NCBI GenBank assembly: GCA_020723765.1
Contig: DYIF01000017.1
Coordinates: 1-48,106, forward strand
From: Elusimicrobium minutum
GTDB taxonomy: Bacteria; Elusimicrobiota; Elusimicrobia; Elusimicrobiales; UBA9959
Length of the DNA: 48,106 nt
Direction of reading: 5' to 3'
A model generated the notes under the pieces. The model had not been told where the DNA came from. It ran no database searches and saw nothing but the letters and a program-made list of their open reading frames with translations. The translations under genes and the position numbers were made by a program. The stretch's first letter is position 1. The number at the start of each line of letters is the position of its first letter. This document shows positions 1 through 48,106 of the stretch, piece by piece.

Positions 1-750
1 GTAGGAGTTGCGATCCCGATAAGAAGGGAACTGAAACAAAAAATCATTCTTCCTCCTTGGATGCCGTTATTTGTAGGAGTTGCGATCCCGATAAGAAGGG
101 AACTGAAACACGCTATACTCGGCATCGCTTTTAACAAAAGAAATGTAGGAGTTGCGATCCCGATAAGAAGGGAACTGAAACCCCCATTTGCACTGGCTGT
201 CCATTTTGGGAAAGCCAGTAGGAGTTGCGATCCCGATAAGAAGGGAACTGAAACTCTTTTAAGAAGCCCTTCTGCTAGGCACTGGCTTTCGTAGGAGTTG
301 CGATCCCGATAAGAAGGGAACTGAAACGGATTCGCGGGACAACTAAATTTCTCCCCTGCCCCATGTAGAAGTTGCGATCCCGATAAGAAGGGAACTGAAA
401 CAAATGGATGTTGATAGTATTATTGGGCTCAAAGAAGTAGGAGTTGCGATCCCGATAAGAAGGGAACTGAAACTTTAGAAACCAATCCTCTTTCCAAATT
501 TCAGTATCGTAGGAGTTGCGATCCCGATAAGAAGGGAACTGAAACTTGCGGAAGTGCATGTTTTAAATTCTCTTTCCCATCGTAGGAGTTGCGATCCCGA
601 TAAGAAGGGAACTGAAACTTTAAAACTTTTTCTATTTTTTCGGCGGATTTTTGGTAGGAGTTGCGATCCCGATAAGAAGGGAACTGAAACTTTATTTGGT
701 TGGGTCAAAAAGATATGGTAAAGATGTAGGAGTTGCGATCCCGATAAGAA
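1..750 (+). CRISPR. CRISPR array, distal (trailer) end
   Basis: Ten intact 37-nt repeats start at 1, 73, 145, 218, 291, 365, 437, 509, 582 and 654. Each begins GTAGGAGTTGCG and ends GGGAACTGAAAC. An eleventh copy at 726-750 matches only its first 25 nt. The ten spacers are 35-37 nt and unique. The repeat at 365 has one G-to-A change at its fifth base. A degenerate last repeat marks the leader-distal end, and the 3' GAAAC resembles the crRNA 5' handle of many class 1 (type I/III) systems. So transcription should run left to right, with leader and cas genes left of the window. The window begins exactly on a repeat, so the array is probably longer. No cas gene is visible; the type is inferred only from the repeat. 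Confidence 0.97.
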
Positions 751-1032
751 AATGGAATGGTTGGAAGCATTTGAGGAAATGGAAGCATTAGAATGGTTGA
801 GGAGTTAAGGTTTAAATATATTGATAATTTTAAACTTTAAACATTAAGCTTTAGACTTGATACTTTTAGTTCCGGTCGTGCAACTTTGAACTTTAGACTT
901 GTAACTTGTAAGCCCTATTCTTTAATCTCTACTCTCTATTCTCTCCCATTAGACTTTAAACATTGAACTTTGAACATTGACTTTGAACTTGCAACTTTGA
1001 ACATAGAACATGTCGTGGTTCGGTTAATTAAA
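751..1032. repeat. Gene-free stretch with low-complexity repeat text
   Basis: This region lies between the CRISPR array and the terminator and holds no convincing gene. 752-808 reads as an 18-codon ORF ending in TAA (MEWLEAFEEMEALEWLRS), in frame with the truncated CRISPR repeat and built from two copies each of GAATGGTTG and GGAAGCATT. From about 825 to 1013 the sequence is made of imperfect repeats of phrases such as AACTTTGAACATTGAAC and TAGACTTGTAACTTG. 913-961 (CCCTATTC to CATTAGACTTTAAAC) recurs in inverted form at 16617-16672. It looks like a dispersed intergenic repeat family, not coding sequence. No promoter stands out. Confidence 0.65.
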
Positions 1033-1069
1033 ATAAAAACGGCGGAGGGTTTGGCTCCGCCGTTTTTAT
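1033..1069. terminator. Strong bidirectional intrinsic terminator
   Basis: A 15-bp perfect stem (arms 1033-1047 and 1055-1069, GC-rich core CGGCGGAG/CTCCGCCG) has a 7-nt loop and A/T tracts on both sides. On the minus strand it sits 26 nt past the stop of the last gene of the LPP20/kinase operon, so it should end that transcript. On the plus strand it could stop read-through from the CRISPR array. Confidence 0.9.
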
Positions 1070-1094
1070 TTTTTTGCCGGTTTCAATATTTAGT

Positions 1095-1745
1095 TTAACT
1101 CTTTTTGTCCGCTTCGGCTTTCTTTTCGGTTGTTTTATCGTATATACCCAATATCTCTTTCTCTCTCGCCCTTTGTTTTTCTACCATACTATCCATTTCT
1201 TTGAACATATTTTCCGCTTTTTCTTTAACAAACATATAGTGTTTTTCTTCGAGAGTTTTCCTTAACGAGTTTTTATATTGGTCGTAAAAATTATTTTCTA
1301 AATTAAGATAAGCTAAAGAGTAAAAAGCTTTGGTCTCCGGGTCTTGCCATCTGTCTATTATTCTTACGCCAATTAGAACCTCATCTACAAACTCTCTTCG
1401 AGCGACTTCAATAAGCTCATTCACATTACCTTTTTGGGGATCGACGTAATCTTTATTGTTGCCGTAGTAGTCTTTATATAGTTTTTCCACATGAGTTCTT
1501 ATTTGAGAAGCTATTTCGGTTCTCCCTCTCGAATCAGCCGCTTCCCTCATAAGCATGGTGTGAGGTATATACTCCGAAATACCGACTCCGTAGTAGATAA
1601 ACGGAGAGTCTTTTTTAAACGCCTCCCCCCCTTTCATAACCCATTCGGGAGCGTTTTTAAGGTTCAAGGCCTGCGGCTCGTATTTTCTATTGGAAGCGCA
1701 GGCGGTCATTAATAGTCCCATTGCGATTAACGCTATTTTTTTCAT
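1095..1745 (-). CDS. LPP20-like outer-envelope lipoprotein
   Basis: A 216-residue lipoprotein. The signal peptide ends in lipobox LMTAC (Cys16), and the residues after it (ASNRK) lack the inner-membrane retention Asp, so outer-membrane sorting is likely. Residues 32-150 (PEWV, then IYYGVG, AADSRGRTEIASQIRTHVE, later DRWQDPETKAFYSLAYLN) follow the LPP20/FlgP-type pattern: a small alpha/beta domain seen in envelope and flagellar-associated lipoproteins. The C-terminal 60 residues are charged and helical, probably coiled coil. It is the last gene of the seven-gene operon, 9 nt after the previous gene and just before a strong terminator. Family membership is inferred from pattern; a role in bridging or sensing the envelope is only inference. 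Confidence 0.82.
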   Translation of the reverse strand: MKKIALIAMGLLMTACASNRKYEPQALNLKNAPEWVMKGGEAFKKDSPFIYYGVGISEYIPHTMLMREAADSRGRTEIASQIRTHVEKLYKDYYGNNKDYVDPQKGNVNELIEVARREFVDEVLIGVRIIDRWQDPETKAFYSLAYLNLENNFYDQYKNSLRKTLEEKHYMFVKEKAENMFKEMDSMVEKQRAREKEILGIYDKTTEKKAEADKKS

Positions 1746-1754
1746 TTTTTCCTC

Positions 1755-3170
1755 CTATTTGTAATAATTTTTTAGTTTTTCAACTAAAATCTTTGAGGCC
1801 TTCTTTAAGGTTTTGTCCGCTGAGTCGGAGAGAGCGTTTTGGCCGGAGCTTCCGTATCCGGTTTCGCCCGGCCCTTCTTCGGCGACGACCATATTCATAT
1901 CTATCACGGAATAAAGGTATATATAACTTTGAGAAGACGCCCTGTATAAATTATAATCGGCGAGTTTTTCGCTTTGAGCGTCTATTTTTATCAATAAATA
2001 ATAATCAAGATTTTCTTGCGATAATTTGGCCAACAAAGAATTGATGTCTTTTTCTTTTTGTTCGTTTCTTAGTATCGGGTCGAAACCGGAAGAGTTTATG
2101 GCGGATTTTATTATGTCGTTGGAGCCGTTGTAATCGGAAGAATTAAGTTTAACTTTAAAAACAACGGTTTTGTTCCTATGGAGAGTAATCCTTAAGGAAT
2201 TTGTTTTTAGAAAAGGATAATCCGAGGCGTATTCGCTTAAAACCGGCTCGGCGATTATCTGGGTTTCTTTGTAATAAGGGTCTATTTTGGATATATTTAT
2301 TTCCACTCTTCCGTCCTTGGCGGATTTGGCCTTGTCGGAATACAACTCGGCTCTACCTCTTACGCATTCGAATTTGACGGGAAGGTTTTCAATCGGAGCA
2401 TTTTTAAAATAAGCGGTGACATAAGGGGTTTTGTTCAAAAGCCTTCCGGATGCGGAGTATATGAATTTTTCGTCTGGCAAGACGAGATTTATAGAGTAAG
2501 AGATTTCTTGTATTTTGGAATCGAAAAACATCTCGGCGTCCAAATTTTTTTCCTCGTTGTCTTCTTTTATTCTTATTTTTATCGGTATGTCTTTAAAGTA
2601 TTCTCTTTTTAGCGAGTATCCTTTTGAGAAATCGGAAAGGGCGTTTAGGTATTTTCCGTTTTTAAAGTTTTTCTCGCCGTTTAAAGCGTAATCGTTAATT
2701 GCCGATATCCTTTTGTTTTCCTCCTCCAAGACGAGACGGTCGTAATCGGATTTGTCCAAATAAACTATGACCGTTACGGTTTTGTTGTTTGGGTAAAAAT
2801 CGTAATACTCTATTTTTCTACCTTTAAGTATGGAGTCTGCGCGAGTATTTATTATGTAGTCTATCTTTTCTTCTATTTGTTTTTTGTTCAAATTCAATAT
2901 CGAAACGAAATCGGATTTAACATAAACTTTTATGGACCTTAAAAGAGAATCGGTAGCCAAATCTTCCGCTTGGCGCCTTGCGGCTTGTATGTCTCCGTTT
3001 TTTATCTTCGCCGTCCCCTCCCCCATGTATATGTCTATGTTGTTTCTCGAGCGATACCTTTTAATTTCTTTTTTTATGGCGGCGTACTCCTCTTTATCGG
3101 GGTAAGAGAATAGGAGCACGCCGCAGCCTATAACGGTAAAAATTAAAACGCTATATTTTATATATTTCAT
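1755..3170 (-). CDS. LPP20/FlgT-like membrane-anchored envelope protein
   Basis: 471 residues with one hydrophobic N-terminal segment (about 5-22). VIGC at residues 13-16 could be a lipobox, but the hydrophobic run continues past it, so it may be an ordinary membrane anchor. The outside domain starts with a segment (about 47-140: YMGEGTAKIKNGDIQAARR, AEDLATDSLLRSIKVYVKS) typical of LPP20/FlgT-like N-terminal domains, ending in a predicted beta strand (TVTVIVYLDKSDY). The middle (210-330) looks beta-rich and Ig-like. The end (about 345-471: VFKVKLNSSDYNGSNDII, YYLLIKIDAQS, ADKTLKKASKILVEKL) resembles the CsgG/LpoB-type fold that reports on Ser/Thr-rich or helical envelope assemblies. It overlaps the FHA gene by 20 nt and precedes the LPP20 lipoprotein, so translation is probably coupled. 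Confidence 0.7.
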   Translation of the reverse strand: MKYIKYSVLIFTVIGCGVLLFSYPDKEEYAAIKKEIKRYRSRNNIDIYMGEGTAKIKNGDIQAARRQAEDLATDSLLRSIKVYVKSDFVSILNLNKKQIEEKIDYIINTRADSILKGRKIEYYDFYPNNKTVTVIVYLDKSDYDRLVLEEENKRISAINDYALNGEKNFKNGKYLNALSDFSKGYSLKREYFKDIPIKIRIKEDNEEKNLDAEMFFDSKIQEISYSINLVLPDEKFIYSASGRLLNKTPYVTAYFKNAPIENLPVKFECVRGRAELYSDKAKSAKDGRVEINISKIDPYYKETQIIAEPVLSEYASDYPFLKTNSLRITLHRNKTVVFKVKLNSSDYNGSNDIIKSAINSSGFDPILRNEQKEKDINSLLAKLSQENLDYYLLIKIDAQSEKLADYNLYRASSQSYIYLYSVIDMNMVVAEEGPGETGYGSSGQNALSDSADKTLKKASKILVEKLKNYYK

Positions 3171-5370
3171 AATTACCTCTATCGGTGTTCTTTTTAAATT
3201 CCACTCCCGGAATTAGGACTTCGTCTAAAATCTTGAAAATTTTAAAACCTTCGTAAGTAAAAAGGGTAAAATCGAAATCCCCATCTTGGCAAACCGATAT
3301 AAATCCGTTTAAAATCTTAAATTTCAACTTATTGGTTTCATTCGGAATTAAAACGGCCGTAAAATCTTTGGATTTCAAGAACAAAAATTTGGAATTCAAA
3401 GAATTGTCCGAATAAATTTTGGCGAAAATCGGATATCTATAGGATACTTTAATATTAGAATCCGTTTTTAATTCTTCGACGATTATCGGAGCTTCGTTTA
3501 TAAAAACGCCGTTCTTGGAATCGACATTTTTGACAAAAAACTTTTCTTGTTCAAAGACTATTTTCAAATGGCTGTCTCTGGATACGAAATCGTATAAGAG
3601 ATTAATGTCGGGTTTTTTAATGTTTTCTCTAAAAATTTCCACTTCTTTTTTAAAAAAAAGATATAAAGGAGCCGAAGCGTTTAGGTTATTCGGGTTTATA
3701 AAAGATAATTTCAAAGATTTTATTGAGCGAGTATTATTCAAGTCTTTATATAACATGTCCAGTTTTTTGTTGCGGAGATCGGTTTTTATTATTGTTTCAA
3801 CGGCTTTTTCTAAATTTAAATTCTTTATCATATTCAAAACTTCCGAGTATTCCTTTTCCTGCCTAACGGTTATTTCTTCGGCTTTTTCTTTTATTTCTTC
3901 AAACCCTATTCTTTTGTTTTCTTCCACGTAATAATTTTCTCCGACGATTTCGGATATCAATCTTTTCGCTTCTTCCGCTTTCCCTTCGGATATCAGCATA
4001 TTCGCTTTTATCTGTTTTTTCTTAATTTCGACTTCTTTTATAAACAAATCGATCTCGTTCATCTCTATTTTTTTCTTTATTTTATATAGTTCTTCCATCT
4101 CTTGGTCGTCGGGGATGATTCCTTTCAAATATTTGGCAAGTATGTTTTTAAATTTCAAAAAAGCGTTTTGAGCTTCATTGACGTTTCCTTTGGTAACGAA
4201 GTTAAGCCTTTCGTTTAAAGCGGAAAGCGAAGGGTCGTTTAGAAAACAAAGATAGGAATCCATTATCTCTTTTGCGACTATGAAATCGCCGTTTTTAAGA
4301 TACTCTTCTACCCTCTCTTTATCCAAACCCCATTTTTCTTTTTTAACAACGGAGTATTCGTTAAAAAAATCTTCCGATTCATTATGGTTTAGAAGCGATT
4401 TAATTTTCGATAATTTTTTCTCTTCTTCCACGGATAACTCCCCGGTCTTATCCCATTTTTCTTTCAAAGATTTCAAAGCCAAAAAAGCGTTTTCGGCTTC
4501 CTCCGGGTTATTAAAAGTTATAAATTCCAGTTTATGTTTCATCTCTTTAAGCTCTTCGTAGTTTAAAAATTCAAGCTTATCCATCAAGGCTTTTGCGGAA
4601 ACAAATCTGCCGTTTTCGATAAAATCTTTAAATTCGGATTTAAATTTTTTAAACTTAAAAAAATAATATGATTTTAAAGCTAACTTATACAAAAACTTAA
4701 GAATTAAAAAAAACAAAATAAAGCTTATTACGCCGAAGGTTATCGCGGATAGGTATTTTACCAAAGCGTAGAAAAATTTTATCAAGTTTTCAAAAAAAGG
4801 CTTTGTAAAAATAGCGGAAGACTCAACTACGCTGTTTTTCGATACAGAATCGACTATCTTTAATTCTATTTTTCCTTTCCAAAAATGTCCGGGGACGGAA
4901 GAATAAAAACATTGGGCGTAGTAATTAGGAGCGACTTCCTGAGTGGCCGATTTTATCAAAACGGAAGGGTCTTTTATGACGTTCATTCTGGCTAAGTATT
5001 TGTTTATTCTCTCGACCGTTTTTTTTCTCTCTTCCTCGTTTATGACCACCTTCCACCCGTCGTATAAATATAACTGGGCGTTTATCAAACTTCTCATCCT
5101 CTGGACAAAATCCCTCTTACTCCCTTCTATTCTGCCGATGGAACCGACCCAGCCTTTCAGTTTCTTCTCCTTTATTTTTTGGCTTAAATCTTTCCCCATA
5201 TTCATAATGGATTCTTCGTAATTCACGGCGATGGGGATTTTTTTGTATTCGTAATTGTAATACAAGTATCCGTATATAAAAGTAGAAACCGCCAATGCTC
5301 CCAAAGCAATTTTAATGAAATTTAAGAATTTATTTTCGTAAATTATTTTTTTGACTAAATTCGAATACAT
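3151..5370 (-). CDS. Two-pass membrane protein with cytoplasmic FHA domain
   Basis: 739 residues. Transmembrane segment 1 lies at about 19-39, an outside domain at about 40-195, transmembrane segment 2 at about 205-235, then a long helical and coiled-coil cytoplasmic region to about 560 containing two similar blocks (FxSAKALMDKLEFLNYEEL and FIVAKEIMDSYLCFLNDPS) that look like internal duplication. An FHA-like domain follows (about 570-655) with the signature VSRDSH...VKNVDSKNGVFIN, matching the usual phosphothreonine-binding SRxH and SxNG motifs. The start at 5370 lies 41 nt inside the kinase gene but is preceded by GGAGGAGG at ideal spacing, which settles it. FHA domains bind phosphothreonine, so the kinase encoded next to it is the obvious partner. 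The outside domain is not recognised. Confidence 0.8.
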   Translation of the reverse strand: MYSNLVKKIIYENKFLNFIKIALGALAVSTFIYGYLYYNYEYKKIPIAVNYEESIMNMGKDLSQKIKEKKLKGWVGSIGRIEGSKRDFVQRMRSLINAQLYLYDGWKVVINEEERKKTVERINKYLARMNVIKDPSVLIKSATQEVAPNYYAQCFYSSVPGHFWKGKIELKIVDSVSKNSVVESSAIFTKPFFENLIKFFYALVKYLSAITFGVISFILFFLILKFLYKLALKSYYFFKFKKFKSEFKDFIENGRFVSAKALMDKLEFLNYEELKEMKHKLEFITFNNPEEAENAFLALKSLKEKWDKTGELSVEEEKKLSKIKSLLNHNESEDFFNEYSVVKKEKWGLDKERVEEYLKNGDFIVAKEIMDSYLCFLNDPSLSALNERLNFVTKGNVNEAQNAFLKFKNILAKYLKGIIPDDQEMEELYKIKKKIEMNEIDLFIKEVEIKKKQIKANMLISEGKAEEAKRLISEIVGENYYVEENKRIGFEEIKEKAEEITVRQEKEYSEVLNMIKNLNLEKAVETIIKTDLRNKKLDMLYKDLNNTRSIKSLKLSFINPNNLNASAPLYLFFKKEVEIFRENIKKPDINLLYDFVSRDSHLKIVFEQEKFFVKNVDSKNGVFINEAPIIVEELKTDSNIKVSYRYPIFAKIYSDNSLNSKFLFLKSKDFTAVLIPNETNKLKFKILNGFISVCQDGDFDFTLFTYEGFKIFKILDEVLIPGVEFKKNTDRGNYEIYKI

Positions 5371-6292
5371 TTTTAACCTCCTCCAAAGACGGCCTTAAAT
5401 CCGGGTTAGGGTCTAAACATTTGTCTATAATTTCGCAAATTTCTAACGGAAGAGCCGAAACGGCATCTTTTAACGGAATGTACGATTTTTTTTCCTTTTG
5501 GTATATTATGTCCATTCCGCTTCCTTTAAAAGGCGGCTCGCCAGCCAACAATTCGTAAGCTAAAACTCCCAAAGAATATATGTCGCTTTTAAAAGAATGC
5601 CTTCCCAAGTGTTGTTCGTAAGCCATATACAAAGGAGTTCCGAAGAAATCTTTTCCGGTCAATGCGGTTACGGTGTTTTTTATTTCGAAAGCGATGTCGA
5701 AATCGGTAAGTTTTATCGTGTTTTTTTCGTCTATCATGACATTGGAAGGTTTTATGTCCCTGTGAACGATATTTTTGGAGTGAGAATAAATCAAAGCTTC
5801 GCAGAGAGCCGAGCATATCTCGGCTGTTTGAAAGAGATCTAAATTGCCTTTTTCGGATATTATTTTGTATAAGTCTTTGCCTTTAATAAATTCCATCGCC
5901 ATGTTTATTTTGCCTCCGATAATATGTAAGTCGTATATCTTGACTATGTTTTTATGGTCGAATGTTTTTAAAATGTTTATTTTTTTGTATATCTTCTCCA
6001 GTTCTTTTGTCCCCAGATTTATTTCTTCTTTAAAAACCTTCAATGCGAATTTAAAACCCGGGTTAGATTTATAATAAGCTTCCTTTATTACCGCCATCCC
6101 CCCGCTCGATATTTCTCTTAATATTACGATATCCGATTCGCGATTTGATACCGCGACCGTTTCGTTAGGGTCTTTATCCGGCTCTTTGTATCTCTTAACA
6201 GATTCGGCTTCGTCTCCCAATTTTACCATAGTTCCGCACAAATCGCAGTAATGACCGTCCGGCACATCTTGTTTGCAATTTCTACAAATCAT
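5330..6292 (-). CDS. Zinc-ribbon Ser/Thr protein kinase with altered motifs
   Basis: 320 residues. An N-terminal zinc ribbon (Cys3, Cys6, Cys16, Cys19) is followed by a Hanks-type kinase domain (about 53-312). Seen directly: glycine loop SSGGMAV, ATP-binding Lys85 (FALK), catalytic HRDIKPSN at 177-184 and activation segment GTPLYMAYEQ. Three usual signatures are changed: DFG is DFD (197-199), the helix-C Glu position reads Lys, and APE is AYE. The catalytic Asp and metal-binding Asp remain, so it may be an active atypical kinase or a regulated near-pseudokinase. There is no transmembrane segment, unlike PknB-type kinases. SD GGAGGG sits 4 nt before ATG. It overlaps the FHA gene downstream and the DnaJ-cysteine-rich gene upstream (4 nt), suggesting a stoichiometric module. 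Confidence 0.9.
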   Translation of the reverse strand: MICRNCKQDVPDGHYCDLCGTMVKLGDEAESVKRYKEPDKDPNETVAVSNRESDIVILREISSGGMAVIKEAYYKSNPGFKFALKVFKEEINLGTKELEKIYKKINILKTFDHKNIVKIYDLHIIGGKINMAMEFIKGKDLYKIISEKGNLDLFQTAEICSALCEALIYSHSKNIVHRDIKPSNVMIDEKNTIKLTDFDIAFEIKNTVTALTGKDFFGTPLYMAYEQHLGRHSFKSDIYSLGVLAYELLAGEPPFKGSGMDIIYQKEKKSYIPLKDAVSALPLEICEIIDKCLDPNPDLRPSLEEVKNVFEFSQKNNLRK

Positions 6293-9027
6293 TTTCCCTC
6301 CGACTCGGACTTTCCAATTATTTTTTTAGAAATATCGGAAAGCGAAGAGGCGATTTCCGAGATTTTATTCGCGTTTATTTTTTCGTAATCCGCGTTATTG
6401 CATTCGTATGCGATTATCCCCACTTCGTCATATTCCTTTAAGTATTCTATTTTTACGGTCTTTTTGGAATCGAAAGGCAAATAAACCTTGCCATTATTTT
6501 CTATAATGTAATCCAAAAAAGCCTTTCCCAATGTTTCTACGATTTTACCCGCTTTAATTAAAAGTATTCCGTACAATCCTTTAGATTCGGCGAGTTTATA
6601 TAGTTCTTTCGCCGTTTTTTTAACGGATTCGTCGGATTTTACGGATGTTATAAAAGCGAGTCTTCTCGTGAGCTCTTGAGAAGAATATAAAGCCAATACG
6701 GATTCATCCGAAATTTTTTTCAACTCTTCAATCTTTTTATTTAAACCATTTTTATTTTTCCAAGAAAAAGAAAAATAAAAAATCAAAGATAATACGAACA
6801 AAACGATCAAGTAATCGATTCTCATATAATAAATCCAAAGATTTGTCCATAAATAAACGAAGAAAAACGTAAAATAAACCGCAATTTTAAACCGTCTAAA
6901 TTTAAAACCGTTCATCGGCAAAAACAAAAACAAGAAAGAAGAGAAAAGGAAATTTAAAGAAATGTTGGAGATAAGATATCCGATATAATAACTTTCTTTG
7001 GAAACCCGATATAAATATAAAACGAAAAATAAAATGTTTGAAATCCATAAATATTTGGATATCAAACCCCTTTGCGAGTTATAAATTTTTTCTAAAAAAT
7101 CTTTGGGATTTTGTTTTTTTTCTTCCTCTTCGGAATTTTCTTTTTTGTCTTCAATTTTGACTATGGATCCGTTGCGAATCGAGATCTCCGGGAAATAGCC
7201 GGATAATTCGGCGGAAATCTTTAAAGCGCATTCGAAAGATTCGTAATCCTCGGCTTTAAGGGATTTTTCCAAAAAAGCATATACTTTTTCGTAAAATTCG
7301 CCGATAATCAAAAAAGCGTAAAATAACTCCGTCTCTCCCTTTTTGCGGCAGATATCTTTTATTCTTTGGACAAGGTCAAAAAACTCCAAACTCCATTTTT
7401 TAAGGTCGGTATCCGATAAAGGTTTTATTCGCGTATCGTATATTTTATTAAAAACCAATAAAAGGATAACGCCGAAAACCTCGGTTTTCTTTAACAACTC
7501 TTCGGCTTTTGAAAATAACATTTCCAAAGGATAGTTTTCGGAAATCATTTTTAAAAACAAAGAACTCGCCGATAAAGATATCAAAACGGAATCTTTTGTC
7601 GTTTCTTGCAAAATAACCAATTTTTTTTCGGCCCCGGCGATGTCGTTTTTCTCGACATCTTCGGATATTTGAAAAGACAATGAATCGTTAAATTCTTTTA
7701 CCGGGTCGGAAGCGGAATATATGGAAATTTTTTCTCCGTCTTCGCTAAACAGAAAAACTTCGTAATTTTTATCTTCGTATAAATACTCTATTTTATAAAC
7801 GTCGATTTTAAAAAATTCGGTTTTTTCCAAAACGCTTCTTTCTCCGGAAGTCGCGGAGAATTCTTTTTTAAAAGAATTATTTTTATTATCTTCTATTTCA
7901 CCGTATTTTAAACTCAAATCAGGGTGAGGAATATTTATTTTAAAAGAGCCCAAATCGTCGGTTATTAAAGAAATAAATCCGCTCGGGTTTAGTTCTTCGA
8001 AAGAATCTCCGTATAAATAAGGAGATTTAACGAAAAGATTCTCGGGATATAAGTTTTTTATGTCGGTAAAAAATTCTTTTTTGGAAAAAGAAGCGTCGAC
8101 ATAAAGGTTTTTTATAAGCCTGCCCTCTCCTTCGCATTTTCGGCAAACGACCTTCCCGCTACCATCGCATTTTTTGCAGTTTACCGTTCCTCTTCCCAAA
8201 CAATAATGGCATACCGAGCTTCCCCGTCCATTACATTTATCGCATGTAAGATACCCCGATCCCAGGCAGGTTTTGCATACGACCGTTCCGCTTCCCCCGC
8301 ATACGGAACACACTTCCGTAATGTCGCCTGAAGAGTAGTTTTTTATAAAACCTTTACCGTCGCATCCGGAGCAAGTTTCTCTTCCGTTTCTACAAGAATA
8401 ATTTTTGCATTTAATTCTTCCTTTACCGTCGCATTTAATACAAATTACGCTTCCTCTGCCCGAGCAAACTCCGCATTCCACCATACCTTTGCCCGAACAA
8501 TCCGAACACCGCACTTTCCCCGCTCCGCCGCAGTCCTCGCAGTCGAAAACCTCGAATGTGCCGGGAATATCGTATTGGAATGAAGTTTCTTTAAATTCTT
8601 TGGGTACGGACAGGTTTTTCTCGTTCCATAGCAAGTATTTTCCCATATCTATCTTGTTTTTCGGATAATCAAAGCCGGAATAAGGCCTTATTTTTTCCAA
8701 AACCTCTCTTTTTTCGTTTAATACGGAAATTTTTACCGAGTAGTAAGGGATAAGTTTTGCGGATTTTATTACGGCTTTGTCGAAAAGGTCTTTATGATTA
8801 TGATAAGGGATAGAATCGACCCATTCGTTTAGCCGTTTCTTCAAAAAATCAATTTGATCTTGGGAGAGTTCTTTCGATTTAAAAATTTCTTTGGATATTA
8901 TTTTTTCGGCTTCGTTAAAATCGAAGTTTTTTTGATTTAATTTTTCTCCGCAATTTTTGCAATAATTGCTAACCGTTCTGTTGGCGGTATTGCATATATG
9001 GCAGTTTAATATCTTTTCAAATACCAT
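6289..9027 (-). CDS. Membrane protein with 12 DnaJ-type CxxCxGxG motifs
   Basis: 912 residues. An N-terminal zinc ribbon (CHIC...CKNC, about 9-31) precedes a remarkable cysteine region (about 160-310) with eleven CxxCxGxG motifs and one variant (CKNYSCRNG), roughly every 11 residues. DnaJ itself has four, paired on two zincs, so this could bind about six zincs in an elongated hairpin. There is no J domain. The middle region (330-640) is mixed and unrecognised. About four transmembrane helices lie between 670 and 770, followed by a C-terminal soluble domain to 912. Such cysteine domains bind unfolded protein or act as thiol/zinc scaffolds in other families. Encoded between the unknown 209-residue protein (11-nt overlap) and the kinase (4-nt overlap). 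A client-binding or redox-sensing role is inference. Confidence 0.8.
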   Translation of the reverse strand: MVFEKILNCHICNTANRTVSNYCKNCGEKLNQKNFDFNEAEKIISKEIFKSKELSQDQIDFLKKRLNEWVDSIPYHNHKDLFDKAVIKSAKLIPYYSVKISVLNEKREVLEKIRPYSGFDYPKNKIDMGKYLLWNEKNLSVPKEFKETSFQYDIPGTFEVFDCEDCGGAGKVRCSDCSGKGMVECGVCSGRGSVICIKCDGKGRIKCKNYSCRNGRETCSGCDGKGFIKNYSSGDITEVCSVCGGSGTVVCKTCLGSGYLTCDKCNGRGSSVCHYCLGRGTVNCKKCDGSGKVVCRKCEGEGRLIKNLYVDASFSKKEFFTDIKNLYPENLFVKSPYLYGDSFEELNPSGFISLITDDLGSFKINIPHPDLSLKYGEIEDNKNNSFKKEFSATSGERSVLEKTEFFKIDVYKIEYLYEDKNYEVFLFSEDGEKISIYSASDPVKEFNDSLSFQISEDVEKNDIAGAEKKLVILQETTKDSVLISLSASSLFLKMISENYPLEMLFSKAEELLKKTEVFGVILLLVFNKIYDTRIKPLSDTDLKKWSLEFFDLVQRIKDICRKKGETELFYAFLIIGEFYEKVYAFLEKSLKAEDYESFECALKISAELSGYFPEISIRNGSIVKIEDKKENSEEEEKKQNPKDFLEKIYNSQRGLISKYLWISNILFFVLYLYRVSKESYYIGYLISNISLNFLFSSFLFLFLPMNGFKFRRFKIAVYFTFFFVYLWTNLWIYYMRIDYLIVLFVLSLIFYFSFSWKNKNGLNKKIEELKKISDESVLALYSSQELTRRLAFITSVKSDESVKKTAKELYKLAESKGLYGILLIKAGKIVETLGKAFLDYIIENNGKVYLPFDSKKTVKIEYLKEYDEVGIIAYECNNADYEKINANKISEIASSLSDISKKIIGKSESEGK

Positions 9028-9646
9028 AAATTTCTCTTAATTCTTTAAGTATTTTAAAATAATCCGAAAGTTTTTCGGATTTGTTTCCATATTTAACATA
9101 ACTTTCTATTTCCATTAATATAAGAGCTTTTTCTCCTTCTATCAAATAAACTTCAGCATTTGAAGGATCGGCAAAAGGTGCGAATAAAACAAATAAAACT
9201 ATCGGAGTTATGTTCCATACAAAAGCCGATTCGGCGATTGCCGATATTTTTTGATATAAAACCAAATCCTCCGGATTTGCGTTTTTTGACAAGTTTGATT
9301 TATCCGACATTATTTTAGCGGTTTCCAAAGCGTTTCTTAGGTTTTTTAGAGTTAGAAAATTTTGCCTCGGGAGCTTTATGTCCCAATAAATCTTCCATAA
9401 AATTAAAGCATATCTTATTAAAGGGATATAACCGCTTAAAAGGTTATCCAAATCTTTTAAATCCATAGACCTTAATCTTTCGTATCTTAAAATGGATATG
9501 CTTTTATCCGGGAAGTTCGAATAATAATCCAATCTATCAACTCTATTACCTATTTCTATTGGTATATCTTCCATCTCCTTAAATAAAGAAATCGCTTTTT
9601 TAATATCGAACTTCCTTTCTATCATTATTTCTTTTAATTCTTTCAT
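9017..9646 (-). CDS. Unknown helical protein of the ClpX/kinase operon
   Basis: 209 residues, no family recognised. It appears mostly helical. One long hydrophobic stretch (ESAFVWNITPIVLFVLFAPF, about 138-157) could be a membrane helix or a buried hairpin. There is no signal peptide or cysteine motif. SD GGGGGA precedes the ATG, and the end overlaps the next gene by 11 nt. Its position between the ClpX-like ATPase and the cysteine-rich membrane protein suggests an adaptor or inhibitor in the same system, but nothing in the sequence proves that. Confidence 0.75.
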   Translation of the reverse strand: MKELKEIMIERKFDIKKAISLFKEMEDIPIEIGNRVDRLDYYSNFPDKSISILRYERLRSMDLKDLDNLLSGYIPLIRYALILWKIYWDIKLPRQNFLTLKNLRNALETAKIMSDKSNLSKNANPEDLVLYQKISAIAESAFVWNITPIVLFVLFAPFADPSNAEVYLIEGEKALILMEIESYVKYGNKSEKLSDYFKILKELREIYGI

Positions 9647-9663
9647 ATTTCCCCCTTTATAAA

Positions 9664-11241
9664 TTAACCTATTTTTATGTTGTTCTTAAGAATTTCAAAA
9701 AACTTTTTTTCCATTATGGAGTACAAAGACCTCGCCCCCGTGTCCATTTTATTTGCCTCTTCGGCTATTTCGGTTATTACTTTATCGTCGAATTTATAAT
9801 CTATCCCGCTTTTTTCAAGCATTTTTTCATATAGCTTTATCGGAGAGTCTTTGCTTTGTTTTAATATGTTTTCCAAATCTTTTTCGGACAAGTTTTTTAA
9901 GGCGATTATGGAAGGAAACCTTCCGATTATTTCCGGGATAAAACCGAAGTTTTCCAAATCGGCATTAACCACCTGCTTTGAAAGCTCCGAATCGGATTGT
10001 TTGGAGGCAGAGAAACCTATAGGAGTTTTGTTTTTTATTCTTTCCTCTATTATTTTATCCAAACCGACAAAAGCCCCCGCGGCAATGAAAAGAACGTTGG
10101 ATATGTCGTACCCTTTTACTTCTCTAAATATTCTAATTCCGTGGTCGTGGCCGTATATGACCTCGTCTTCTTCAAGTATTTTAAGCAACTCCTCCTGAAC
10201 GCATCTTCCGCTTACGTCTTTATTGGAATAATGCTGATAAAAACTCCCTTGGGAAGCTATTTTGTCTATTTCGTCTATGAATATTATCCCGTTTCTCGCA
10301 AGCCTCGTGTCTCCGTCGGCTTCCTCATATAGCTTTACTATCATATCTTCCACATTAAGCCCGACATATCCCGTTTCGGTGTATTGGGTCGCGTTTACTT
10401 TGACGAAAGGAACTTTTAAAAATTTGGATATCAAATGGGCTATGTAGCTTTTTCCCGTTCCTGTGGGGCCTATCATCAATATGTTGCCTTTTACCGTTTT
10501 TTCGTTTTCCCTCTTGGAAACGCAGGCCAACATATGCCTATAAACCGCCACGGAAATCTGTTTTAGAGCCTCGTCCTGTCCGATAACGTAAGACCTTAAA
10601 TAAGAATAGAGTTTTTGAGGGAAATTGGGATTCAGATTGGAACCGTATATGGAGTCTATCTCTTTTTTAAAAATCTTTTTCTTATTGGAATCTCTTATAG
10701 GCAAAAAGTATTTTACTATTTCCGAACCGATCTCTATCCTTTCGGAATTGAAATCTTTATAAGCCAATAGGCCGCTTCTAACGAGCTTGGAATCCCGCGC
10801 TAAACTCGCGTAAATTTCAAGCATCGGTTCGCCGGTAAAAAAAGAAATTTTTTTTATCATGTCTTTTTTTCTGTTGTCGTAAGCGAATTCTTCGTAAAAA
10901 TAATAATATATATACAAATAAACCAAAACCCTTTCGGATTGGGTTAACGAAAGCTTGTTCATCTTCATTTCCGGCTTTAAGAAAAAACCGTTTTCTTCCC
11001 CGACTATGACATAATCTCTTATTCTTCCGTAATATTTTTTTAATTCGGCCAAAGCGGAGTTTTCTATAATTTCTTTTTCCAAATCCTCTTCGGAATTTTT
11101 ATTCATTCTATCGTTTTCGAGATTTAAAAACCGCTTTGAGTTTTTTCTAAACCCGAAATCGTCGAAGTTTCTAAACGCTTCGCCGAATTCCATTATCCTC
11201 GTAAAATAACCGTTTATTATTTCTTTGCTTACTTTTCTCAT
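9664..11241 (-). CDS. ClpX-like AAA+ unfoldase with novel N-terminal domain
   Basis: 525 residues. The C-terminal 320 residues are a ClpX/HslU-type AAA+ module: Walker A GPTGTGKS (258-265), pore loop GYVG (291-294), Walker B FIDEID (321-326), arginine/sensor region RFPSIIAL and sensor-2 GAR near 504. IGF at 408-410 lies where ClpX carries its ClpP-docking loop, so pairing with ClpP is possible. The ClpX zinc-binding domain is absent, replaced by about 200 residues with a helical part and a winged-helix-like segment (LSLTQSERVLVYLY...SKLVRSGLLAY). Neither clpP nor trigger factor lies nearby, so this is likely a specialised paralogue. It is the first gene of the operon (SD GGAGGG), with its own promoter and inverted-repeat operator at 11341-11375. 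Confidence 0.88.
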   Translation of the reverse strand: MRKVSKEIINGYFTRIMEFGEAFRNFDDFGFRKNSKRFLNLENDRMNKNSEEDLEKEIIENSALAELKKYYGRIRDYVIVGEENGFFLKPEMKMNKLSLTQSERVLVYLYIYYYFYEEFAYDNRKKDMIKKISFFTGEPMLEIYASLARDSKLVRSGLLAYKDFNSERIEIGSEIVKYFLPIRDSNKKKIFKKEIDSIYGSNLNPNFPQKLYSYLRSYVIGQDEALKQISVAVYRHMLACVSKRENEKTVKGNILMIGPTGTGKSYIAHLISKFLKVPFVKVNATQYTETGYVGLNVEDMIVKLYEEADGDTRLARNGIIFIDEIDKIASQGSFYQHYSNKDVSGRCVQEELLKILEEDEVIYGHDHGIRIFREVKGYDISNVLFIAAGAFVGLDKIIEERIKNKTPIGFSASKQSDSELSKQVVNADLENFGFIPEIIGRFPSIIALKNLSEKDLENILKQSKDSPIKLYEKMLEKSGIDYKFDDKVITEIAEEANKMDTGARSLYSIMEKKFFEILKNNIKIG

Positions 11242-11340
11242 AAACCCTCCTTCTCCGCCTCCCTCACCTACCCTTTCTAAAAAAGAAGAAAGCAGATTCG
11301 ATTTTTATTTTTAAGACATTTAAAGAACCCCGATAAGAAT

Positions 11341-11375
11341 ATTGTAGCACACCGTTGCGACATATTTTTGTCGCA
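11341..11375 (-). promoter_or_regulatory. Operator and extended -10 promoter of ClpX/kinase operon
   Basis: On the minus strand a perfect inverted repeat TGCGACA-N6-TGTCGCA (11356-11375) is followed after exactly 9 nt by TACAAT (11341-11346), with an upstream TGC making an extended -10. There is no good -35; the repeat covers that region. The same layout, same arms and same 9-nt gap occur before sbcD. The leader to the ClpX start is about 95 nt. Whether the site binds a repressor or activator cannot be told. Confidence 0.72.
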
Positions 11376-11461
11376 TATTTTTTTAAGCTAAAATGCCCCA
11401 AAAACGATATTTTTAATTAAAAATAAAATTTTGATTATGTTTTTTTTAAAAAAGAAAATTT

Positions 11462-14446
11462 TTAATAATAAATTTTTATTCCGCTTCCTTGTTTTGAAGG
11501 GATAACCTCTATTTTAGAAGTTATTCTGTTCTTTATCTCGTCGACATGAGATATTATCCCGACTACCCTTCCGTCTTTGGAGAGGTTTTCTATAACCTTT
11601 AAGCATCCGTCCAGAATAGAGGAGTCCAAAGAACCGAAACCCTCGTCTATAAAAACCGACTCCATGGATATTCCGCCCGAATAGCTTTGAACCACATCGG
11701 AAAGCCCCAAAGCCAAAGACAGCGAAGCCAAAAAGCTCTCCCCGCCAGAAAGCGTATAGACGTCTCTCAGTTGAGAAGTATATGTATCAAAAACGTTTAT
11801 ATCAAGCCCCAAGGCAAGCCTCTTATCCCCGCCTTTTTTTCGCTCAAGCTCAAACCTTGAAGTAATCTCGTACAATCTTTTTGAAGCGTAATACAAAACC
11901 TCTTCAAAAAAAGCGGATAAAACGTATCTTTGCAAAGATAATTTGTGAGGGTTATTCCCCGATACCATGTCCGATAATTTTTTAGAAAGTTCGTACTCCG
12001 CTTCCAAACCGGAAAGTTCTTTTAAAGCGGATTCCATCATGGAGATGTATTTTTCGGTTTCTTCTATGTTTTTTTCAATTTTCGCGAGATTTTTCTCGGC
12101 CGTTATTTTTTCTTCTTCCGCTTTTTCCTTTTTATTTTTAAATTCCGAAATATTGGGTTTTTTGGCTCCGGTAAGTTTTTCTTTTAAAGTTTTAAGATTG
12201 TTTTTTACAATCTCGTATTTCCTCTCAAACTCTCTTAAATCCCTATCCAGTTCTTTATACTCTTTCTCCTCAATCAAAGCCGAAAAATAATCCTCTATGT
12301 TTTTAAAGCCTTTTTCCGTTAATTTATTCTCAAAATTGTTTTTGGCGATATCCAAATTCTTCCTTCTTTTTTCAATCTCCGATTCGGCTTTTTCTTTTTC
12401 TTTTTTGATTGTTTCGTATTCTTTTTCGGCTTTTTTGGCTTTTTCTTCTATTTCTTCTATCTTCAAAGAAAGCGAAGACGATTCTTTTTTCAAACTTTCA
12501 AATCTTTCCATGAAAATATCCGGGGATATTCCTATGTCTTTATTTATTTGCTCCATTTTAGCCAGAAAAGCGGACTTTGTCGTTTCAAAACCTTTTTTCT
12601 TTTCTTTTTTTAATTCTATTTTTTCCGATAGAGCGTCAAGCTCTTTTTGAAGTTTTTCGGTTTCTTTTTCCAAACTCTCAAATTCTTCCGCGTTTTCTTT
12701 GGCTTTTTTTAATTTCGATTCTATTTGCGAAAACTCTTCTTTTTTGATTTTTTCGACGAATTCTTTGAGCGTTTCGAGTTTCGCCTCGATTTTCGACTTT
12801 GTTTTATCAAGTTCGCTTATTTCTTTTCCAACCGAAGAAAGTTTTTTGGAAATTTCATCCATTTTTTTATCTATTTCAAACAAAGAAACATCGATTTTTT
12901 TATTATCGCCGAACTTCGCTTTTAAAGGATGATGGGTAGAACCGCAAACGGGACATGGAGAGCCTTCTTTTAGAGATAGAGCGAGATTTGAAACGACGCT
13001 TTTTTCAAGATTTTTTGCAGCTTCCTCTCTTTCCAATTTTATTTTTTCAAACTCGGATTGCAATTTTCTTTCTTCATCCTTCTTTTTTTCCAACTCCTCG
13101 TCTATTTCTTTAAATTCCGTTTTTAGTTTGCCAAAAACTTGTTTTTTCTCGGATAATTCCATGTATTCTTCGTATGTTTTTTTAAGTTTTTCATATTCCG
13201 TTTGAGATTTTGCGATTTCTTTTTTTCTTCTTTCCCTTTTTTCAATATCCGTTTTTAGCTTATCTTTTCTATTAATCGCTTCGTTAAGTTCGTTTGAAAT
13301 TTTCAAAATCTCCAAATCGGTCTTTTTAATCTTATCTTTTAAATCTTTTAATTCTTCTATCTTTGAAATCTGTTTTTCCATATAAGATATGGAACTATCC
13401 GCTTCTTTTTTCTTTTCTTTTAACTTATCGATTCCTTGATATTCTTTTAACGCCGAATCTTTGTTTTTTCCGGAAACCTGAAATCTTTTCTTTATTTCTT
13501 CAATTTCCTCTTCCTTATCCGAAACTTCTTTTTCGGCGTTTAAAAACCTTTCCGAAACATCGGATATTTTTTGAGCCTCGAGGGCTCTATTTAGGATTTC
13601 TTTCTTTTTGTCGTATTCTTTTTTAACCGAATTCATTTTGTAAAATTCCGACTCCGTTTTTTCGTATTCTTCGAAATTTTTAAAAGTTTCCAACGCTTTT
13701 CTATAATCCTCTTCGGCTTTTTTCAACTTGGCGCCTAAAACCGAAGCGTCTTTTTGAATTTTTCCTTTTTCTTTTATTTGAACCTCTCTTTTGGCTTTAA
13801 TCTCTTCCAAATCGGCCGAAGAGGAGGCTTGGAGGACGGTTTCTATTTTGCTTCTCGTTTCTTGAGTTTTTTGAGTTATTTCTCTTAATTTTTCTTTCAA
13901 TTTTTCTTCGATTTTCTCGTATATCTCGGTTCTAAAAAGCTTTTTTAATATTTCCTCTTTTTGGTTGGAATCGGAAAACAAAAACTTTTGGAATTGGTTT
14001 TGAGGCAAAATCATTATTTGAGTAAACTGCTCGGCGTTTAGGCCCATTATTTTTTTAATCTCTTCGTCGAAATCTTTTCCCTTCTTATAATTAAAAAATT
14101 TTTTCTCCCCCCCTTCCTTCTTCCACAAACTGACGGAATTTTCGGACTTAGAAGATCTAAGGTATCTTTTTACTCCGTAAACCCCGCTTCTCAAAGAAAA
14201 CTCAAATTCTACGTAACTATCTTCTTTGGGAGAAGAGAAATCGCTTATCATGTCATTTTTATCTCTATATAACGAGGAAGATTTGCCGAAAAGGGCGTAT
14301 GTAACGGCGTCGAGTATGGTGGTTTTTCCCGCTCCCGTAGGGCCGGTTATAAGAAAAACGGATGAATTAGAAAGTTTTTCAAAATCTATTTCGGTTTCGG
14401 ATTTATAAGCCCCGAAACCTTTCATTTTAAGCTTTAAAGGCTTCAT
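11462..14446 (-). CDS. sbcC: Exonuclease subunit SbcC (Rad50 family)
   Basis: 994 residues. The ATPase and coiled-coil subunit of the SbcCD nuclease, which opens DNA hairpins and trims blocked ends. Seen: Walker A GPTGAGKT (35-42), long heptad-rich coiled coils on both sides of a zinc hook (SPCPVCG, near residue 497), ABC signature LSGGES and Walker B VFIDEGFGSLD near the C-terminus. Length is normal for the family. The ATG overlaps the sbcD stop by 4 nt, so the two are translated together. The 220-nt space after it holds the next operon's promoter and only an A/T-rich palindrome (11409-11424), with no clear terminator; some read-through into the ClpX operon is possible. Confidence 0.97.
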   Translation of the reverse strand: MKPLKLKMKGFGAYKSETEIDFEKLSNSSVFLITGPTGAGKTTILDAVTYALFGKSSSLYRDKNDMISDFSSPKEDSYVEFEFSLRSGVYGVKRYLRSSKSENSVSLWKKEGGEKKFFNYKKGKDFDEEIKKIMGLNAEQFTQIMILPQNQFQKFLFSDSNQKEEILKKLFRTEIYEKIEEKLKEKLREITQKTQETRSKIETVLQASSSADLEEIKAKREVQIKEKGKIQKDASVLGAKLKKAEEDYRKALETFKNFEEYEKTESEFYKMNSVKKEYDKKKEILNRALEAQKISDVSERFLNAEKEVSDKEEEIEEIKKRFQVSGKNKDSALKEYQGIDKLKEKKKEADSSISYMEKQISKIEELKDLKDKIKKTDLEILKISNELNEAINRKDKLKTDIEKRERRKKEIAKSQTEYEKLKKTYEEYMELSEKKQVFGKLKTEFKEIDEELEKKKDEERKLQSEFEKIKLEREEAAKNLEKSVVSNLALSLKEGSPCPVCGSTHHPLKAKFGDNKKIDVSLFEIDKKMDEISKKLSSVGKEISELDKTKSKIEAKLETLKEFVEKIKKEEFSQIESKLKKAKENAEEFESLEKETEKLQKELDALSEKIELKKEKKKGFETTKSAFLAKMEQINKDIGISPDIFMERFESLKKESSSLSLKIEEIEEKAKKAEKEYETIKKEKEKAESEIEKRRKNLDIAKNNFENKLTEKGFKNIEDYFSALIEEKEYKELDRDLREFERKYEIVKNNLKTLKEKLTGAKKPNISEFKNKKEKAEEEKITAEKNLAKIEKNIEETEKYISMMESALKELSGLEAEYELSKKLSDMVSGNNPHKLSLQRYVLSAFFEEVLYYASKRLYEITSRFELERKKGGDKRLALGLDINVFDTYTSQLRDVYTLSGGESFLASLSLALGLSDVVQSYSGGISMESVFIDEGFGSLDSSILDGCLKVIENLSKDGRVVGIISHVDEIKNRITSKIEVIPSKQGSGIKIYY

Positions 14447-15579
14447 ACGCCTTCCTCCTTGGATATATCTTTTAAAATCTCCTCTACCGCTTTAATTTCC
14501 TTTTTAGAAGGCTCTTCACCCCAGATATCTTTATAAAACTTTTCAAAGAGCCTTAAAGGGCTTTCGGATTTTTGTATCTCCTCGGTAGTTACGGAATATG
14601 AACGAATCGGAATATCGGGACGCTCTATCTTCAGTATGTTGGGATAAACCTTGGATATTTTTCCCACGGGGTCGTATATTATTTCTTTATCCAAAATATT
14701 GGCGAGTATATAATCGTCTTTATTACCGTCTTTTTCTCCGTTTTTTAATATGTCGTCGATTTTACCTTCCACTATTCTAAGGTCTCTTTTAAATTTAATC
14801 TCCAAATTTTCGGTTTTTACCTCGCCGTTTTTTCCGATATCCGCAAGAATATATCTTTTTTTATGATCGGCTTCGGAAAAAGAATATTTATAAGGAGAAC
14901 CGCTATAAACCAAATTGTTTCGTCCTTGAGGCTTATGAAGATGTCCGCAAGCGACATAAGAAAAATCCTTAAAAGCCGAAGGGTCTACCGCGTCGGTTCC
15001 TCCTACCGAAAAAGGCCTTTCGGACTCGGATGTCGCTCCGTTTTCTACGAAGAGATGAGCGAGCAAAACGTTTCTTGAAGAATTAAAAGATTCGGTTATC
15101 TTTTTAGATATTTTTTTAACGGCCTCGTCGTAAGTTTTTATTCCTTCGTCTTTTAGATTGGATTTTAAAAAATCCAAAGTCATATAAGGCAAAAACCAAA
15201 AAGAGACTTTCCCCCACTCGTCCTCCAATTTCAAAGGCTCGAAGACGTCTTTGAACGAAGTTTTTATGAACAATTTATTCGAACTGAATATTTTAGAGCC
15301 GAATGAAAGCCTTTCGGGGCTATCGTGATTTCCGTTTATTATAAGTATCGGGATTTTTCGGTCTATGATTATCTCGCTTAATATCTCGTCCAAAAGCCTA
15401 ACGGCATCCGGCGACGGTATGGACCTATCGTACAAATCGCCTGAAATTACAAGCGCCTCGGCTTTGTATTCTTTTATAAGACGCGAAAGCTGAGATAAGA
15501 CATAATGCTGGTCTTCAATCAAACTCCTTTCGTGAAGAAATCTCCCCACATGCCAATCAGAAGTGTGGATAAATCTCAT
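14443..15579 (-). CDS. sbcD: Exonuclease subunit SbcD (Mre11 family)
   Basis: 378 residues. The metallo-phosphoesterase nuclease partner of SbcC. The metal-binding motifs are all present: HTSDWHVG at the N-terminus, SGDLYDR, INGNHDSPERL and CGHLH. Residues after about 265 form the usual capping and SbcC-contact region. SD GGAGGGG precedes the ATG. The gene heads the sbcDC operon behind the inverted-repeat promoter at 15602-15636. Confidence 0.97.
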   Translation of the reverse strand: MRFIHTSDWHVGRFLHERSLIEDQHYVLSQLSRLIKEYKAEALVISGDLYDRSIPSPDAVRLLDEILSEIIIDRKIPILIINGNHDSPERLSFGSKIFSSNKLFIKTSFKDVFEPLKLEDEWGKVSFWFLPYMTLDFLKSNLKDEGIKTYDEAVKKISKKITESFNSSRNVLLAHLFVENGATSESERPFSVGGTDAVDPSAFKDFSYVACGHLHKPQGRNNLVYSGSPYKYSFSEADHKKRYILADIGKNGEVKTENLEIKFKRDLRIVEGKIDDILKNGEKDGNKDDYILANILDKEIIYDPVGKISKVYPNILKIERPDIPIRSYSVTTEEIQKSESPLRLFEKFYKDIWGEEPSKKEIKAVEEILKDISKEEGV

Positions 15580-15601
15580 ATCCCCTCCGTTTAATAAAAA
15601 T

Positions 15602-15636
15602 ATTATAACAAACTAATACGACACCTAATTGTCGCA
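15602..15636 (-). promoter_or_regulatory. Operator and extended -10 promoter of sbcDC
   Basis: On the minus strand TGCGACA-N6-TGTCGTA (15617-15636, one mismatch from a perfect inverted repeat) is followed after exactly 9 nt by TATAAT (15602-15607), with TGT just before it forming an extended -10. No -35 is evident, and the repeat covers that position. It is the twin of the site at 11341-11375. A damage- or stress-responsive regulator is a natural guess given sbcDC, but the motif is not a LexA box I recognise. Confidence 0.75.
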
Positions 15637-15681
15637 AAAATATTTTTTAAAATTAAAACACCCCAAGAATTTTAAAAACCA

Positions 15682-16146
15682 CTATTTCGTAAATTTTTTT
15701 AGGAAGTTTTCCATTCTGAGGTTTAACTCTTTGTATGAATACTTCCTAAATGAAGGAGGATGGTCGCAAACCATCGGGGACTCGCATAAGTAGGACTCGA
15801 AAATGTAATTGTCGTCTTTTAGCGTTACGACATAGCCGACGATTTCGTCTTCTCCGTATACCGCGGGGCTATCTTCTTTTATTTTTACGGGTTTTCCGTC
15901 GGCGCAGTCCGCTTTATAGATATCATCTTCTTCCAATTGAAGACCACCGGCAAAGAAAACGAATATTCTATCGCCTTTTTCAATATGGGCTTTTACTTCT
16001 TTATAATCGTTTGGGTATTTTAAAAGGCTGTATTTGGGGTCGAGAATAAAACATACGTCTTTTTTCTTACCCCCGAAGGCTTTCGCCGTTTCCCCTACGA
16101 AAACCTCAAAGTCAAATTTATCTTTTTTCATTTTGATTTTTTTCAT
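15682..16146 (-). CDS. Hypothetical protein, 154 residues
   Basis: No family recognised. It is soluble and charged, with a basic N-terminus and a predicted alpha/beta pattern (FDFEVFVGETAKAF, DRIFVFFAGGLQLEEDD). Four cysteines (in DVCF, KADCADG, YLCES, VCDHPP) lie scattered; the last three, with the nearby His, could form a metal site. No Shine-Dalgarno is seen before the ATG at 16146; TATGAT and TATAAA runs within 20 nt upstream suggest a very short leader. It stands alone between sbcDC and the Smr-like gene. Confidence 0.65.
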   Translation of the reverse strand: MKKIKMKKDKFDFEVFVGETAKAFGGKKKDVCFILDPKYSLLKYPNDYKEVKAHIEKGDRIFVFFAGGLQLEEDDIYKADCADGKPVKIKEDSPAVYGEDEIVGYVVTLKDDNYIFESYLCESPMVCDHPPSFRKYSYKELNLRMENFLKKFTK

Positions 16147-16197
16147 AATTTAATTTTATATCATATTATGCTTTTAGTCAAATTTTCGTTATTCTTA

Positions 16198-16542
16198 TCA
16201 TTTGGCTAATATTACGAGCGTAGCTCCAGGATTTCTAATTAAAAGATTACGGTCGTTTGTAGTCGACGGGCAAATTTTTTCTATTTCTTGGCATTCTTTT
16301 TTCAATATGCTCCAGTTTTCGCAAGGATAAAAGGAAAAAATTTTGCCCTCCTTTTTCCTTAAATTAAGCGATTTTCTAAGTCCGATTTTTAAAACTCCGC
16401 CCACTCCGGTTGAGCCGTATCCGTGAATTAATATGAAAGCTTTTGTCCCGGCTTTTTTTTCTCTATCTATTATTTCTAAAAGAAGTTTTCTCGCCTCTTC
16501 CAAAGTGGGCATCCCTTCTTTTATTATTATTTCTTTTAGCAT
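16198..16542 (-). CDS. Small Smr-domain protein
   Basis: 114 residues. The order PTLEEARKLLLEIIDREK, FILIHGYGSTGVGGVLKIGLRKSL and NPGATLVILAK matches a stand-alone Smr (MutS2 C-terminal type) domain, whose second motif is HGxG followed by a helix and whose end is a GATVV-like strand. The usual first motif (LDLHG) is reduced to IIIKEG, so endonuclease activity is uncertain. Smr domains act on branched DNA or collided mRNA. SD GAGGG lies at good spacing. The neighbouring gene is unrelated. Confidence 0.7.
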   Translation of the reverse strand: MLKEIIIKEGMPTLEEARKLLLEIIDREKKAGTKAFILIHGYGSTGVGGVLKIGLRKSLNLRKKEGKIFSFYPCENWSILKKECQEIEKICPSTTNDRNLLIRNPGATLVILAK

Positions 16543-16616
16543 TTATTCCCTCTTTTTTTCGCTTACTAATTTTATTTAGCAGAAAAAAATAAAACTGTCA
16601 ATAAGCCCGCTAAAAA

Positions 16617-16672
16617 GTTTAAAGTCTAATGACAGAGAATAGAGAGGAGAGAATAGAGAAGAGGGGATAGGG
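16617..16672 (-). repeat. Inverted copy of the 913-961 dispersed repeat
   Basis: The complement reads CCCTATCCCCT, a run of CTCTATTCTCTC phrases, then CATTAGACTTTAAAC. This is the same start, middle and end as 913-961, differing in the number of CTCTATTCTCT units. It lies in the gene-free gap just downstream of the DUF262 gene's stop codon. The copies are about 15.7 kb apart in opposite orientation. Confidence 0.72.
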
Positions 16673-16695
16673 ATTTATAAAACTAAAAATTAAAT

Positions 16696-18888
16696 TTAGA
16701 TTATTTTTATTTTAACATCTAAATCTTCAATCAATTCTTCGATTATAGTTTTAATCCTCTGAATGCAGCCATTAGCGGAGATATTAACGTGTAAAAATAG
16801 AGTTTTATCACCTATTGTCATTATTTCATCAAAAGATAATCCATCTAAAGATTTATATCTTCTCTTCAATTCCGGCTCATCTTCTATTAGTTTTTTTAAT
16901 TTTTCATAATCTACTATTATATTATCATTTCCAAATAATTCTGATTGTTTTTCTATTATAAAATCAAAAATTTCTTTTTCATTTTCTCTCAGATAGTTTA
17001 AAAATTCAATAAATACATCTCTCCAATGATTTACTTTTATCTTATTACCCAAAAGATAAAGCTCAACCGGCTTACTTCCTGTAGAAATATCTAAGATTTC
17101 TTCATCCAAAATAGAAAAAATGTTATCTACGTTGTTCGTTTTAGAAATCCAATTATCGGAATATTTATATTTATCAGGAATAGCAAAAACTTCAAGGAAT
17201 CTTTTTATCATCTTTTGTTGGTGTTTTATTATAGTTTTTTCGTTCCAATTCTTCTCGTTTATCACATCAAGTCTATATTTTAAAGAGGATTCTTTTAATT
17301 TTTCTTTTTTTTCTTCGAAAGATTTATTTCCTATTTCACTATTAAACTCCGTAAGTATGATATTCCCTATATTATGCAAATAATTATTATGAATCTCTTG
17401 CCATTTTTCTCCTAATTTGGCTTCCCATTCATTAGACAATTTTCTCGGCATTATATGCTCAATGGTAATTCTTTTGTCTCTAAAGTCGACTGAAACCTTA
17501 GAATTATGCTCTTCGATTTTGCCCAAAATAAATTTAGAATACTGTTTAAGTTCTTCATAAAAGTTAACGGTTTTTAATCTATTTGCAACTTCATCATCAT
17601 TAGGAAGCCTTAACTTATAAAACAATTTTGATAAAATATCAAACATAGTTAGTTCTTTCTTGGCTATATGTTCTATTTTTTTAACGAGCAATACTATATT
17701 TTTATTCTCGCCTTGCGTTAAACTCAATATTCTTCGCCGAATCAAATATATCATTATCGATTCCAAAACGGATATCAGGGTTTCATCGTCTAATTTTACA
17801 CCGTTAACTCCATATTTATAATATTCCAACAATCCAAGGACAAAAGGCTTAAATGCCTCCGATGTGATATCGTGGAATATATTTCTAAGAAGTTCCTTTA
17901 TTTTTTTATCAAATATGGAATCTTTTGAAATTTCATCCGCAAAAGTCTCATCTATTATCCATTTATAAGGTTTTGCCAATTTAACAATATCTTCGATAAA
18001 ATCTTTCTTAGTTTTGAAATTGGAATTTACAAATTCTTTAAATTCCTGATATAACTCTTTTGTGTTATTATCGCTAACAACCTTTAAAGAAGTAGCTTTT
18101 CTGTATTGTAAATAATCTCTAAAAAAATTAGAACAATTTTCTCCCAGAACGTTTTCTATTTCCGGATGCCATTTTCTTTCATATAAGTTGGACTGTTCAT
18201 CGCTATGCATGTTTAATAATATGAAATTTCTAACCAAATCGGATAATGTCAAAGGCTTCCCCAAAGAATTTAGGGTTTCAAATATTATTTGAGGATCTTC
18301 TCCTTTAAAAGGTCTTTCGTCTAAAAAAATAACCGCCACATTCATCCTATTAATTGCGGTTATATAATGTTCAAATTTTATCTTGTTGTTTTCTTTATTA
18401 ATTAAACTTTTCAATAAACTATATGCGCTTGTAATTATCCCTGGAATCTGAGGCTCTTTATTTACCAAAGCTTTGTAAGCCTCCCAATCTTTCGTAACTT
18501 GTTTTAATTTTATTTTATCATCAAATGTAGATAAATTATTTTTTAAATAAGTCTGGTCTATAAAATTTTGCTTTTCAAAATCTTTTTCCAAATCTCTTAG
18601 AGCTATTAAAAACAATAGAGTTGTAGTAAGCCTTTGTTGCCCGTCAACAATAACAAATTTATTTGCAAAACCGCATCTTTCTTCTCTGATAACAAGCGTG
18701 CCGAAAAAATGCTCCAATTTATCTTTTTCATTTATATCCAGCTCGGAGTTTATGATTTTCATTATATCGCTAAAGAATCTTTTTATTTCATTTTTTCCCC
18801 AGGCATATGAACGCTGGAATGGCGGTATAAAAAAAGATACCGAATTCATAGATAACACTTTAGCTATCGAATGCGTTTCCGTTTTCAT
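16696..18888 (-). CDS. DUF262-DUF1524 (GmrSD-like) defence protein
   Basis: 730 residues. The N-terminal DUF262 domain has IPPFQRSYAW (about 22-31), FFGTLVI and the nucleotide-binding signature VDGQQRLTTT (about 85). The DUF1524 HNH-like nuclease domain follows near 475-540 (ITIEHIMPRKL, NYLHNIGNIILTEFN, NKSFEEKK). About 150 further residues end in LFLHVNISANGCIQRIK, a C-terminal module seen on other restriction-type proteins but not named here. Single-chain GmrSD proteins are type IV restriction enzymes against modified phage DNA, and related ones serve other defence systems. SD AAGGAT. Codon use looks more A/T-biased than the neighbours and repeats flank both sides, suggesting acquisition. 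No partner gene is adjacent. Confidence 0.88.
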   Translation of the reverse strand: MKTETHSIAKVLSMNSVSFFIPPFQRSYAWGKNEIKRFFSDIMKIINSELDINEKDKLEHFFGTLVIREERCGFANKFVIVDGQQRLTTTLLFLIALRDLEKDFEKQNFIDQTYLKNNLSTFDDKIKLKQVTKDWEAYKALVNKEPQIPGIITSAYSLLKSLINKENNKIKFEHYITAINRMNVAVIFLDERPFKGEDPQIIFETLNSLGKPLTLSDLVRNFILLNMHSDEQSNLYERKWHPEIENVLGENCSNFFRDYLQYRKATSLKVVSDNNTKELYQEFKEFVNSNFKTKKDFIEDIVKLAKPYKWIIDETFADEISKDSIFDKKIKELLRNIFHDITSEAFKPFVLGLLEYYKYGVNGVKLDDETLISVLESIMIYLIRRRILSLTQGENKNIVLLVKKIEHIAKKELTMFDILSKLFYKLRLPNDDEVANRLKTVNFYEELKQYSKFILGKIEEHNSKVSVDFRDKRITIEHIMPRKLSNEWEAKLGEKWQEIHNNYLHNIGNIILTEFNSEIGNKSFEEKKEKLKESSLKYRLDVINEKNWNEKTIIKHQQKMIKRFLEVFAIPDKYKYSDNWISKTNNVDNIFSILDEEILDISTGSKPVELYLLGNKIKVNHWRDVFIEFLNYLRENEKEIFDFIIEKQSELFGNDNIIVDYEKLKKLIEDEPELKRRYKSLDGLSFDEIMTIGDKTLFLHVNISANGCIQRIKTIIEELIEDLDVKIKII

Positions 18889-18944
18889 ATTTTTATCCTT
18901 AATATATTCTAACCGTTTCAGTTAATTTTACAAAATTTAAATCT

Positions 18945-19018
18945 AATCATCCATTCGGCCAATCTTACAGTCGTCCATACATCCACGCATCCATACACCT
19001 ATGCGTCTGTAAATTTGC
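18945..19018. repeat. Low-complexity repeat with nested inverted repeats
   Basis: Between the DUF262 and cstA genes. The text is built on CCATACATCCACGCATCCATACACC-like units and contains paired arms ACGCAT/ATGCGT nested inside TTACAG/CTGTAA. It could fold as an imperfect hairpin on either strand and lies just past the cstA stop, but has no T-tract. It appears to be a second dispersed low-complexity family; no other copy is in the window. Confidence 0.5.
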
Positions 19019-19020
19019 GC

Positions 19021-20637
19021 TTACGCTTTTTTTAGTATCGACTTGGAGGTTTCATAGACTATGAATAAAGCCAAAAATAAGAGGAGGGCGGTTATAAAGA
19101 ACACAAAGTTATAATTTGAGGATTTTATAAACTCGAATATTTTTATTGTCAAAGCGTAAACGGTGGTAATTATCATAAATGAAGCGGGGATTAGTATTAT
19201 AAACCTTTTGGCTATATTTTCTTTTTTAGACCATAGGTATACTATTACGAGAACCAGAGCCGCAAGAAGCTGGTTTGTTATTCCGAATATCGGCCATATG
19301 AGTTTCCAGCAAGGGATTAAATTGCCCGATTGGTCGTGGGTTTTTATGTTTAAAAGTATCAACGGTATTAAAAGCGATACGATCGTCGCGGTTATTCTCG
19401 TTTTCCAGTCGTTTATCTGCCTTTCTATTATTTCCTGGAATATGTATCTCGCTATTCTTGTCGCGGTATCCAAAGTCGTTAATACGAAGCCCGATATTAT
19501 CAAAAAACCCAGAATCTTTCCCGAACTTTCCCCTATTCCGACAAGAGACGAAAATTTCGCTATACCCATGGAGTATATCTCACCCGGTTGAAGTTTATAC
19601 ACCGATGAATCATTAGTTAAAATCATAACGGTGCTTAAAGCTATCAACCCTACAACCCCTTCTAAAATCATTGAACCAACGCCTATGAACCTGGCGTTTT
19701 TTATGTAGTCTATTTGTTTTGATGTCGTTCCGGATGCCACCAGAGAGTGAAAACCGGATATGGCTCCGCAGGCTATCGTTACGAATAAAAAAGGGAATAA
19801 AGGGCCTATGGCATCGGAGTAAAAACCGGTATATGCCGGGTAAGATATGGAGCTATTTGAAAAAAACAGCCCCAATAGTCCGATTAGGACCGAAAAATAC
19901 AAAAGATAGCTCGACAAATAATCCCTCGGTTGCAATAATATCCAGACCGGCAAAACCGAGGCCAAAAAAGCGTATATAAGAAGAAGGTTTATCCAGTTTT
20001 GCTTGTCCATAATCATAAATCTATATTTAAAACTCAAAACTATTCCCGCGGTTATTATGACGATTGAGATAACGGTCATAACCGCTTTATTCCAATTTAG
20101 TTTGTAAGAAAAATAACCGAAAACCACGGCTATCAATATGTAAAGTACGCTTATTTCCGAAACCTCGGGTTGAGAGGCGAATGTGGAGGCGGTTATGTCC
20201 GTAAAAACGGCAACCACATACATAAGAGCAAACCATATGAATATCAGAAATACTTTGTATGTCTTTTTGTTTATATAAATATTGGCTATTTCGGCTATGG
20301 ATTTGCCTTCGTGTCTTATAGATATTATAAGCGAAGAAAAGTCGTGGACGGAACCTAAAAATATGCTTCCCACTATTATCCAAATTAAAGCCGGAACCCA
20401 GCCGAAATAAACGGCGGCTATAATGGGGCCGACTATAGGGCCGGCTCCGGCTATGGATGAAAAATGATGGCCCAAAAGTATCCATTTGTTTGTGGGGACA
20501 TAATCGTATCCGTCGTTTTTTTGGACGGACGGTGTTATTTCGGTTTCTTTTACGTTATAAATTTTTTCCAAAAAAGAGCCGTAGTATTTGTATCCTAAAT
20601 ATAAAATTCCCAAAGATACTATAGACAAAACAAACAT
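19021..20637 (-). CDS. cstA: CstA-family peptide/pyruvate transporter
   Basis: A polytopic membrane protein (about 14-16 helices, 538 residues) of the carbon-starvation CstA family, which imports pyruvate or peptides. Hallmarks: GHHFSSIAGAGPIVGPI near the N-terminus, FLGSVHDFSSLIIS, and ASGTTSKQI in the middle. It is the short form, lacking the extra C-terminal part of E. coli CstA. I place the start at the ATG at 20637 because GGAGG lies 5 nt upstream; the longer frame would begin with TTG at 20649 on top of that Shine-Dalgarno. A promoter lies at 20655-20683. It is transcribed alone, divergent from the M48 lipoprotein gene. Confidence 0.93.
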   Translation of the reverse strand: MFVLSIVSLGILYLGYKYYGSFLEKIYNVKETEITPSVQKNDGYDYVPTNKWILLGHHFSSIAGAGPIVGPIIAAVYFGWVPALIWIIVGSIFLGSVHDFSSLIISIRHEGKSIAEIANIYINKKTYKVFLIFIWFALMYVVAVFTDITASTFASQPEVSEISVLYILIAVVFGYFSYKLNWNKAVMTVISIVIITAGIVLSFKYRFMIMDKQNWINLLLIYAFLASVLPVWILLQPRDYLSSYLLYFSVLIGLLGLFFSNSSISYPAYTGFYSDAIGPLFPFLFVTIACGAISGFHSLVASGTTSKQIDYIKNARFIGVGSMILEGVVGLIALSTVMILTNDSSVYKLQPGEIYSMGIAKFSSLVGIGESSGKILGFLIISGFVLTTLDTATRIARYIFQEIIERQINDWKTRITATIVSLLIPLILLNIKTHDQSGNLIPCWKLIWPIFGITNQLLAALVLVIVYLWSKKENIAKRFIILIPASFMIITTVYALTIKIFEFIKSSNYNFVFFITALLLFLALFIVYETSKSILKKA

Positions 20638-20654
20638 AAAAGCCTCCAAAAATT

Positions 20655-20683
20655 ATTTTAAAAAATAGAGCGATAGAAATCAA
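20655..20683 (-). promoter_or_regulatory. Predicted cstA promoter
   Basis: On the minus strand TTGATT (20678-20683), a 17-nt spacer, then TAAAAT (20655-20660). Transcription would begin just before the GGAGG that serves the ATG at 20637. It is a normal housekeeping-type arrangement; no operator is recognised. Confidence 0.5.
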
Positions 20684-20748
20684 TCTCAACAAAATCGCTT
20701 ATTTAAATTTTTTATTTATATGTAAAAAAGATAAGCCCAATTTTTTGT

Positions 20749-20762
20749 GTTAAAATATAATT
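20749..20762 (+). promoter_or_regulatory. Extended -10 giving a leaderless M48 lipoprotein mRNA
   Basis: TGT-TAAAAT, with TAAAAT at 20751-20756, lies 6 nt before the ATG at 20763. There is no Shine-Dalgarno. This spacing would start the transcript at or next to the A of ATG. An alternative TATAAT at 20756-20761 would start inside the gene and is less likely. Confidence 0.5.
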
Positions 20763-21509
20763 ATGAAAATAAAGTTTTTTTTACTCGTTTTTTGTGTTTT
20801 TTTATACTCCTGCGCTTCCGTTCAATATACCGATAGGAAAGCGCTTATGCTTATAAGCGAGGAAGAAGAGACTCAGATGGGCGAAAAGGCTTTTAAGGAA
20901 ATAATCTCAAAAAGCGTAATAATTAAAAATACCAAAGAAGCCGAAGCGATAAAAAGAGTCGGGGAGAGGTTGGCTTCGGTTTCAGGAAAAAATTTCAATT
21001 GGGAGTTTGTTCTTGTAAAAGATAATCAGATAAACGCGTTTTGTCTTCCCGGGGGAAAGATAGTTTTTTATTCCGGGATAATGCCGATTTTGGAAAACGA
21101 CGACGAGATAGCCACGGTAATGAGCCATGAGATAGCTCATGCCATAGCAAGACACGGGGCCGAGAGGATGAGCCACCAGGCTCTTGTAAATGCGGCGGGA
21201 GAGATAGTATCTTTGTTTATTGAAGGAAAATCCGAAGAAACTAAAAATATTTTCTATTCCGCATATGGATTTGGCTCTTTGGTAGGAATACTACTGCCTT
21301 ATAGCAGAAAACACGAGTTTGAGGCGGATTATATAGGACTTGTTCTTATGAAAAAAGCGGGGTACGATATTAATTCGGCTTTAAATTTCTGGCAAAAGAT
21401 GAAAAAACTATCCGACAATTCCCCAAAAATACCCAATTTCCTATCCACCCATCCGTCGGACGATGAAAGGATAAAAAACATACGAAATAAAATAAAAGGA
21501 TTAAATTAG
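20763..21509 (+). CDS. M48-family metallopeptidase lipoprotein
   Basis: 248 residues. The lipobox LYSC (Cys17) is followed by ASVQYTDRK. The zinc site is HEIAH (122-126), with a third ligand in the later HEFEADYIGL segment, as in LoiP/YcaL/BepA-type envelope proteases that clear misfolded outer-membrane proteins. Length fits LoiP-like enzymes without the TPR tail of BepA. The first residues of the mature protein are nearly the same as those of the unrelated gluzincin lipoprotein at 40061-40852. The stop overlaps that of convergent anmK by 4 nt. Apparently leaderless. Confidence 0.93.
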   Translation: MKIKFFLLVFCVFLYSCASVQYTDRKALMLISEEEETQMGEKAFKEIISKSVIIKNTKEAEAIKRVGERLASVSGKNFNWEFVLVKDNQINAFCLPGGKIVFYSGIMPILENDDEIATVMSHEIAHAIARHGAERMSHQALVNAAGEIVSLFIEGKSEETKNIFYSAYGFGSLVGILLPYSRKHEFEADYIGLVLMKKAGYDINSALNFWQKMKKLSDNSPKIPNFLSTHPSDDERIKNIRNKIKGLN

Positions 21510-22639
21510 CGGTTTGGATATCTGAAATTATCCGAAGGAGAAATCTTTCCTAAAACCGTTTTTTTCCGAGCGCCGGTTACGCTTATTATATTCGATTTTA
21601 TTCCAAGCAATCTGGCCGCGCCAAGCAATGCGAAACCGGCCGCTTCTTTGGATAGAGGATGTATGCCGTATTTCTCTATGGATTCTACTGAAATATCGTT
21701 TAATAAAGACGATATGTTTGAAAATAAAGTTTTATTAAAAACTCCACCGCCGCTTATTATAAGCCTGGATATTTTTTCTTTTACGAACTTTTTTAACGAA
21801 ATTTCAACCGATTTGGCGGTAAAAAAATTAAGAGTGGCCATTATGTCTTCTATTTTTTCTTTTTTAAAATCGAAATTTTTCAATACGAATTCTTTACCGA
21901 ACTCTTCTCTGTCTAAAGATTTGGGCGGTTTTTGATAAAAAAACTTGTTTTTAATAAAATAATCTATTTTTTTAAAATTTATCTTGCCTTTTGAAGCGAT
22001 TTGTCCGTCTTTATCGTATGTTTTTTTGCCTCCCGTATACAAACCGATAGCCCAGTCCATAAGAGTATTCCCCGGACCGACGTCGAAACCGTAAGTTTCA
22101 ACCCCTCTCCCGACCACCGATATGTTAGAGATACCGCCTATATTTAACAGACATACCGGTTTTTTTTCTTCCCCAAACAAAAATTCGTCCATAAAAGGAA
22201 TCAAAGGAGCCCCTTCACCGCCTAATATTATATCCCCCACTCTGAAATCGTAAGCTACGGGTATGTCCAAGTTTCTCGATATAAACTCCGGCTCGCCTAT
22301 CTGTAATGTAATTTTATCCGGGGATGAGTGGTATACGGTCTGGCCGTGGCTCGATATCAAATCTATTTGAGATTTTCTTATATTAAATTCTTTTAAAAAC
22401 TTTATTATAATATCCGACCATATTTTTCCCAAATCGTAGTGAAGATTTACTATCTCTTTTAAAGACAGGGACCTCGCCTCGATAATTCTTTTTTGGAGTT
22501 TTAAATCGTATTCGTAGTTTTTAAAAGCTTTTACATCTATTTTCCTTTTATCGAAATCTATTAAACAATATGCGGCGGTCAGTCCGTCGGCGCTTGTTCC
22601 GGACATAAGCCCTATAACTCTAATCGGTTTATTTTTCAT
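21506..22639 (-). CDS. anmK: Anhydro-N-acetylmuramic acid kinase
   Basis: 377 residues. AnmK hydrolyses and phosphorylates 1,6-anhydroMurNAc, making MurNAc-6-phosphate during peptidoglycan recycling. Seen: VIGLMSGTSADGL at the N-terminus, SHGQTVYHS, GEGAPLIPFMDEFLF, LLNIGGISNISVVG, DVGPGNTLMDWA and late ISGGGVFNKTL. Length matches the family. It is the last gene of the ECF operon, overlapping ecfT by 11 nt with SD AGAGG. The co-transcribed transporter may supply a sugar, peptide or cofactor; the link to wall recycling is inference. Confidence 0.96.
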   Translation of the reverse strand: MKNKPIRVIGLMSGTSADGLTAAYCLIDFDKRKIDVKAFKNYEYDLKLQKRIIEARSLSLKEIVNLHYDLGKIWSDIIIKFLKEFNIRKSQIDLISSHGQTVYHSSPDKITLQIGEPEFISRNLDIPVAYDFRVGDIILGGEGAPLIPFMDEFLFGEEKKPVCLLNIGGISNISVVGRGVETYGFDVGPGNTLMDWAIGLYTGGKKTYDKDGQIASKGKINFKKIDYFIKNKFFYQKPPKSLDREEFGKEFVLKNFDFKKEKIEDIMATLNFFTAKSVEISLKKFVKEKISRLIISGGGVFNKTLFSNISSLLNDISVESIEKYGIHPLSKEAAGFALLGAARLLGIKSNIISVTGARKKTVLGKISPSDNFRYPNR

Positions 22640-23186
22640 ACAGGCCTCTGAGATAAAAAACCTCGGTCATATCGTAGCAGATTTTGACCGAATTTCTGAC
22701 AATCACATATATAAGCATATAAATTTTTATGAAAAATTTTAATCCGCGGTTATTTAATCTGTAGAAAAAAAATATGTCTTTCATTTCAAAAATCATTTTT
22801 TTCATAACGGCCAAAGCGAATACGAAAACAAACTTTAATCTTGTCAGGCCGTATTTGTCGAAAAAAGAATAAACGGAATTCAATTTTGTATTGTCGTTTA
22901 TTAGATTAATAAGAACTGAAAAAACATATAAATGCAAAAATATCTTAATGTTTGAAACAAATTTCGTTTTTTCGATTATAAAATCCGGATATTTAAAAGA
23001 TATCAAAATTAAAAAAACCAACGGAAAAATCCAGAATCTCAAACCCCCGGTAAATCTTAAGGATTTTGGAGATTTTAGAGATACAATTAATAATATTAAA
23101 AAAAGAGCGACAAAAGATGTTATAGGGTTTAGGTTTAAGGCGGAAACCAAAAACAAAAACAATATTAACGGATTAAGCCATTTCAT
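22629..23186 (-). CDS. ECF transporter T component (EcfT/CbiQ-like)
   Basis: 185 residues with several membrane helices. Two short Arg-Gly motifs, YRLNNRGLK (about 145) and FYLRGLYEK at the C-terminus, correspond to the paired coupling motifs by which EcfT contacts the two ATPases. The protein is shorter than typical EcfT (about 250 residues). It overlaps the S-component gene by 14 nt and anmK by 11 nt. Overall similarity is weak, so the call depends on the motifs plus the neighbouring ATPase and S genes. Confidence 0.72.
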   Translation of the reverse strand: MKWLNPLILFLFLVSALNLNPITSFVALFLILLIVSLKSPKSLRFTGGLRFWIFPLVFLILISFKYPDFIIEKTKFVSNIKIFLHLYVFSVLINLINDNTKLNSVYSFFDKYGLTRLKFVFVFALAVMKKMIFEMKDIFFFYRLNNRGLKFFIKIYMLIYVIVRNSVKICYDMTEVFYLRGLYEK

Positions 23187-23778
23187 TTTTAAGCCATTTT
23201 ATAAGTTTTAGGGATATAAAAAAAGAAAACAACGCTATAATAATATGACCGGAAATCCATAAAACCAATACTTTCAAATAAAATTCTTTGGACAAGCCGA
23301 ATATTCTGGATATTTCGGAGATGGCGTTTAAATACGCGTCGAATATCCCTCCCCCGTAGATTATCCATGTGGTTATGAAAAAATGAGGTATGCCTTCCAA
23401 AACGGCCAGAAAAGAAGAGATTAGTATTGAAAATCGGTTTATTGAAAATACCGAAAAAACAATTTCAAATATCAAACTTTCTATGGCTATTCCAACCACC
23501 GGCCCTATTTTAAATCCACCGTAAGAAAAAAGCTTTACGCAAATAGCGCAAAATCCGGCTATCAAATTAACTCCTTTGCTATTTACATAGCTTCTAAGAA
23601 CGCACATAAAAACAGCTCCGAAACCCGCCATCAATGCGCCTCTTAAAGGAAACCTTATCATATGAAGATAGCTTCCTATAATCATCTCGAAAATTCCCCA
23701 CATTACCCCGAAAACCGTAGGAAAAACGAAAAATTTTATATCGTTTATTTTTTCTTTTACGGACAAATCGTTTTCCAT
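23173..23778 (-). CDS. Putative ECF substrate-binding (S) component, novel family
   Basis: 201 residues with about six membrane helices and a short cytoplasmic N-terminus, the usual size and topology of ECF S components. Helix 1 (FPTVFGVMWGIFEMIIGSYL) carries small residues as helices that dock on EcfT do. Conserved-looking inner loops read RFPLRGALMAGFGAVF and YGGFKIGPVVGIAIE. It matches no S family I know (BioY, RibU, ThiT, FolT, CbiM), so the substrate is unknown. It sits between the ATPase (3-nt gap) and the T component, which supports the assignment. Confidence 0.65.
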   Translation of the reverse strand: MENDLSVKEKINDIKFFVFPTVFGVMWGIFEMIIGSYLHMIRFPLRGALMAGFGAVFMCVLRSYVNSKGVNLIAGFCAICVKLFSYGGFKIGPVVGIAIESLIFEIVFSVFSINRFSILISSFLAVLEGIPHFFITTWIIYGGGIFDAYLNAISEISRIFGLSKEFYLKVLVLWISGHIIIALFSFFISLKLIKWLKNEMA

Positions 23779-23781
23779 ATC

Positions 23782-25041
23782 TTATAACTCTATTATATCA
23801 CAATCGATAACTTCGGATATGTCTTTTCTGTGGGTGAAAAACAATACGCTTCCTCCGGATTTGAGATAATCCGATAATACCTCAAAAACCGAACGCTCGC
23901 TTTCTTTGTCGAAACTTAAAAAAGGCTCGTCTATAAGTATCAAATCTTTTTTTGAAAGAACGCCGTAGCTTATCAAAAACTTCTGTTTTTCGCCGTAACT
24001 CAGATGAGACACGTAATAATCTTTTTTAAAATAAAGATTAAGTTTTCTAAACATCTCTTCCGTTTCTTTTTTGTTAAAATTATTAAAAATATCGGATATT
24101 TTTCTCGATATTATCTGAGTGTCTGGGTTTGCGAGAACCGGAAAAACTCTTTTTAAAAGCCGGTTTTTATCCGCTTTTAACCCGTTTAAATAAATCTCGC
24201 CGTCGAAATCGCCTAAAATTCCGGATATTATTTTGCATAAAGTGGTTTTACCTGAGCCGTTAGGGCCGTATACTATTTTTATCTCTCCTTTTCTAAGAGT
24301 AAAATCGACTTTCTTTCTCATATTTTTGTGAGTTATTTTTTCAAGTTTAATCGACTCCCTTTCGCTCAAATCGGATTTACTCTCTATAAAAACGGCTTTT
24401 TCTTTTTTTTGAGGTTCTATCTCGGATATTTTGCCGCTTTTCAAGAGAAAATATCCGTCTATCAAATCGGATAACTCTTCGAACCTGTGGCCGAATATCA
24501 AAACCGTATTGTTTTTTTTAAGCTCGGATAAAGTTTTTTTAAAAGAGTCTATGTTATCCGCGTCCAGAAAAGCTAAAGGCTCGTCCATTAAAACGAGATT
24601 GGCTCTGTTTGAAAAGCTTAAAGCCAGAGATATAGAGTATTTTTGTTTTTGGCCGTATGAAAGTCTATCAGTTCTAATGTCTTTTATGTTTTCCAAACCC
24701 CAGTGCTTAAAAAAATCAGACGGATTTTTGAAAATAAAATTTTTATTTAAGCAAAAAAACGAGACCTCTTCAAATGCGGTTTCGCAAAAAATATTGGAAT
24801 CGTTATTTTGCAAAACTACCGAAGGAGTAAAATTTGCGCTTTCGTCAAACTTAATTTCGCCTTCGGTTTTGCCGCCATAGAGAGCATCGGATACTTTGGA
24901 TATTACTCTTATTAAAGTAGTTTTGCCGGATCCGTTTGGACCGGTTATGGCAAAGCAACCCTTAGGGCAAGAAAAATTAAGGTTTTCGAATATTAAATTT
25001 TCTTTAATGTAATAAAAGTAAAGATTTTTTATTTCAAGCAT
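23782..25041 (-). CDS. Fused double ATPase of an ECF transporter (EcfA-EcfA')
   Basis: 419 residues with two ABC domains in one chain. Domain 1 has Walker A GPNGSGKTTL (about 34-43), signature LSYGQKQK and Walker B LVLMDEPLAF. Domain 2 (from about 230) has GPNGSGKTTL, LSYGEKQK and LILIDEPFLSF. Both appear complete, with H-loop His residues (FGHRFEE and FTHRKD). Fusion of the two ECF ATPases is known in several lineages. There is no membrane segment. It overlaps the upstream THEP1-like gene by 13 nt and lies 3 nt before the S gene. Confidence 0.9.
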   Translation of the reverse strand: MLEIKNLYFYYIKENLIFENLNFSCPKGCFAITGPNGSGKTTLIRVISKVSDALYGGKTEGEIKFDESANFTPSVVLQNNDSNIFCETAFEEVSFFCLNKNFIFKNPSDFFKHWGLENIKDIRTDRLSYGQKQKYSISLALSFSNRANLVLMDEPLAFLDADNIDSFKKTLSELKKNNTVLIFGHRFEELSDLIDGYFLLKSGKISEIEPQKKEKAVFIESKSDLSERESIKLEKITHKNMRKKVDFTLRKGEIKIVYGPNGSGKTTLCKIISGILGDFDGEIYLNGLKADKNRLLKRVFPVLANPDTQIISRKISDIFNNFNKKETEEMFRKLNLYFKKDYYVSHLSYGEKQKFLISYGVLSKKDLILIDEPFLSFDKESERSVFEVLSDYLKSGGSVLFFTHRKDISEVIDCDIIEL

Positions 25042-25496
25042 CTTATTTTATTATATTCCGAATTTAAATTTTCGATAAGAACATATTTTTTGATTTTTAA
25101 AAAAGACAAAAAATCTTTTAAAAGCTCTTTTCTTACGCATATTAAAAAGTCTTTTTTTTCTTTTAAAAGATATTTTACCGTTTTATAAAAACCGTATTTT
25201 TTAAATTCTATCGGACCCCACTCGTCTATCAGATAAAAATCGAATTCGTTCTTTTTTATTATATCATAAACCAAATCGAAAACGGCTTGATAAAACTCTA
25301 TTTTTTTCCCGTCCACCTCGACCGCTTTTGAAATTTTTATTCCGTTAAAACAAATATAATAAACTCTTTTGTTTTTTAATTTTTTTTTAGGCGACAGCAC
25401 CGAACAAAGTTTTAGTCTTTTAAAAAATTTTTTCTGAAATTTTAAAAGTTCTGATGTTTTTTTTGAGTTTATTTCACGAGAAAAGATGTAAATCAT
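25029..25496 (-). CDS. THEP1-like protein with degenerate P-loop
   Basis: 155 residues. The layout matches the NTPase_1/THEP1 family: an N-terminal strand and P-loop position, then a Walker B-like LIDEWGPIEFKKYGF followed by a helix (the family has DEIGPMEL). The P-loop reads SREINSKKTSEL where GxPGxGKTTL is expected. Lys-Thr remains but all loop glycines are replaced, so NTP hydrolysis is doubtful. Basic overall. It lies 1 nt after the NUDIX gene and overlaps the ATPase gene, so it is part of the transporter operon; a regulatory or accessory role is inference. Confidence 0.6.
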   Translation of the reverse strand: MIYIFSREINSKKTSELLKFQKKFFKRLKLCSVLSPKKKLKNKRVYYICFNGIKISKAVEVDGKKIEFYQAVFDLVYDIIKKNEFDFYLIDEWGPIEFKKYGFYKTVKYLLKEKKDFLICVRKELLKDFLSFLKIKKYVLIENLNSEYNKIRCLK

Positions 25497-25497
25497 C

Positions 25498-25989
25498 TTA
25501 CTTATTTAAAGTTTGAAATCTATATTTTATTAAACGATTTTTGCGATAATAAAAGGTTCCGTAGAAAAAAGATTTTTTTTTAAAAACTTCTTTTAAAAAA
25601 ATTTTATCCCCTTCCCATAAAGGCAAATTTAAAATATTCTTAACACCAACCCATTCCAAATTCCCCTCCGCGGATTTTATAATATTCCCGGAAAATTTAT
25701 CAGAAAGATATACGAAAACTATCCAGTTATTTTTACCGTCGAAATCCGGAAAGTTCAATATTCCTTTTAGGACCGGATTTTTTATAGAAAGGCCGCTTTC
25801 TTCTTTTACCTCTCTTATTACGCATTCGTAAGGAGTTTCCCCTTTTTCAAGCTTTCCTCCTAACCCGTTATATTTCCCTTGATGAATATCGTTTTCTTTT
25901 TTGACTCTATGCAACATTAAAACCTTATCCCTTTTTTTAACATAACAAAGAGTGGCTATTATGTTGTCGGAATACGATTTGTTTTCCAT
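25498..25989 (-). CDS. NUDIX hydrolase (MutT/8-oxo-dGTPase type)
   Basis: 163 residues. A complete Nudix box, GGKLEKGETPYECVIREVKE then ESGL (GX5EX7REUXEEXGU), sits at about 40-62, and MLHRVKKENDIHQGKYNGLG precedes it as in 8-oxo-dGTP/NTP diphosphatases. Substrate cannot be fixed from sequence; 8-oxo-dGTP or a nucleotide cofactor is likely. First gene of the six-gene ECF/anmK operon. Apparently leaderless. Confidence 0.92.
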   Translation of the reverse strand: MENKSYSDNIIATLCYVKKRDKVLMLHRVKKENDIHQGKYNGLGGKLEKGETPYECVIREVKEESGLSIKNPVLKGILNFPDFDGKNNWIVFVYLSDKFSGNIIKSAEGNLEWVGVKNILNLPLWEGDKIFLKEVFKKKSFFYGTFYYRKNRLIKYRFQTLNK

Positions 25990-26062
25990 AAATTTTATTA
26001 TACTAAAACCGAATTTTTAAATAAAATAACGAATTTTGTAAAATAAGTTAAAGGGAGTTTTT
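25990..26062. promoter_or_regulatory. Divergent promoter region, NUDIX / WD40
   Basis: 73 nt between two divergent genes. On the minus strand TATAAT (25997-26002) ends 7 nt before the NUDIX ATG with no Shine-Dalgarno, predicting a leaderless mRNA. On the plus strand the WD40 gene has AGGGAG (26052-26057) five nt before its ATG, with an AT-rich TAAAAT at 26039-26044. That is too close to its start to be certain. Confidence 0.5.
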
Positions 26063-26899
26063 ATGAAATTCAATAAATTATACGAATTAAAAGCCGGCAC
26101 GGACGGCATTTTGTCTTTAGCCAGAAACAATTCTACTCTTTATACCGCGGGAGAAGATAACTGGATAATGGCATTCAACCTTTTAAATTATAAGCCGGTC
26201 TCTCAGGTAAAAGCTCATATGAAAGACGTTTTATGTTTAAAAATCTCTCCCGATTTTAAATTCTTACTTTCCGCATCAAGAGACGGTTATGTAAAACAAT
26301 GGGATTTGGGGCTTAAACTTCAATACGAATACGAACCCCACAAATCGGACGTAAATAGCGTAGATTTTTTGGACGAAAAAACATTCATTTCCGCTTCGGA
26401 TGACGCGACATTAAGGATATGCAGTTGCGGTTCTAAAAAACATAAAGAAATAAACCCTAACGCCGGAGACTTAAACGCGGTCAAATCGGTCGGGGACAAA
26501 ATATTCGTCGGAGGTTCGAGGTTGATAATATACGATAAAGATTTTAAAGAAATAAAGTCCGACGATAGCTACATATACGGAATAAATCTTATTAAACAAA
26601 AAGAAAACATGGTTTTCATATCCACCTCTATGGAAAAGCATTTAGAGATATGGAACGCGGAAAAAATCGAAAAAACAAAAAAAATAAAATTTTCAAACTG
26701 GATAAACGATATGTTATTCTGGCAAGATAAAATAGTAATAGCGCATAACAACATAATTTCAATTTACGACAAGGAAATGAAGATAATAGCCGAAAACGAT
26801 TTCCATCAGGACGAAGTGTATTCGCTTGAAATTTTCGAAAATAAGCTTATTACCGCTTCAAACGATTCTTATATAAGAATCTGGGAGTTAGCGGATTAG
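26063..26899 (+). CDS. WD40-repeat beta-propeller protein
   Basis: 278 residues, cytoplasmic, no signal peptide. About seven blades of roughly 40 residues are visible. The clearest are VLCLKISPDFKFLLSASRDG then VKQWD, VNSVDFLDEKTFISASDDA, and the last, VYSLEIFENKLITASNDS then IRIWEL. It is a protein-interaction scaffold; no attached enzymatic domain. SD AGGGAG. The end overlaps the convergent glycosyltransferase gene by 12 nt. Partner unknown. Confidence 0.9.
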   Translation: MKFNKLYELKAGTDGILSLARNNSTLYTAGEDNWIMAFNLLNYKPVSQVKAHMKDVLCLKISPDFKFLLSASRDGYVKQWDLGLKLQYEYEPHKSDVNSVDFLDEKTFISASDDATLRICSCGSKKHKEINPNAGDLNAVKSVGDKIFVGGSRLIIYDKDFKEIKSDDSYIYGINLIKQKENMVFISTSMEKHLEIWNAEKIEKTKKIKFSNWINDMLFWQDKIVIAHNNIISIYDKEMKIIAENDFHQDEVYSLEIFENKLITASNDSYIRIWELAD

Positions 26900-27967
26900 T
26901 TTTTCTATTTCTTTTAAAAAGTCCTTCGCAACATTATTCCATTTATAATATTCCATATCCTGAGTTTTACCGATTCCGTTTTCGGTTAAATATATTTTTT
27001 TAAGTTTATATGCCGCATCAGCCATATCCGGGTAAGCTACGTATTGTATTTTGAAACTCTTTTCGTACTCATCACCTCTGGTTTTATCCAAATAATGATT
27101 TATAAAAACGGAGTTTTCAGAATTTAAAAAATCTCTCTGTCCGCCGTAATTCAAACAACAAACCACTATTCCGCAAGCCAAAGCCTCCAAAAAACAAAGC
27201 CCGAAGGACTCGGATTTGGAAAGAGAAAAATAACAATCGGAATTCCTATAAAGTTCTCCCATTTCTTGCTCGCTCAATTTATCCGTTATAACCGAAAGTC
27301 TATCGCCCAATCTTTCTTTGTAAAAATTTAAGGTTTTTAACGCGTCTATTTCGAAAGGTTTTACTGTTTTATTTAAATAAGACAGTTTTAAAGTCAATTT
27401 TACATCATTAGTATTAAAAAAAGCGTCATAAAAAGCTTTTAGAGTATAGTCCAGAGCCTCTCTTTTGTGAGGAGAAGATATAGTTAAAAATCTTTTAATC
27501 TTTTCGTTTTTTTCTTTTTTCGGATAATAATATTCAAAGTCGATGCCGTATCTTAAAATTTTAATCTTTTCCAGCTTTACCCCCGAACCCGCAAAAACGT
27601 CGTATGTGAATTTGGAAGGGACAAAAACCGCGTCCAGATATTTGTTTATATTATAAACCCATAAATCGGGAAGAGAAGTAAACTCGTATACCAAAAAACC
27701 TATTTTTATCTTATTTTGAGGCAGGTAAACATAGTTTTTAGGGTGCTCGAAAGTAAAAACGACATCTCCGTCGAAGCTATTCGTTATTCTATTTCTAATC
27801 TCGCTATCTAAATTAAAATCTTCTTCGTATAAAAAACCTTTTCTTTCGTATATGTTAACATCGACTCCAAAAGATATTAGAGATTTTATAATGTTTCTTG
27901 AAACTTTAGACCAACTTGATATGCTTTTTATTATTCCAAAATATGTTATCTTAATATTATATGACAT
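26888..27967 (-). CDS. GT4-family glycosyltransferase
   Basis: 359 residues, GT-B fold. The C-terminal Rossmann domain carries the retaining GT4 signature SESFGLCFLEALACG (EX7E, about 250-264) after LYRNSDCYFSLS, and TISSPHKREALDYTLKAF matches the donor-binding start of that domain. The N-terminal half is less typical (GIIKSISSWSKVSRNIIKSL). Probably transfers a sugar to a glycan or envelope acceptor; donor unknown. The start codon lies head to head with that of the radical SAM gene, overlapping by 7 nt. No Shine-Dalgarno is visible. Confidence 0.88.
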   Translation of the reverse strand: MSYNIKITYFGIIKSISSWSKVSRNIIKSLISFGVDVNIYERKGFLYEEDFNLDSEIRNRITNSFDGDVVFTFEHPKNYVYLPQNKIKIGFLVYEFTSLPDLWVYNINKYLDAVFVPSKFTYDVFAGSGVKLEKIKILRYGIDFEYYYPKKEKNEKIKRFLTISSPHKREALDYTLKAFYDAFFNTNDVKLTLKLSYLNKTVKPFEIDALKTLNFYKERLGDRLSVITDKLSEQEMGELYRNSDCYFSLSKSESFGLCFLEALACGIVVCCLNYGGQRDFLNSENSVFINHYLDKTRGDEYEKSFKIQYVAYPDMADAAYKLKKIYLTENGIGKTQDMEYYKWNNVAKDFLKEIEKLIR

Positions 27968-28938
27968 ACGAACGGCCTAAAAGAGCGATAATAGAAACGG
28001 AATACACCTGCAACCTTAGGTGCAAAATGTGCTCTTTATGGCAAGAAAATTATATTAAAAATAGAAACGAAAACAAAAATTTAACCGAAGAAAATTTAGG
28101 AGAAATTTACGAGAAACTAAAGAGATTCGGAGTTAAAAGCGTGACATATATAGGAGGGGAGCCTTTTTTAAAAGAGTATCTTCTATCTACGGCGAATGAA
28201 TTGAGAGAATTGGGCATATCGGCTTCGACGGTAACAAACGGAACCGTTTTAAACGAAGAAAAGATAACAGAAATAGCGGAAAAAGAATTGTTTGAAAACA
28301 TAATATTCTCTTTAGACGGAACTCAAAAAACTCACGACGAAATCAGAGGAAAAGGGGTATTTGAAAAGGTTTACGAAAATATTAAAACCCTCAGAAAAAT
28401 TAAAAACAAAAACAAATTGAAAAAACCTAAGATTTTAATTTACATAACCGTATGGGATAAAAATTACGCGGATATAGAAAAAACAGTGAAAGCGGCATAC
28501 TCTTTAAATCCGAACAAAATAAGAATACAGTTGGCTTCGCACATATCCGAAGAAATAATAAAAAAAACCAATTCCACACTTAAAAACTCTATAAAAACTC
28601 ATTCTTATTTAAACGATATACAAACGGAAAAAGCGTTTGCTTTTATAAAAGAAATAAGTTTTTCGCTTAAAGAAAAATATGGGAATTTAGAGTTTGAAAA
28701 AATATTTATAGAAGAAAACAAAAAATGCCGTTTTATAAACAAAGATTTTATAATAACTCCAAGCGGTGACATACTCATATGTCCTATGCTGACTCAAACG
28801 GTCATAGGAAACATATACCTAAACGATTTATCCGAAGTTTTTGATAAAAACCGCGAAAAAATAGAAGAGATAAAAGAAAAAGCGCAAACCGGCATGCTTC
28901 CAATATGCTACCAGTGCTGTGTGGAAAAGATAAGATAA
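27961..28938 (+). CDS. Radical SAM / SPASM-like enzyme
   Basis: 325 residues. The 4Fe-4S cluster motif CNLRCKMC (Cys17, Cys21, Cys24) is followed by YIGGEPFLKEY (SAM-binding GGE), VTNGT and SLDGTQKTHDEIRG. C-terminal cysteines (KCRF, ICPM, then CYQCC) resemble a SPASM or twitch domain with an auxiliary cluster, as in peptide- or cofactor-modifying members. No small precursor peptide is visible next door. The start codon overlaps that of the GT4 gene; no Shine-Dalgarno, so probably leaderless. Its stop lies 2 nt from that of the convergent methyltransferase. Confidence 0.9.
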   Translation: MTYERPKRAIIETEYTCNLRCKMCSLWQENYIKNRNENKNLTEENLGEIYEKLKRFGVKSVTYIGGEPFLKEYLLSTANELRELGISASTVTNGTVLNEEKITEIAEKELFENIIFSLDGTQKTHDEIRGKGVFEKVYENIKTLRKIKNKNKLKKPKILIYITVWDKNYADIEKTVKAAYSLNPNKIRIQLASHISEEIIKKTNSTLKNSIKTHSYLNDIQTEKAFAFIKEISFSLKEKYGNLEFEKIFIEENKKCRFINKDFIITPSGDILICPMLTQTVIGNIYLNDLSEVFDKNREKIEEIKEKAQTGMLPICYQCCVEKIR

Positions 28939-28940
28939 TA

Positions 28941-29723
28941 TTATTTTTGGGCGGAAGCGAAAATATCGGCGAAAAAAAGATGTTTTACCGGGATAAATTT
29001 ATAAATTTTGTTTATTATTTTTATGTATTTATCCTCTTTTAAGAAATAATAAACGTAATGAGGATTTTTCCAAAATTCCATGTTTATGTTTTTATATCCG
29101 TTTTTCTTTAATAATTTCTTTAAAGAAAAGGATGTTTGTTCGTTTATATGATAATCGTTTCCAAGACCTTTGGGAAGCATGCTCTTCATTTTAAAAGGAA
29201 GTTTTATCCCGTTAAACACTCCGATAAGCCAGTATATTTTAAGGCCCCAGTTTATGAAAATTTTATTGGGAGAAGTGTGTATCAACACGTACCCGCCCTT
29301 CTTCAAAACTCTATATATTTCTTTCATTATTAAATCGCATTCTTCGGGCTTAAGATGCTCTATAACGTCGCTTAATATTACGGAATCGAAAAAGTCGTTT
29401 TGGAAAGGAAGAGTATAACCGTCGGTTTTAATAAACTCAAGCTTTAAATCGGGATTTGTTTTTTTCCAGTAATTTTTTATTTGGTTAGATATTTCTATCG
29501 CGTCTTTTGAGCTATCCGCCGCAAATGTTTCTATCCAGTTAAGAGCCAGATTTAAAGCCAACTCCCCCCTTCCGCAACCGAAATCCAGAACTCTTTTGGG
29601 TTTTAGTTCTATTGTTTTGTTATAAATTTTTAAAAGCCTTCTGGATAATTTAAGGCCTTTCGACGAAAGAAAGGTTTTGTATCCTTCGCATTCGGTAAAA
29701 AAATAATTTTTATCGTATATCAT
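28941..29723 (-). CDS. Class I SAM-dependent methyltransferase
   Basis: 260 residues. Motif I VLDFGCGRGELALNLA (about 40-55), motif II FAADSS, and ILSDVIEHLKPEECD with VLKKGGYVLIHTSPN are those of Methyltransf_11/23 enzymes. The substrate is unknown; nearby glycosyltransferase genes make a sugar or lipid acceptor plausible. The last gene of the long operon starting at 38199; overlaps its upstream neighbour by 4 nt. Confidence 0.92.
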   Translation of the reverse strand: MIYDKNYFFTECEGYKTFLSSKGLKLSRRLLKIYNKTIELKPKRVLDFGCGRGELALNLALNWIETFAADSSKDAIEISNQIKNYWKKTNPDLKLEFIKTDGYTLPFQNDFFDSVILSDVIEHLKPEECDLIMKEIYRVLKKGGYVLIHTSPNKIFINWGLKIYWLIGVFNGIKLPFKMKSMLPKGLGNDYHINEQTSFSLKKLLKKNGYKNINMEFWKNPHYVYYFLKEDKYIKIINKIYKFIPVKHLFFADIFASAQK

Positions 29724-30346
29724 TTTATTTTAATCATACATTTAAATCTTTTATAAGTGTGATAAAAACCGGTAACGGAAGAAATTACGGCGGTTTGCAT
29801 ATGAAGAGCGAAAAAGTTTTTTTTAAAATCGGTTAATATGTCAAAGTACATAAAAAAACCTGAAATAGCGCATATAAAACAGCTCGTCATAAGAACCCAG
29901 TTCCAGAAAAGCCTGACCAAAGGATAAAAAGATTGCGAAAACATCTCGCTTACTATAATCAAAACAAGGTTTATCGTAAAAATATGCAAAATCCCGTACT
30001 TAAAAAACTTTTCGTATTTTTTATTTTTAATTTCTTCTTTTTTTAAATCCGAAGGTTTAATCATATCGTTTTTATTCGATTCCAAATCGGTTTTAATGGG
30101 ACTCGATATTAAAACCTTAAACTCTTTTTTTTCTCGGGATGCTACTTTTTTTTGAGGTTTTTCGTTAAAAGACTTTCTTTTCTTATTATACTTTTCCCAT
30201 AAGTCGCATATCCCGTTTGAGTTTTCGTCGACAAAACTTCCGCACTCTCCGTGACAAGGAGTCGATATTTTTACTCTTTCGCATTCCAATCCTTTCGATT
30301 CCAAAGCGAAACAAAACAATACGAATAAAAATATTATTTTTTTCAT
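29720..30346 (-). CDS. Membrane protein with Cys/EF-hand-like N-terminal motif
   Basis: 208 residues. Signal peptide (about 1-18), then a short outside segment with CERVKISTPCHGECGSF and DENSNGICDLW, an EF-hand-like calcium loop between cysteines, often seen near redox or cytochrome proteins. A charged linker (50-115) leads to three or four membrane helices. Histidines in LHIF, ALHMQTA and FYHTYK suggest possible haem ligation, as in DUF4405-like proteins. Function not established. Overlaps both neighbours by 4 nt. Confidence 0.62.
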   Translation of the reverse strand: MKKIIFLFVLFCFALESKGLECERVKISTPCHGECGSFVDENSNGICDLWEKYNKKRKSFNEKPQKKVASREKKEFKVLISSPIKTDLESNKNDMIKPSDLKKEEIKNKKYEKFFKYGILHIFTINLVLIIVSEMFSQSFYPLVRLFWNWVLMTSCFICAISGFFMYFDILTDFKKNFFALHMQTAVISSVTGFYHTYKRFKCMIKIK

Positions 30347-31197
30347 ATGAATTTTTTATCGTAGAAATCGCTCAGTATTTTTTCGTAATTTTTGTAATAT
30401 ATGCTTTCGTTGTGAGAAAAACCGTCCAATATCAATACTTCCACGTTTTTATTTCTCCCCGGATAATGATTAAGTTTATCGTTATAACAAACATCGTCTT
30501 TATTTCCGCATAATATGAGTATGGGCTTATCTATCTTATCTATGTTTTTAGATAAAGATAAATCTGTTATGAATTTTCCGTAAATTATTTTATATTCCAG
30601 ATTAATAAACCATAAAATCGGAGCGGAAAGAAAACCGTAAAATTTAAAAAAATCTTTCAAAACCGAATGTATGCTATCGTACGGGGAATCCGCCACAACC
30701 GATTTTATGTCGTCGTTTAAAATAGAGTAGATTACGGCGGTAAAAGCCCCCATTGAATAGCCGTATAGAGATATATCGTTTATTCCTTTGGTTTTTAAAA
30801 ATCCGACAGCGGTTTTTATGTCTCTGGTTTCAAGATATCCGCCCGTGCTAAATTTACCTTCGCTTTTTCCCATCGCTCTAAAATCTAAATACAAAAGATT
30901 GTAATTTTTAGACAGAAAAAAAGTATTGGTAATTATATCTCCTTTGTCCGCGGGCCAGCCGTGAAGCATTATTATCCCTTTTTTTGAGTTATTATTGGGG
31001 ATAAACCAGAAAGATAAATTTATCCCGTCCTCGGTTTTTGCCGATACCTCTTCGTATTTTAATCCGAACTGAGAAGGAGTTACCGGGGTGGTCTTTTTTT
31101 TGGGCGTTGAATATAGATAAAAGAATATTAAAGATATTATAAAAAATATTAAGGTCGGGTATAATAATATTCTAACGGCCCATTTAAACATTTTCAT
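30343..31197 (-). CDS. Alpha/beta hydrolase with N-terminal membrane anchor
   Basis: 284 residues. One N-terminal membrane helix (about 9-30), then an alpha/beta-hydrolase fold: oxyanion region MLHGWPADKGD, LYLDFRAMGKSEG, nucleophile elbow GYSMGA (Ser near 147), an acid in LCGNKDDVC and catalytic His in SHNES. It resembles the BEM46/ABHD-like serine hydrolases; substrate unknown (ester, peptide or lipid). Start and queF stop share one base (TAATG). Confidence 0.9.
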   Translation of the reverse strand: MKMFKWAVRILLYPTLIFFIISLIFFYLYSTPKKKTTPVTPSQFGLKYEEVSAKTEDGINLSFWFIPNNNSKKGIIMLHGWPADKGDIITNTFFLSKNYNLLYLDFRAMGKSEGKFSTGGYLETRDIKTAVGFLKTKGINDISLYGYSMGAFTAVIYSILNDDIKSVVADSPYDSIHSVLKDFFKFYGFLSAPILWFINLEYKIIYGKFITDLSLSKNIDKIDKPILILCGNKDDVCYNDKLNHYPGRNKNVEVLILDGFSHNESIYYKNYEKILSDFYDKKFI

Positions 31198-31598
31198 TAT
31201 TTCTTTTGGTATCTTGCCGTTATAACGGATTTTATCCCTCCGCGTGGGGTAAAATCTCCGGTTACGACGCAGCTTTTGGGTTTTGCGGCTTTTACCACGT
31301 CTTTTAGTATTCTGTTTACGGCGTTTTCCATAAATATACCAAGGTCTCTATATTCTAAGAAATAATATTTTAGCGATTTTAATTCAAGGCAATACTTATC
31401 CGGGACATACTCTATGGTTATGGTACCCAAATCCGGAAGTCCGGTTTTTGGACAGACCGAGGTAAACTCCGGATGAACTATTTTAATTAGATAATCGTTT
31501 TCTTTATATTGATTTTCCCATACGTCTATATCCGGAAGTTCTTTTTCTTTAAAAGATTTTGCGTGTTTTTCGGTATAACCGTAGCTTGTTTTTTTCAT
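31197..31598 (-). CDS. queF: NADPH-dependent 7-cyano-7-deazaguanine reductase
   Basis: 133 residues, the short single-domain QueF. It reduces preQ0 to preQ1 for queuosine tRNA modification. Catalytic Cys49 lies in FTSVCPKTG, and the QueF signature ELKSLKYY is at 72-79, followed by GDFTPRGG. Other queuosine genes are not in the window, and no preQ1 riboswitch precedes it: only 10 nt separate it from the lipoate ligase gene. Confidence 0.97.
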   Translation of the reverse strand: MKKTSYGYTEKHAKSFKEKELPDIDVWENQYKENDYLIKIVHPEFTSVCPKTGLPDLGTITIEYVPDKYCLELKSLKYYFLEYRDLGIFMENAVNRILKDVVKAAKPKSCVVTGDFTPRGGIKSVITARYQKK

Positions 31599-31608
31599 TT
31601 TTCCTCCG

Positions 31609-32304
31609 TTATATTCTTCTAATCCAGCTTAAATTTAAATATTTATCAGTCTTTTTCGTTTTTATTTTATCGTAATAATCGTCGTTTAAAACGAAATTTT
31701 CGAAATTTAAATCGAAGGCTTTGGAAAAAGCGGAAAGTATAATGTCTTTATGAAAACTAATGTTGTCTCTGGCGTCTTCTATTTGCAAAGAGGCCTGATA
31801 CAATATGTAATCTGAAAATTTTCTTAAAGCGCCTCCCAAAATTTTTTTACCGCCGAAAACGAGGTCCTTTTCGACGGGTTTTTTAAAACAATCCATGGTG
31901 GGAGTATTGACGTTATAATCTGTCTTTATACCGTTTGCCATATCCAGATTAATTCCGTTTAAAAGGTATTCCGAGTGTATGGCGGAATGAAGCTTTTCGT
32001 ATGTGGCGTTAGGATTAAACATCTCGGGGCTGTAAAATATAAATGAAAAAGTAAGATCCGACTCGTGTATTACTATTCCGCCGCCGGTGGGACGCCTTGT
32101 GATATCGAAGTTTTTATATTTTTCTTCTACGGTTTCAATCACATTATTATATCTTTGAGAAAAACCGAACGTTACGCCGTTTTTCGACCATTCGAAAAAT
32201 CTTAATATGTATTTTGAAGGCATCGTTTCGCAAAGGACCTCGTCGCAAGCCATGTTTTCATAAACATCGAATTTTTTAGTGGAAATTAGAAATCCTTTTT
32301 CCAT
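31609..32304 (-). CDS. Lipoate-protein ligase A family protein
   Basis: 231 residues of the BPL/LplA/LipB fold. The signature RRPTGGGIVIHESDLTFSFI (about 70-89) is complete, and later GKKILGGALRKF carries the conserved Lys and Gly run. It may ligate free lipoate or act as an octanoyltransferase (LipM/LipL); the short length without the LplA C-terminal domain fits LipM-like or bipartite enzymes. No lipoyl-domain protein or LipA is in the window. Confidence 0.88.
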   Translation of the reverse strand: MEKGFLISTKKFDVYENMACDEVLCETMPSKYILRFFEWSKNGVTFGFSQRYNNVIETVEEKYKNFDITRRPTGGGIVIHESDLTFSFIFYSPEMFNPNATYEKLHSAIHSEYLLNGINLDMANGIKTDYNVNTPTMDCFKKPVEKDLVFGGKKILGGALRKFSDYILYQASLQIEDARDNISFHKDIILSAFSKAFDLNFENFVLNDDYYDKIKTKKTDKYLNLSWIRRI

Positions 32305-32305
32305 T

Positions 32306-32938
32306 TTATTTAATCCTTTTCAAACAATATTTGGAAATGACGCACAAATCGCATTTGGGTTTTTTTGCGTCGCAGATTTTTCTACCGTGGAAAATCAAAG
32401 CGTTTGAAACAAAACCCCAGTCTTTTTTTTCGAATAAAACCGTAAGGTCTTTTTCTATCTTCTCGGGATCTGTATTGTCGCTAAGGCCTATTCTGTAAGA
32501 AAGGCGCTTAACATGAGTATCGACGACGACTCCTTCGTTTTTACCGAAAGCGTTTGAAAGAACCACATTGGCGGTTTTTCTGGCCACTCCTTTTAAAGTC
32601 AAAAGGTCTTCCATTGTATCGGGAACTTTGCCTCCAAATTTCTCGGCCAATATCCTCGACGTTTCTATTATGTTTTTCGCTTTTACTTTATAAAAACCCG
32701 AGGATTTTATTATTTCTTCCACCTCGCCCAAATCGGCCTTAGAAAGTTTTTCGGGAGTAGGATATTTTGAAAAAAGTACGGGAGTAATTTTGTTTATAGT
32801 TTTATCGGTAGATTGGGCCGATAATATCGTGGCAATCAAAAGTTCGAAAGGATTTGAGTGCAGAAGCTCGGTTTTAGCCTCGGGGTACTCTTTTTTCAAC
32901 ATTCTTATTATCTCTGCGGCTCTTTCTTGTCTCGTCAT
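32306..32938 (-). CDS. nth: Endonuclease III (DNA glycosylase/AP lyase)
   Basis: 210 residues. The helix-hairpin-helix LKGVARKTANVVL supplies the catalytic Lys, and VVDTHVKRL the catalytic Asp. The C-terminal CX6CX2CX5C (CDAKKPKCDLCVISKYC) binds a 4Fe-4S cluster. Removes oxidised pyrimidines in base excision repair. Length typical. 1 nt from the lipoate ligase gene, 2 nt from the gapN-like gene. Confidence 0.97.
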   Translation of the reverse strand: MTRQERAAEIIRMLKKEYPEAKTELLHSNPFELLIATILSAQSTDKTINKITPVLFSKYPTPEKLSKADLGEVEEIIKSSGFYKVKAKNIIETSRILAEKFGGKVPDTMEDLLTLKGVARKTANVVLSNAFGKNEGVVVDTHVKRLSYRIGLSDNTDPEKIEKDLTVLFEKKDWGFVSNALIFHGRKICDAKKPKCDLCVISKYCLKRIK

Positions 32939-32940
32939 AT

Positions 32941-34560
32941 TTAAAATATAAAATCCGTCGATATAAACTTAGATTCTCTTTCTTTAAGTATCCTCGTTAC
33001 CGTTTTTTTGTTTTCTTCCGTTCCTTTAAAAGCAAACAAGCTTCTTATCGAAAAAACTCTTAAAGCGTCCGATACGGAAAGAGTGCCTTCCGCGGAATCT
33101 TTTCTTCCGGTAAAAGGCAGTATATCCGGACCTCTTTGACATTGAGAATTTAGATTGACTCTGGATACCTGATTTACAAGCACATCCGTGAGAGCGGATA
33201 TTCTTTTCGGGTCTTTTGAGAATATGGATACCTGCTGGCCGTAGTTTGAGTTTACAACGTAATCAAGAGGGTCTTTTATATCTTCAAAATAAGTAAAAGG
33301 AATCACCGGGCCGAATTGTTCCTCGGTCCATAGCCTCATATTTTTTTTCACCGGATAAACCACGGCGGGATATAAGAATGTTCCGTTAGACTCTCCCCCG
33401 AACTCGTTTATTATCTTCGCTCCTTTTTTAACCGCGTCCTCTATTAAAGATTTCAAATACTCCACTCTATCGAGCTCCGGCATCGGAGTCAGTTTAACGC
33501 CGTCTTCCCAGGGCATACCGAATTTTAAGTTTTCTATTTCTCTTACGAATTTTTCTATGAAAGTATTTTGAAAATTTTTATGTACGAAAAGTATTTTCAA
33601 CGCGGTGCATCTCTGGCCGTTAAAGCTCAAAGCACCGGTTACGCATTCTTTTACGGCCACGTCTATATCAGCGTCTTCGAGTATTATCGCGGCGTTTTTC
33701 GCGTCAAGCCCGAGCACCGACCTCAATCTGTGAGGTTTCGGGTGTTTATGTTTTAATATGTCCGCCACTTTGCTCGAACCTATGAAAGCCAATACGTCTA
33801 TATTTCCGCTTTCCATGAGAGGCCCGACTACCGTTTTGCCGTCCCCGTATATCGTGTTTACGACTCCCGGCGGAAAGGATTTTGCGAAAGACTCGACAAG
33901 AACCGTATGAAGCAAAACGCCGAATTTGGGAGGCTTGAATATTACGGTGTTTCCCATTATCAAAGCGGGGATGAGAGTCGTATAGGTTTCGTTAAGCGGA
34001 TAGTTATATGGACCCATACATAAAACGACTCCCAAAGGCGACCTTTTAACCTGAGCGTAGACCCCTTGAGATATTATAAATTTGGACGAGTTTCTATCCA
34101 ATTCTTTTAAAGCTTCCACGGTATCGAGTATGTATTCGACCGTTCTATCGAACTCTTTTTCGCTGTCGGAAAAACTTTTTCCTATCTCCCACATTATAAG
34201 TTTTACGACTATCTCTTTCTTCTTTTTAAGCTCCTCGACGAATTTTAAAACACAGTTTATTCTCTCCTCAACTCTCATTGTGGGCCAAACGCCTTTGCCT
34301 TTGTCGTAAGCGTTCATAGCGGCGTTTAAGGCTTTTTGCGAGTGCTCCTCGGTCATAAGAGGATACTTTCCCAAATATTTTTGTTCGTATTTGCCGCTTT
34401 TATTTAAAACCATAACCGGAGAATAAACGTCCTGAAATTCTCCTTTAAATTTTACTATCTTTCCGTTTAAAAGATACTCGTCTGCAATAATCGGTTTTAC
34501 GTCGTAATCCTTCGGTATTTCGTTTTCCTTCGGAAAGAGATTTTTTATTTTTTCAATCAT
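32941..34560 (-). CDS. gapN: Aldehyde dehydrogenase, likely non-phosphorylating GAPDH
   Basis: 539 residues. An aldehyde dehydrogenase with catalytic Cys in [10 protein letters not shown] (near 317), general-base Glu region [11 protein letters not shown], and [13 protein letters not shown]. The end, [20 protein letters not shown] followed by [12 protein letters not shown], is characteristic of GapN/ALDH11-type enzymes that oxidise glyceraldehyde-3-phosphate to 3-phosphoglycerate with NADP+. Asn169-type motif PYNYPLNE is also present. About 60 residues longer than streptococcal GapN. Substrate assignment is by family signature. Confidence 0.82.
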
Positions 34561-36293
34561 TTTCCCCCCTCTTTGCGCAAACTATAAAAATATATTCCCA
34601 TATTCAAAGGATTTTCTACAAATCCTTTTACTTCTTCTCTCATAGCCATAATTCCGTAAGGATGTATGGTATATATCTGATAGACCTCTTCGTTTGCGAT
34701 GTTCAATATTTTTTTATAAGTTTCGATTCTGCCTTTTATGGAAGTATCCCGGACCGCTTTTTCTATAAGGCTATCCATTTCGGGATTTGAAAAATTTTGA
34801 GCTTTAGGGTATCTGCCGTCGGAATGATAGAACGGAAAAATAAAATTATGGGGATCCGCGTAATCTCCGACCCAGCCTCTCGTAAAAATAGGCATCTTTT
34901 TATTTTGAGCTTTTTCAAGATAAAGCGACCAATCAAGCCCCCTTATTTCTATTTTAAATTTGGGGTTGAGGGCTTCTATGTTTTTTTTGAGTATCTCGCA
35001 AGCCAACTGCCTTATTTCGCTTCCGTTATTAAAAGTTAAAGTAAGCTTAAACCCTTTTTCCCAAACTTTGCCGCCATAGGCCTTCTTAAAATGTTCTTTA
35101 GCTTTTTCCGGGTCAAACTCGTATTTTTTATAACCGTCGAGTTTTAAAACATTGGGCGGAACCGGAGAATAAGCCCTTTCCGCCTTGCCTTTTAAACTTT
35201 CCGTTATAAATCTTTCGTAATCGAAAGAATAAGCGAAAGCTTTCCTTACGTCTTTATCCGAGAAAAAATCCGACGGTATTCCTTCCCCGTCCAATTTTCC
35301 GCTTCCTATATCGGGATTTGCCGTAGGATTTATTTTAAAAGTAAAAAAGAATACGGGATCGGTCATAAGCCTCGGGAGTTTCGGATACAAAACCACTCCT
35401 TTTAAATTCTCAAACTGAGTTTCGTATATCCTGGGCACTTCTATTATATCCGCGTCGCCTCTTTCTATCATAAGTCTTCTTGTGGAAAACTCGTCTATCG
35501 TTTTTTCTATTACGGTTTTTATCTTTGGCTCCCCTCTGAAATACTCGTTAAAAGCCGATAATGTTATTTGCTTTTTCTCTCTTTCCCAATTCAAAACTTT
35601 ATAAGGTCCGGTCCCGTTTTCTTTATATATTATTCCGGCCTTTTCTTTAGGCCTGTTTGTAAAATCTTTTATCGTCTCATATTTTCCGTCCCACTCTCCG
35701 TTTGAAATAGCCCAGTTCTTATTCATTATGTAAGACCACCTCGCCATTATCGAAAGAAAAGGAGCGAAAGGTTTCTTAAGTTTTATTATAACATTGTCGT
35801 TTTCCGTTTTAACCGCATTTTCAAAATCGGTTTTGGATATTTTTATGTTTCCTTTTTCGTCCCTTACCGAAGTTATGCCGAATAACGGTTCCAATAACAA
35901 AGAGGACGGCCCACCCGATATGTCGGATACGGCAAACCTTAAAATCGAATATTTTACATCCTCGGGAGTAAGGATTTCTCCGTTATGAAACTTTATTCCT
36001 TTTTTTATCGGAAATTTGTAAACAAGGCCGTCTCTGGATATAAGTCCGTTTGAAAAATCCGGAACTCTCTCCGATATAAGCGGTACAAATTTGTCCAATT
36101 TTTCTCCGTCGAACGCTATCAAAGTGTCGTATACATTAAGCAAGGTTCCGTGAGTTATCGCGTCGTAAGAATAAACCGGGTCCAGAGAGGTTATCTCCCC
36201 GGTATGGGCGAAATAAATCATATCTTTGGAATTATTTTTAGAGCAGGAAAGCAAAAAAAACGCTACGGCTAAAAAACTAACTATTTTTTTCAT
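34557..36293 (-). CDS. Peptide-type ABC substrate-binding lipoprotein
   Basis: 578 residues, SBP_bac_5 (OppA/DppA) family. The lipobox LLSC (Cys17) follows a signal peptide. Family landmarks: [13 protein letters not shown] near the mature start, [27 protein letters not shown], and [18 protein letters not shown] near the C-terminus. It binds oligopeptides or similar ligands. No permease or ATPase gene is adjacent, so it is an orphan here. Overlaps gapN by 4 nt and the peptidase gene by 17 nt. Confidence 0.94.
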
Positions 36294-38199
36294 TTTTTCT
36301 CCTTTTATTGGGTTTTTCTTCTTTTATGAAACTTCCAAAATATATTTTCTTGCCTTTTACTTTTTGGCCCGACTCGACATTTTCTATCTTTTCTCCGAAT
36401 TTTTCCTCAAAAAGTATTTCTCTGACATTATTGGAGTCTTTTGTGGCCTCTATTATTTTCCCCTCGCCCGAGTATATCATAACATGGTCCACAAAATTGG
36501 AATTTTCTTTCGTCGAAAAAATAAGGTCTCCTTTTTTAAGTTCGATAAATCTTTTAATCTTTTTAGCCGAAATATACTGATCGTTTGCGTTTCTCGGTAT
36601 TTCCATACCCAGCGTTTTATATACTACGCTCGTCAGTCCCGAACAGTCTATTCCGTTAAAGCTTCTTCCTCCCCAGTCGTATTGCGTTCCGATAAATTTT
36701 TTAGCCAACTCCGCTACCCTTTCTCTGAAATTTAACCTTTTTAAATCTTCAATCAAAAAAACATCTTCTTTTTTTATGTAAAATAATACGCCGCCAAGAA
36801 AAGCGAAATAAAAACCGTCGCTCTCCGATATCGCGTAAAACCTCGTTCCCATCGACAGACTCAAAAATTTCTTTTTATTGGCTCCGTAGGCATCCGCGGA
36901 TTTTTCTTTTACGACCGCGTTAAAAATCTGCGGAAGAGAAAAGCGATAACCGGAGAGGTATCCGCCGTAAGGCGACAGATTTTTATCCCTTTCATAAATT
37001 TTTTGTTCAAAAGCGTTTGTCAAAACGCCGAAATCGTCCTCTTTAACAAAAAAAACATTCTCATCAGGAGTAATCTGCGTAAGCTTTTCCTTATCTTTCG
37101 AATAAACTTCCGAATAAGGAAACAAAGGAGAGATTAGTTTGTATATATCGTCGAGTATTATGTAGGAGGTTCCGTATTTGTTTTTAAACCAGGCTTTGGC
37201 AAATTCTTTCGAGTCGTAAACGACTTCGACAAAATCGTTATTTTTACCTGCCGGGTCGTTTACTATTATGTCTCCGTTTTCGTCGATTCCTTTTATAACC
37301 ACGAGATGCCCTTTGGTTTTTTTAATCGGAGATTTTCTAAGTTCTCCGGGGCCGAATGTTATGCTGGCTACGACGGGTATCCCTCTTGAAAGATAAAAAT
37401 AAAGTTCTTCGTAGGAATTTAATCTGGAAACGAAAGAATAAACTCCTCTGGAAGAAGCAAACAGGGTATTAAAAATCCAATTGCCGTATATGTTTTCGGA
37501 GGTGTCTATAACATTGGAAGCCGCGGTTATCGTATCTATTTTAATTCCGTAGTAATTTAAGGCCATGGTAAGCGAGGTTGGGCTGCATATGTCCTGGTTG
37601 TAATTTACCTGCTGAACCATTTGAGAAATCTTAGGGACGTTAAGCTTTATTTTTTTGTTTTTAAGCGTCCCAAAACCGTTAGTTTTTTTTTCGGAGTCGG
37701 TCAAAACGGCGTTTATTAACTTTATTTTTGTTTTTTCGCCGGAGTTGTTGTAAAGTTTTATTCTAAGGTCGAAATCTTTTATTTTTTTATTAAATTTTAC
37801 CACATCCACATCGGTGTTTCCTATTTGATTTTTCTTAGAAAAACTTTTGGACCTTCCGAAAGAAAAATTGCCGAAACTGAACTCTTCTCCATCTACTATA
37901 ATTGAAGAAGAAAGAATATCGTTTTTTTTAATATCCGCGGAAACCGAAACGATAGCCTGGTCGAAAGGGAATTCGTTTTTTATCTGAATTAAAATCTCGG
38001 ATGGCATTGACAAATCGGAGTTTTCAAGTATTCCTTCGGGCTGAGAAATAATATTAAAGTTATCCATTCTTTTAATTTTAACGGCTTTTATTTTCTCAAG
38101 CTCGTTAAGGTCCGCTATAAAAAAATTGCGAGAAACGAAAACATCGGTTTGAGCCATAACGTTAAATTCCCAAACAAAAAGCAAAGCGAATTTTATCAT
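36277..38199 (-). CDS. Exported double peptidase: C39-like plus NlpC/P60
   Basis: 640 residues. A signal peptide ends near VMA-QTD. Residues 30-190 look beta-rich and are unassigned. A C39-type cysteine peptidase-like domain follows: QDICSPTSLTMALNYYG (Cys near 203), KGHLVVIKG (His) and VNDPAGKN (Asp/Asn). An SH3b-like stretch leads to a C-terminal NlpC/P60 domain: YDWGGRSFNGIDCSGL (Cys near 519) and DHVMIYSG (His). NlpC/P60 enzymes cut stem peptides in peptidoglycan. Having both domains in one chain is unusual; the first may process peptides or be a binding relic. First gene of the nine-gene operon. Confidence 0.88.
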   Translation of the reverse strand: MIKFALLFVWEFNVMAQTDVFVSRNFFIADLNELEKIKAVKIKRMDNFNIISQPEGILENSDLSMPSEILIQIKNEFPFDQAIVSVSADIKKNDILSSSIIVDGEEFSFGNFSFGRSKSFSKKNQIGNTDVDVVKFNKKIKDFDLRIKLYNNSGEKTKIKLINAVLTDSEKKTNGFGTLKNKKIKLNVPKISQMVQQVNYNQDICSPTSLTMALNYYGIKIDTITAASNVIDTSENIYGNWIFNTLFASSRGVYSFVSRLNSYEELYFYLSRGIPVVASITFGPGELRKSPIKKTKGHLVVIKGIDENGDIIVNDPAGKNNDFVEVVYDSKEFAKAWFKNKYGTSYIILDDIYKLISPLFPYSEVYSKDKEKLTQITPDENVFFVKEDDFGVLTNAFEQKIYERDKNLSPYGGYLSGYRFSLPQIFNAVVKEKSADAYGANKKKFLSLSMGTRFYAISESDGFYFAFLGGVLFYIKKEDVFLIEDLKRLNFRERVAELAKKFIGTQYDWGGRSFNGIDCSGLTSVVYKTLGMEIPRNANDQYISAKKIKRFIELKKGDLIFSTKENSNFVDHVMIYSGEGKIIEATKDSNNVREILFEEKFGEKIENVESGQKVKGKKIYFGSFIKEEKPNKRRKNEKNS

Positions 38200-38209
38200 T
38201 CACAAATAT

Positions 38210-38215
38210 ATTATA
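38210..38215 (-). promoter_or_regulatory. -10 element of the nine-gene operon
   Basis: TATAAT on the minus strand, 10 nt before the ATG at 38199, in the 50-nt gap after the P-type ATPase homologue gene. It predicts a leader of only 3-4 nt. No Shine-Dalgarno and no good -35 are seen. Confidence 0.45.
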
Positions 38216-38249
38216 TAAAAAACCGAATTAAGGCGGTTATAAGAGGAAA

Positions 38250-40064
38250 TCAGTTGCCTTCCAATCTTATTTTATATAATCTGATAGAGTTTAATAAAAC
38301 CCCGATAACGCCTACAAAAGCGCTAAACATAAAAACAATAGAGAAAATATAGGGATTTTTTAACGAAAAAAAGCAGGCAAAAGCGGACAAAAAAGCGAGA
38401 GATAAAGAAAATTTGAAATTTTGACTTATTATACTATTTATTTTTTTAGTAAGATCCATCGCCTTAAAAATAAGAAGGATATCGGGTTTAATTAAAACCA
38501 TATCGCTTGAAATGGAAGTAATATCTATCCCTCTTTTGACTGCCACTCCCAAATCCGAGTTTAAAATCGCGGGCGTATCGTTAAGCCCGTCACCCACCAT
38601 CATAACCTTATAACCGTCCATTCTATATCTCAATACTATGCTATGTTTTTCCTGAGGCTTTACGTTAAAATAGTATTCGTCGATACCGAGTTTTAAAGCG
38701 AAATTAGATACTATCTCTTTCGTTTCCGAACTGGCTATGACCGGCTTTATATTATATTCGTTAAAATTCTTTTTCATAATATCCAAATAATCGTCGGAGA
38801 TATCCGGTATCGAAGCGATATCGAATATCATAAGGTTTATACTTCCAATTCTGTTTATTACTTCGGGATTATTAAATACAAAACCGGTTTTGGAAGCTCT
38901 TGTAAAACCTATGAGAGTAGAAATGGGAAAAAGAATACCCAAAGACAAAGGAGAAGCCAGCATGATCATATACATAAAAGAATACAAAGCGAAAGAAAAA
39001 TCCGTTTTCAAGTACAAAAAGAACGAAAAGGAAAAGGACAGAAAAAGAAAAGAAAAAAAGTAATATCTAAAAGTTTTCTCTTCCGAATTGCTCATTATTT
39101 CCCTTTTGATATAAGAATCTCTCGTTATTGCGGCTATCTGCATAAAAACTGTATCTTCCATTCTTTTTAAAGCGACCGCTTTTATATCGTCGTAGACATT
39201 GACCGTGGTAGCGTATAAAGTATCGCCTCTTTTCTTTTTTACGTAACCGCTTTGTCCGGTAAAGACGGATTCGTCTATAAGCGCCTCTCTGCTTTCCAAA
39301 ACGCAATCCGAAGGTATCTGCTCTCCTTTTTTAATATACAACAAATCCCCCGGTTCTATTTTTTCGCTTTCCACTCTCGCGCTTTTGTCGTTTTTTATTA
39401 TCGTCGCAAATTTCGGATAAATTTTAATCATTAAATTGAAATATTCCTGGTATCTTTCGGAAACGAAAGAATCCAAATATTTTCCTAAATTAAAAATGGA
39501 AATAAGCAAAGTTACTTCGTACCATCTGGGATTGATATCGGAAAGAAGCGAAGGATAAAAGATAATTAAGGAATTAAGAATCATCCCGAAGGCGGAAGAA
39601 ACGCTTACAAGAGCGTCTATATCGAATTTCGAACCGATGTTTTTTAAAAATTTTTTATGAAAATCGAAACCGCAATAAATCCATACGAAAAAAGCCAGAA
39701 TAAACGACGTTATGCCTTCGACGTTTAAATAATTAGAATATAATATGATTACGCTTACAAAAAAAGATACTATGAATTTTAAAAAAAGTTTTTTTCTAAA
39801 ATTGGAATCGAAAAACTTAAATTCCATTTTGTTTTTTTCGCTTTCCAGCACTTTATCAACACCGTAACCCAAGGAGTTAATTCTCGAAATTATTTTCTCT
39901 AAAGTCACCGAATCCCTGTCGTATTCCAGCAAAATCATTTTTGAAATAAAAAAAACGCTTACTTTGTTTAACCCGCCCATTTTTGAAAGGTTATTTTTTA
40001 TAGCGCAAGCGGATTCCTCCGAGTCGATATCTTTAACTAAAAGCGATAATTTTCTGGTATTCAT
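38250..40064 (-). CDS. P-type ATPase homologue lacking catalytic motifs
   Basis: 604 residues with the layout of a copper/heavy-metal P1B ATPase but disabled throughout. The N-terminal HMA-like fold has CxxC replaced by SEES. The membrane CPC motif is SPL (MLASPLSLGI). Actuator-domain TGES is TGQS. The phosphorylation motif DKTGT is DIASI (about 417-421), and only about 70 residues separate it from GDGLNDTPAI (about 491), so the nucleotide-binding domain is gone. Membrane helices, the P-domain core with KPQEK, and the GDGxND motif remain. The frame is intact, so this is a maintained pseudoenzyme, not a decaying gene. It cannot pump by the normal cycle; a metal-sensing, chaperone or scaffold role is inference. 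Last gene of the ileS operon. Confidence 0.88.
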   Translation of the reverse strand: MNTRKLSLLVKDIDSEESACAIKNNLSKMGGLNKVSVFFISKMILLEYDRDSVTLEKIISRINSLGYGVDKVLESEKNKMEFKFFDSNFRKKLFLKFIVSFFVSVIILYSNYLNVEGITSFILAFFVWIYCGFDFHKKFLKNIGSKFDIDALVSVSSAFGMILNSLIIFYPSLLSDINPRWYEVTLLISIFNLGKYLDSFVSERYQEYFNLMIKIYPKFATIIKNDKSARVESEKIEPGDLLYIKKGEQIPSDCVLESREALIDESVFTGQSGYVKKKRGDTLYATTVNVYDDIKAVALKRMEDTVFMQIAAITRDSYIKREIMSNSEEKTFRYYFFSFLFLSFSFSFFLYLKTDFSFALYSFMYMIMLASPLSLGILFPISTLIGFTRASKTGFVFNNPEVINRIGSINLMIFDIASIPDISDDYLDIMKKNFNEYNIKPVIASSETKEIVSNFALKLGIDEYYFNVKPQEKHSIVLRYRMDGYKVMMVGDGLNDTPAILNSDLGVAVKRGIDITSISSDMVLIKPDILLIFKAMDLTKKINSIISQNFKFSLSLAFLSAFACFFSLKNPYIFSIVFMFSAFVGVIGVLLNSIRLYKIRLEGN

Positions 40065-40852
40065 TTTCCTATTTCGTTAAGCCATTTTTTTTCAAGCTGA
40101 TAAACGTCGTTAAAAACTGCCGGATAAGCGTTTTTAATGGCAAAGTCCAAACTTAATCCTCTTTTAAGTCCGTCGATGAAAATATAAAATTTAAAAGAGC
40201 CTTCTTTTTTAATCAAAAATTTAATTATATCCGAAGACTGAGCGTAAAACTTTTCGACATCCGCGATTTTATCGTTATTTTTTGGTTTTAAGTTGTTTAA
40301 AACCGAAAAAGGATAAAGAGAGACATAGACCTTAGATTTAAGAATCTTCTCGTATTTCAAATCGGATTCGAAACATGCTTTTCTTTCCTGATATACAGCA
40401 AGTCCTTCGCTAATCCACGGATATATTTCAGCATAATCTCCAAAATACTCGTTTAATATCAAATGCGTTATTTCATGAGCTATTACGCATGGCGTTTGAG
40501 TGGATATGTAGGTCTCTATGGTATTTGAGCTTATAAAACCTCCGCTCCACTTCGGGGCTTTCGTTTTTTTTAAAAAACTTTCTTTGTCTTCGTGAACCAC
40601 TATTCTGTAAGGAGCGACTTGAACAAAAGAAAAAAGATTCGTGTCCATCATAAGAGAATAATAATATTTTTCCGCCATATCGGATATCTCTTTGGCATAA
40701 GAAGAAGAAAGGGAATTTACTATGAAATGAGCGGATTCGGAATAGGTATAATCCGGGTATCTTGAATCGTAAAGAGAGTATTTTTTATCCGAATACTCTA
40801 CGGATGCGCAGGAATAAAGAAAGAATAAAGCGAGAAAAAAATATTTATTCAT
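40061..40852 (-). CDS. Gluzincin metallopeptidase lipoprotein (MA-like)
   Basis: 263 residues. Lipobox LYSC (Cys15), mature start CASVEYSDKK. Zinc motif HEITH (126-130) with a downstream Glu in WISEGLAVYQE, the arrangement of the peptidase MA-like family (PF13485 type). Substrate unknown. The signal peptide and first mature residues closely match those of the M48 lipoprotein at 20763-21509, though the catalytic domains are unrelated. Overlaps both neighbours by 4 nt. Confidence 0.9.
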   Translation of the reverse strand: MNKYFFLALFFLYSCASVEYSDKKYSLYDSRYPDYTYSESAHFIVNSLSSSYAKEISDMAEKYYYSLMMDTNLFSFVQVAPYRIVVHEDKESFLKKTKAPKWSGGFISSNTIETYISTQTPCVIAHEITHLILNEYFGDYAEIYPWISEGLAVYQERKACFESDLKYEKILKSKVYVSLYPFSVLNNLKPKNNDKIADVEKFYAQSSDIIKFLIKKEGSFKFYIFIDGLKRGLSLDFAIKNAYPAVFNDVYQLEKKWLNEIGK

Positions 40853-42948
40853 TTTAATTCTATTATTCCGCTATATATTTTTATTTCGTTTATTTTTAAA
40901 GGAATATTGGAACGATTCAAGTCGTAGGTAAAATTTAAAAACGAACACAAAAATTTCGGAATCCTAAAATATCCCAAATCCACATAGAGAACGCTAAAAA
41001 AAATCTTATTATCTTTAACCGTTAAATAAGAATAAGTCGTTATCTCTTTTCCCATCAAATTAAATTTTATTTTTATGATGTTATTTAGAAATTCTATTTC
41101 CAAATCCTTTAAGTCAAACGAGTCTTCGACGGTTCTTATCAAAGAAAAGTCCGAAATCTTCGCCGAAATCATATCTATTTGAGAAAATCCGTTTATGAAT
41201 GTCGGGAAAGATTCCGAAAATCTTAAATTATGCAATCTTAACCTTATTCCGTAGATATCTACTCCTTTATAATTGGCATAACCGGCCGCAAGGTCCGCAT
41301 AATCGGCGAAATTTTTATTTTGATCGAAGCCGTAAACATATATCGAAACGTCTTTCAAAACCAAATCCCCTATTTTTAATTCGGAAATGGAGTAAGTGTT
41401 TTTATCCGGTTCCAAAACGTAATAAGAACGTTTTTTAAAAACTCTTATATTTTCTATCTTCGCTATTTCGTTTAAAACTCCTTTAAGCGAATAATCGTCG
41501 TTTGCGTCGGTTATCAAATAATCGGCGAAATATTTCATACTATCGGGATATCCCACAAATCTCACGCTTTCAAGTCCGTATTTATTTTTTATGCTGTTAA
41601 ATGTGTAATAATTGACAAAATCGTTTTGAGAATTTACGGATACGGTCACGAAACTATGGGTATTTTTTTCCTTTACCTCATCCAAAGCTTTTTCCAATCC
41701 GAGGTCTTCTTTGATAAAAAGCATTAACTCGTTTATGTGATATTTTTTAAAAGGATTTTTTTCCGTTCCCAAAATTCTACTATCGGAATATTTTAACACC
41801 CCGGTCAAAGATAAACCGTTTAAAATTCCCAAAATTACGCATGCGTAGATAAAATATTTTCTAAATACCGGAATAAAAGTCACGGAGGAACCTACGATAA
41901 GAGGGATTATTATCGGGAAAATCAAATCTTTGTTAATAAACGGAAAAACGGAAAAAATGGCAAAAGGATATAAAAACCATTTTAACAGAACCTTTCTCGG
42001 TTCGTATACCATATATGAAGCGAAAAAAGTCCATACGAAAAAAACCAAAATTATATAAAAATAAATAAGCCCCAAAGAATCCGACATAAAGTTTATATAA
42101 GGTTTAAAATTTAAAAAAACGAACTTGGGATTTTGCAAAAAATAAAACCATACGCCGAGTATTATAAACCTGAGATAAAATATAAAAGAAACAATAAAAA
42201 TAGGCAAAAATATTTTGACGATAAGATGCGAATATACCGTAGTAAAAAGATAACTCAGAAATCCCAGGATGGGCAAAGTATAAAGTATAAAGAATTTGTC
42301 GGTTAAAAACCCCAACGAAAAAACTATCAAAAACAAAGGTATCATGTTTGTCTTTTCAAACTTTTCGGTTTTAATGTATAAATAATAACTCCATGTTACG
42401 AAAACCGAGGTTAAAAGAACCGGGGAAAATTTTCTCGAAAGCTCGAAAGTAAAAGGAGCGGATAAAAAAATCAAGACTCCGATTAATGCCGAATTTTTAT
42501 TTCTGCTTTCCAAAAGTAAAAAATATATTCCAAGCGATATCGCCGCTATGCATAAGGAATTTACCACAAAAAGAGAATAAGAATATCCCAACCCCATAAA
42601 CTTTACAAAAGGCCAAAAAAACAGATAATAAAGAGGCATATCGAAGTTTATATAAGACAACTCGGAAAAACTTAAAATGGAAAAGAAAGTAGAATTTAGA
42701 TAATTGTTAAGATACTCGAAAGATTTCAAATCTTTATAAGAGAATACGGAAGAATTTTGGAAAAAGTAAATAAAGTTGAAAAGAAAATGAGTCAGTATCG
42801 CTATAGAGAGATAAGCTATGTGTTTATAATCTTTTTTTTCTTTTTCTTTCGGTTTATCTTTTTCAAAAAGAACGCTCTCTATCGCCATTCTGTTGGCGAG
42901 AACTTTTTTTCTAAAACTATCGAAAAATCCGGTTTTATTTTCTTCCAC
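40849..42948 (-). CDS. GT39-like membrane glycosyltransferase with DUF2993-like tail
   Basis: About 699 residues. Roughly a dozen membrane helices with features of polyprenyl-phosphate-dependent GT39/PMT/ArnT enzymes: an outside loop with acidic FDMPLYYLFF (family: D/E, then HPPLYY), RKFSPVLLTSVFVTWSYYLY, and a soluble part after about 390. The last 180 residues (KIGDLVLKDVSIYVYG to the end, PLKINEIKIYSGIIEL) resemble DUF2993/LmeA-type lipid-binding domains, an unusual fusion. Start: GTG at 42948 has AGGG 6 nt upstream; the longer frame begins with TTG at 42972 and has no Shine-Dalgarno. Acceptor unknown. Confidence 0.72.
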   Translation of the reverse strand: MEENKTGFFDSFRKKVLANRMAIESVLFEKDKPKEKEKKDYKHIAYLSIAILTHFLFNFIYFFQNSSVFSYKDLKSFEYLNNYLNSTFFSILSFSELSYINFDMPLYYLFFWPFVKFMGLGYSYSLFVVNSLCIAAISLGIYFLLLESRNKNSALIGVLIFLSAPFTFELSRKFSPVLLTSVFVTWSYYLYIKTEKFEKTNMIPLFLIVFSLGFLTDKFFILYTLPILGFLSYLFTTVYSHLIVKIFLPIFIVSFIFYLRFIILGVWFYFLQNPKFVFLNFKPYINFMSDSLGLIYFYIILVFFVWTFFASYMVYEPRKVLLKWFLYPFAIFSVFPFINKDLIFPIIIPLIVGSSVTFIPVFRKYFIYACVILGILNGLSLTGVLKYSDSRILGTEKNPFKKYHINELMLFIKEDLGLEKALDEVKEKNTHSFVTVSVNSQNDFVNYYTFNSIKNKYGLESVRFVGYPDSMKYFADYLITDANDDYSLKGVLNEIAKIENIRVFKKRSYYVLEPDKNTYSISELKIGDLVLKDVSIYVYGFDQNKNFADYADLAAGYANYKGVDIYGIRLRLHNLRFSESFPTFINGFSQIDMISAKISDFSLIRTVEDSFDLKDLEIEFLNNIIKIKFNLMGKEITTYSYLTVKDNKIFFSVLYVDLGYFRIPKFLCSFLNFTYDLNRSNIPLKINEIKIYSGIIELK

Positions 42949-43861
42949 TTTTTTCCCTATCTTTATTCTCAAGTTTTCTTATTTTTTCTTGGTAAATATT
43001 TTCAGATTCTGGATTAACTTTTAAAGCCATATCGTAGTATTTTTTAGCATTGTCTTTATTACCGAGATGAAAATATATATCTCCGGCATAGTAAATGTAA
43101 GTAGAATTGGACATGGTTGAAAGTTTAATGGCAAAATTTATGTCGTTTGCCGCGTTTTCCATATTATTCGATTTCGCGTTTATTCTCGCCCTTAAAAAAT
43201 AATACGAAGGATCTTCTTTTATTTCTATCGCTTTTGTAATATATTTTAACGCGGACGAATCGGAATTTTCAAATTTAATTTTGGCCATTTGATAAAAAAC
43301 CAAATCCGAGGAAGCGTTTTTTTCTATAGCTTCAAGATCCGAAAGAGCGTTTTGGAGGTCGCCAAGTTTATAATGAGCCAAGGCCCTGTAGTAATAAGCC
43401 AGTTCCTTCGGAGATATTTCTATGGCTTTGGAAAAATCTTTTACGCTTTGTTCGTAATTCTTGGTATAGTAATTTATTAAACCTCTGTTATAAAAAGCGT
43501 AATAATAATTGGGATTTATACTAAGCGCCTTATCGACATAATAAAGCGCGTCGTTATATAGCTTGGATTCTATCAAAAGCGAAGCCAAATTGTTATAAGC
43601 CGGAAGATAATTTGAAGAAACGGATATGGCTTTAAGATAATCGTCCTTGGCTTTTTCTTTGTTCCCTATTTTTTCATATGTAAGAGCTCTCGAAACCAGA
43701 GCCTCCGGGTAATTCGGTTTTATTAAAATCGATTTGGTATACATATCCAGAGCCTTAAAATAATCGCCGTTCATAAAAAAAGTATTTCCTCGTTTATAAT
43801 AATATTCCGGGTTTTGAGAACAAGAAACGGCAAAAATAATTAAAAATATCAATCCTCGCAT
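42935..43861 (-). CDS. TPR-repeat lipoprotein
   Basis: 308 residues. Lipobox AVSC (about residue 14), then about eight tetratricopeptide repeats from residue 18 to the end (for example YYYKRGNTFFMNGDYFKALD, and PNYPEALVSRALTYEKIGNK). A protein-binding scaffold at the envelope. Overlaps lspA by 13 nt and the GT39-like gene by about 14 nt. Partners may be the envelope enzymes of the same operon. Confidence 0.93.
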   Translation of the reverse strand: MRGLIFLIIFAVSCSQNPEYYYKRGNTFFMNGDYFKALDMYTKSILIKPNYPEALVSRALTYEKIGNKEKAKDDYLKAISVSSNYLPAYNNLASLLIESKLYNDALYYVDKALSINPNYYYAFYNRGLINYYTKNYEQSVKDFSKAIEISPKELAYYYRALAHYKLGDLQNALSDLEAIEKNASSDLVFYQMAKIKFENSDSSALKYITKAIEIKEDPSYYFLRARINAKSNNMENAANDINFAIKLSTMSNSTYIYYAGDIYFHLGNKDNAKKYYDMALKVNPESENIYQEKIRKLENKDREKSGRK

Positions 43862-44304
43862 TTTTCCTCCTTAACCCCGCCGAACATTATCATAACGGCG
43901 CCGCATGTGATAAAAAAATCGGCCATATTAAAAACGGCGGGAAAATACTTAAGATCTATAAAATCCACCACATAACCGTGTTTTATTCTGTCGAATATGT
44001 TTCCCAAAGCTCCGCCTATTATAAAATGTAAGGCGTAGAAAGAAAGAAGATCTTTCGTTTTTCTTCTCATGTAAAGCAAGAAAACAAGAAGCAAAGAATT
44101 GAATAAAATAAAAAACATATTAAAGCCTTTCAAAAATCCGAAAGCCACTCCGGTATTTTCCACATAATGAAAATTCAAAAAACCGCCCATTAAACTTACG
44201 CCCGCGATATCGGAGGATACTATTATGTTTTTGGTAATTCTATCTATTAAAAAAACAAAAACGACTATCAAAAAAGCGCATATATGCTTATTTTTTTTAA
44301 GCAT
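43849..44304 (-). CDS. lspA: Lipoprotein signal peptidase (signal peptidase II)
   Basis: 151 residues with four membrane helices. Conserved motifs: FLIDRITKNII, NFHYVENTGVAFGFL, GALGNIFDRIKHGYVVDFID and FPAVFNMADFFI, the last two carrying the catalytic Asp pair. It removes signal peptides from lipoproteins; the window has many clients. The start is placed at the ATG at 44304, overlapping the ileS stop by 8 nt with GGAGAAG upstream; the frame extends to an ATG at 44328, which has no Shine-Dalgarno. Confidence 0.95.
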   Translation of the reverse strand: MLKKNKHICAFLIVVFVFLIDRITKNIIVSSDIAGVSLMGGFLNFHYVENTGVAFGFLKGFNMFFILFNSLLLVFLLYMRRKTKDLLSFYALHFIIGGALGNIFDRIKHGYVVDFIDLKYFPAVFNMADFFITCGAVMIMFGGVKEEKCED

Positions 44305-47083
44305 CTTTAAAATTCTTCTCCATAGCATCCGAACATTTCGGACAAAGTTCGGGGTATTGTCGATTTTTGCCGATTTCTTTGCTCCATTGCCAGCATCTCG
44401 GGCATTTGGACCCTTCCGCTTTTAAGACTTCTATTTTAATTTCCCCTTCTTGTTTTAAAGCTTCCAATTGAGAAACTATGCAAGCATTTTTGATATCCTC
44501 CACGTTTTCCAAAATAAACTTGTCGGATGAGCATATTTTTACTTTTGCCTCGAGAGAAGAACCTATCAGATTTTCTTTTCTTTTAATTTCTATCTCTTTT
44601 AAAACCATATCTCTTATCGTTCTTATTTTGTCCCATTTGTTTTTAATCTCTTCGTCCGTGTGTTTTTCCGTCAAATCAATTTCGTTTAAGAAAACGCTGT
44701 CGGAAAGAGCATTATCCACTTCCGATTTCATAACCTGCCATCCTTCTTCCGAAGTAAACGAAAGAATTGGAGAAGTTATTACAAGAAGCGATTTTAAAAT
44801 CTCATACATCGCGCTTTGAGCGGAAAGTCTTTCCTTTGAGTTCAACGCCATAGTATAAAGCCTGTCTTTCGAAACGTCAAGATAAAAAGAAGAAAGATCC
44901 AGTATGCAAAAATCGCTTATTCTTTTTATCGCATCTCTGTATTTAAATTCCTTATAATCCTCGTATACCTTTGCCTTAAGTTCTTCCAGTTTTAAAATCA
45001 TATATTTGTCGATATCGAGCATTTCGAAATATCTCAATTTCCTTTCCGTTTTAAAACCGCTAAGATTGCCCAAAAGATATCTGAAAGTATTTCTTATCTT
45101 TCTATACATATCAACGGGAACGGAAAGAAGTTTATCGGATATCCTCACATCCTCGCTCCAGTTGCTAAGAGCCACCCATAATCTCAAAATCTCGGCTCCG
45201 TATTTCTTAATCACTTCCTCCGGAGAGACCACGTTGCCCAAAGATTTATGCATGGCTTTGCCGTTTTCATCCAGAACAAATCCGTGGGTAAGTACGGTCT
45301 TATAAGGCGGATTTCCATTTAAAGCCACGGACGGTATCAATGAAGTTTGAAACCACCCTCTATGCTGGTCCGAACCTTCCAGATAAAGGTCGGCCGGATA
45401 ATAATTTTCCCTGTTTTTGCAGACGTTATACCAGGATACACCGGAGTCAAGCCAGACATCCAGTATATCCTTTTCTTTTTCAAACTCCGTTCCGCCGCAT
45501 TCGCATCTATAATCTTTGCCTATTATATTCGAAAGATCTTCGGAAAACCAGAAATCGCTTCCTTCCTTGTAAATTCTATCGCATATTTTATTGAGGATAT
45601 TGAAATCCTTTTGAACCTTTCCGCATTTTTTGCAATGAAAGGATATTATGGGAGTGCCCCAGTAACGTTGTCTGGAAAGGCACCAGTCAGGTCTTTGTTT
45701 TATCATGGATGTTATCCTTTCATATCCGCCAAAAGGAACCCATTTAACATCCGAACATTTCTTAACCAGATCTTCTCTCAAAGAGTTTTTGTCTATCTTT
45801 AAAAACCACTGCTCCGTCGCTCTGAATATAACCGGATTTTTACATCTCCAGCAATGAGGATATGAATGGGATATTTCGTTATGACCTAAAAGAGTATTTT
45901 TGTTTTTAAGTATGTCTATTATTTCTTTATTGGCTTCGAATATAAACTTTCCGGCAAGCTCCCCCGCCTCTTTGGTAAACTTTCCAGCTTCATCCACCGG
46001 ACAAAAAACCTCTATCCCCCATTTTTTGCCGGCAAAGTAATCTTCTTCTCCGTGTCCAGGAGCTATATGAACTATGCCGGTACCGGTGCTCATATCTACG
46101 AAATCGGTATTTATTACTTTTCTATTATACCTATGTTTATCGTCCAAATATTCGGCTAAAGGCGGCTCATATTCCATACCGACCAACGATTCTCCTTTTA
46201 ATTTATATTTAACCTCCGGTTTAATTCCGGTTATTTGAGAAAACTGCTCCAATAGCTTTTCGGCCAAAATAATATGAGAATCGGCGGATTCTATTATCAC
46301 GTAGTTTTCGTCTTTATTTACGGCTGCGGCCATATTAGCGGGCAAAGTCCACGGAGTAGTTGTCCATATCACGACAAACAAATTTTCAAATTTTGAAAGC
46401 TCTTTCACGGGTTTTAAAACCTTGAATTTAACGAAAATGGAGTGAGAAACTTTATCTTTATATTCAACCTCGGCATCGGCAAGTGCGGTTTCGCACACCG
46501 GACACCAGTAAATCGTTTTCTTATCTCTCTCTATATATCCTTTTTCATAAAGCTCAATGAAAGCCTTTACGACGGTAGCCTCATAGTCGTTCGACATCGT
46601 TATATAAGGATTATCCCAGTCTCCAAAAACTCCCAACCTTTTAAACTCTTCTCTTTGTATGTTTATAAACTTTAAAGCGAACTCCCTCGCTTTTTTTCTA
46701 AACGAAGGTATATCGTCTATGTGTCTTTTTGATAATTTTAATTCTTTTAAAAGCTGTTGTTCTATAGGAAGCCCGTGACAGTCCCAACCCGGGATATACG
46801 GCGTATAATAACCCATAACGGAATAAGACTTTATAACGAAATCTTTTAATATTTTATTCAAAGAATGTCCTATGTGGATATGTCCGTTGGCGTAAGGCGG
46901 TCCGTCGTGAAGAAAATATTTTTTCGAGTTTTTGTTTTTCTCAAGGATTTTAAAATACAAATTTTTTTCTTTCCATAAGTTTAAAATCTGAGGCTCTTTT
47001 TGATTCAAATTAGCCTTCATAGAAAAAGAGGTTTTAGGAAGGAAAACGGTATGAGAATAGCTCTGTTTTTCTGTCTTTTCCAT
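44297..47083 (-). CDS. ileS: Isoleucyl-tRNA synthetase
   Basis: 928 residues, bacterial-type IleS. Class I motifs: HIGH at 70-73 (NGHIHIGHS) and a KMSKS variant AMHKS near 611. The CP1 editing domain is present (WTTTPWTLPANMA, then TGTGIVHIAPGHGEEDY). A C-terminal zinc finger (CPRCWQ...LCPKC) completes the family pattern. SD GGAG. The ileS-lspA pairing is common in bacteria. A hairpin with a T-tract lies between this gene and the response regulators; the 78-nt gap is too short for a T-box. Confidence 0.98.
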   Translation of the reverse strand: MEKTEKQSYSHTVFLPKTSFSMKANLNQKEPQILNLWKEKNLYFKILEKNKNSKKYFLHDGPPYANGHIHIGHSLNKILKDFVIKSYSVMGYYTPYIPGWDCHGLPIEQQLLKELKLSKRHIDDIPSFRKKAREFALKFINIQREEFKRLGVFGDWDNPYITMSNDYEATVVKAFIELYEKGYIERDKKTIYWCPVCETALADAEVEYKDKVSHSIFVKFKVLKPVKELSKFENLFVVIWTTTPWTLPANMAAAVNKDENYVIIESADSHIILAEKLLEQFSQITGIKPEVKYKLKGESLVGMEYEPPLAEYLDDKHRYNRKVINTDFVDMSTGTGIVHIAPGHGEEDYFAGKKWGIEVFCPVDEAGKFTKEAGELAGKFIFEANKEIIDILKNKNTLLGHNEISHSYPHCWRCKNPVIFRATEQWFLKIDKNSLREDLVKKCSDVKWVPFGGYERITSMIKQRPDWCLSRQRYWGTPIISFHCKKCGKVQKDFNILNKICDRIYKEGSDFWFSEDLSNIIGKDYRCECGGTEFEKEKDILDVWLDSGVSWYNVCKNRENYYPADLYLEGSDQHRGWFQTSLIPSVALNGNPPYKTVLTHGFVLDENGKAMHKSLGNVVSPEEVIKKYGAEILRLWVALSNWSEDVRISDKLLSVPVDMYRKIRNTFRYLLGNLSGFKTERKLRYFEMLDIDKYMILKLEELKAKVYEDYKEFKYRDAIKRISDFCILDLSSFYLDVSKDRLYTMALNSKERLSAQSAMYEILKSLLVITSPILSFTSEEGWQVMKSEVDNALSDSVFLNEIDLTEKHTDEEIKNKWDKIRTIRDMVLKEIEIKRKENLIGSSLEAKVKICSSDKFILENVEDIKNACIVSQLEALKQEGEIKIEVLKAEGSKCPRCWQWSKEIGKNRQYPELCPKCSDAMEKNFKDA

Positions 47084-47100
47084 ATATTCTCCAAAAACTT

Positions 47101-47136
47101 TAAAAATAATAAAACCTCAAGGGAAACCCTTGAAGG
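47101..47136 (-). terminator. Intrinsic terminator after the response regulators
   Basis: On the minus strand a 7-bp stem TCAAGGG/CCCTTGA (47117-47123 with 47127-47133, loop of three) is followed by TTTTATTATTTTT. It lies 26 nt after the response-regulator stop and 18 nt before the ileS ATG. A TATAAT just upstream of the hairpin could place it in an ileS leader instead. Confidence 0.72.
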
Positions 47137-47161
47137 CGACAACTATAATTATATCAAATTA

Positions 47162-47554
47162 TTAAATGGTATTTTTTCTGGAATCTATGGCGGATTTAAC
47201 CTGCTGTTTCAATATGTCTACCGTGCAGGGCTTTCTTAAGAAAGATTTAACGTTTCTTTCCACTTTGAAAACCATTTCCGTAGAAGGGTCGAAATGACTT
47301 GCGGTAAAAACTATTACCGGTATATCTCTGGTTTCATCGTCCGACAATAACATTCTAAGCATCTCTATCCCGGAAACGTTAGGCATCATAACGTCCATTA
47401 TAATCACATCGGGTTTAAATGTCTTAGCCATACTTATCCCTTCTCTTCCGTCCGACGCGCTTACGACCTCGTAGTCGGATTCCAAAGCCATTTTAACTAT
47501 GTCTATCATCGTAGGATTATCGTCTACGACCAAAACCTTGTTTCTATCGCTCAT
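47162..47554 (-). CDS. Single-domain response regulator (CheY-like)
   Basis: 130 residues, receiver domain only. Acidic pair in VLVVDDNPT, phospho-acceptor Asp in VIIMDVMMPNVSG (near 56), Thr in VIVFTAS and Lys in FLRKPC. All switch residues are present, so it should be phosphorylated by a histidine kinase; no output domain or kinase is in view. The start overlaps the stop of the upstream regulator by 4 nt. Confidence 0.95.
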   Translation of the reverse strand: MSDRNKVLVVDDNPTMIDIVKMALESDYEVVSASDGREGISMAKTFKPDVIIMDVMMPNVSGIEMLRMLLSDDETRDIPVIVFTASHFDPSTEMVFKVERNVKSFLRKPCTVDILKQQVKSAIDSRKNTI

Positions 47555-47937
47555 AATTGCTCCTTGCCTATAACGGAATCTATCTTTTCTTTAATACAAT
47601 CGAGAGGCGTAAGTTTCGAATAAAAACCTTTAACATTAGGTTCCTTCTTTACTATACTTTCGACAACGCTATTATAATCGCTTGCAGTAAGTATTAGAAC
47701 CGGTATTTTTTTAAGGCACTCATGAGTTAAAAATTCTTTTATAACCGCTACGCCGTCCGCAACTCCCAAATTTATGTCGAGAAGTATCACATCGGGAATT
47801 ATTTTACAAACTCGCTCTATTATGTCGGATATTTTTTTAAAATCGTAATAAGTATAAATCAAAAAGTCGTCCGAAAAATATTCTTTTACGAGATTAATAA
47901 ACTGAACGTTATCGTCTATTATCATTAACTTCTTCAT
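47551..47937 (-). CDS. Single-domain response regulator, second copy
   Basis: 128 residues, receiver domain only. LMIIDDN, phospho-Asp in VILLDINLG (near 51), Thr in VLILTAS and Lys in YSKLTP. Less typical than its partner: DINLG replaces DxxMP and the Lys is not followed directly by Pro. The ATG at 47937 follows AGGGGG; the longer frame would begin with TTG at 47952, inside the preceding gene's end. Overlaps the next regulator gene by 4 nt. Confidence 0.93.
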   Translation of the reverse strand: MKKLMIIDDNVQFINLVKEYFSDDFLIYTYYDFKKISDIIERVCKIIPDVILLDINLGVADGVAVIKEFLTHECLKKIPVLILTASDYNSVVESIVKKEPNVKGFYSKLTPLDCIKEKIDSVIGKEQL

Positions 47938-47945
47938 CTTTCCCC

Positions 47946-48106
47946 CTAACAACCCAATCCCTTTTTAAAATTATCGTCTTTAATTCCCAGGTCCTTTTTT
48001 AAAACTAAAACTTTTAAAATTCCCGCAAAATATATTACCGCTGTTTCTCGCAAAGCATGGGCAAGGAGGGACTCTCCCGCAAATAAAATTCGCTCACCGC
48101 TCATTT
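47946..48106 (-). CDS. C-terminal end of an unidentified gene (partial)
   Basis: An open frame enters from the right edge and ends at TAG (47946-47948), whose bases overlap the Shine-Dalgarno of the response regulator. At least 52 residues, ending AGILKVLVLKKDLG then IKDDNFKKGLGC. The tight join to the next start is typical of an operon, which supports it as real. No family recognised; the true start lies outside the window. Confidence 0.5.
   Translation of the reverse strand, partial: MSGERILFAGESLLAHALRETAVIYFAGILKVLVLKKDLGIKDDNFKKGLGC

Follow-up and report, generated by a model that had tools for sequence, protein, structure and literature searches.

A candidate trans-envelope signalling module of Elusimicrobiota, locally extended by a ClpX-type unfoldase

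Four genes from a seven-gene operon of a member of Elusimicrobiota encode a zinc-ribbon Hanks-type kinase, an FHA protein with two transmembrane segments, and two envelope proteins, LPP20a and LPP20b. Genes of these four types are located together in no fewer than four families within the phylum (f1, f10, f21, and f23), and this recurring set resembles a previously undescribed apparatus for relaying signals between the cell interior and the outer envelope. The reading that we favor, to which we give slightly less than an even chance, is that the conserved core is an outside-in trans-envelope phospho-signalling module that is extended in this operon by a ClpX-type unfoldase. The ClpX-like, 209-residue, and DnaJ-cysteine genes are local additions without a conserved tie to the core, because the relatives of the first and the third sit elsewhere with other partners.

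Organization of the operon

The window, which is the whole stretch of 48,106 nucleotides that was analyzed, contains the seven open reading frames on the minus strand between positions 1095 and 11241. In the order of transcription, the features are:

9664–11241, minus strand: gene 1, ClpX-like AAA+ unfoldase of 525 residues, assigned from domain models and motifs
9017–9646, minus strand: gene 2, protein of 209 residues with one hydrophobic segment (136–161), no family
6289–9027, minus strand: gene 3, protein of 912 residues with an N-terminal zinc ribbon and a DnaJ-type cysteine-rich region with 11 CxxCxG motifs
5330–6292, minus strand: gene 4, Hanks-type Ser/Thr kinase of 320 residues (Pfam E=1.6e-50, 172.4 bits)
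3151–5370, minus strand: gene 5, FHA protein of 739 residues with two transmembrane segments (FHA, Pfam E=4.2e-6)
1755–3170, minus strand: gene 6 (LPP20a), putative secreted or lipobox-bearing envelope protein of 471 residues, assigned from its predicted fold
1095–1745, minus strand: gene 7 (LPP20b), LPP20-family lipoprotein of 216 residues (Pfam E=1.8e-6)
about 1030–1075, bidirectional: intrinsic terminator, closing the operon 3' of the last gene

The spacings between the genes are +17, −11, −4, −41, −20, and +9 nt, so that the tight co-directional run with overlaps or gaps below 20 nt, described in the original prediction, is confirmed. The short gaps and overlaps suggest selection for co-expression, which is also implied by the overlaps of genes 3, 4, and 5. 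A purine-rich stretch resembling a ribosome-binding site precedes most of the seven starts. The expected single terminator is present as a strong hairpin with an 18-bp stem and a free energy of −25.4 kcal/mol on the operon strand. The single promoter that had been claimed was not established, since the scan returned 32 promoter-like matches against 27.9 ± 5.9 expected, which is no better than chance. A search of the window against Rfam gave no match. The GC content and GC3 of the operon are inside the range of the adjoining genes, so that composition gives no sign of horizontal transfer. Within the operon, gene 2 has a GC3 of 0.27, compared with 0.38–0.45 in the other genes. CRISPR repeats occupy positions 1–745 of the window and a GmrSD restriction gene positions 16699–18888.

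Proteins of the core and their recurrence

The product of gene 4 is a Hanks-type kinase with an N-terminal zinc ribbon (CxxC..CxxC) and no transmembrane segment, as had been proposed. Its HRDIKPSN motif is intact and DFD stands where DFG is expected. Six of the eight core kinases have an N-terminal zinc ribbon, and every core locus that holds a complete kinase has at least one with the ribbon. This genome encodes three further kinases: two do not have the ribbon, and the N-terminus of the third lies outside the compared sequence. Gene 4 is divergent, with 30–38% identity to the core kinases, and in the kinase tree it is not firmly placed among them, as the branches are too long to decide orthology.

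The gene 5 protein was expected to be a transmembrane FHA protein, and this is what the domain models indicate, with an FHA score of 27.5 bits against a Pfam cut-off of 20.7. It is composed of a periplasmic LpoB/CsgG-like domain (residues about 51–189), cytoplasmic helical repeats, and the FHA domain (about 585–641). The FHA domain retains the serine, arginine, histidine, and Asn-Gly residues (VSRDSHLK and NG) of a predicted phosphothreonine reader; its fold matches those of GarA, OdhI, and FhaA in Foldseek. The structure model is of moderate quality (pLDDT 70, pTM 0.34). In this model the periplasmic domain resembles LpoB/CsgG, a likeness that the sequence did not reveal: the matches to LpoB structures 4q6l and 4q6z have a Foldseek probability of 1.00 and E-values of 1.5e-3 to 2.4e-3, with TM-scores over the target of 0.49–0.55.

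Two LPP20-type proteins had been predicted. The assignment of gene 7 is confirmed by its Pfam score for LPP20 (PF02169; 28.7 bits against a gathering score of 25.9), and a lipobox, LMTAC, was read by eye. Gene 6 is below the same gathering score (12 bits, E=0.3), but its LPP20-type nature is supported by its predicted fold, and the resemblance to LPP20 is one of fold only. According to the model (pLDDT 82.7), gene 6 consists of an SHS2/LPP20-like domain with a hairpin insert, a helical hairpin, an Ig-like domain, and a PelC/CsgG-like C-terminal domain. In its predicted structure LPP20a is thus FlgT-like and carries an Ig domain followed by a terminal PelC/CsgG-like domain, a picture that the sequence had not given. 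Its structural matches are FlgT, PelC, CsgG, and GNA1162, a group that includes proteins forming rings in the outer membrane.

The original prediction treated the seven genes as one possible system, to be judged by whether they stay together in relatives. On this test, four of the seven pass (the kinase, FHA, LPP20a, and LPP20b genes), co-occurring with their order permuted between loci, whereas the remaining three fail and have relatives elsewhere or none. The complete set, which the prediction had not recognized, was found in no other genome examined. Relatives of gene 5, beyond bare FHA matches, are present in seven of 341 genomes (six full-length and one membrane half) and adjoin LPP20a in all seven; LPP20a is carried by ten of the 341. 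The hypergeometric probability of this co-occurrence is 1.2e-12, a value that is partly circular because these very loci supplied the gene 5 profile; its independent part is that no further genome among the 341 holds such a gene 5. The ten-row alignment of gene 6 contained no conserved stretch for a search of genome contigs; a profile search with a three-row alignment identified only two loci, both from Elusimicrobia. Some loci are incomplete: no kinase was seen close to those of G247 and G253, and no FHA gene at that of G010. In G154, a histidine kinase replaces both the kinase and FHA genes, between an LpoB-type transmembrane protein and LPP20a. This replacement suggests that the envelope part is constant while the type of kinase varies, and that a cytosolic kinase receives its input from the envelope pair. 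The sister species (G001) does not have genes 1, 2, 3, 5, and 6, and a comparison of synteny through SbcC gave no match in its genome.

The three upstream genes

Gene 1 encodes an AAA+ protein of ClpX type, in agreement with the predicted unfoldase (NCBIfam NF003745, E=1.3e-90), although its full-length scores are below the curated cut-offs of TIGR00382 and NF003745 (271 of 370.75 bits and 304 of 359 bits). In common with ClpX of the ClpXP protease, it has the AAA+ core with Walker A and B motifs, the GYVG pore loop, and the IGF motif for docking to ClpP. In contrast to ClpX, the match to the model starts only at residue ~197–208, and an unclassified N-terminal domain of ~200 residues stands in the place of the C4 zinc-binding domain; the whole protein contains two cysteines. 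A Pfam scan of 13 ClpX-like proteins assigned no family to this domain, and a possible likeness to winged-helix N-domains known from other AAA+ proteins is set aside. ClpP is present in the genome, and gene 1 is the sole ClpX-type unfoldase found there. Nineteen further genomes of the order carry relatives of gene 1, and BLAST recognized none of the other six genes near them.

For gene 2, no convincing relative was found and no family was assigned. Gene 3 has 11 CxxCxG motifs, in line with the DnaJ-type cysteine-rich protein that was predicted, but it is not a DnaJ (Hsp40), because it has no J domain and its cysteine domain scores below the DnaJ_CXXCXGXG cut-off (22.7 against 32.7 bits). It has hydrophobic segments at residues 684–709 and 730–759. 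Its relatives, in six other genomes, do not adjoin other operon genes.

Proposed mechanism and alternatives

In the favored outside-in reading, gene 7, an LPP20-type lipoprotein, and the FlgT/PelC/CsgG-like gene 6 would work in the periplasm or at the outer membrane and contact the LpoB/CsgG-like periplasmic domain of the inner-membrane protein gene 5. The cytoplasmic FHA domain of gene 5 would read phosphothreonine made by the partner kinase, gene 4, and the flow would most likely be inward, with the state of the envelope setting kinase output. The operon described here would have gained gene 1 and the zinc/cysteine-rich membrane protein of gene 3. Through these two proteins, regulated unfolding or proteolysis by ClpP plausibly serves as an output of the module or for quality control; the presence of ClpP and the retained IGF motif count for the proteolytic role of gene 1. 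From the trans-envelope stress-sensing or proteostasis system originally envisaged, the signalling core is supported, and the seven-gene proteostasis system is not borne out as a conserved unit.

The signal may instead run from the inside out, so that the kinase and FHA protein permit genes 6 and 7 to assemble into a FlgT/CsgG/PelC-like ring or channel of the outer membrane, or activate a peptidoglycan synthase by way of the LpoB-like domain of gene 5, and the module is a regulated envelope-building machine rather than a sensor. The folds predicted for genes 5 and 6 are those of proteins that form rings or activate synthases. In gene 6, a hairpin (residues 82–107) also separates the SHS2 helix from the strand that follows, and inserts of this kind in the family are correlated with ring formation (PMC12222027); however, the hairpin is modelled with low confidence (pLDDT 34–41). 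There is a precedent in the type VI threonine-phosphorylation pathway, in which phosphorylated Fha promotes assembly (PMC10482370). The core, however, contains no gene for a channel, synthase, or secreted substrate, and the histidine-kinase variant fits sensing better, which makes this direction unlikely but worth keeping in mind. It is improbable that all seven genes form an envelope stress and proteostasis system, with genes 1 and 3 as dedicated effectors of the kinase-FHA-LPP20 signal. The overlaps of genes 3, 4, and 5, the IGF loop, and ClpP agree with it, as do a co-directional run at G085, in which a ClpX-like gene is accompanied by a gene of weak CsgG/LpoB likeness and by two genes resembling LPP20, and a relative of gene 3 followed by a GNA1162-like gene at G149. 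Nevertheless, the set is seen in one genome only, the sister species does not have five of the genes, and the remaining relatives of genes 1 and 3 lie in other surroundings, for example ClpX-like genes next to WYL regulators. Equally doubtful is the direct form of this idea, a previously undescribed trans-envelope machine in which the kinase-FHA pair reads an LPP20/LpoB/CsgG-type assembly of the outer envelope and, in this lineage, itself drives a dedicated ClpX-type unfoldase (with ClpP) and a zinc-cysteine chaperone-like membrane protein against envelope damage.

The independent histories of the upstream three and downstream four genes, together with the distinct composition of gene 2, would agree with the fusion of unrelated transcription units in this lineage, the two sets of genes sharing no function. 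The short gaps and overlaps speak against such a chance assembly, which leaves the core unexplained and is very improbable. Slightly less probable still is an accessory anti-phage defence operon combining a kinase, an unfoldase, and a chaperone-like protein. Its distribution is sporadic, the CRISPR array and GmrSD gene are in the neighborhood, and the kinase scores well against PADLOC defence models (mad6, 2.2e-67; PD-T4-6, 2.7e-53). However, these are generic Hanks-kinase matches, and PADLOC returned nothing else for the seven genes except weak AAA matches. LPP20/LpoB-type envelope proteins are unexpected in such systems, and relatives of the core were not seen beside defence genes, with the sole exception of an integrase-like gene at G197.

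The favored outside-in module shares features with several known systems. As in the TagQRST-PpkA-PppA-Fha pathway of type VI secretion, a Hanks kinase and an FHA domain are tied to an outer-membrane lipoprotein and the periplasm. TagR has an FGE-sulfatase fold, and FGE-sulfatase genes flank the relative locus G187. However, type VI structural genes, the PppA phosphatase, and the TagST ABC transporter are absent from the seven operon genes, the FHA domain is here part of an inner-membrane protein whose periplasmic domain is LpoB-like, and the kinase lacks a transmembrane segment. The predicted N-terminal fold of gene 6 and the family of gene 7 are those of the SHS2-fold proteins FlgT, LPP20, and FlgP, but they do not lie in a flagellar locus, and gene 6 adds the Ig and C-terminal domains. 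The LpoB/CsgG/PelC/GNA1162 lipoprotein fold is predicted for the periplasmic domain of gene 5 and the C-terminal domain of gene 6, whereas gene 5 is no lipoprotein: it sits in the inner membrane and has its FHA domain in the cytoplasm. That FHA fold is closest to GarA, OdhI, and FhaA, but the FHA proteins of mycobacterial PknB, GarA and FhaA, are cytoplasmic and not part of a membrane protein with an envelope domain.

An FHA reader that is anchored in the inner membrane and has an LpoB/CsgG-type periplasmic domain of its own, combined with outer-envelope proteins, was described in no paper searched, and the literature on LPP20, LpoB, or CsgG with FHA domains or kinases, and on kinases of Elusimicrobia, yielded nothing relevant. 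If the core works as proposed, it would be a Hanks-kinase/FHA relay of this layout and would show how a diderm phylum about which little is known monitors or regulates its envelope. The histidine-kinase replacement in one relative would then make the sensing part separable and open to testing. A side result of independent interest is that 121 genomes of the order encode no ClpX above the curated cut-off, while some carry N-terminally altered ClpX-like proteins.

Layout of the seven-gene operon

The 48,106-base window is an entire contig of a genome of 2.1 Mb that is 98% complete. The host is assigned to Elusimicrobiota, because core relatives from its family and phylum carry the label Elusimicrobia. 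All seven open reading frames of the original prediction are present on the minus strand at the positions claimed, with intergenic spacing of +17, −11, −4, −41, −20, and +9 nt in the order of transcription. Most of their starts are preceded by a ribosome-binding-like sequence, and a terminator with an 18-bp stem is located 3′ of the last gene. The run of genes is confirmed; the single promoter proposed for it is putative, promoter-like matches being no more frequent than expected by chance.

Features of the window
1-750: CRISPR array beginning at the contig start, 10 repeats of 37 nt with ~72-nt spacing; the final repeat (726-750) is truncated
1095-1745, minus strand: gene 7, LPP20b
1755-3170, minus strand: gene 6, LPP20a
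3151-5370, minus strand: gene 5, FHA membrane protein
5330-6292, minus strand: gene 4, Hanks kinase
6289-9027, minus strand: gene 3, DnaJ-cysteine protein
9017-9646, minus strand: gene 2, 209-residue protein
9664-11241, minus strand: gene 1, ClpX-like protein
11462-15579: SbcCD-like genes, between the operon and the GmrSD-type gene
16699-18888: GmrSD-type restriction endonuclease gene, ~5 kb upstream of the operon

Recurrence of genes 4 to 7

Besides the genome of the window, nine of the 341 genomes of the phylum set contain a gene 6 relative, and the neighborhoods of these nine genes include relatives of gene 5, gene 7, or the kinase.

Neighborhoods of gene 6 (LPP20a) relatives in genomes of the phylum, in transcription order
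G041: LPP20a, FHA, kinase
G247, G253: LPP20b, LPP20a, FHA
G187, G197: FHA, LPP20a, then kinase(s)
G194: LPP20a, then two kinases
G010: two LPP20-like genes (the second called by a gene 6 profile match), LPP20a, zinc-ribbon transmembrane protein, kinase
G232: LPP20a, then a weak, contig-truncated kinase match
G154: LpoB-type protein with two transmembrane segments, histidine kinase, LPP20a in a row (locus L083:8008-10911)

In G154, the Hanks kinase and FHA part have apparently been exchanged for the histidine kinase. According to the gene 5 profile, the membrane-FHA protein, of which G154 has the membrane half only, occurs in 7 of the 341 genomes, each of which is also one of the ten that carry LPP20a; the remaining matches in the phylum are short and contain FHA only. 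The nominal hypergeometric probability of this co-occurrence is 1.2e-12, and its real strength is lower because the profile was built from the same loci. The order of the core genes is permuted, which speaks for a functional link more than for the mere inheritance of one segment.

The seven genes had been proposed to form one trans-envelope stress-sensing or proteostasis system. This reading is supported in part: genes 4 to 7 recur in the phylum, whereas relatives of genes 1 and 3 are positioned elsewhere. The recurrent core of four genes represents an undescribed form of kinase-FHA signaling that includes an envelope module; the full set of seven has so far been found in one genome only and is a hypothetical system.

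The core of G187 is flanked by FGE-sulfatase-like genes (L078:6128-7033 and 13804-14868), one with a double zinc ribbon, and the loci of G010 and G197 encode WD40 proteins or WD40-kinase fusions.

Predicted structures and function of the core

Genes 6 and 7 start with a signal peptide or lipobox, as judged by eye. The predicted model of gene 6 (pLDDT 82.7) combines SHS2/LPP20-like and Ig-like domains with a helical hairpin and an alpha/beta domain at the C-terminus, and matches PDB structures of FlgT, the flagellar LPHT ring, PelC, CsgG, GNA1162, and intimin Ig domains. A flagellar study of the SHS2 family connects ring formation with an insert that follows the SHS2 helix (PMC12222027); a low-confidence hairpin occupies this position in the gene 6 model. 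Gene 5 encodes an FHA domain and two transmembrane segments. Its model is weaker than that of gene 6 (pLDDT 70); the FHA domain resembles GarA, OdhI, and FhaA, and further structural matches are LpoB and CsgG, a likeness that the order of helices and strands in the model assigns to the putative periplasmic segment 51-189. The gene 4 Hanks kinase has CxxC pairs at its N-terminus. It is likely, but not certain, to be active, because its DFG motif reads DFD (window 5696-5704, residues 197-199), which differs from ten other kinases compared.

The envelope proteins from genes 6 and 7 probably report to the gene 5 protein, or are built by it, and the FHA domain probably couples to the kinase. Sensing is the favored mode, because G154 changes the kinase type and keeps the envelope pair. 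The nearest functional parallel is the type VI threonine-phosphorylation pathway, in which the route to PpkA and Fha1 starts from an outer-membrane lipoprotein and a periplasmic protein (PMC10482370). However, the operon does not qualify as a member of this pathway, as it contains no T6SS, phosphatase, or ABC transporter genes.

Genes 1 to 3 and their relatives

The gene 3 protein has a zinc ribbon at its N-terminus, 11 CxxCxG motifs, and two strongly hydrophobic segments; six genomes of the class contain relatives of the gene, all away from the other operon genes. Two arrangements hint that genes 1 to 3 may take part in the relay: in G085, a ClpX-like gene comes after LPP20-like genes and a gene with weak likeness to CsgG/LpoB, and in G149, a gene 3 relative is followed by a GNA1162-like gene.

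The ClpX alignment of gene 1 starts at residue ~200, and the preceding ~200 residues matched no Pfam family. The motifs GPTGTGKS, FIDEIDK, GYVG, IGF, and GAR are retained and are mostly common to its relatives, which have IGF or VGF. In none of the 121 genomes of the order searched, including that of the window, does a ClpX exceed the curated cut-off, whereas one does in 10 of 14 control genomes; ClpX-like proteins below the cut-off, with a different N-terminal domain, were found in 22 of the 121. ClpP is present in the genome of the window, and gene 1 may therefore be its sole ClpX-type partner there; longer, weaker matches are presumably ClpA-, ClpB-, or ClpC-type proteins.

Beyond the genome of the window, 19 genomes of the order contain relatives of gene 1 with 34-48% identity, and BLAST recognized none of the other six operon genes near them. 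In four genomes of the same family, the ClpX-like gene adjoins a gene of 331-332 residues (L029:7722-8717, L031:8616-9611, L032:10848-11843, and L033:7860-8858); the three scanned examples match a WYL/WCX regulator, downstream of which the ClpX-like gene is positioned, and the fourth has the same gene. Another recurrent ClpX-like gene set is that of the second family of the order (L037, L039, L040, and L041), in which genes of ~165-180 and ~527 residues follow the ClpX-like gene; the longer one contains TPRs in L037.

Follow-up and report, generated by a model that had tools for sequence, protein, structure and literature searches.

Two adjacent operons in a 48,106-nt stretch of Elusimicrobium minutum DNA (contig DYIF01000017.1; hereafter, the window), namely sbcDC and an operon encoding a ClpX-like protein and a protein kinase, carry the same palindrome in front of the same type of promoter. 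This raises the question of which regulator they share and what it responds to. An earlier note on this DNA had suggested a single regulator and a tie of the ClpX/kinase operon to DNA damage. The results below support that suggestion, and we consider it likely that the two promoters belong to an Elusimicrobiota DNA-damage regulon run by a homodimeric HTH-WYL-WCX activator, in this genome a 307-aa protein.

Results

Operators, promoters and genes in the window

As the earlier note had claimed, TGCGACA-N6-TGTCG(C/T)A lies exactly 9 nt upstream of TGnTAyAAT in both promoters, on the minus strand. Operators were located by pattern scan and composite match, and the −10 elements were read from the sequence; the spacing of the first is fixed across genomes.

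11375..11356, minus strand: operator 1 of the ClpX/kinase operon, TGCGACA-N6-TGTCGCA, TGCGACAAAAATATGTCGCA
Between operator 1 and TACAAT, minus strand: 9-nt spacer of the ClpX/kinase-operon promoter, ACGGTGTGC
11341..11349, minus strand: extended −10 of the ClpX/kinase operon, TGCTACAAT, hexamer TACAAT at 11346..11341
15636..15617, minus strand: operator 2 of sbcDC, TGCGACA-N6-TGTCGTA, TGCGACAATTAGGTGTCGTA
Between operator 2 and TATAAT, minus strand: 9-nt spacer of the sbcDC promoter, TTAGTTTGT
15602..15610, minus strand: extended −10 of sbcDC, TGTTATAAT, hexamer TATAAT at 15607..15602

The claim that these promoters lack a −35 element also held, as TTGACA was matched at a maximum of 2 of 6 positions among the hexamers at spacers of 14–21. 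With promoter numbering (−10, −35) deduced from the sequence, operator 1 would lie at about −41 to −22 of its promoter. When up to 2 mismatches were allowed, the palindrome pattern gave 4 rows in the window (two sites, both strands) versus 0.18 ± 0.48 in 100 shuffles, and the palindrome plus −10 composite gave 2 matches versus 0 in 300 dinucleotide shuffles.

The genes of the two operons were assigned by family search, except for sbcC, which was called from its position and from homologues adjoining sbcD elsewhere rather than from a family-library scan of its own.

9664..11241, minus strand: ClpX-like AAA+ protein, 525 aa, first gene of its operon
9017..9646, minus strand: 209-aa protein without family match
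6289..9027, minus strand: 912-aa protein with DnaJ-type CXXCXGXG zinc repeats
5330..6292, minus strand: Ser/Thr protein kinase, 320 aa
3151..5370, minus strand: 739-aa protein with FHA domain
1755..3170, minus strand: 471-aa protein without family match, overlapping the FHA gene
1095..1745, minus strand: LPP20-family lipoprotein
14443..15579, minus strand: sbcD, exonuclease subunit SbcD
11462..14446, minus strand: sbcC, 994 aa, overlapping sbcD

Note that the ClpX-like protein scored below the curated ClpX cut-offs, with about 200 N-terminal residues unmatched. The zinc repeats of the 912-aa protein were likewise below the Pfam cut-off and its C-terminal half had no family match; against phage and plasmid sequences, its matches were confined to residues 125–331, around the repeats. 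PADLOC returned only generic kinase matches for the ClpX/kinase operon.

Sites across the genome and the phylum

The 2.1-Mb genome and 80 relatives of the phylum Elusimicrobiota (n = 81) were scanned with a relaxed composite, CGACA-N6-TGTCG-N11-TANNNT. The own genome has three matches, before sbcDC, the ClpX/kinase operon and rmuC, all on the coding strand and at most 100 nt 5′ of a gene start; the abundance of random copies inside genes that the earlier note had named as counter-evidence was thus not seen genome-wide. The palindrome with up to 1 mismatch was found in the whole genome only at the two window sites and before map-wyl, where it is degenerate, out of register with any −10, and just 3′ of a TACAAT.

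Over the 81 genomes, the composite matched 775 times, in 61 genomes, versus 3 matches for the reversed control and 21 for a control with the −10 two nt closer. TANNNT occurred at gap 11 in 286 of 557 oriented palindrome contexts and at the next commonest gap, 13, in 86, in a biased sample of loci, many of which the composite itself had retrieved. The N6 core and flanks were variable, the arms and the −10 register were kept, and the −10 elements were often weak. A chance origin of the sites is ruled out by the shuffles, the reversed-pattern controls and the genome-wide counts.

A motif scan of 84,980 genomes gave three Omnitrophota hits, two of them no more than 5 kb from an HTH-WYL gene with its own palindrome about 60 bp upstream; at one of the Omnitrophota loci (L157), a homologue of the 912-aa protein lies 3′ of the site and WYL gene. 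We discounted the Omnitrophota match at L160, which lies within an ORF. Three further hits, in one alphaproteobacterial MAG, were within repeated coding sequence and are not promoters.

Target genes

The targets are rich in DNA-repair genes. A recA match was found in 79 genomes; in 50 of them we inspected the locus, fetched by RecA and not by the motif. A site preceded recA in 36 of these 50 loci (two of the 50, L114 and L196, are at a contig edge), always in register; the earlier note had named sites before recA-like genes as support for an SOS role. The recA of the own genome has no site, its best match being 8 of 14 positions. Other genes under the composite in relatives include ssb, recQ, radC, comM, AddAB-like genes, cas3 and HTH-WYL genes themselves. 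First genes were assigned heuristically: an ORF was found for 137 of the 143 oriented sites, and the short ones may include spurious frames.

Conservation at the orthologues of the window genes, also proposed earlier as a check, was seen in part. Detected in just 4 of the 81 genomes, sbcD has the full architecture in the own genome and in G034 and no site in G007; in G074, the palindrome lies 94 bp upstream but without a −10 in register towards sbcD. On the other side, ClpX-like genes lie near an HTH-WYL gene in G006, G047 and G034, and the one in G006 is preceded by the full composite at a distance of about 40 nt.

A candidate regulator

The only HTH-WYL gene of the own genome is the following; the other WYL protein encoded there is a 510-aa helicase.

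G000 C29:4678-5601, minus strand: HTH-WYL-WCX protein, 307 aa

Its Pfam HTH_11 and WYL domains were above cut-off, and WCX, at 20.9 bits, was just under its cut-off of 23.9. A phmmer search of the single protein against the PDB gave no match at E 0.01; profile and fold searches then gave DriD and PafBC. The top PDB matches to the structural model were DriD, PafBC, CapW and BrxR, with DriD and PafBC ranking above the other two. Whole-chain TM-scores to DriD were modest (about 0.47) and the HTH-WYL linker was poorly predicted; the FRxxR stretch of the WYL domain is shared. A degenerate scan of the genome contigs found no close relatives of the protein. In the tree, it groups with the HTH-WYL proteins of G013, G021 and G027, whose genes have a palindrome 45–50 bp upstream, but it forms a long branch and this placement is not secure despite support of 97/96.

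Sites and HTH-WYL genes are associated, as judged from per-genome presence and coordinates entered by hand. In family f2, the composite lies within 250 bp 5′ of 9 of 37 HTH-WYL genes (0.02 expected) and within 5 kb of 19 of 37 (0.9 expected). In family f1, sites are present in all 40 genomes that have an HTH-WYL gene and absent from 5 of the 9 that lack it. Within f2 alone, co-occurrence of the two was not significant (p = 0.11), and nine f2 genomes have an HTH-WYL gene without the exact composite. Sites without a detected HTH-WYL gene were found in 6 of the 81 genomes, of which G002, G016, G029 and G030 are drafts of 68–92% completeness, and G057 and G060 are 97% and 99% complete, respectively; G030, whose sole WYL frame is 84 aa long, was counted as having no HTH-WYL gene. 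Several relatives have 2–4 HTH-WYL genes.

Alternative explanations

If an unrelated dimeric regulator bound the site, the WYL genes would be mere members of its regulon. Binding by the WYL protein is indeed a prediction, and other regulators stand under sites, such as an HTH-peptidase M78 protein in G020. We nevertheless regard this as unlikely, given that the HTH-WYL association recurs in several branches and two phyla, that sites and HTH-WYL gene are both absent from G001, G005, G008, G010 and G023, and that the half-sites and spacing agree with those of DriD and PafBC.

A LexA-type repressor that occupies the promoter until damage triggers its cleavage would explain the SOS-like target genes, the palindrome then being a LexA box. 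A match to the LexA DNA-binding domain was found in 47 of the 81 genomes, and an S24/LexA-like gene is divergent to recA in genus g4. However, a search of the own genome for this domain (PF01726) gave 0 matches, and a LexA-type match is present in 17 and absent from 19 of the 36 genomes in which recA has a site, whereas G005 and G010 have LexA matches without sites. Moreover, a repressor needs no layout with one fixed distance to an often weak −10 and no −35, and we consider a LexA box quite improbable.

The HTH-WYL protein could itself bind as a repressor that blocks the −35 region. BrxR and CapW, two WYL proteins that regulate defence systems, act as repressors with local targets and share the fold; defence-type genes are among the targets here, and the map-wyl palindrome, placed just 3′ of TACAAT, could serve autorepression. 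Activation fits better than repression because the operator keeps one register to a −10 that is often weak and the −35 is absent, and DriD and PafBC outrank BrxR and CapW structurally, leaving repression equally improbable.

A mobile or REP-like element dispersed by Y1 transposases, of which a 10-member cluster is among the site-assigned genes, is scarcely credible as the origin of the palindrome. Conservation is limited to the arms and the −10 register, with variable N6 core and flanks, the sites are at promoters of unlike genes, and the reversed and mis-spaced controls point against such a repeat.

Discussion

Proposed mechanism and significance

In the activator mechanism that we propose, a dimer of the WYL protein would bind the palindrome CGACA-N6-TGTCG, whose centre would sit where sigma region 4 would otherwise contact a −35 element, and would let housekeeping RNA polymerase use a promoter with only an (extended) −10. 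The signal that switches the activator on may, as an analogy with DriD and PafBC suggests, be ssDNA in the WYL groove. DNA damage would then induce the SbcCD and RmuC nucleases and the ClpX-like/zinc-repeat/kinase/FHA operon in the own genome, and in relatives also RecA, SSB, RecQ, RadC, AddAB-like proteins and defence genes. Such a putative ssDNA-triggered activator, working without a −35, would do much of the work of SOS.

On balance, we lean towards a broader view in which the master DNA-damage regulator in most of one Elusimicrobiota family is the WYL activator rather than LexA. Driven by it would be recA, ssb and a regulon of as many as about 50 sites, at promoters that lack a −35 and have the palindrome at that position. 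Through it, DNA repair would be connected with defence genes (CRISPR, restriction and others) and with a so far undescribed ClpX-like/zinc-repeat/kinase/FHA module inducible by damage. The site-WYL unit also occurs in Omnitrophota. Only a few WYL activators of DNA-damage genes have been described. PafBC of mycobacteria and DriD of Caulobacter are the main examples, and in both cases LexA is present as well. If our view is true, a WYL activator that senses ssDNA directly and works from promoters with no −35 can take over from SOS, holding recA and much of the repair set in a group that often has no LexA match. In this phylum with hardly any cultured members, the operator would also allow damage-inducible genes to be catalogued readily, among them unknowns such as the ClpX-like/kinase operon as well as defence systems.

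Comparison with known systems

The candidate regulator shares with BrxR and CapW the fold family and a link to defence genes, but differs from them in its genome-wide, repair-centred set of targets and its activator-type layout. With the LexA/SOS regulon, it shares the kind of targets (recA, ssb and others in relatives), whereas the operator and promoter logic are different and the own genome has no LexA DNA-binding match.

Mycobacterial PafBC promoters combine a WYL activator, a sigma factor without −35 contact and recA as a target (excerpts of PMC5656591 and PMC11804915). Their motif is given as tTGTCRgtg-8nt-TannnT, and the TGTC-to-TA distance of the RecA-NDp/P1 promoters is 16 nt, as it is here (excerpt of PMC5656591). 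PafBC is described as a heterodimer with a non-palindromic site (excerpt of PMC6789036), unlike the near-perfect palindrome and the single HTH-WYL gene of the own genome.

DriD, the homodimeric WYL activator of Caulobacter crescentus, has the HTH-WYL-WCX fold and is the top structural match. Its consensus is printed as ATACGAC(X)7GTCGTAT, a pseudo-palindrome of 20 bp that covers the −35 and keeps a constant distance to a weak −10 (excerpt of PMC12340889). CGAC/GTCG half-sites, a palindrome of about 20 bp overlapping the −35, the fixed distance to a weak −10 and DNA-damage targets are thus common to both; the CGAC-to-GTCG spacing is 8 here versus 7 as printed for DriD. In contrast to DriD, tens of sites occur here in many genomes, including those at recA and ssb, and many of the host genomes have no LexA match, whereas Caulobacter is described as keeping LexA as its main regulator (excerpt of PMC12288472). 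With HTH, WYL and WCX domains, a CGAC/GTCG half-site and a fixed −10 distance without a good −35, we favour a DriD/PafBC-like WYL activator rather than LexA as the regulator of the two operons.

Promoters of the two window operons

The same promoter build was found twice on the minus strand of the window, before sbcDC and before a seven-gene operon (ClpX-like protein, 209-aa protein, 912-aa zinc-repeat protein, kinase, FHA protein, 471-aa protein and LPP20 lipoprotein). It consists of a 20-bp palindrome, TGCGACA-N6-TGTCG(C/T)A, followed after 9 nt by an extended -10 element.

11349..11341, minus strand, extended -10 of the ClpX-like gene promoter, 5' of that gene: TGCTACAAT
15610..15602, minus strand, extended -10 of the sbcD promoter, 5' of sbcD: TGTTATAAT

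A -35 element was absent from both (best match to TTGACA 2/6, spacers of 14-21 nt). Inspection of the sequence confirmed the identical operator-promoter build without -35 described in the earlier note, and its main inference, a single regulator for both operons, holds. Numbered back from the -10, the palindrome arms span roughly -41 to -35 and -28 to -22; therefore, the N6 core would occupy the -35 location.

A search of the window with up to 2 mismatches returned four palindrome rows against 0.18 expected. At up to 1 mismatch, the whole 2.1-Mb genome held a single site beyond the window pair, 6 nt 5' of map in the map-wyl operon. The composite pattern, CGACA-N6-TGTCG-N11-TANNNT (palindrome with -10 in register), matched three times in this genome, versus none for the reversed pattern, namely at both window promoters and at the rmuC promoter, where 23 nt separate the end of the -10 from the gene. 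Thus, the targets of known function in this genome are all recombination-repair nucleases, beside the unknown operon. The map-wyl palindrome (TGTGACATATTTTTGTCATA, contig C29:6364-6383, locus L014) is degenerate and lies directly 3' of TACAAT, possibly reflecting autorepression or chance.

Distribution of the site among relatives

Among 81 Elusimicrobiota genomes (the present one and 80 relatives), the composite occurred in 61, with 775 matches; the reversed pattern gave 3, and a control with the -10 moved 2 nt closer gave 21. TANNNT stood at the predicted gap in 286 of 557 oriented palindrome contexts, a sample enriched by the manner of locus retrieval. An exact 17-base form matched 59 stretches in a collection of 84,980 genomes; 29 of these belong to records titled Elusimicrobia, Elusimicrobiota, Elusimicrobiales, Elusimicrobium or Proruminimicrobium.

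The recA loci were retrieved via the RecA protein and hence carry no motif-retrieval bias; the palindrome with TANNNT at exactly the predicted gap was present at 36 of 50, often with a weak -10 (TAGACT, TAAGAT). recA was a target in each of seven family f1 genomes (G002, G003, G009, G011, G012, G020 and G036). The 14 recA loci without a site include the own recA, that of the sister genome G001, four loci of family f2 and two at contig edges. LexA is patchy within the order. In genus g4 the LexA-type match is an S24 protein gene divergent from recA; this S24/LexA-like gene (L103:2763-3416 in G035, and g4 recA loci) adjoins a WYL-type site, and the divergent arrangement is present in 13 full-length loci.

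SbcD was rare (4 of 81 genomes). At the G034 sbcD (48% identity), the complete architecture stands 45 bp upstream; the G074 gene has the palindrome without an in-register -10 towards sbcD, and upstream of that of G007 neither was found. ClpX-like genes, 43-48% identical over the AAA region, lie near an HTH-WYL gene in G006, G047 and G034; in G006 about 40 nt separate the gene from a composite site. In the Omnitrophota locus L157, the order is site, about 60 bp, HTH-WYL gene and then a gene whose product is homologous to the 912-aa protein of the window (25% over 431 aa, E 1e-32). Some components of the unknown operon are therefore tied elsewhere to WYL regulators and the site; the complete seven-gene operon was not found again in the relatives examined. 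Another Omnitrophota locus, L166, has three palindromes (5297, 5506, 7325) inside 2.1 kb. Of these, one precedes an HTH-WYL gene by 59 bp, and another, with TATACT in register, precedes a small lipoprotein-like gene.

Genes under the site

First genes were assigned to 137 of 143 oriented sites from six f1 genomes, part of G020, four f2 loci, G007/G017 and the own genome. By Pfam they include the repair-type genes ssb, RecQ, RadC and ComM/YifB, AddAB-type genes (UvrD-family helicase and PD-(D/E)XK protein), and Cas3, C5- and N6-methylases, YhcG-type nuclease, ORF6N, RhuM-Fic and Y1 transposases; in f2 they include HTH-WYL genes. The own RmuC, under a site, clusters with a G002 gene.

Y1-type transposase genes stood directly 3' of 10 sites in five genomes (L321 and other loci). 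In G003 the first gene 3' of a composite site is cas3 (L381), which suggests damage-linked control of its CRISPR system. A G020 gene under a site (L052:2807-4048) encodes an HTH and peptidase M78 (IrrE/ImmA-like) protein, possibly a second damage regulator. Pif1-like helicases that carry a WYL domain at the C-terminus are widespread; that of G012 lies under a site (L393), and no site was found at the own copy (L015:8385-9917). In f2, sites and a WYL gene are grouped near resolvase, ankyrin, AAA and DUF2779 genes (L046, G053 C2:123500-143400; L057; L058), resembling a mobile or defence island, and two divergent promoters often share one palindrome.

Candidate WYL regulator

The own genome encodes two WYL-domain proteins, a 510-aa helicase and a 307-aa HTH-WYL-WCX protein (C29:4678-5601, minus strand). 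The latter groups with proteins from G013, G021 and G027 that are each encoded 45-50 bp downstream of the palindrome. Its AlphaFold model (pLDDT 81.6, pTM 0.58) was ranked by Foldseek closest to DriD, then PafBC, CapW and BrxR. Among 37 f2 HTH-WYL genes, the composite lay within 250 bp upstream of 9 (0.02 expected) and within 5 kb of 19 (0.9 expected). In f1, each of the 40 genomes that encode an HTH-WYL protein carries sites; of nine lacking the gene, five are siteless and four, drafts of 68-92% completeness, have sites (Fisher p = 7e-5, a mere guide because the genomes are related). The co-occurrence was weak in f2 alone (p = 0.11).

Several observations count against a WYL activator. Six genomes have sites with no HTH-WYL gene detected, and several have more than one such gene. 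The own recA lacks a site, the sole palindrome of the own wyl operon is degenerate and out of register, and a LexA-type match is also present in 17 of the 36 genomes whose recA has the site.

Comparison with known systems

A preprint (PMC12340889) describes the Caulobacter protein DriD as a homodimeric WYL activator switched on by ssDNA. Its binding site, ATACGAC(X)7GTCGTAT, keeps a constant distance to a weak -10, and the protein is placed over the -35, its two DNA-binding domains flanking sigma region 4. Mycobacterial PafBC requires ssDNA and acts by sigma adaptation (PMC11804915). The mycobacterial P1 motif (PMC5656591) is tTGTCRgtg-8nt-TannnT, with the same 16 nt from TGTC to TA as the Elusimicrobiota site. 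Because half-site, position and missing -35 match, a putative DriD/PafBC-like WYL activator is the best reading of the palindrome promoters. Such a protein would bind the palindrome and activate the promoter, ssDNA may be its signal, and DNA damage would induce the site-bearing operons.

For Elusimicrobia SOS response, LexA, WYL domain, DNA damage response and WYL regulons, titles and abstract openings, in coverage that leaves out most subscription papers, gave no description of such a regulon; on the WYL domain in Elusimicrobia no paper was listed at all. Regulons of the DriD/PafBC kind are already known; the one proposed here is unusually broad, recA is one of its most regular members, and LexA is patchy in the phylum that carries it.
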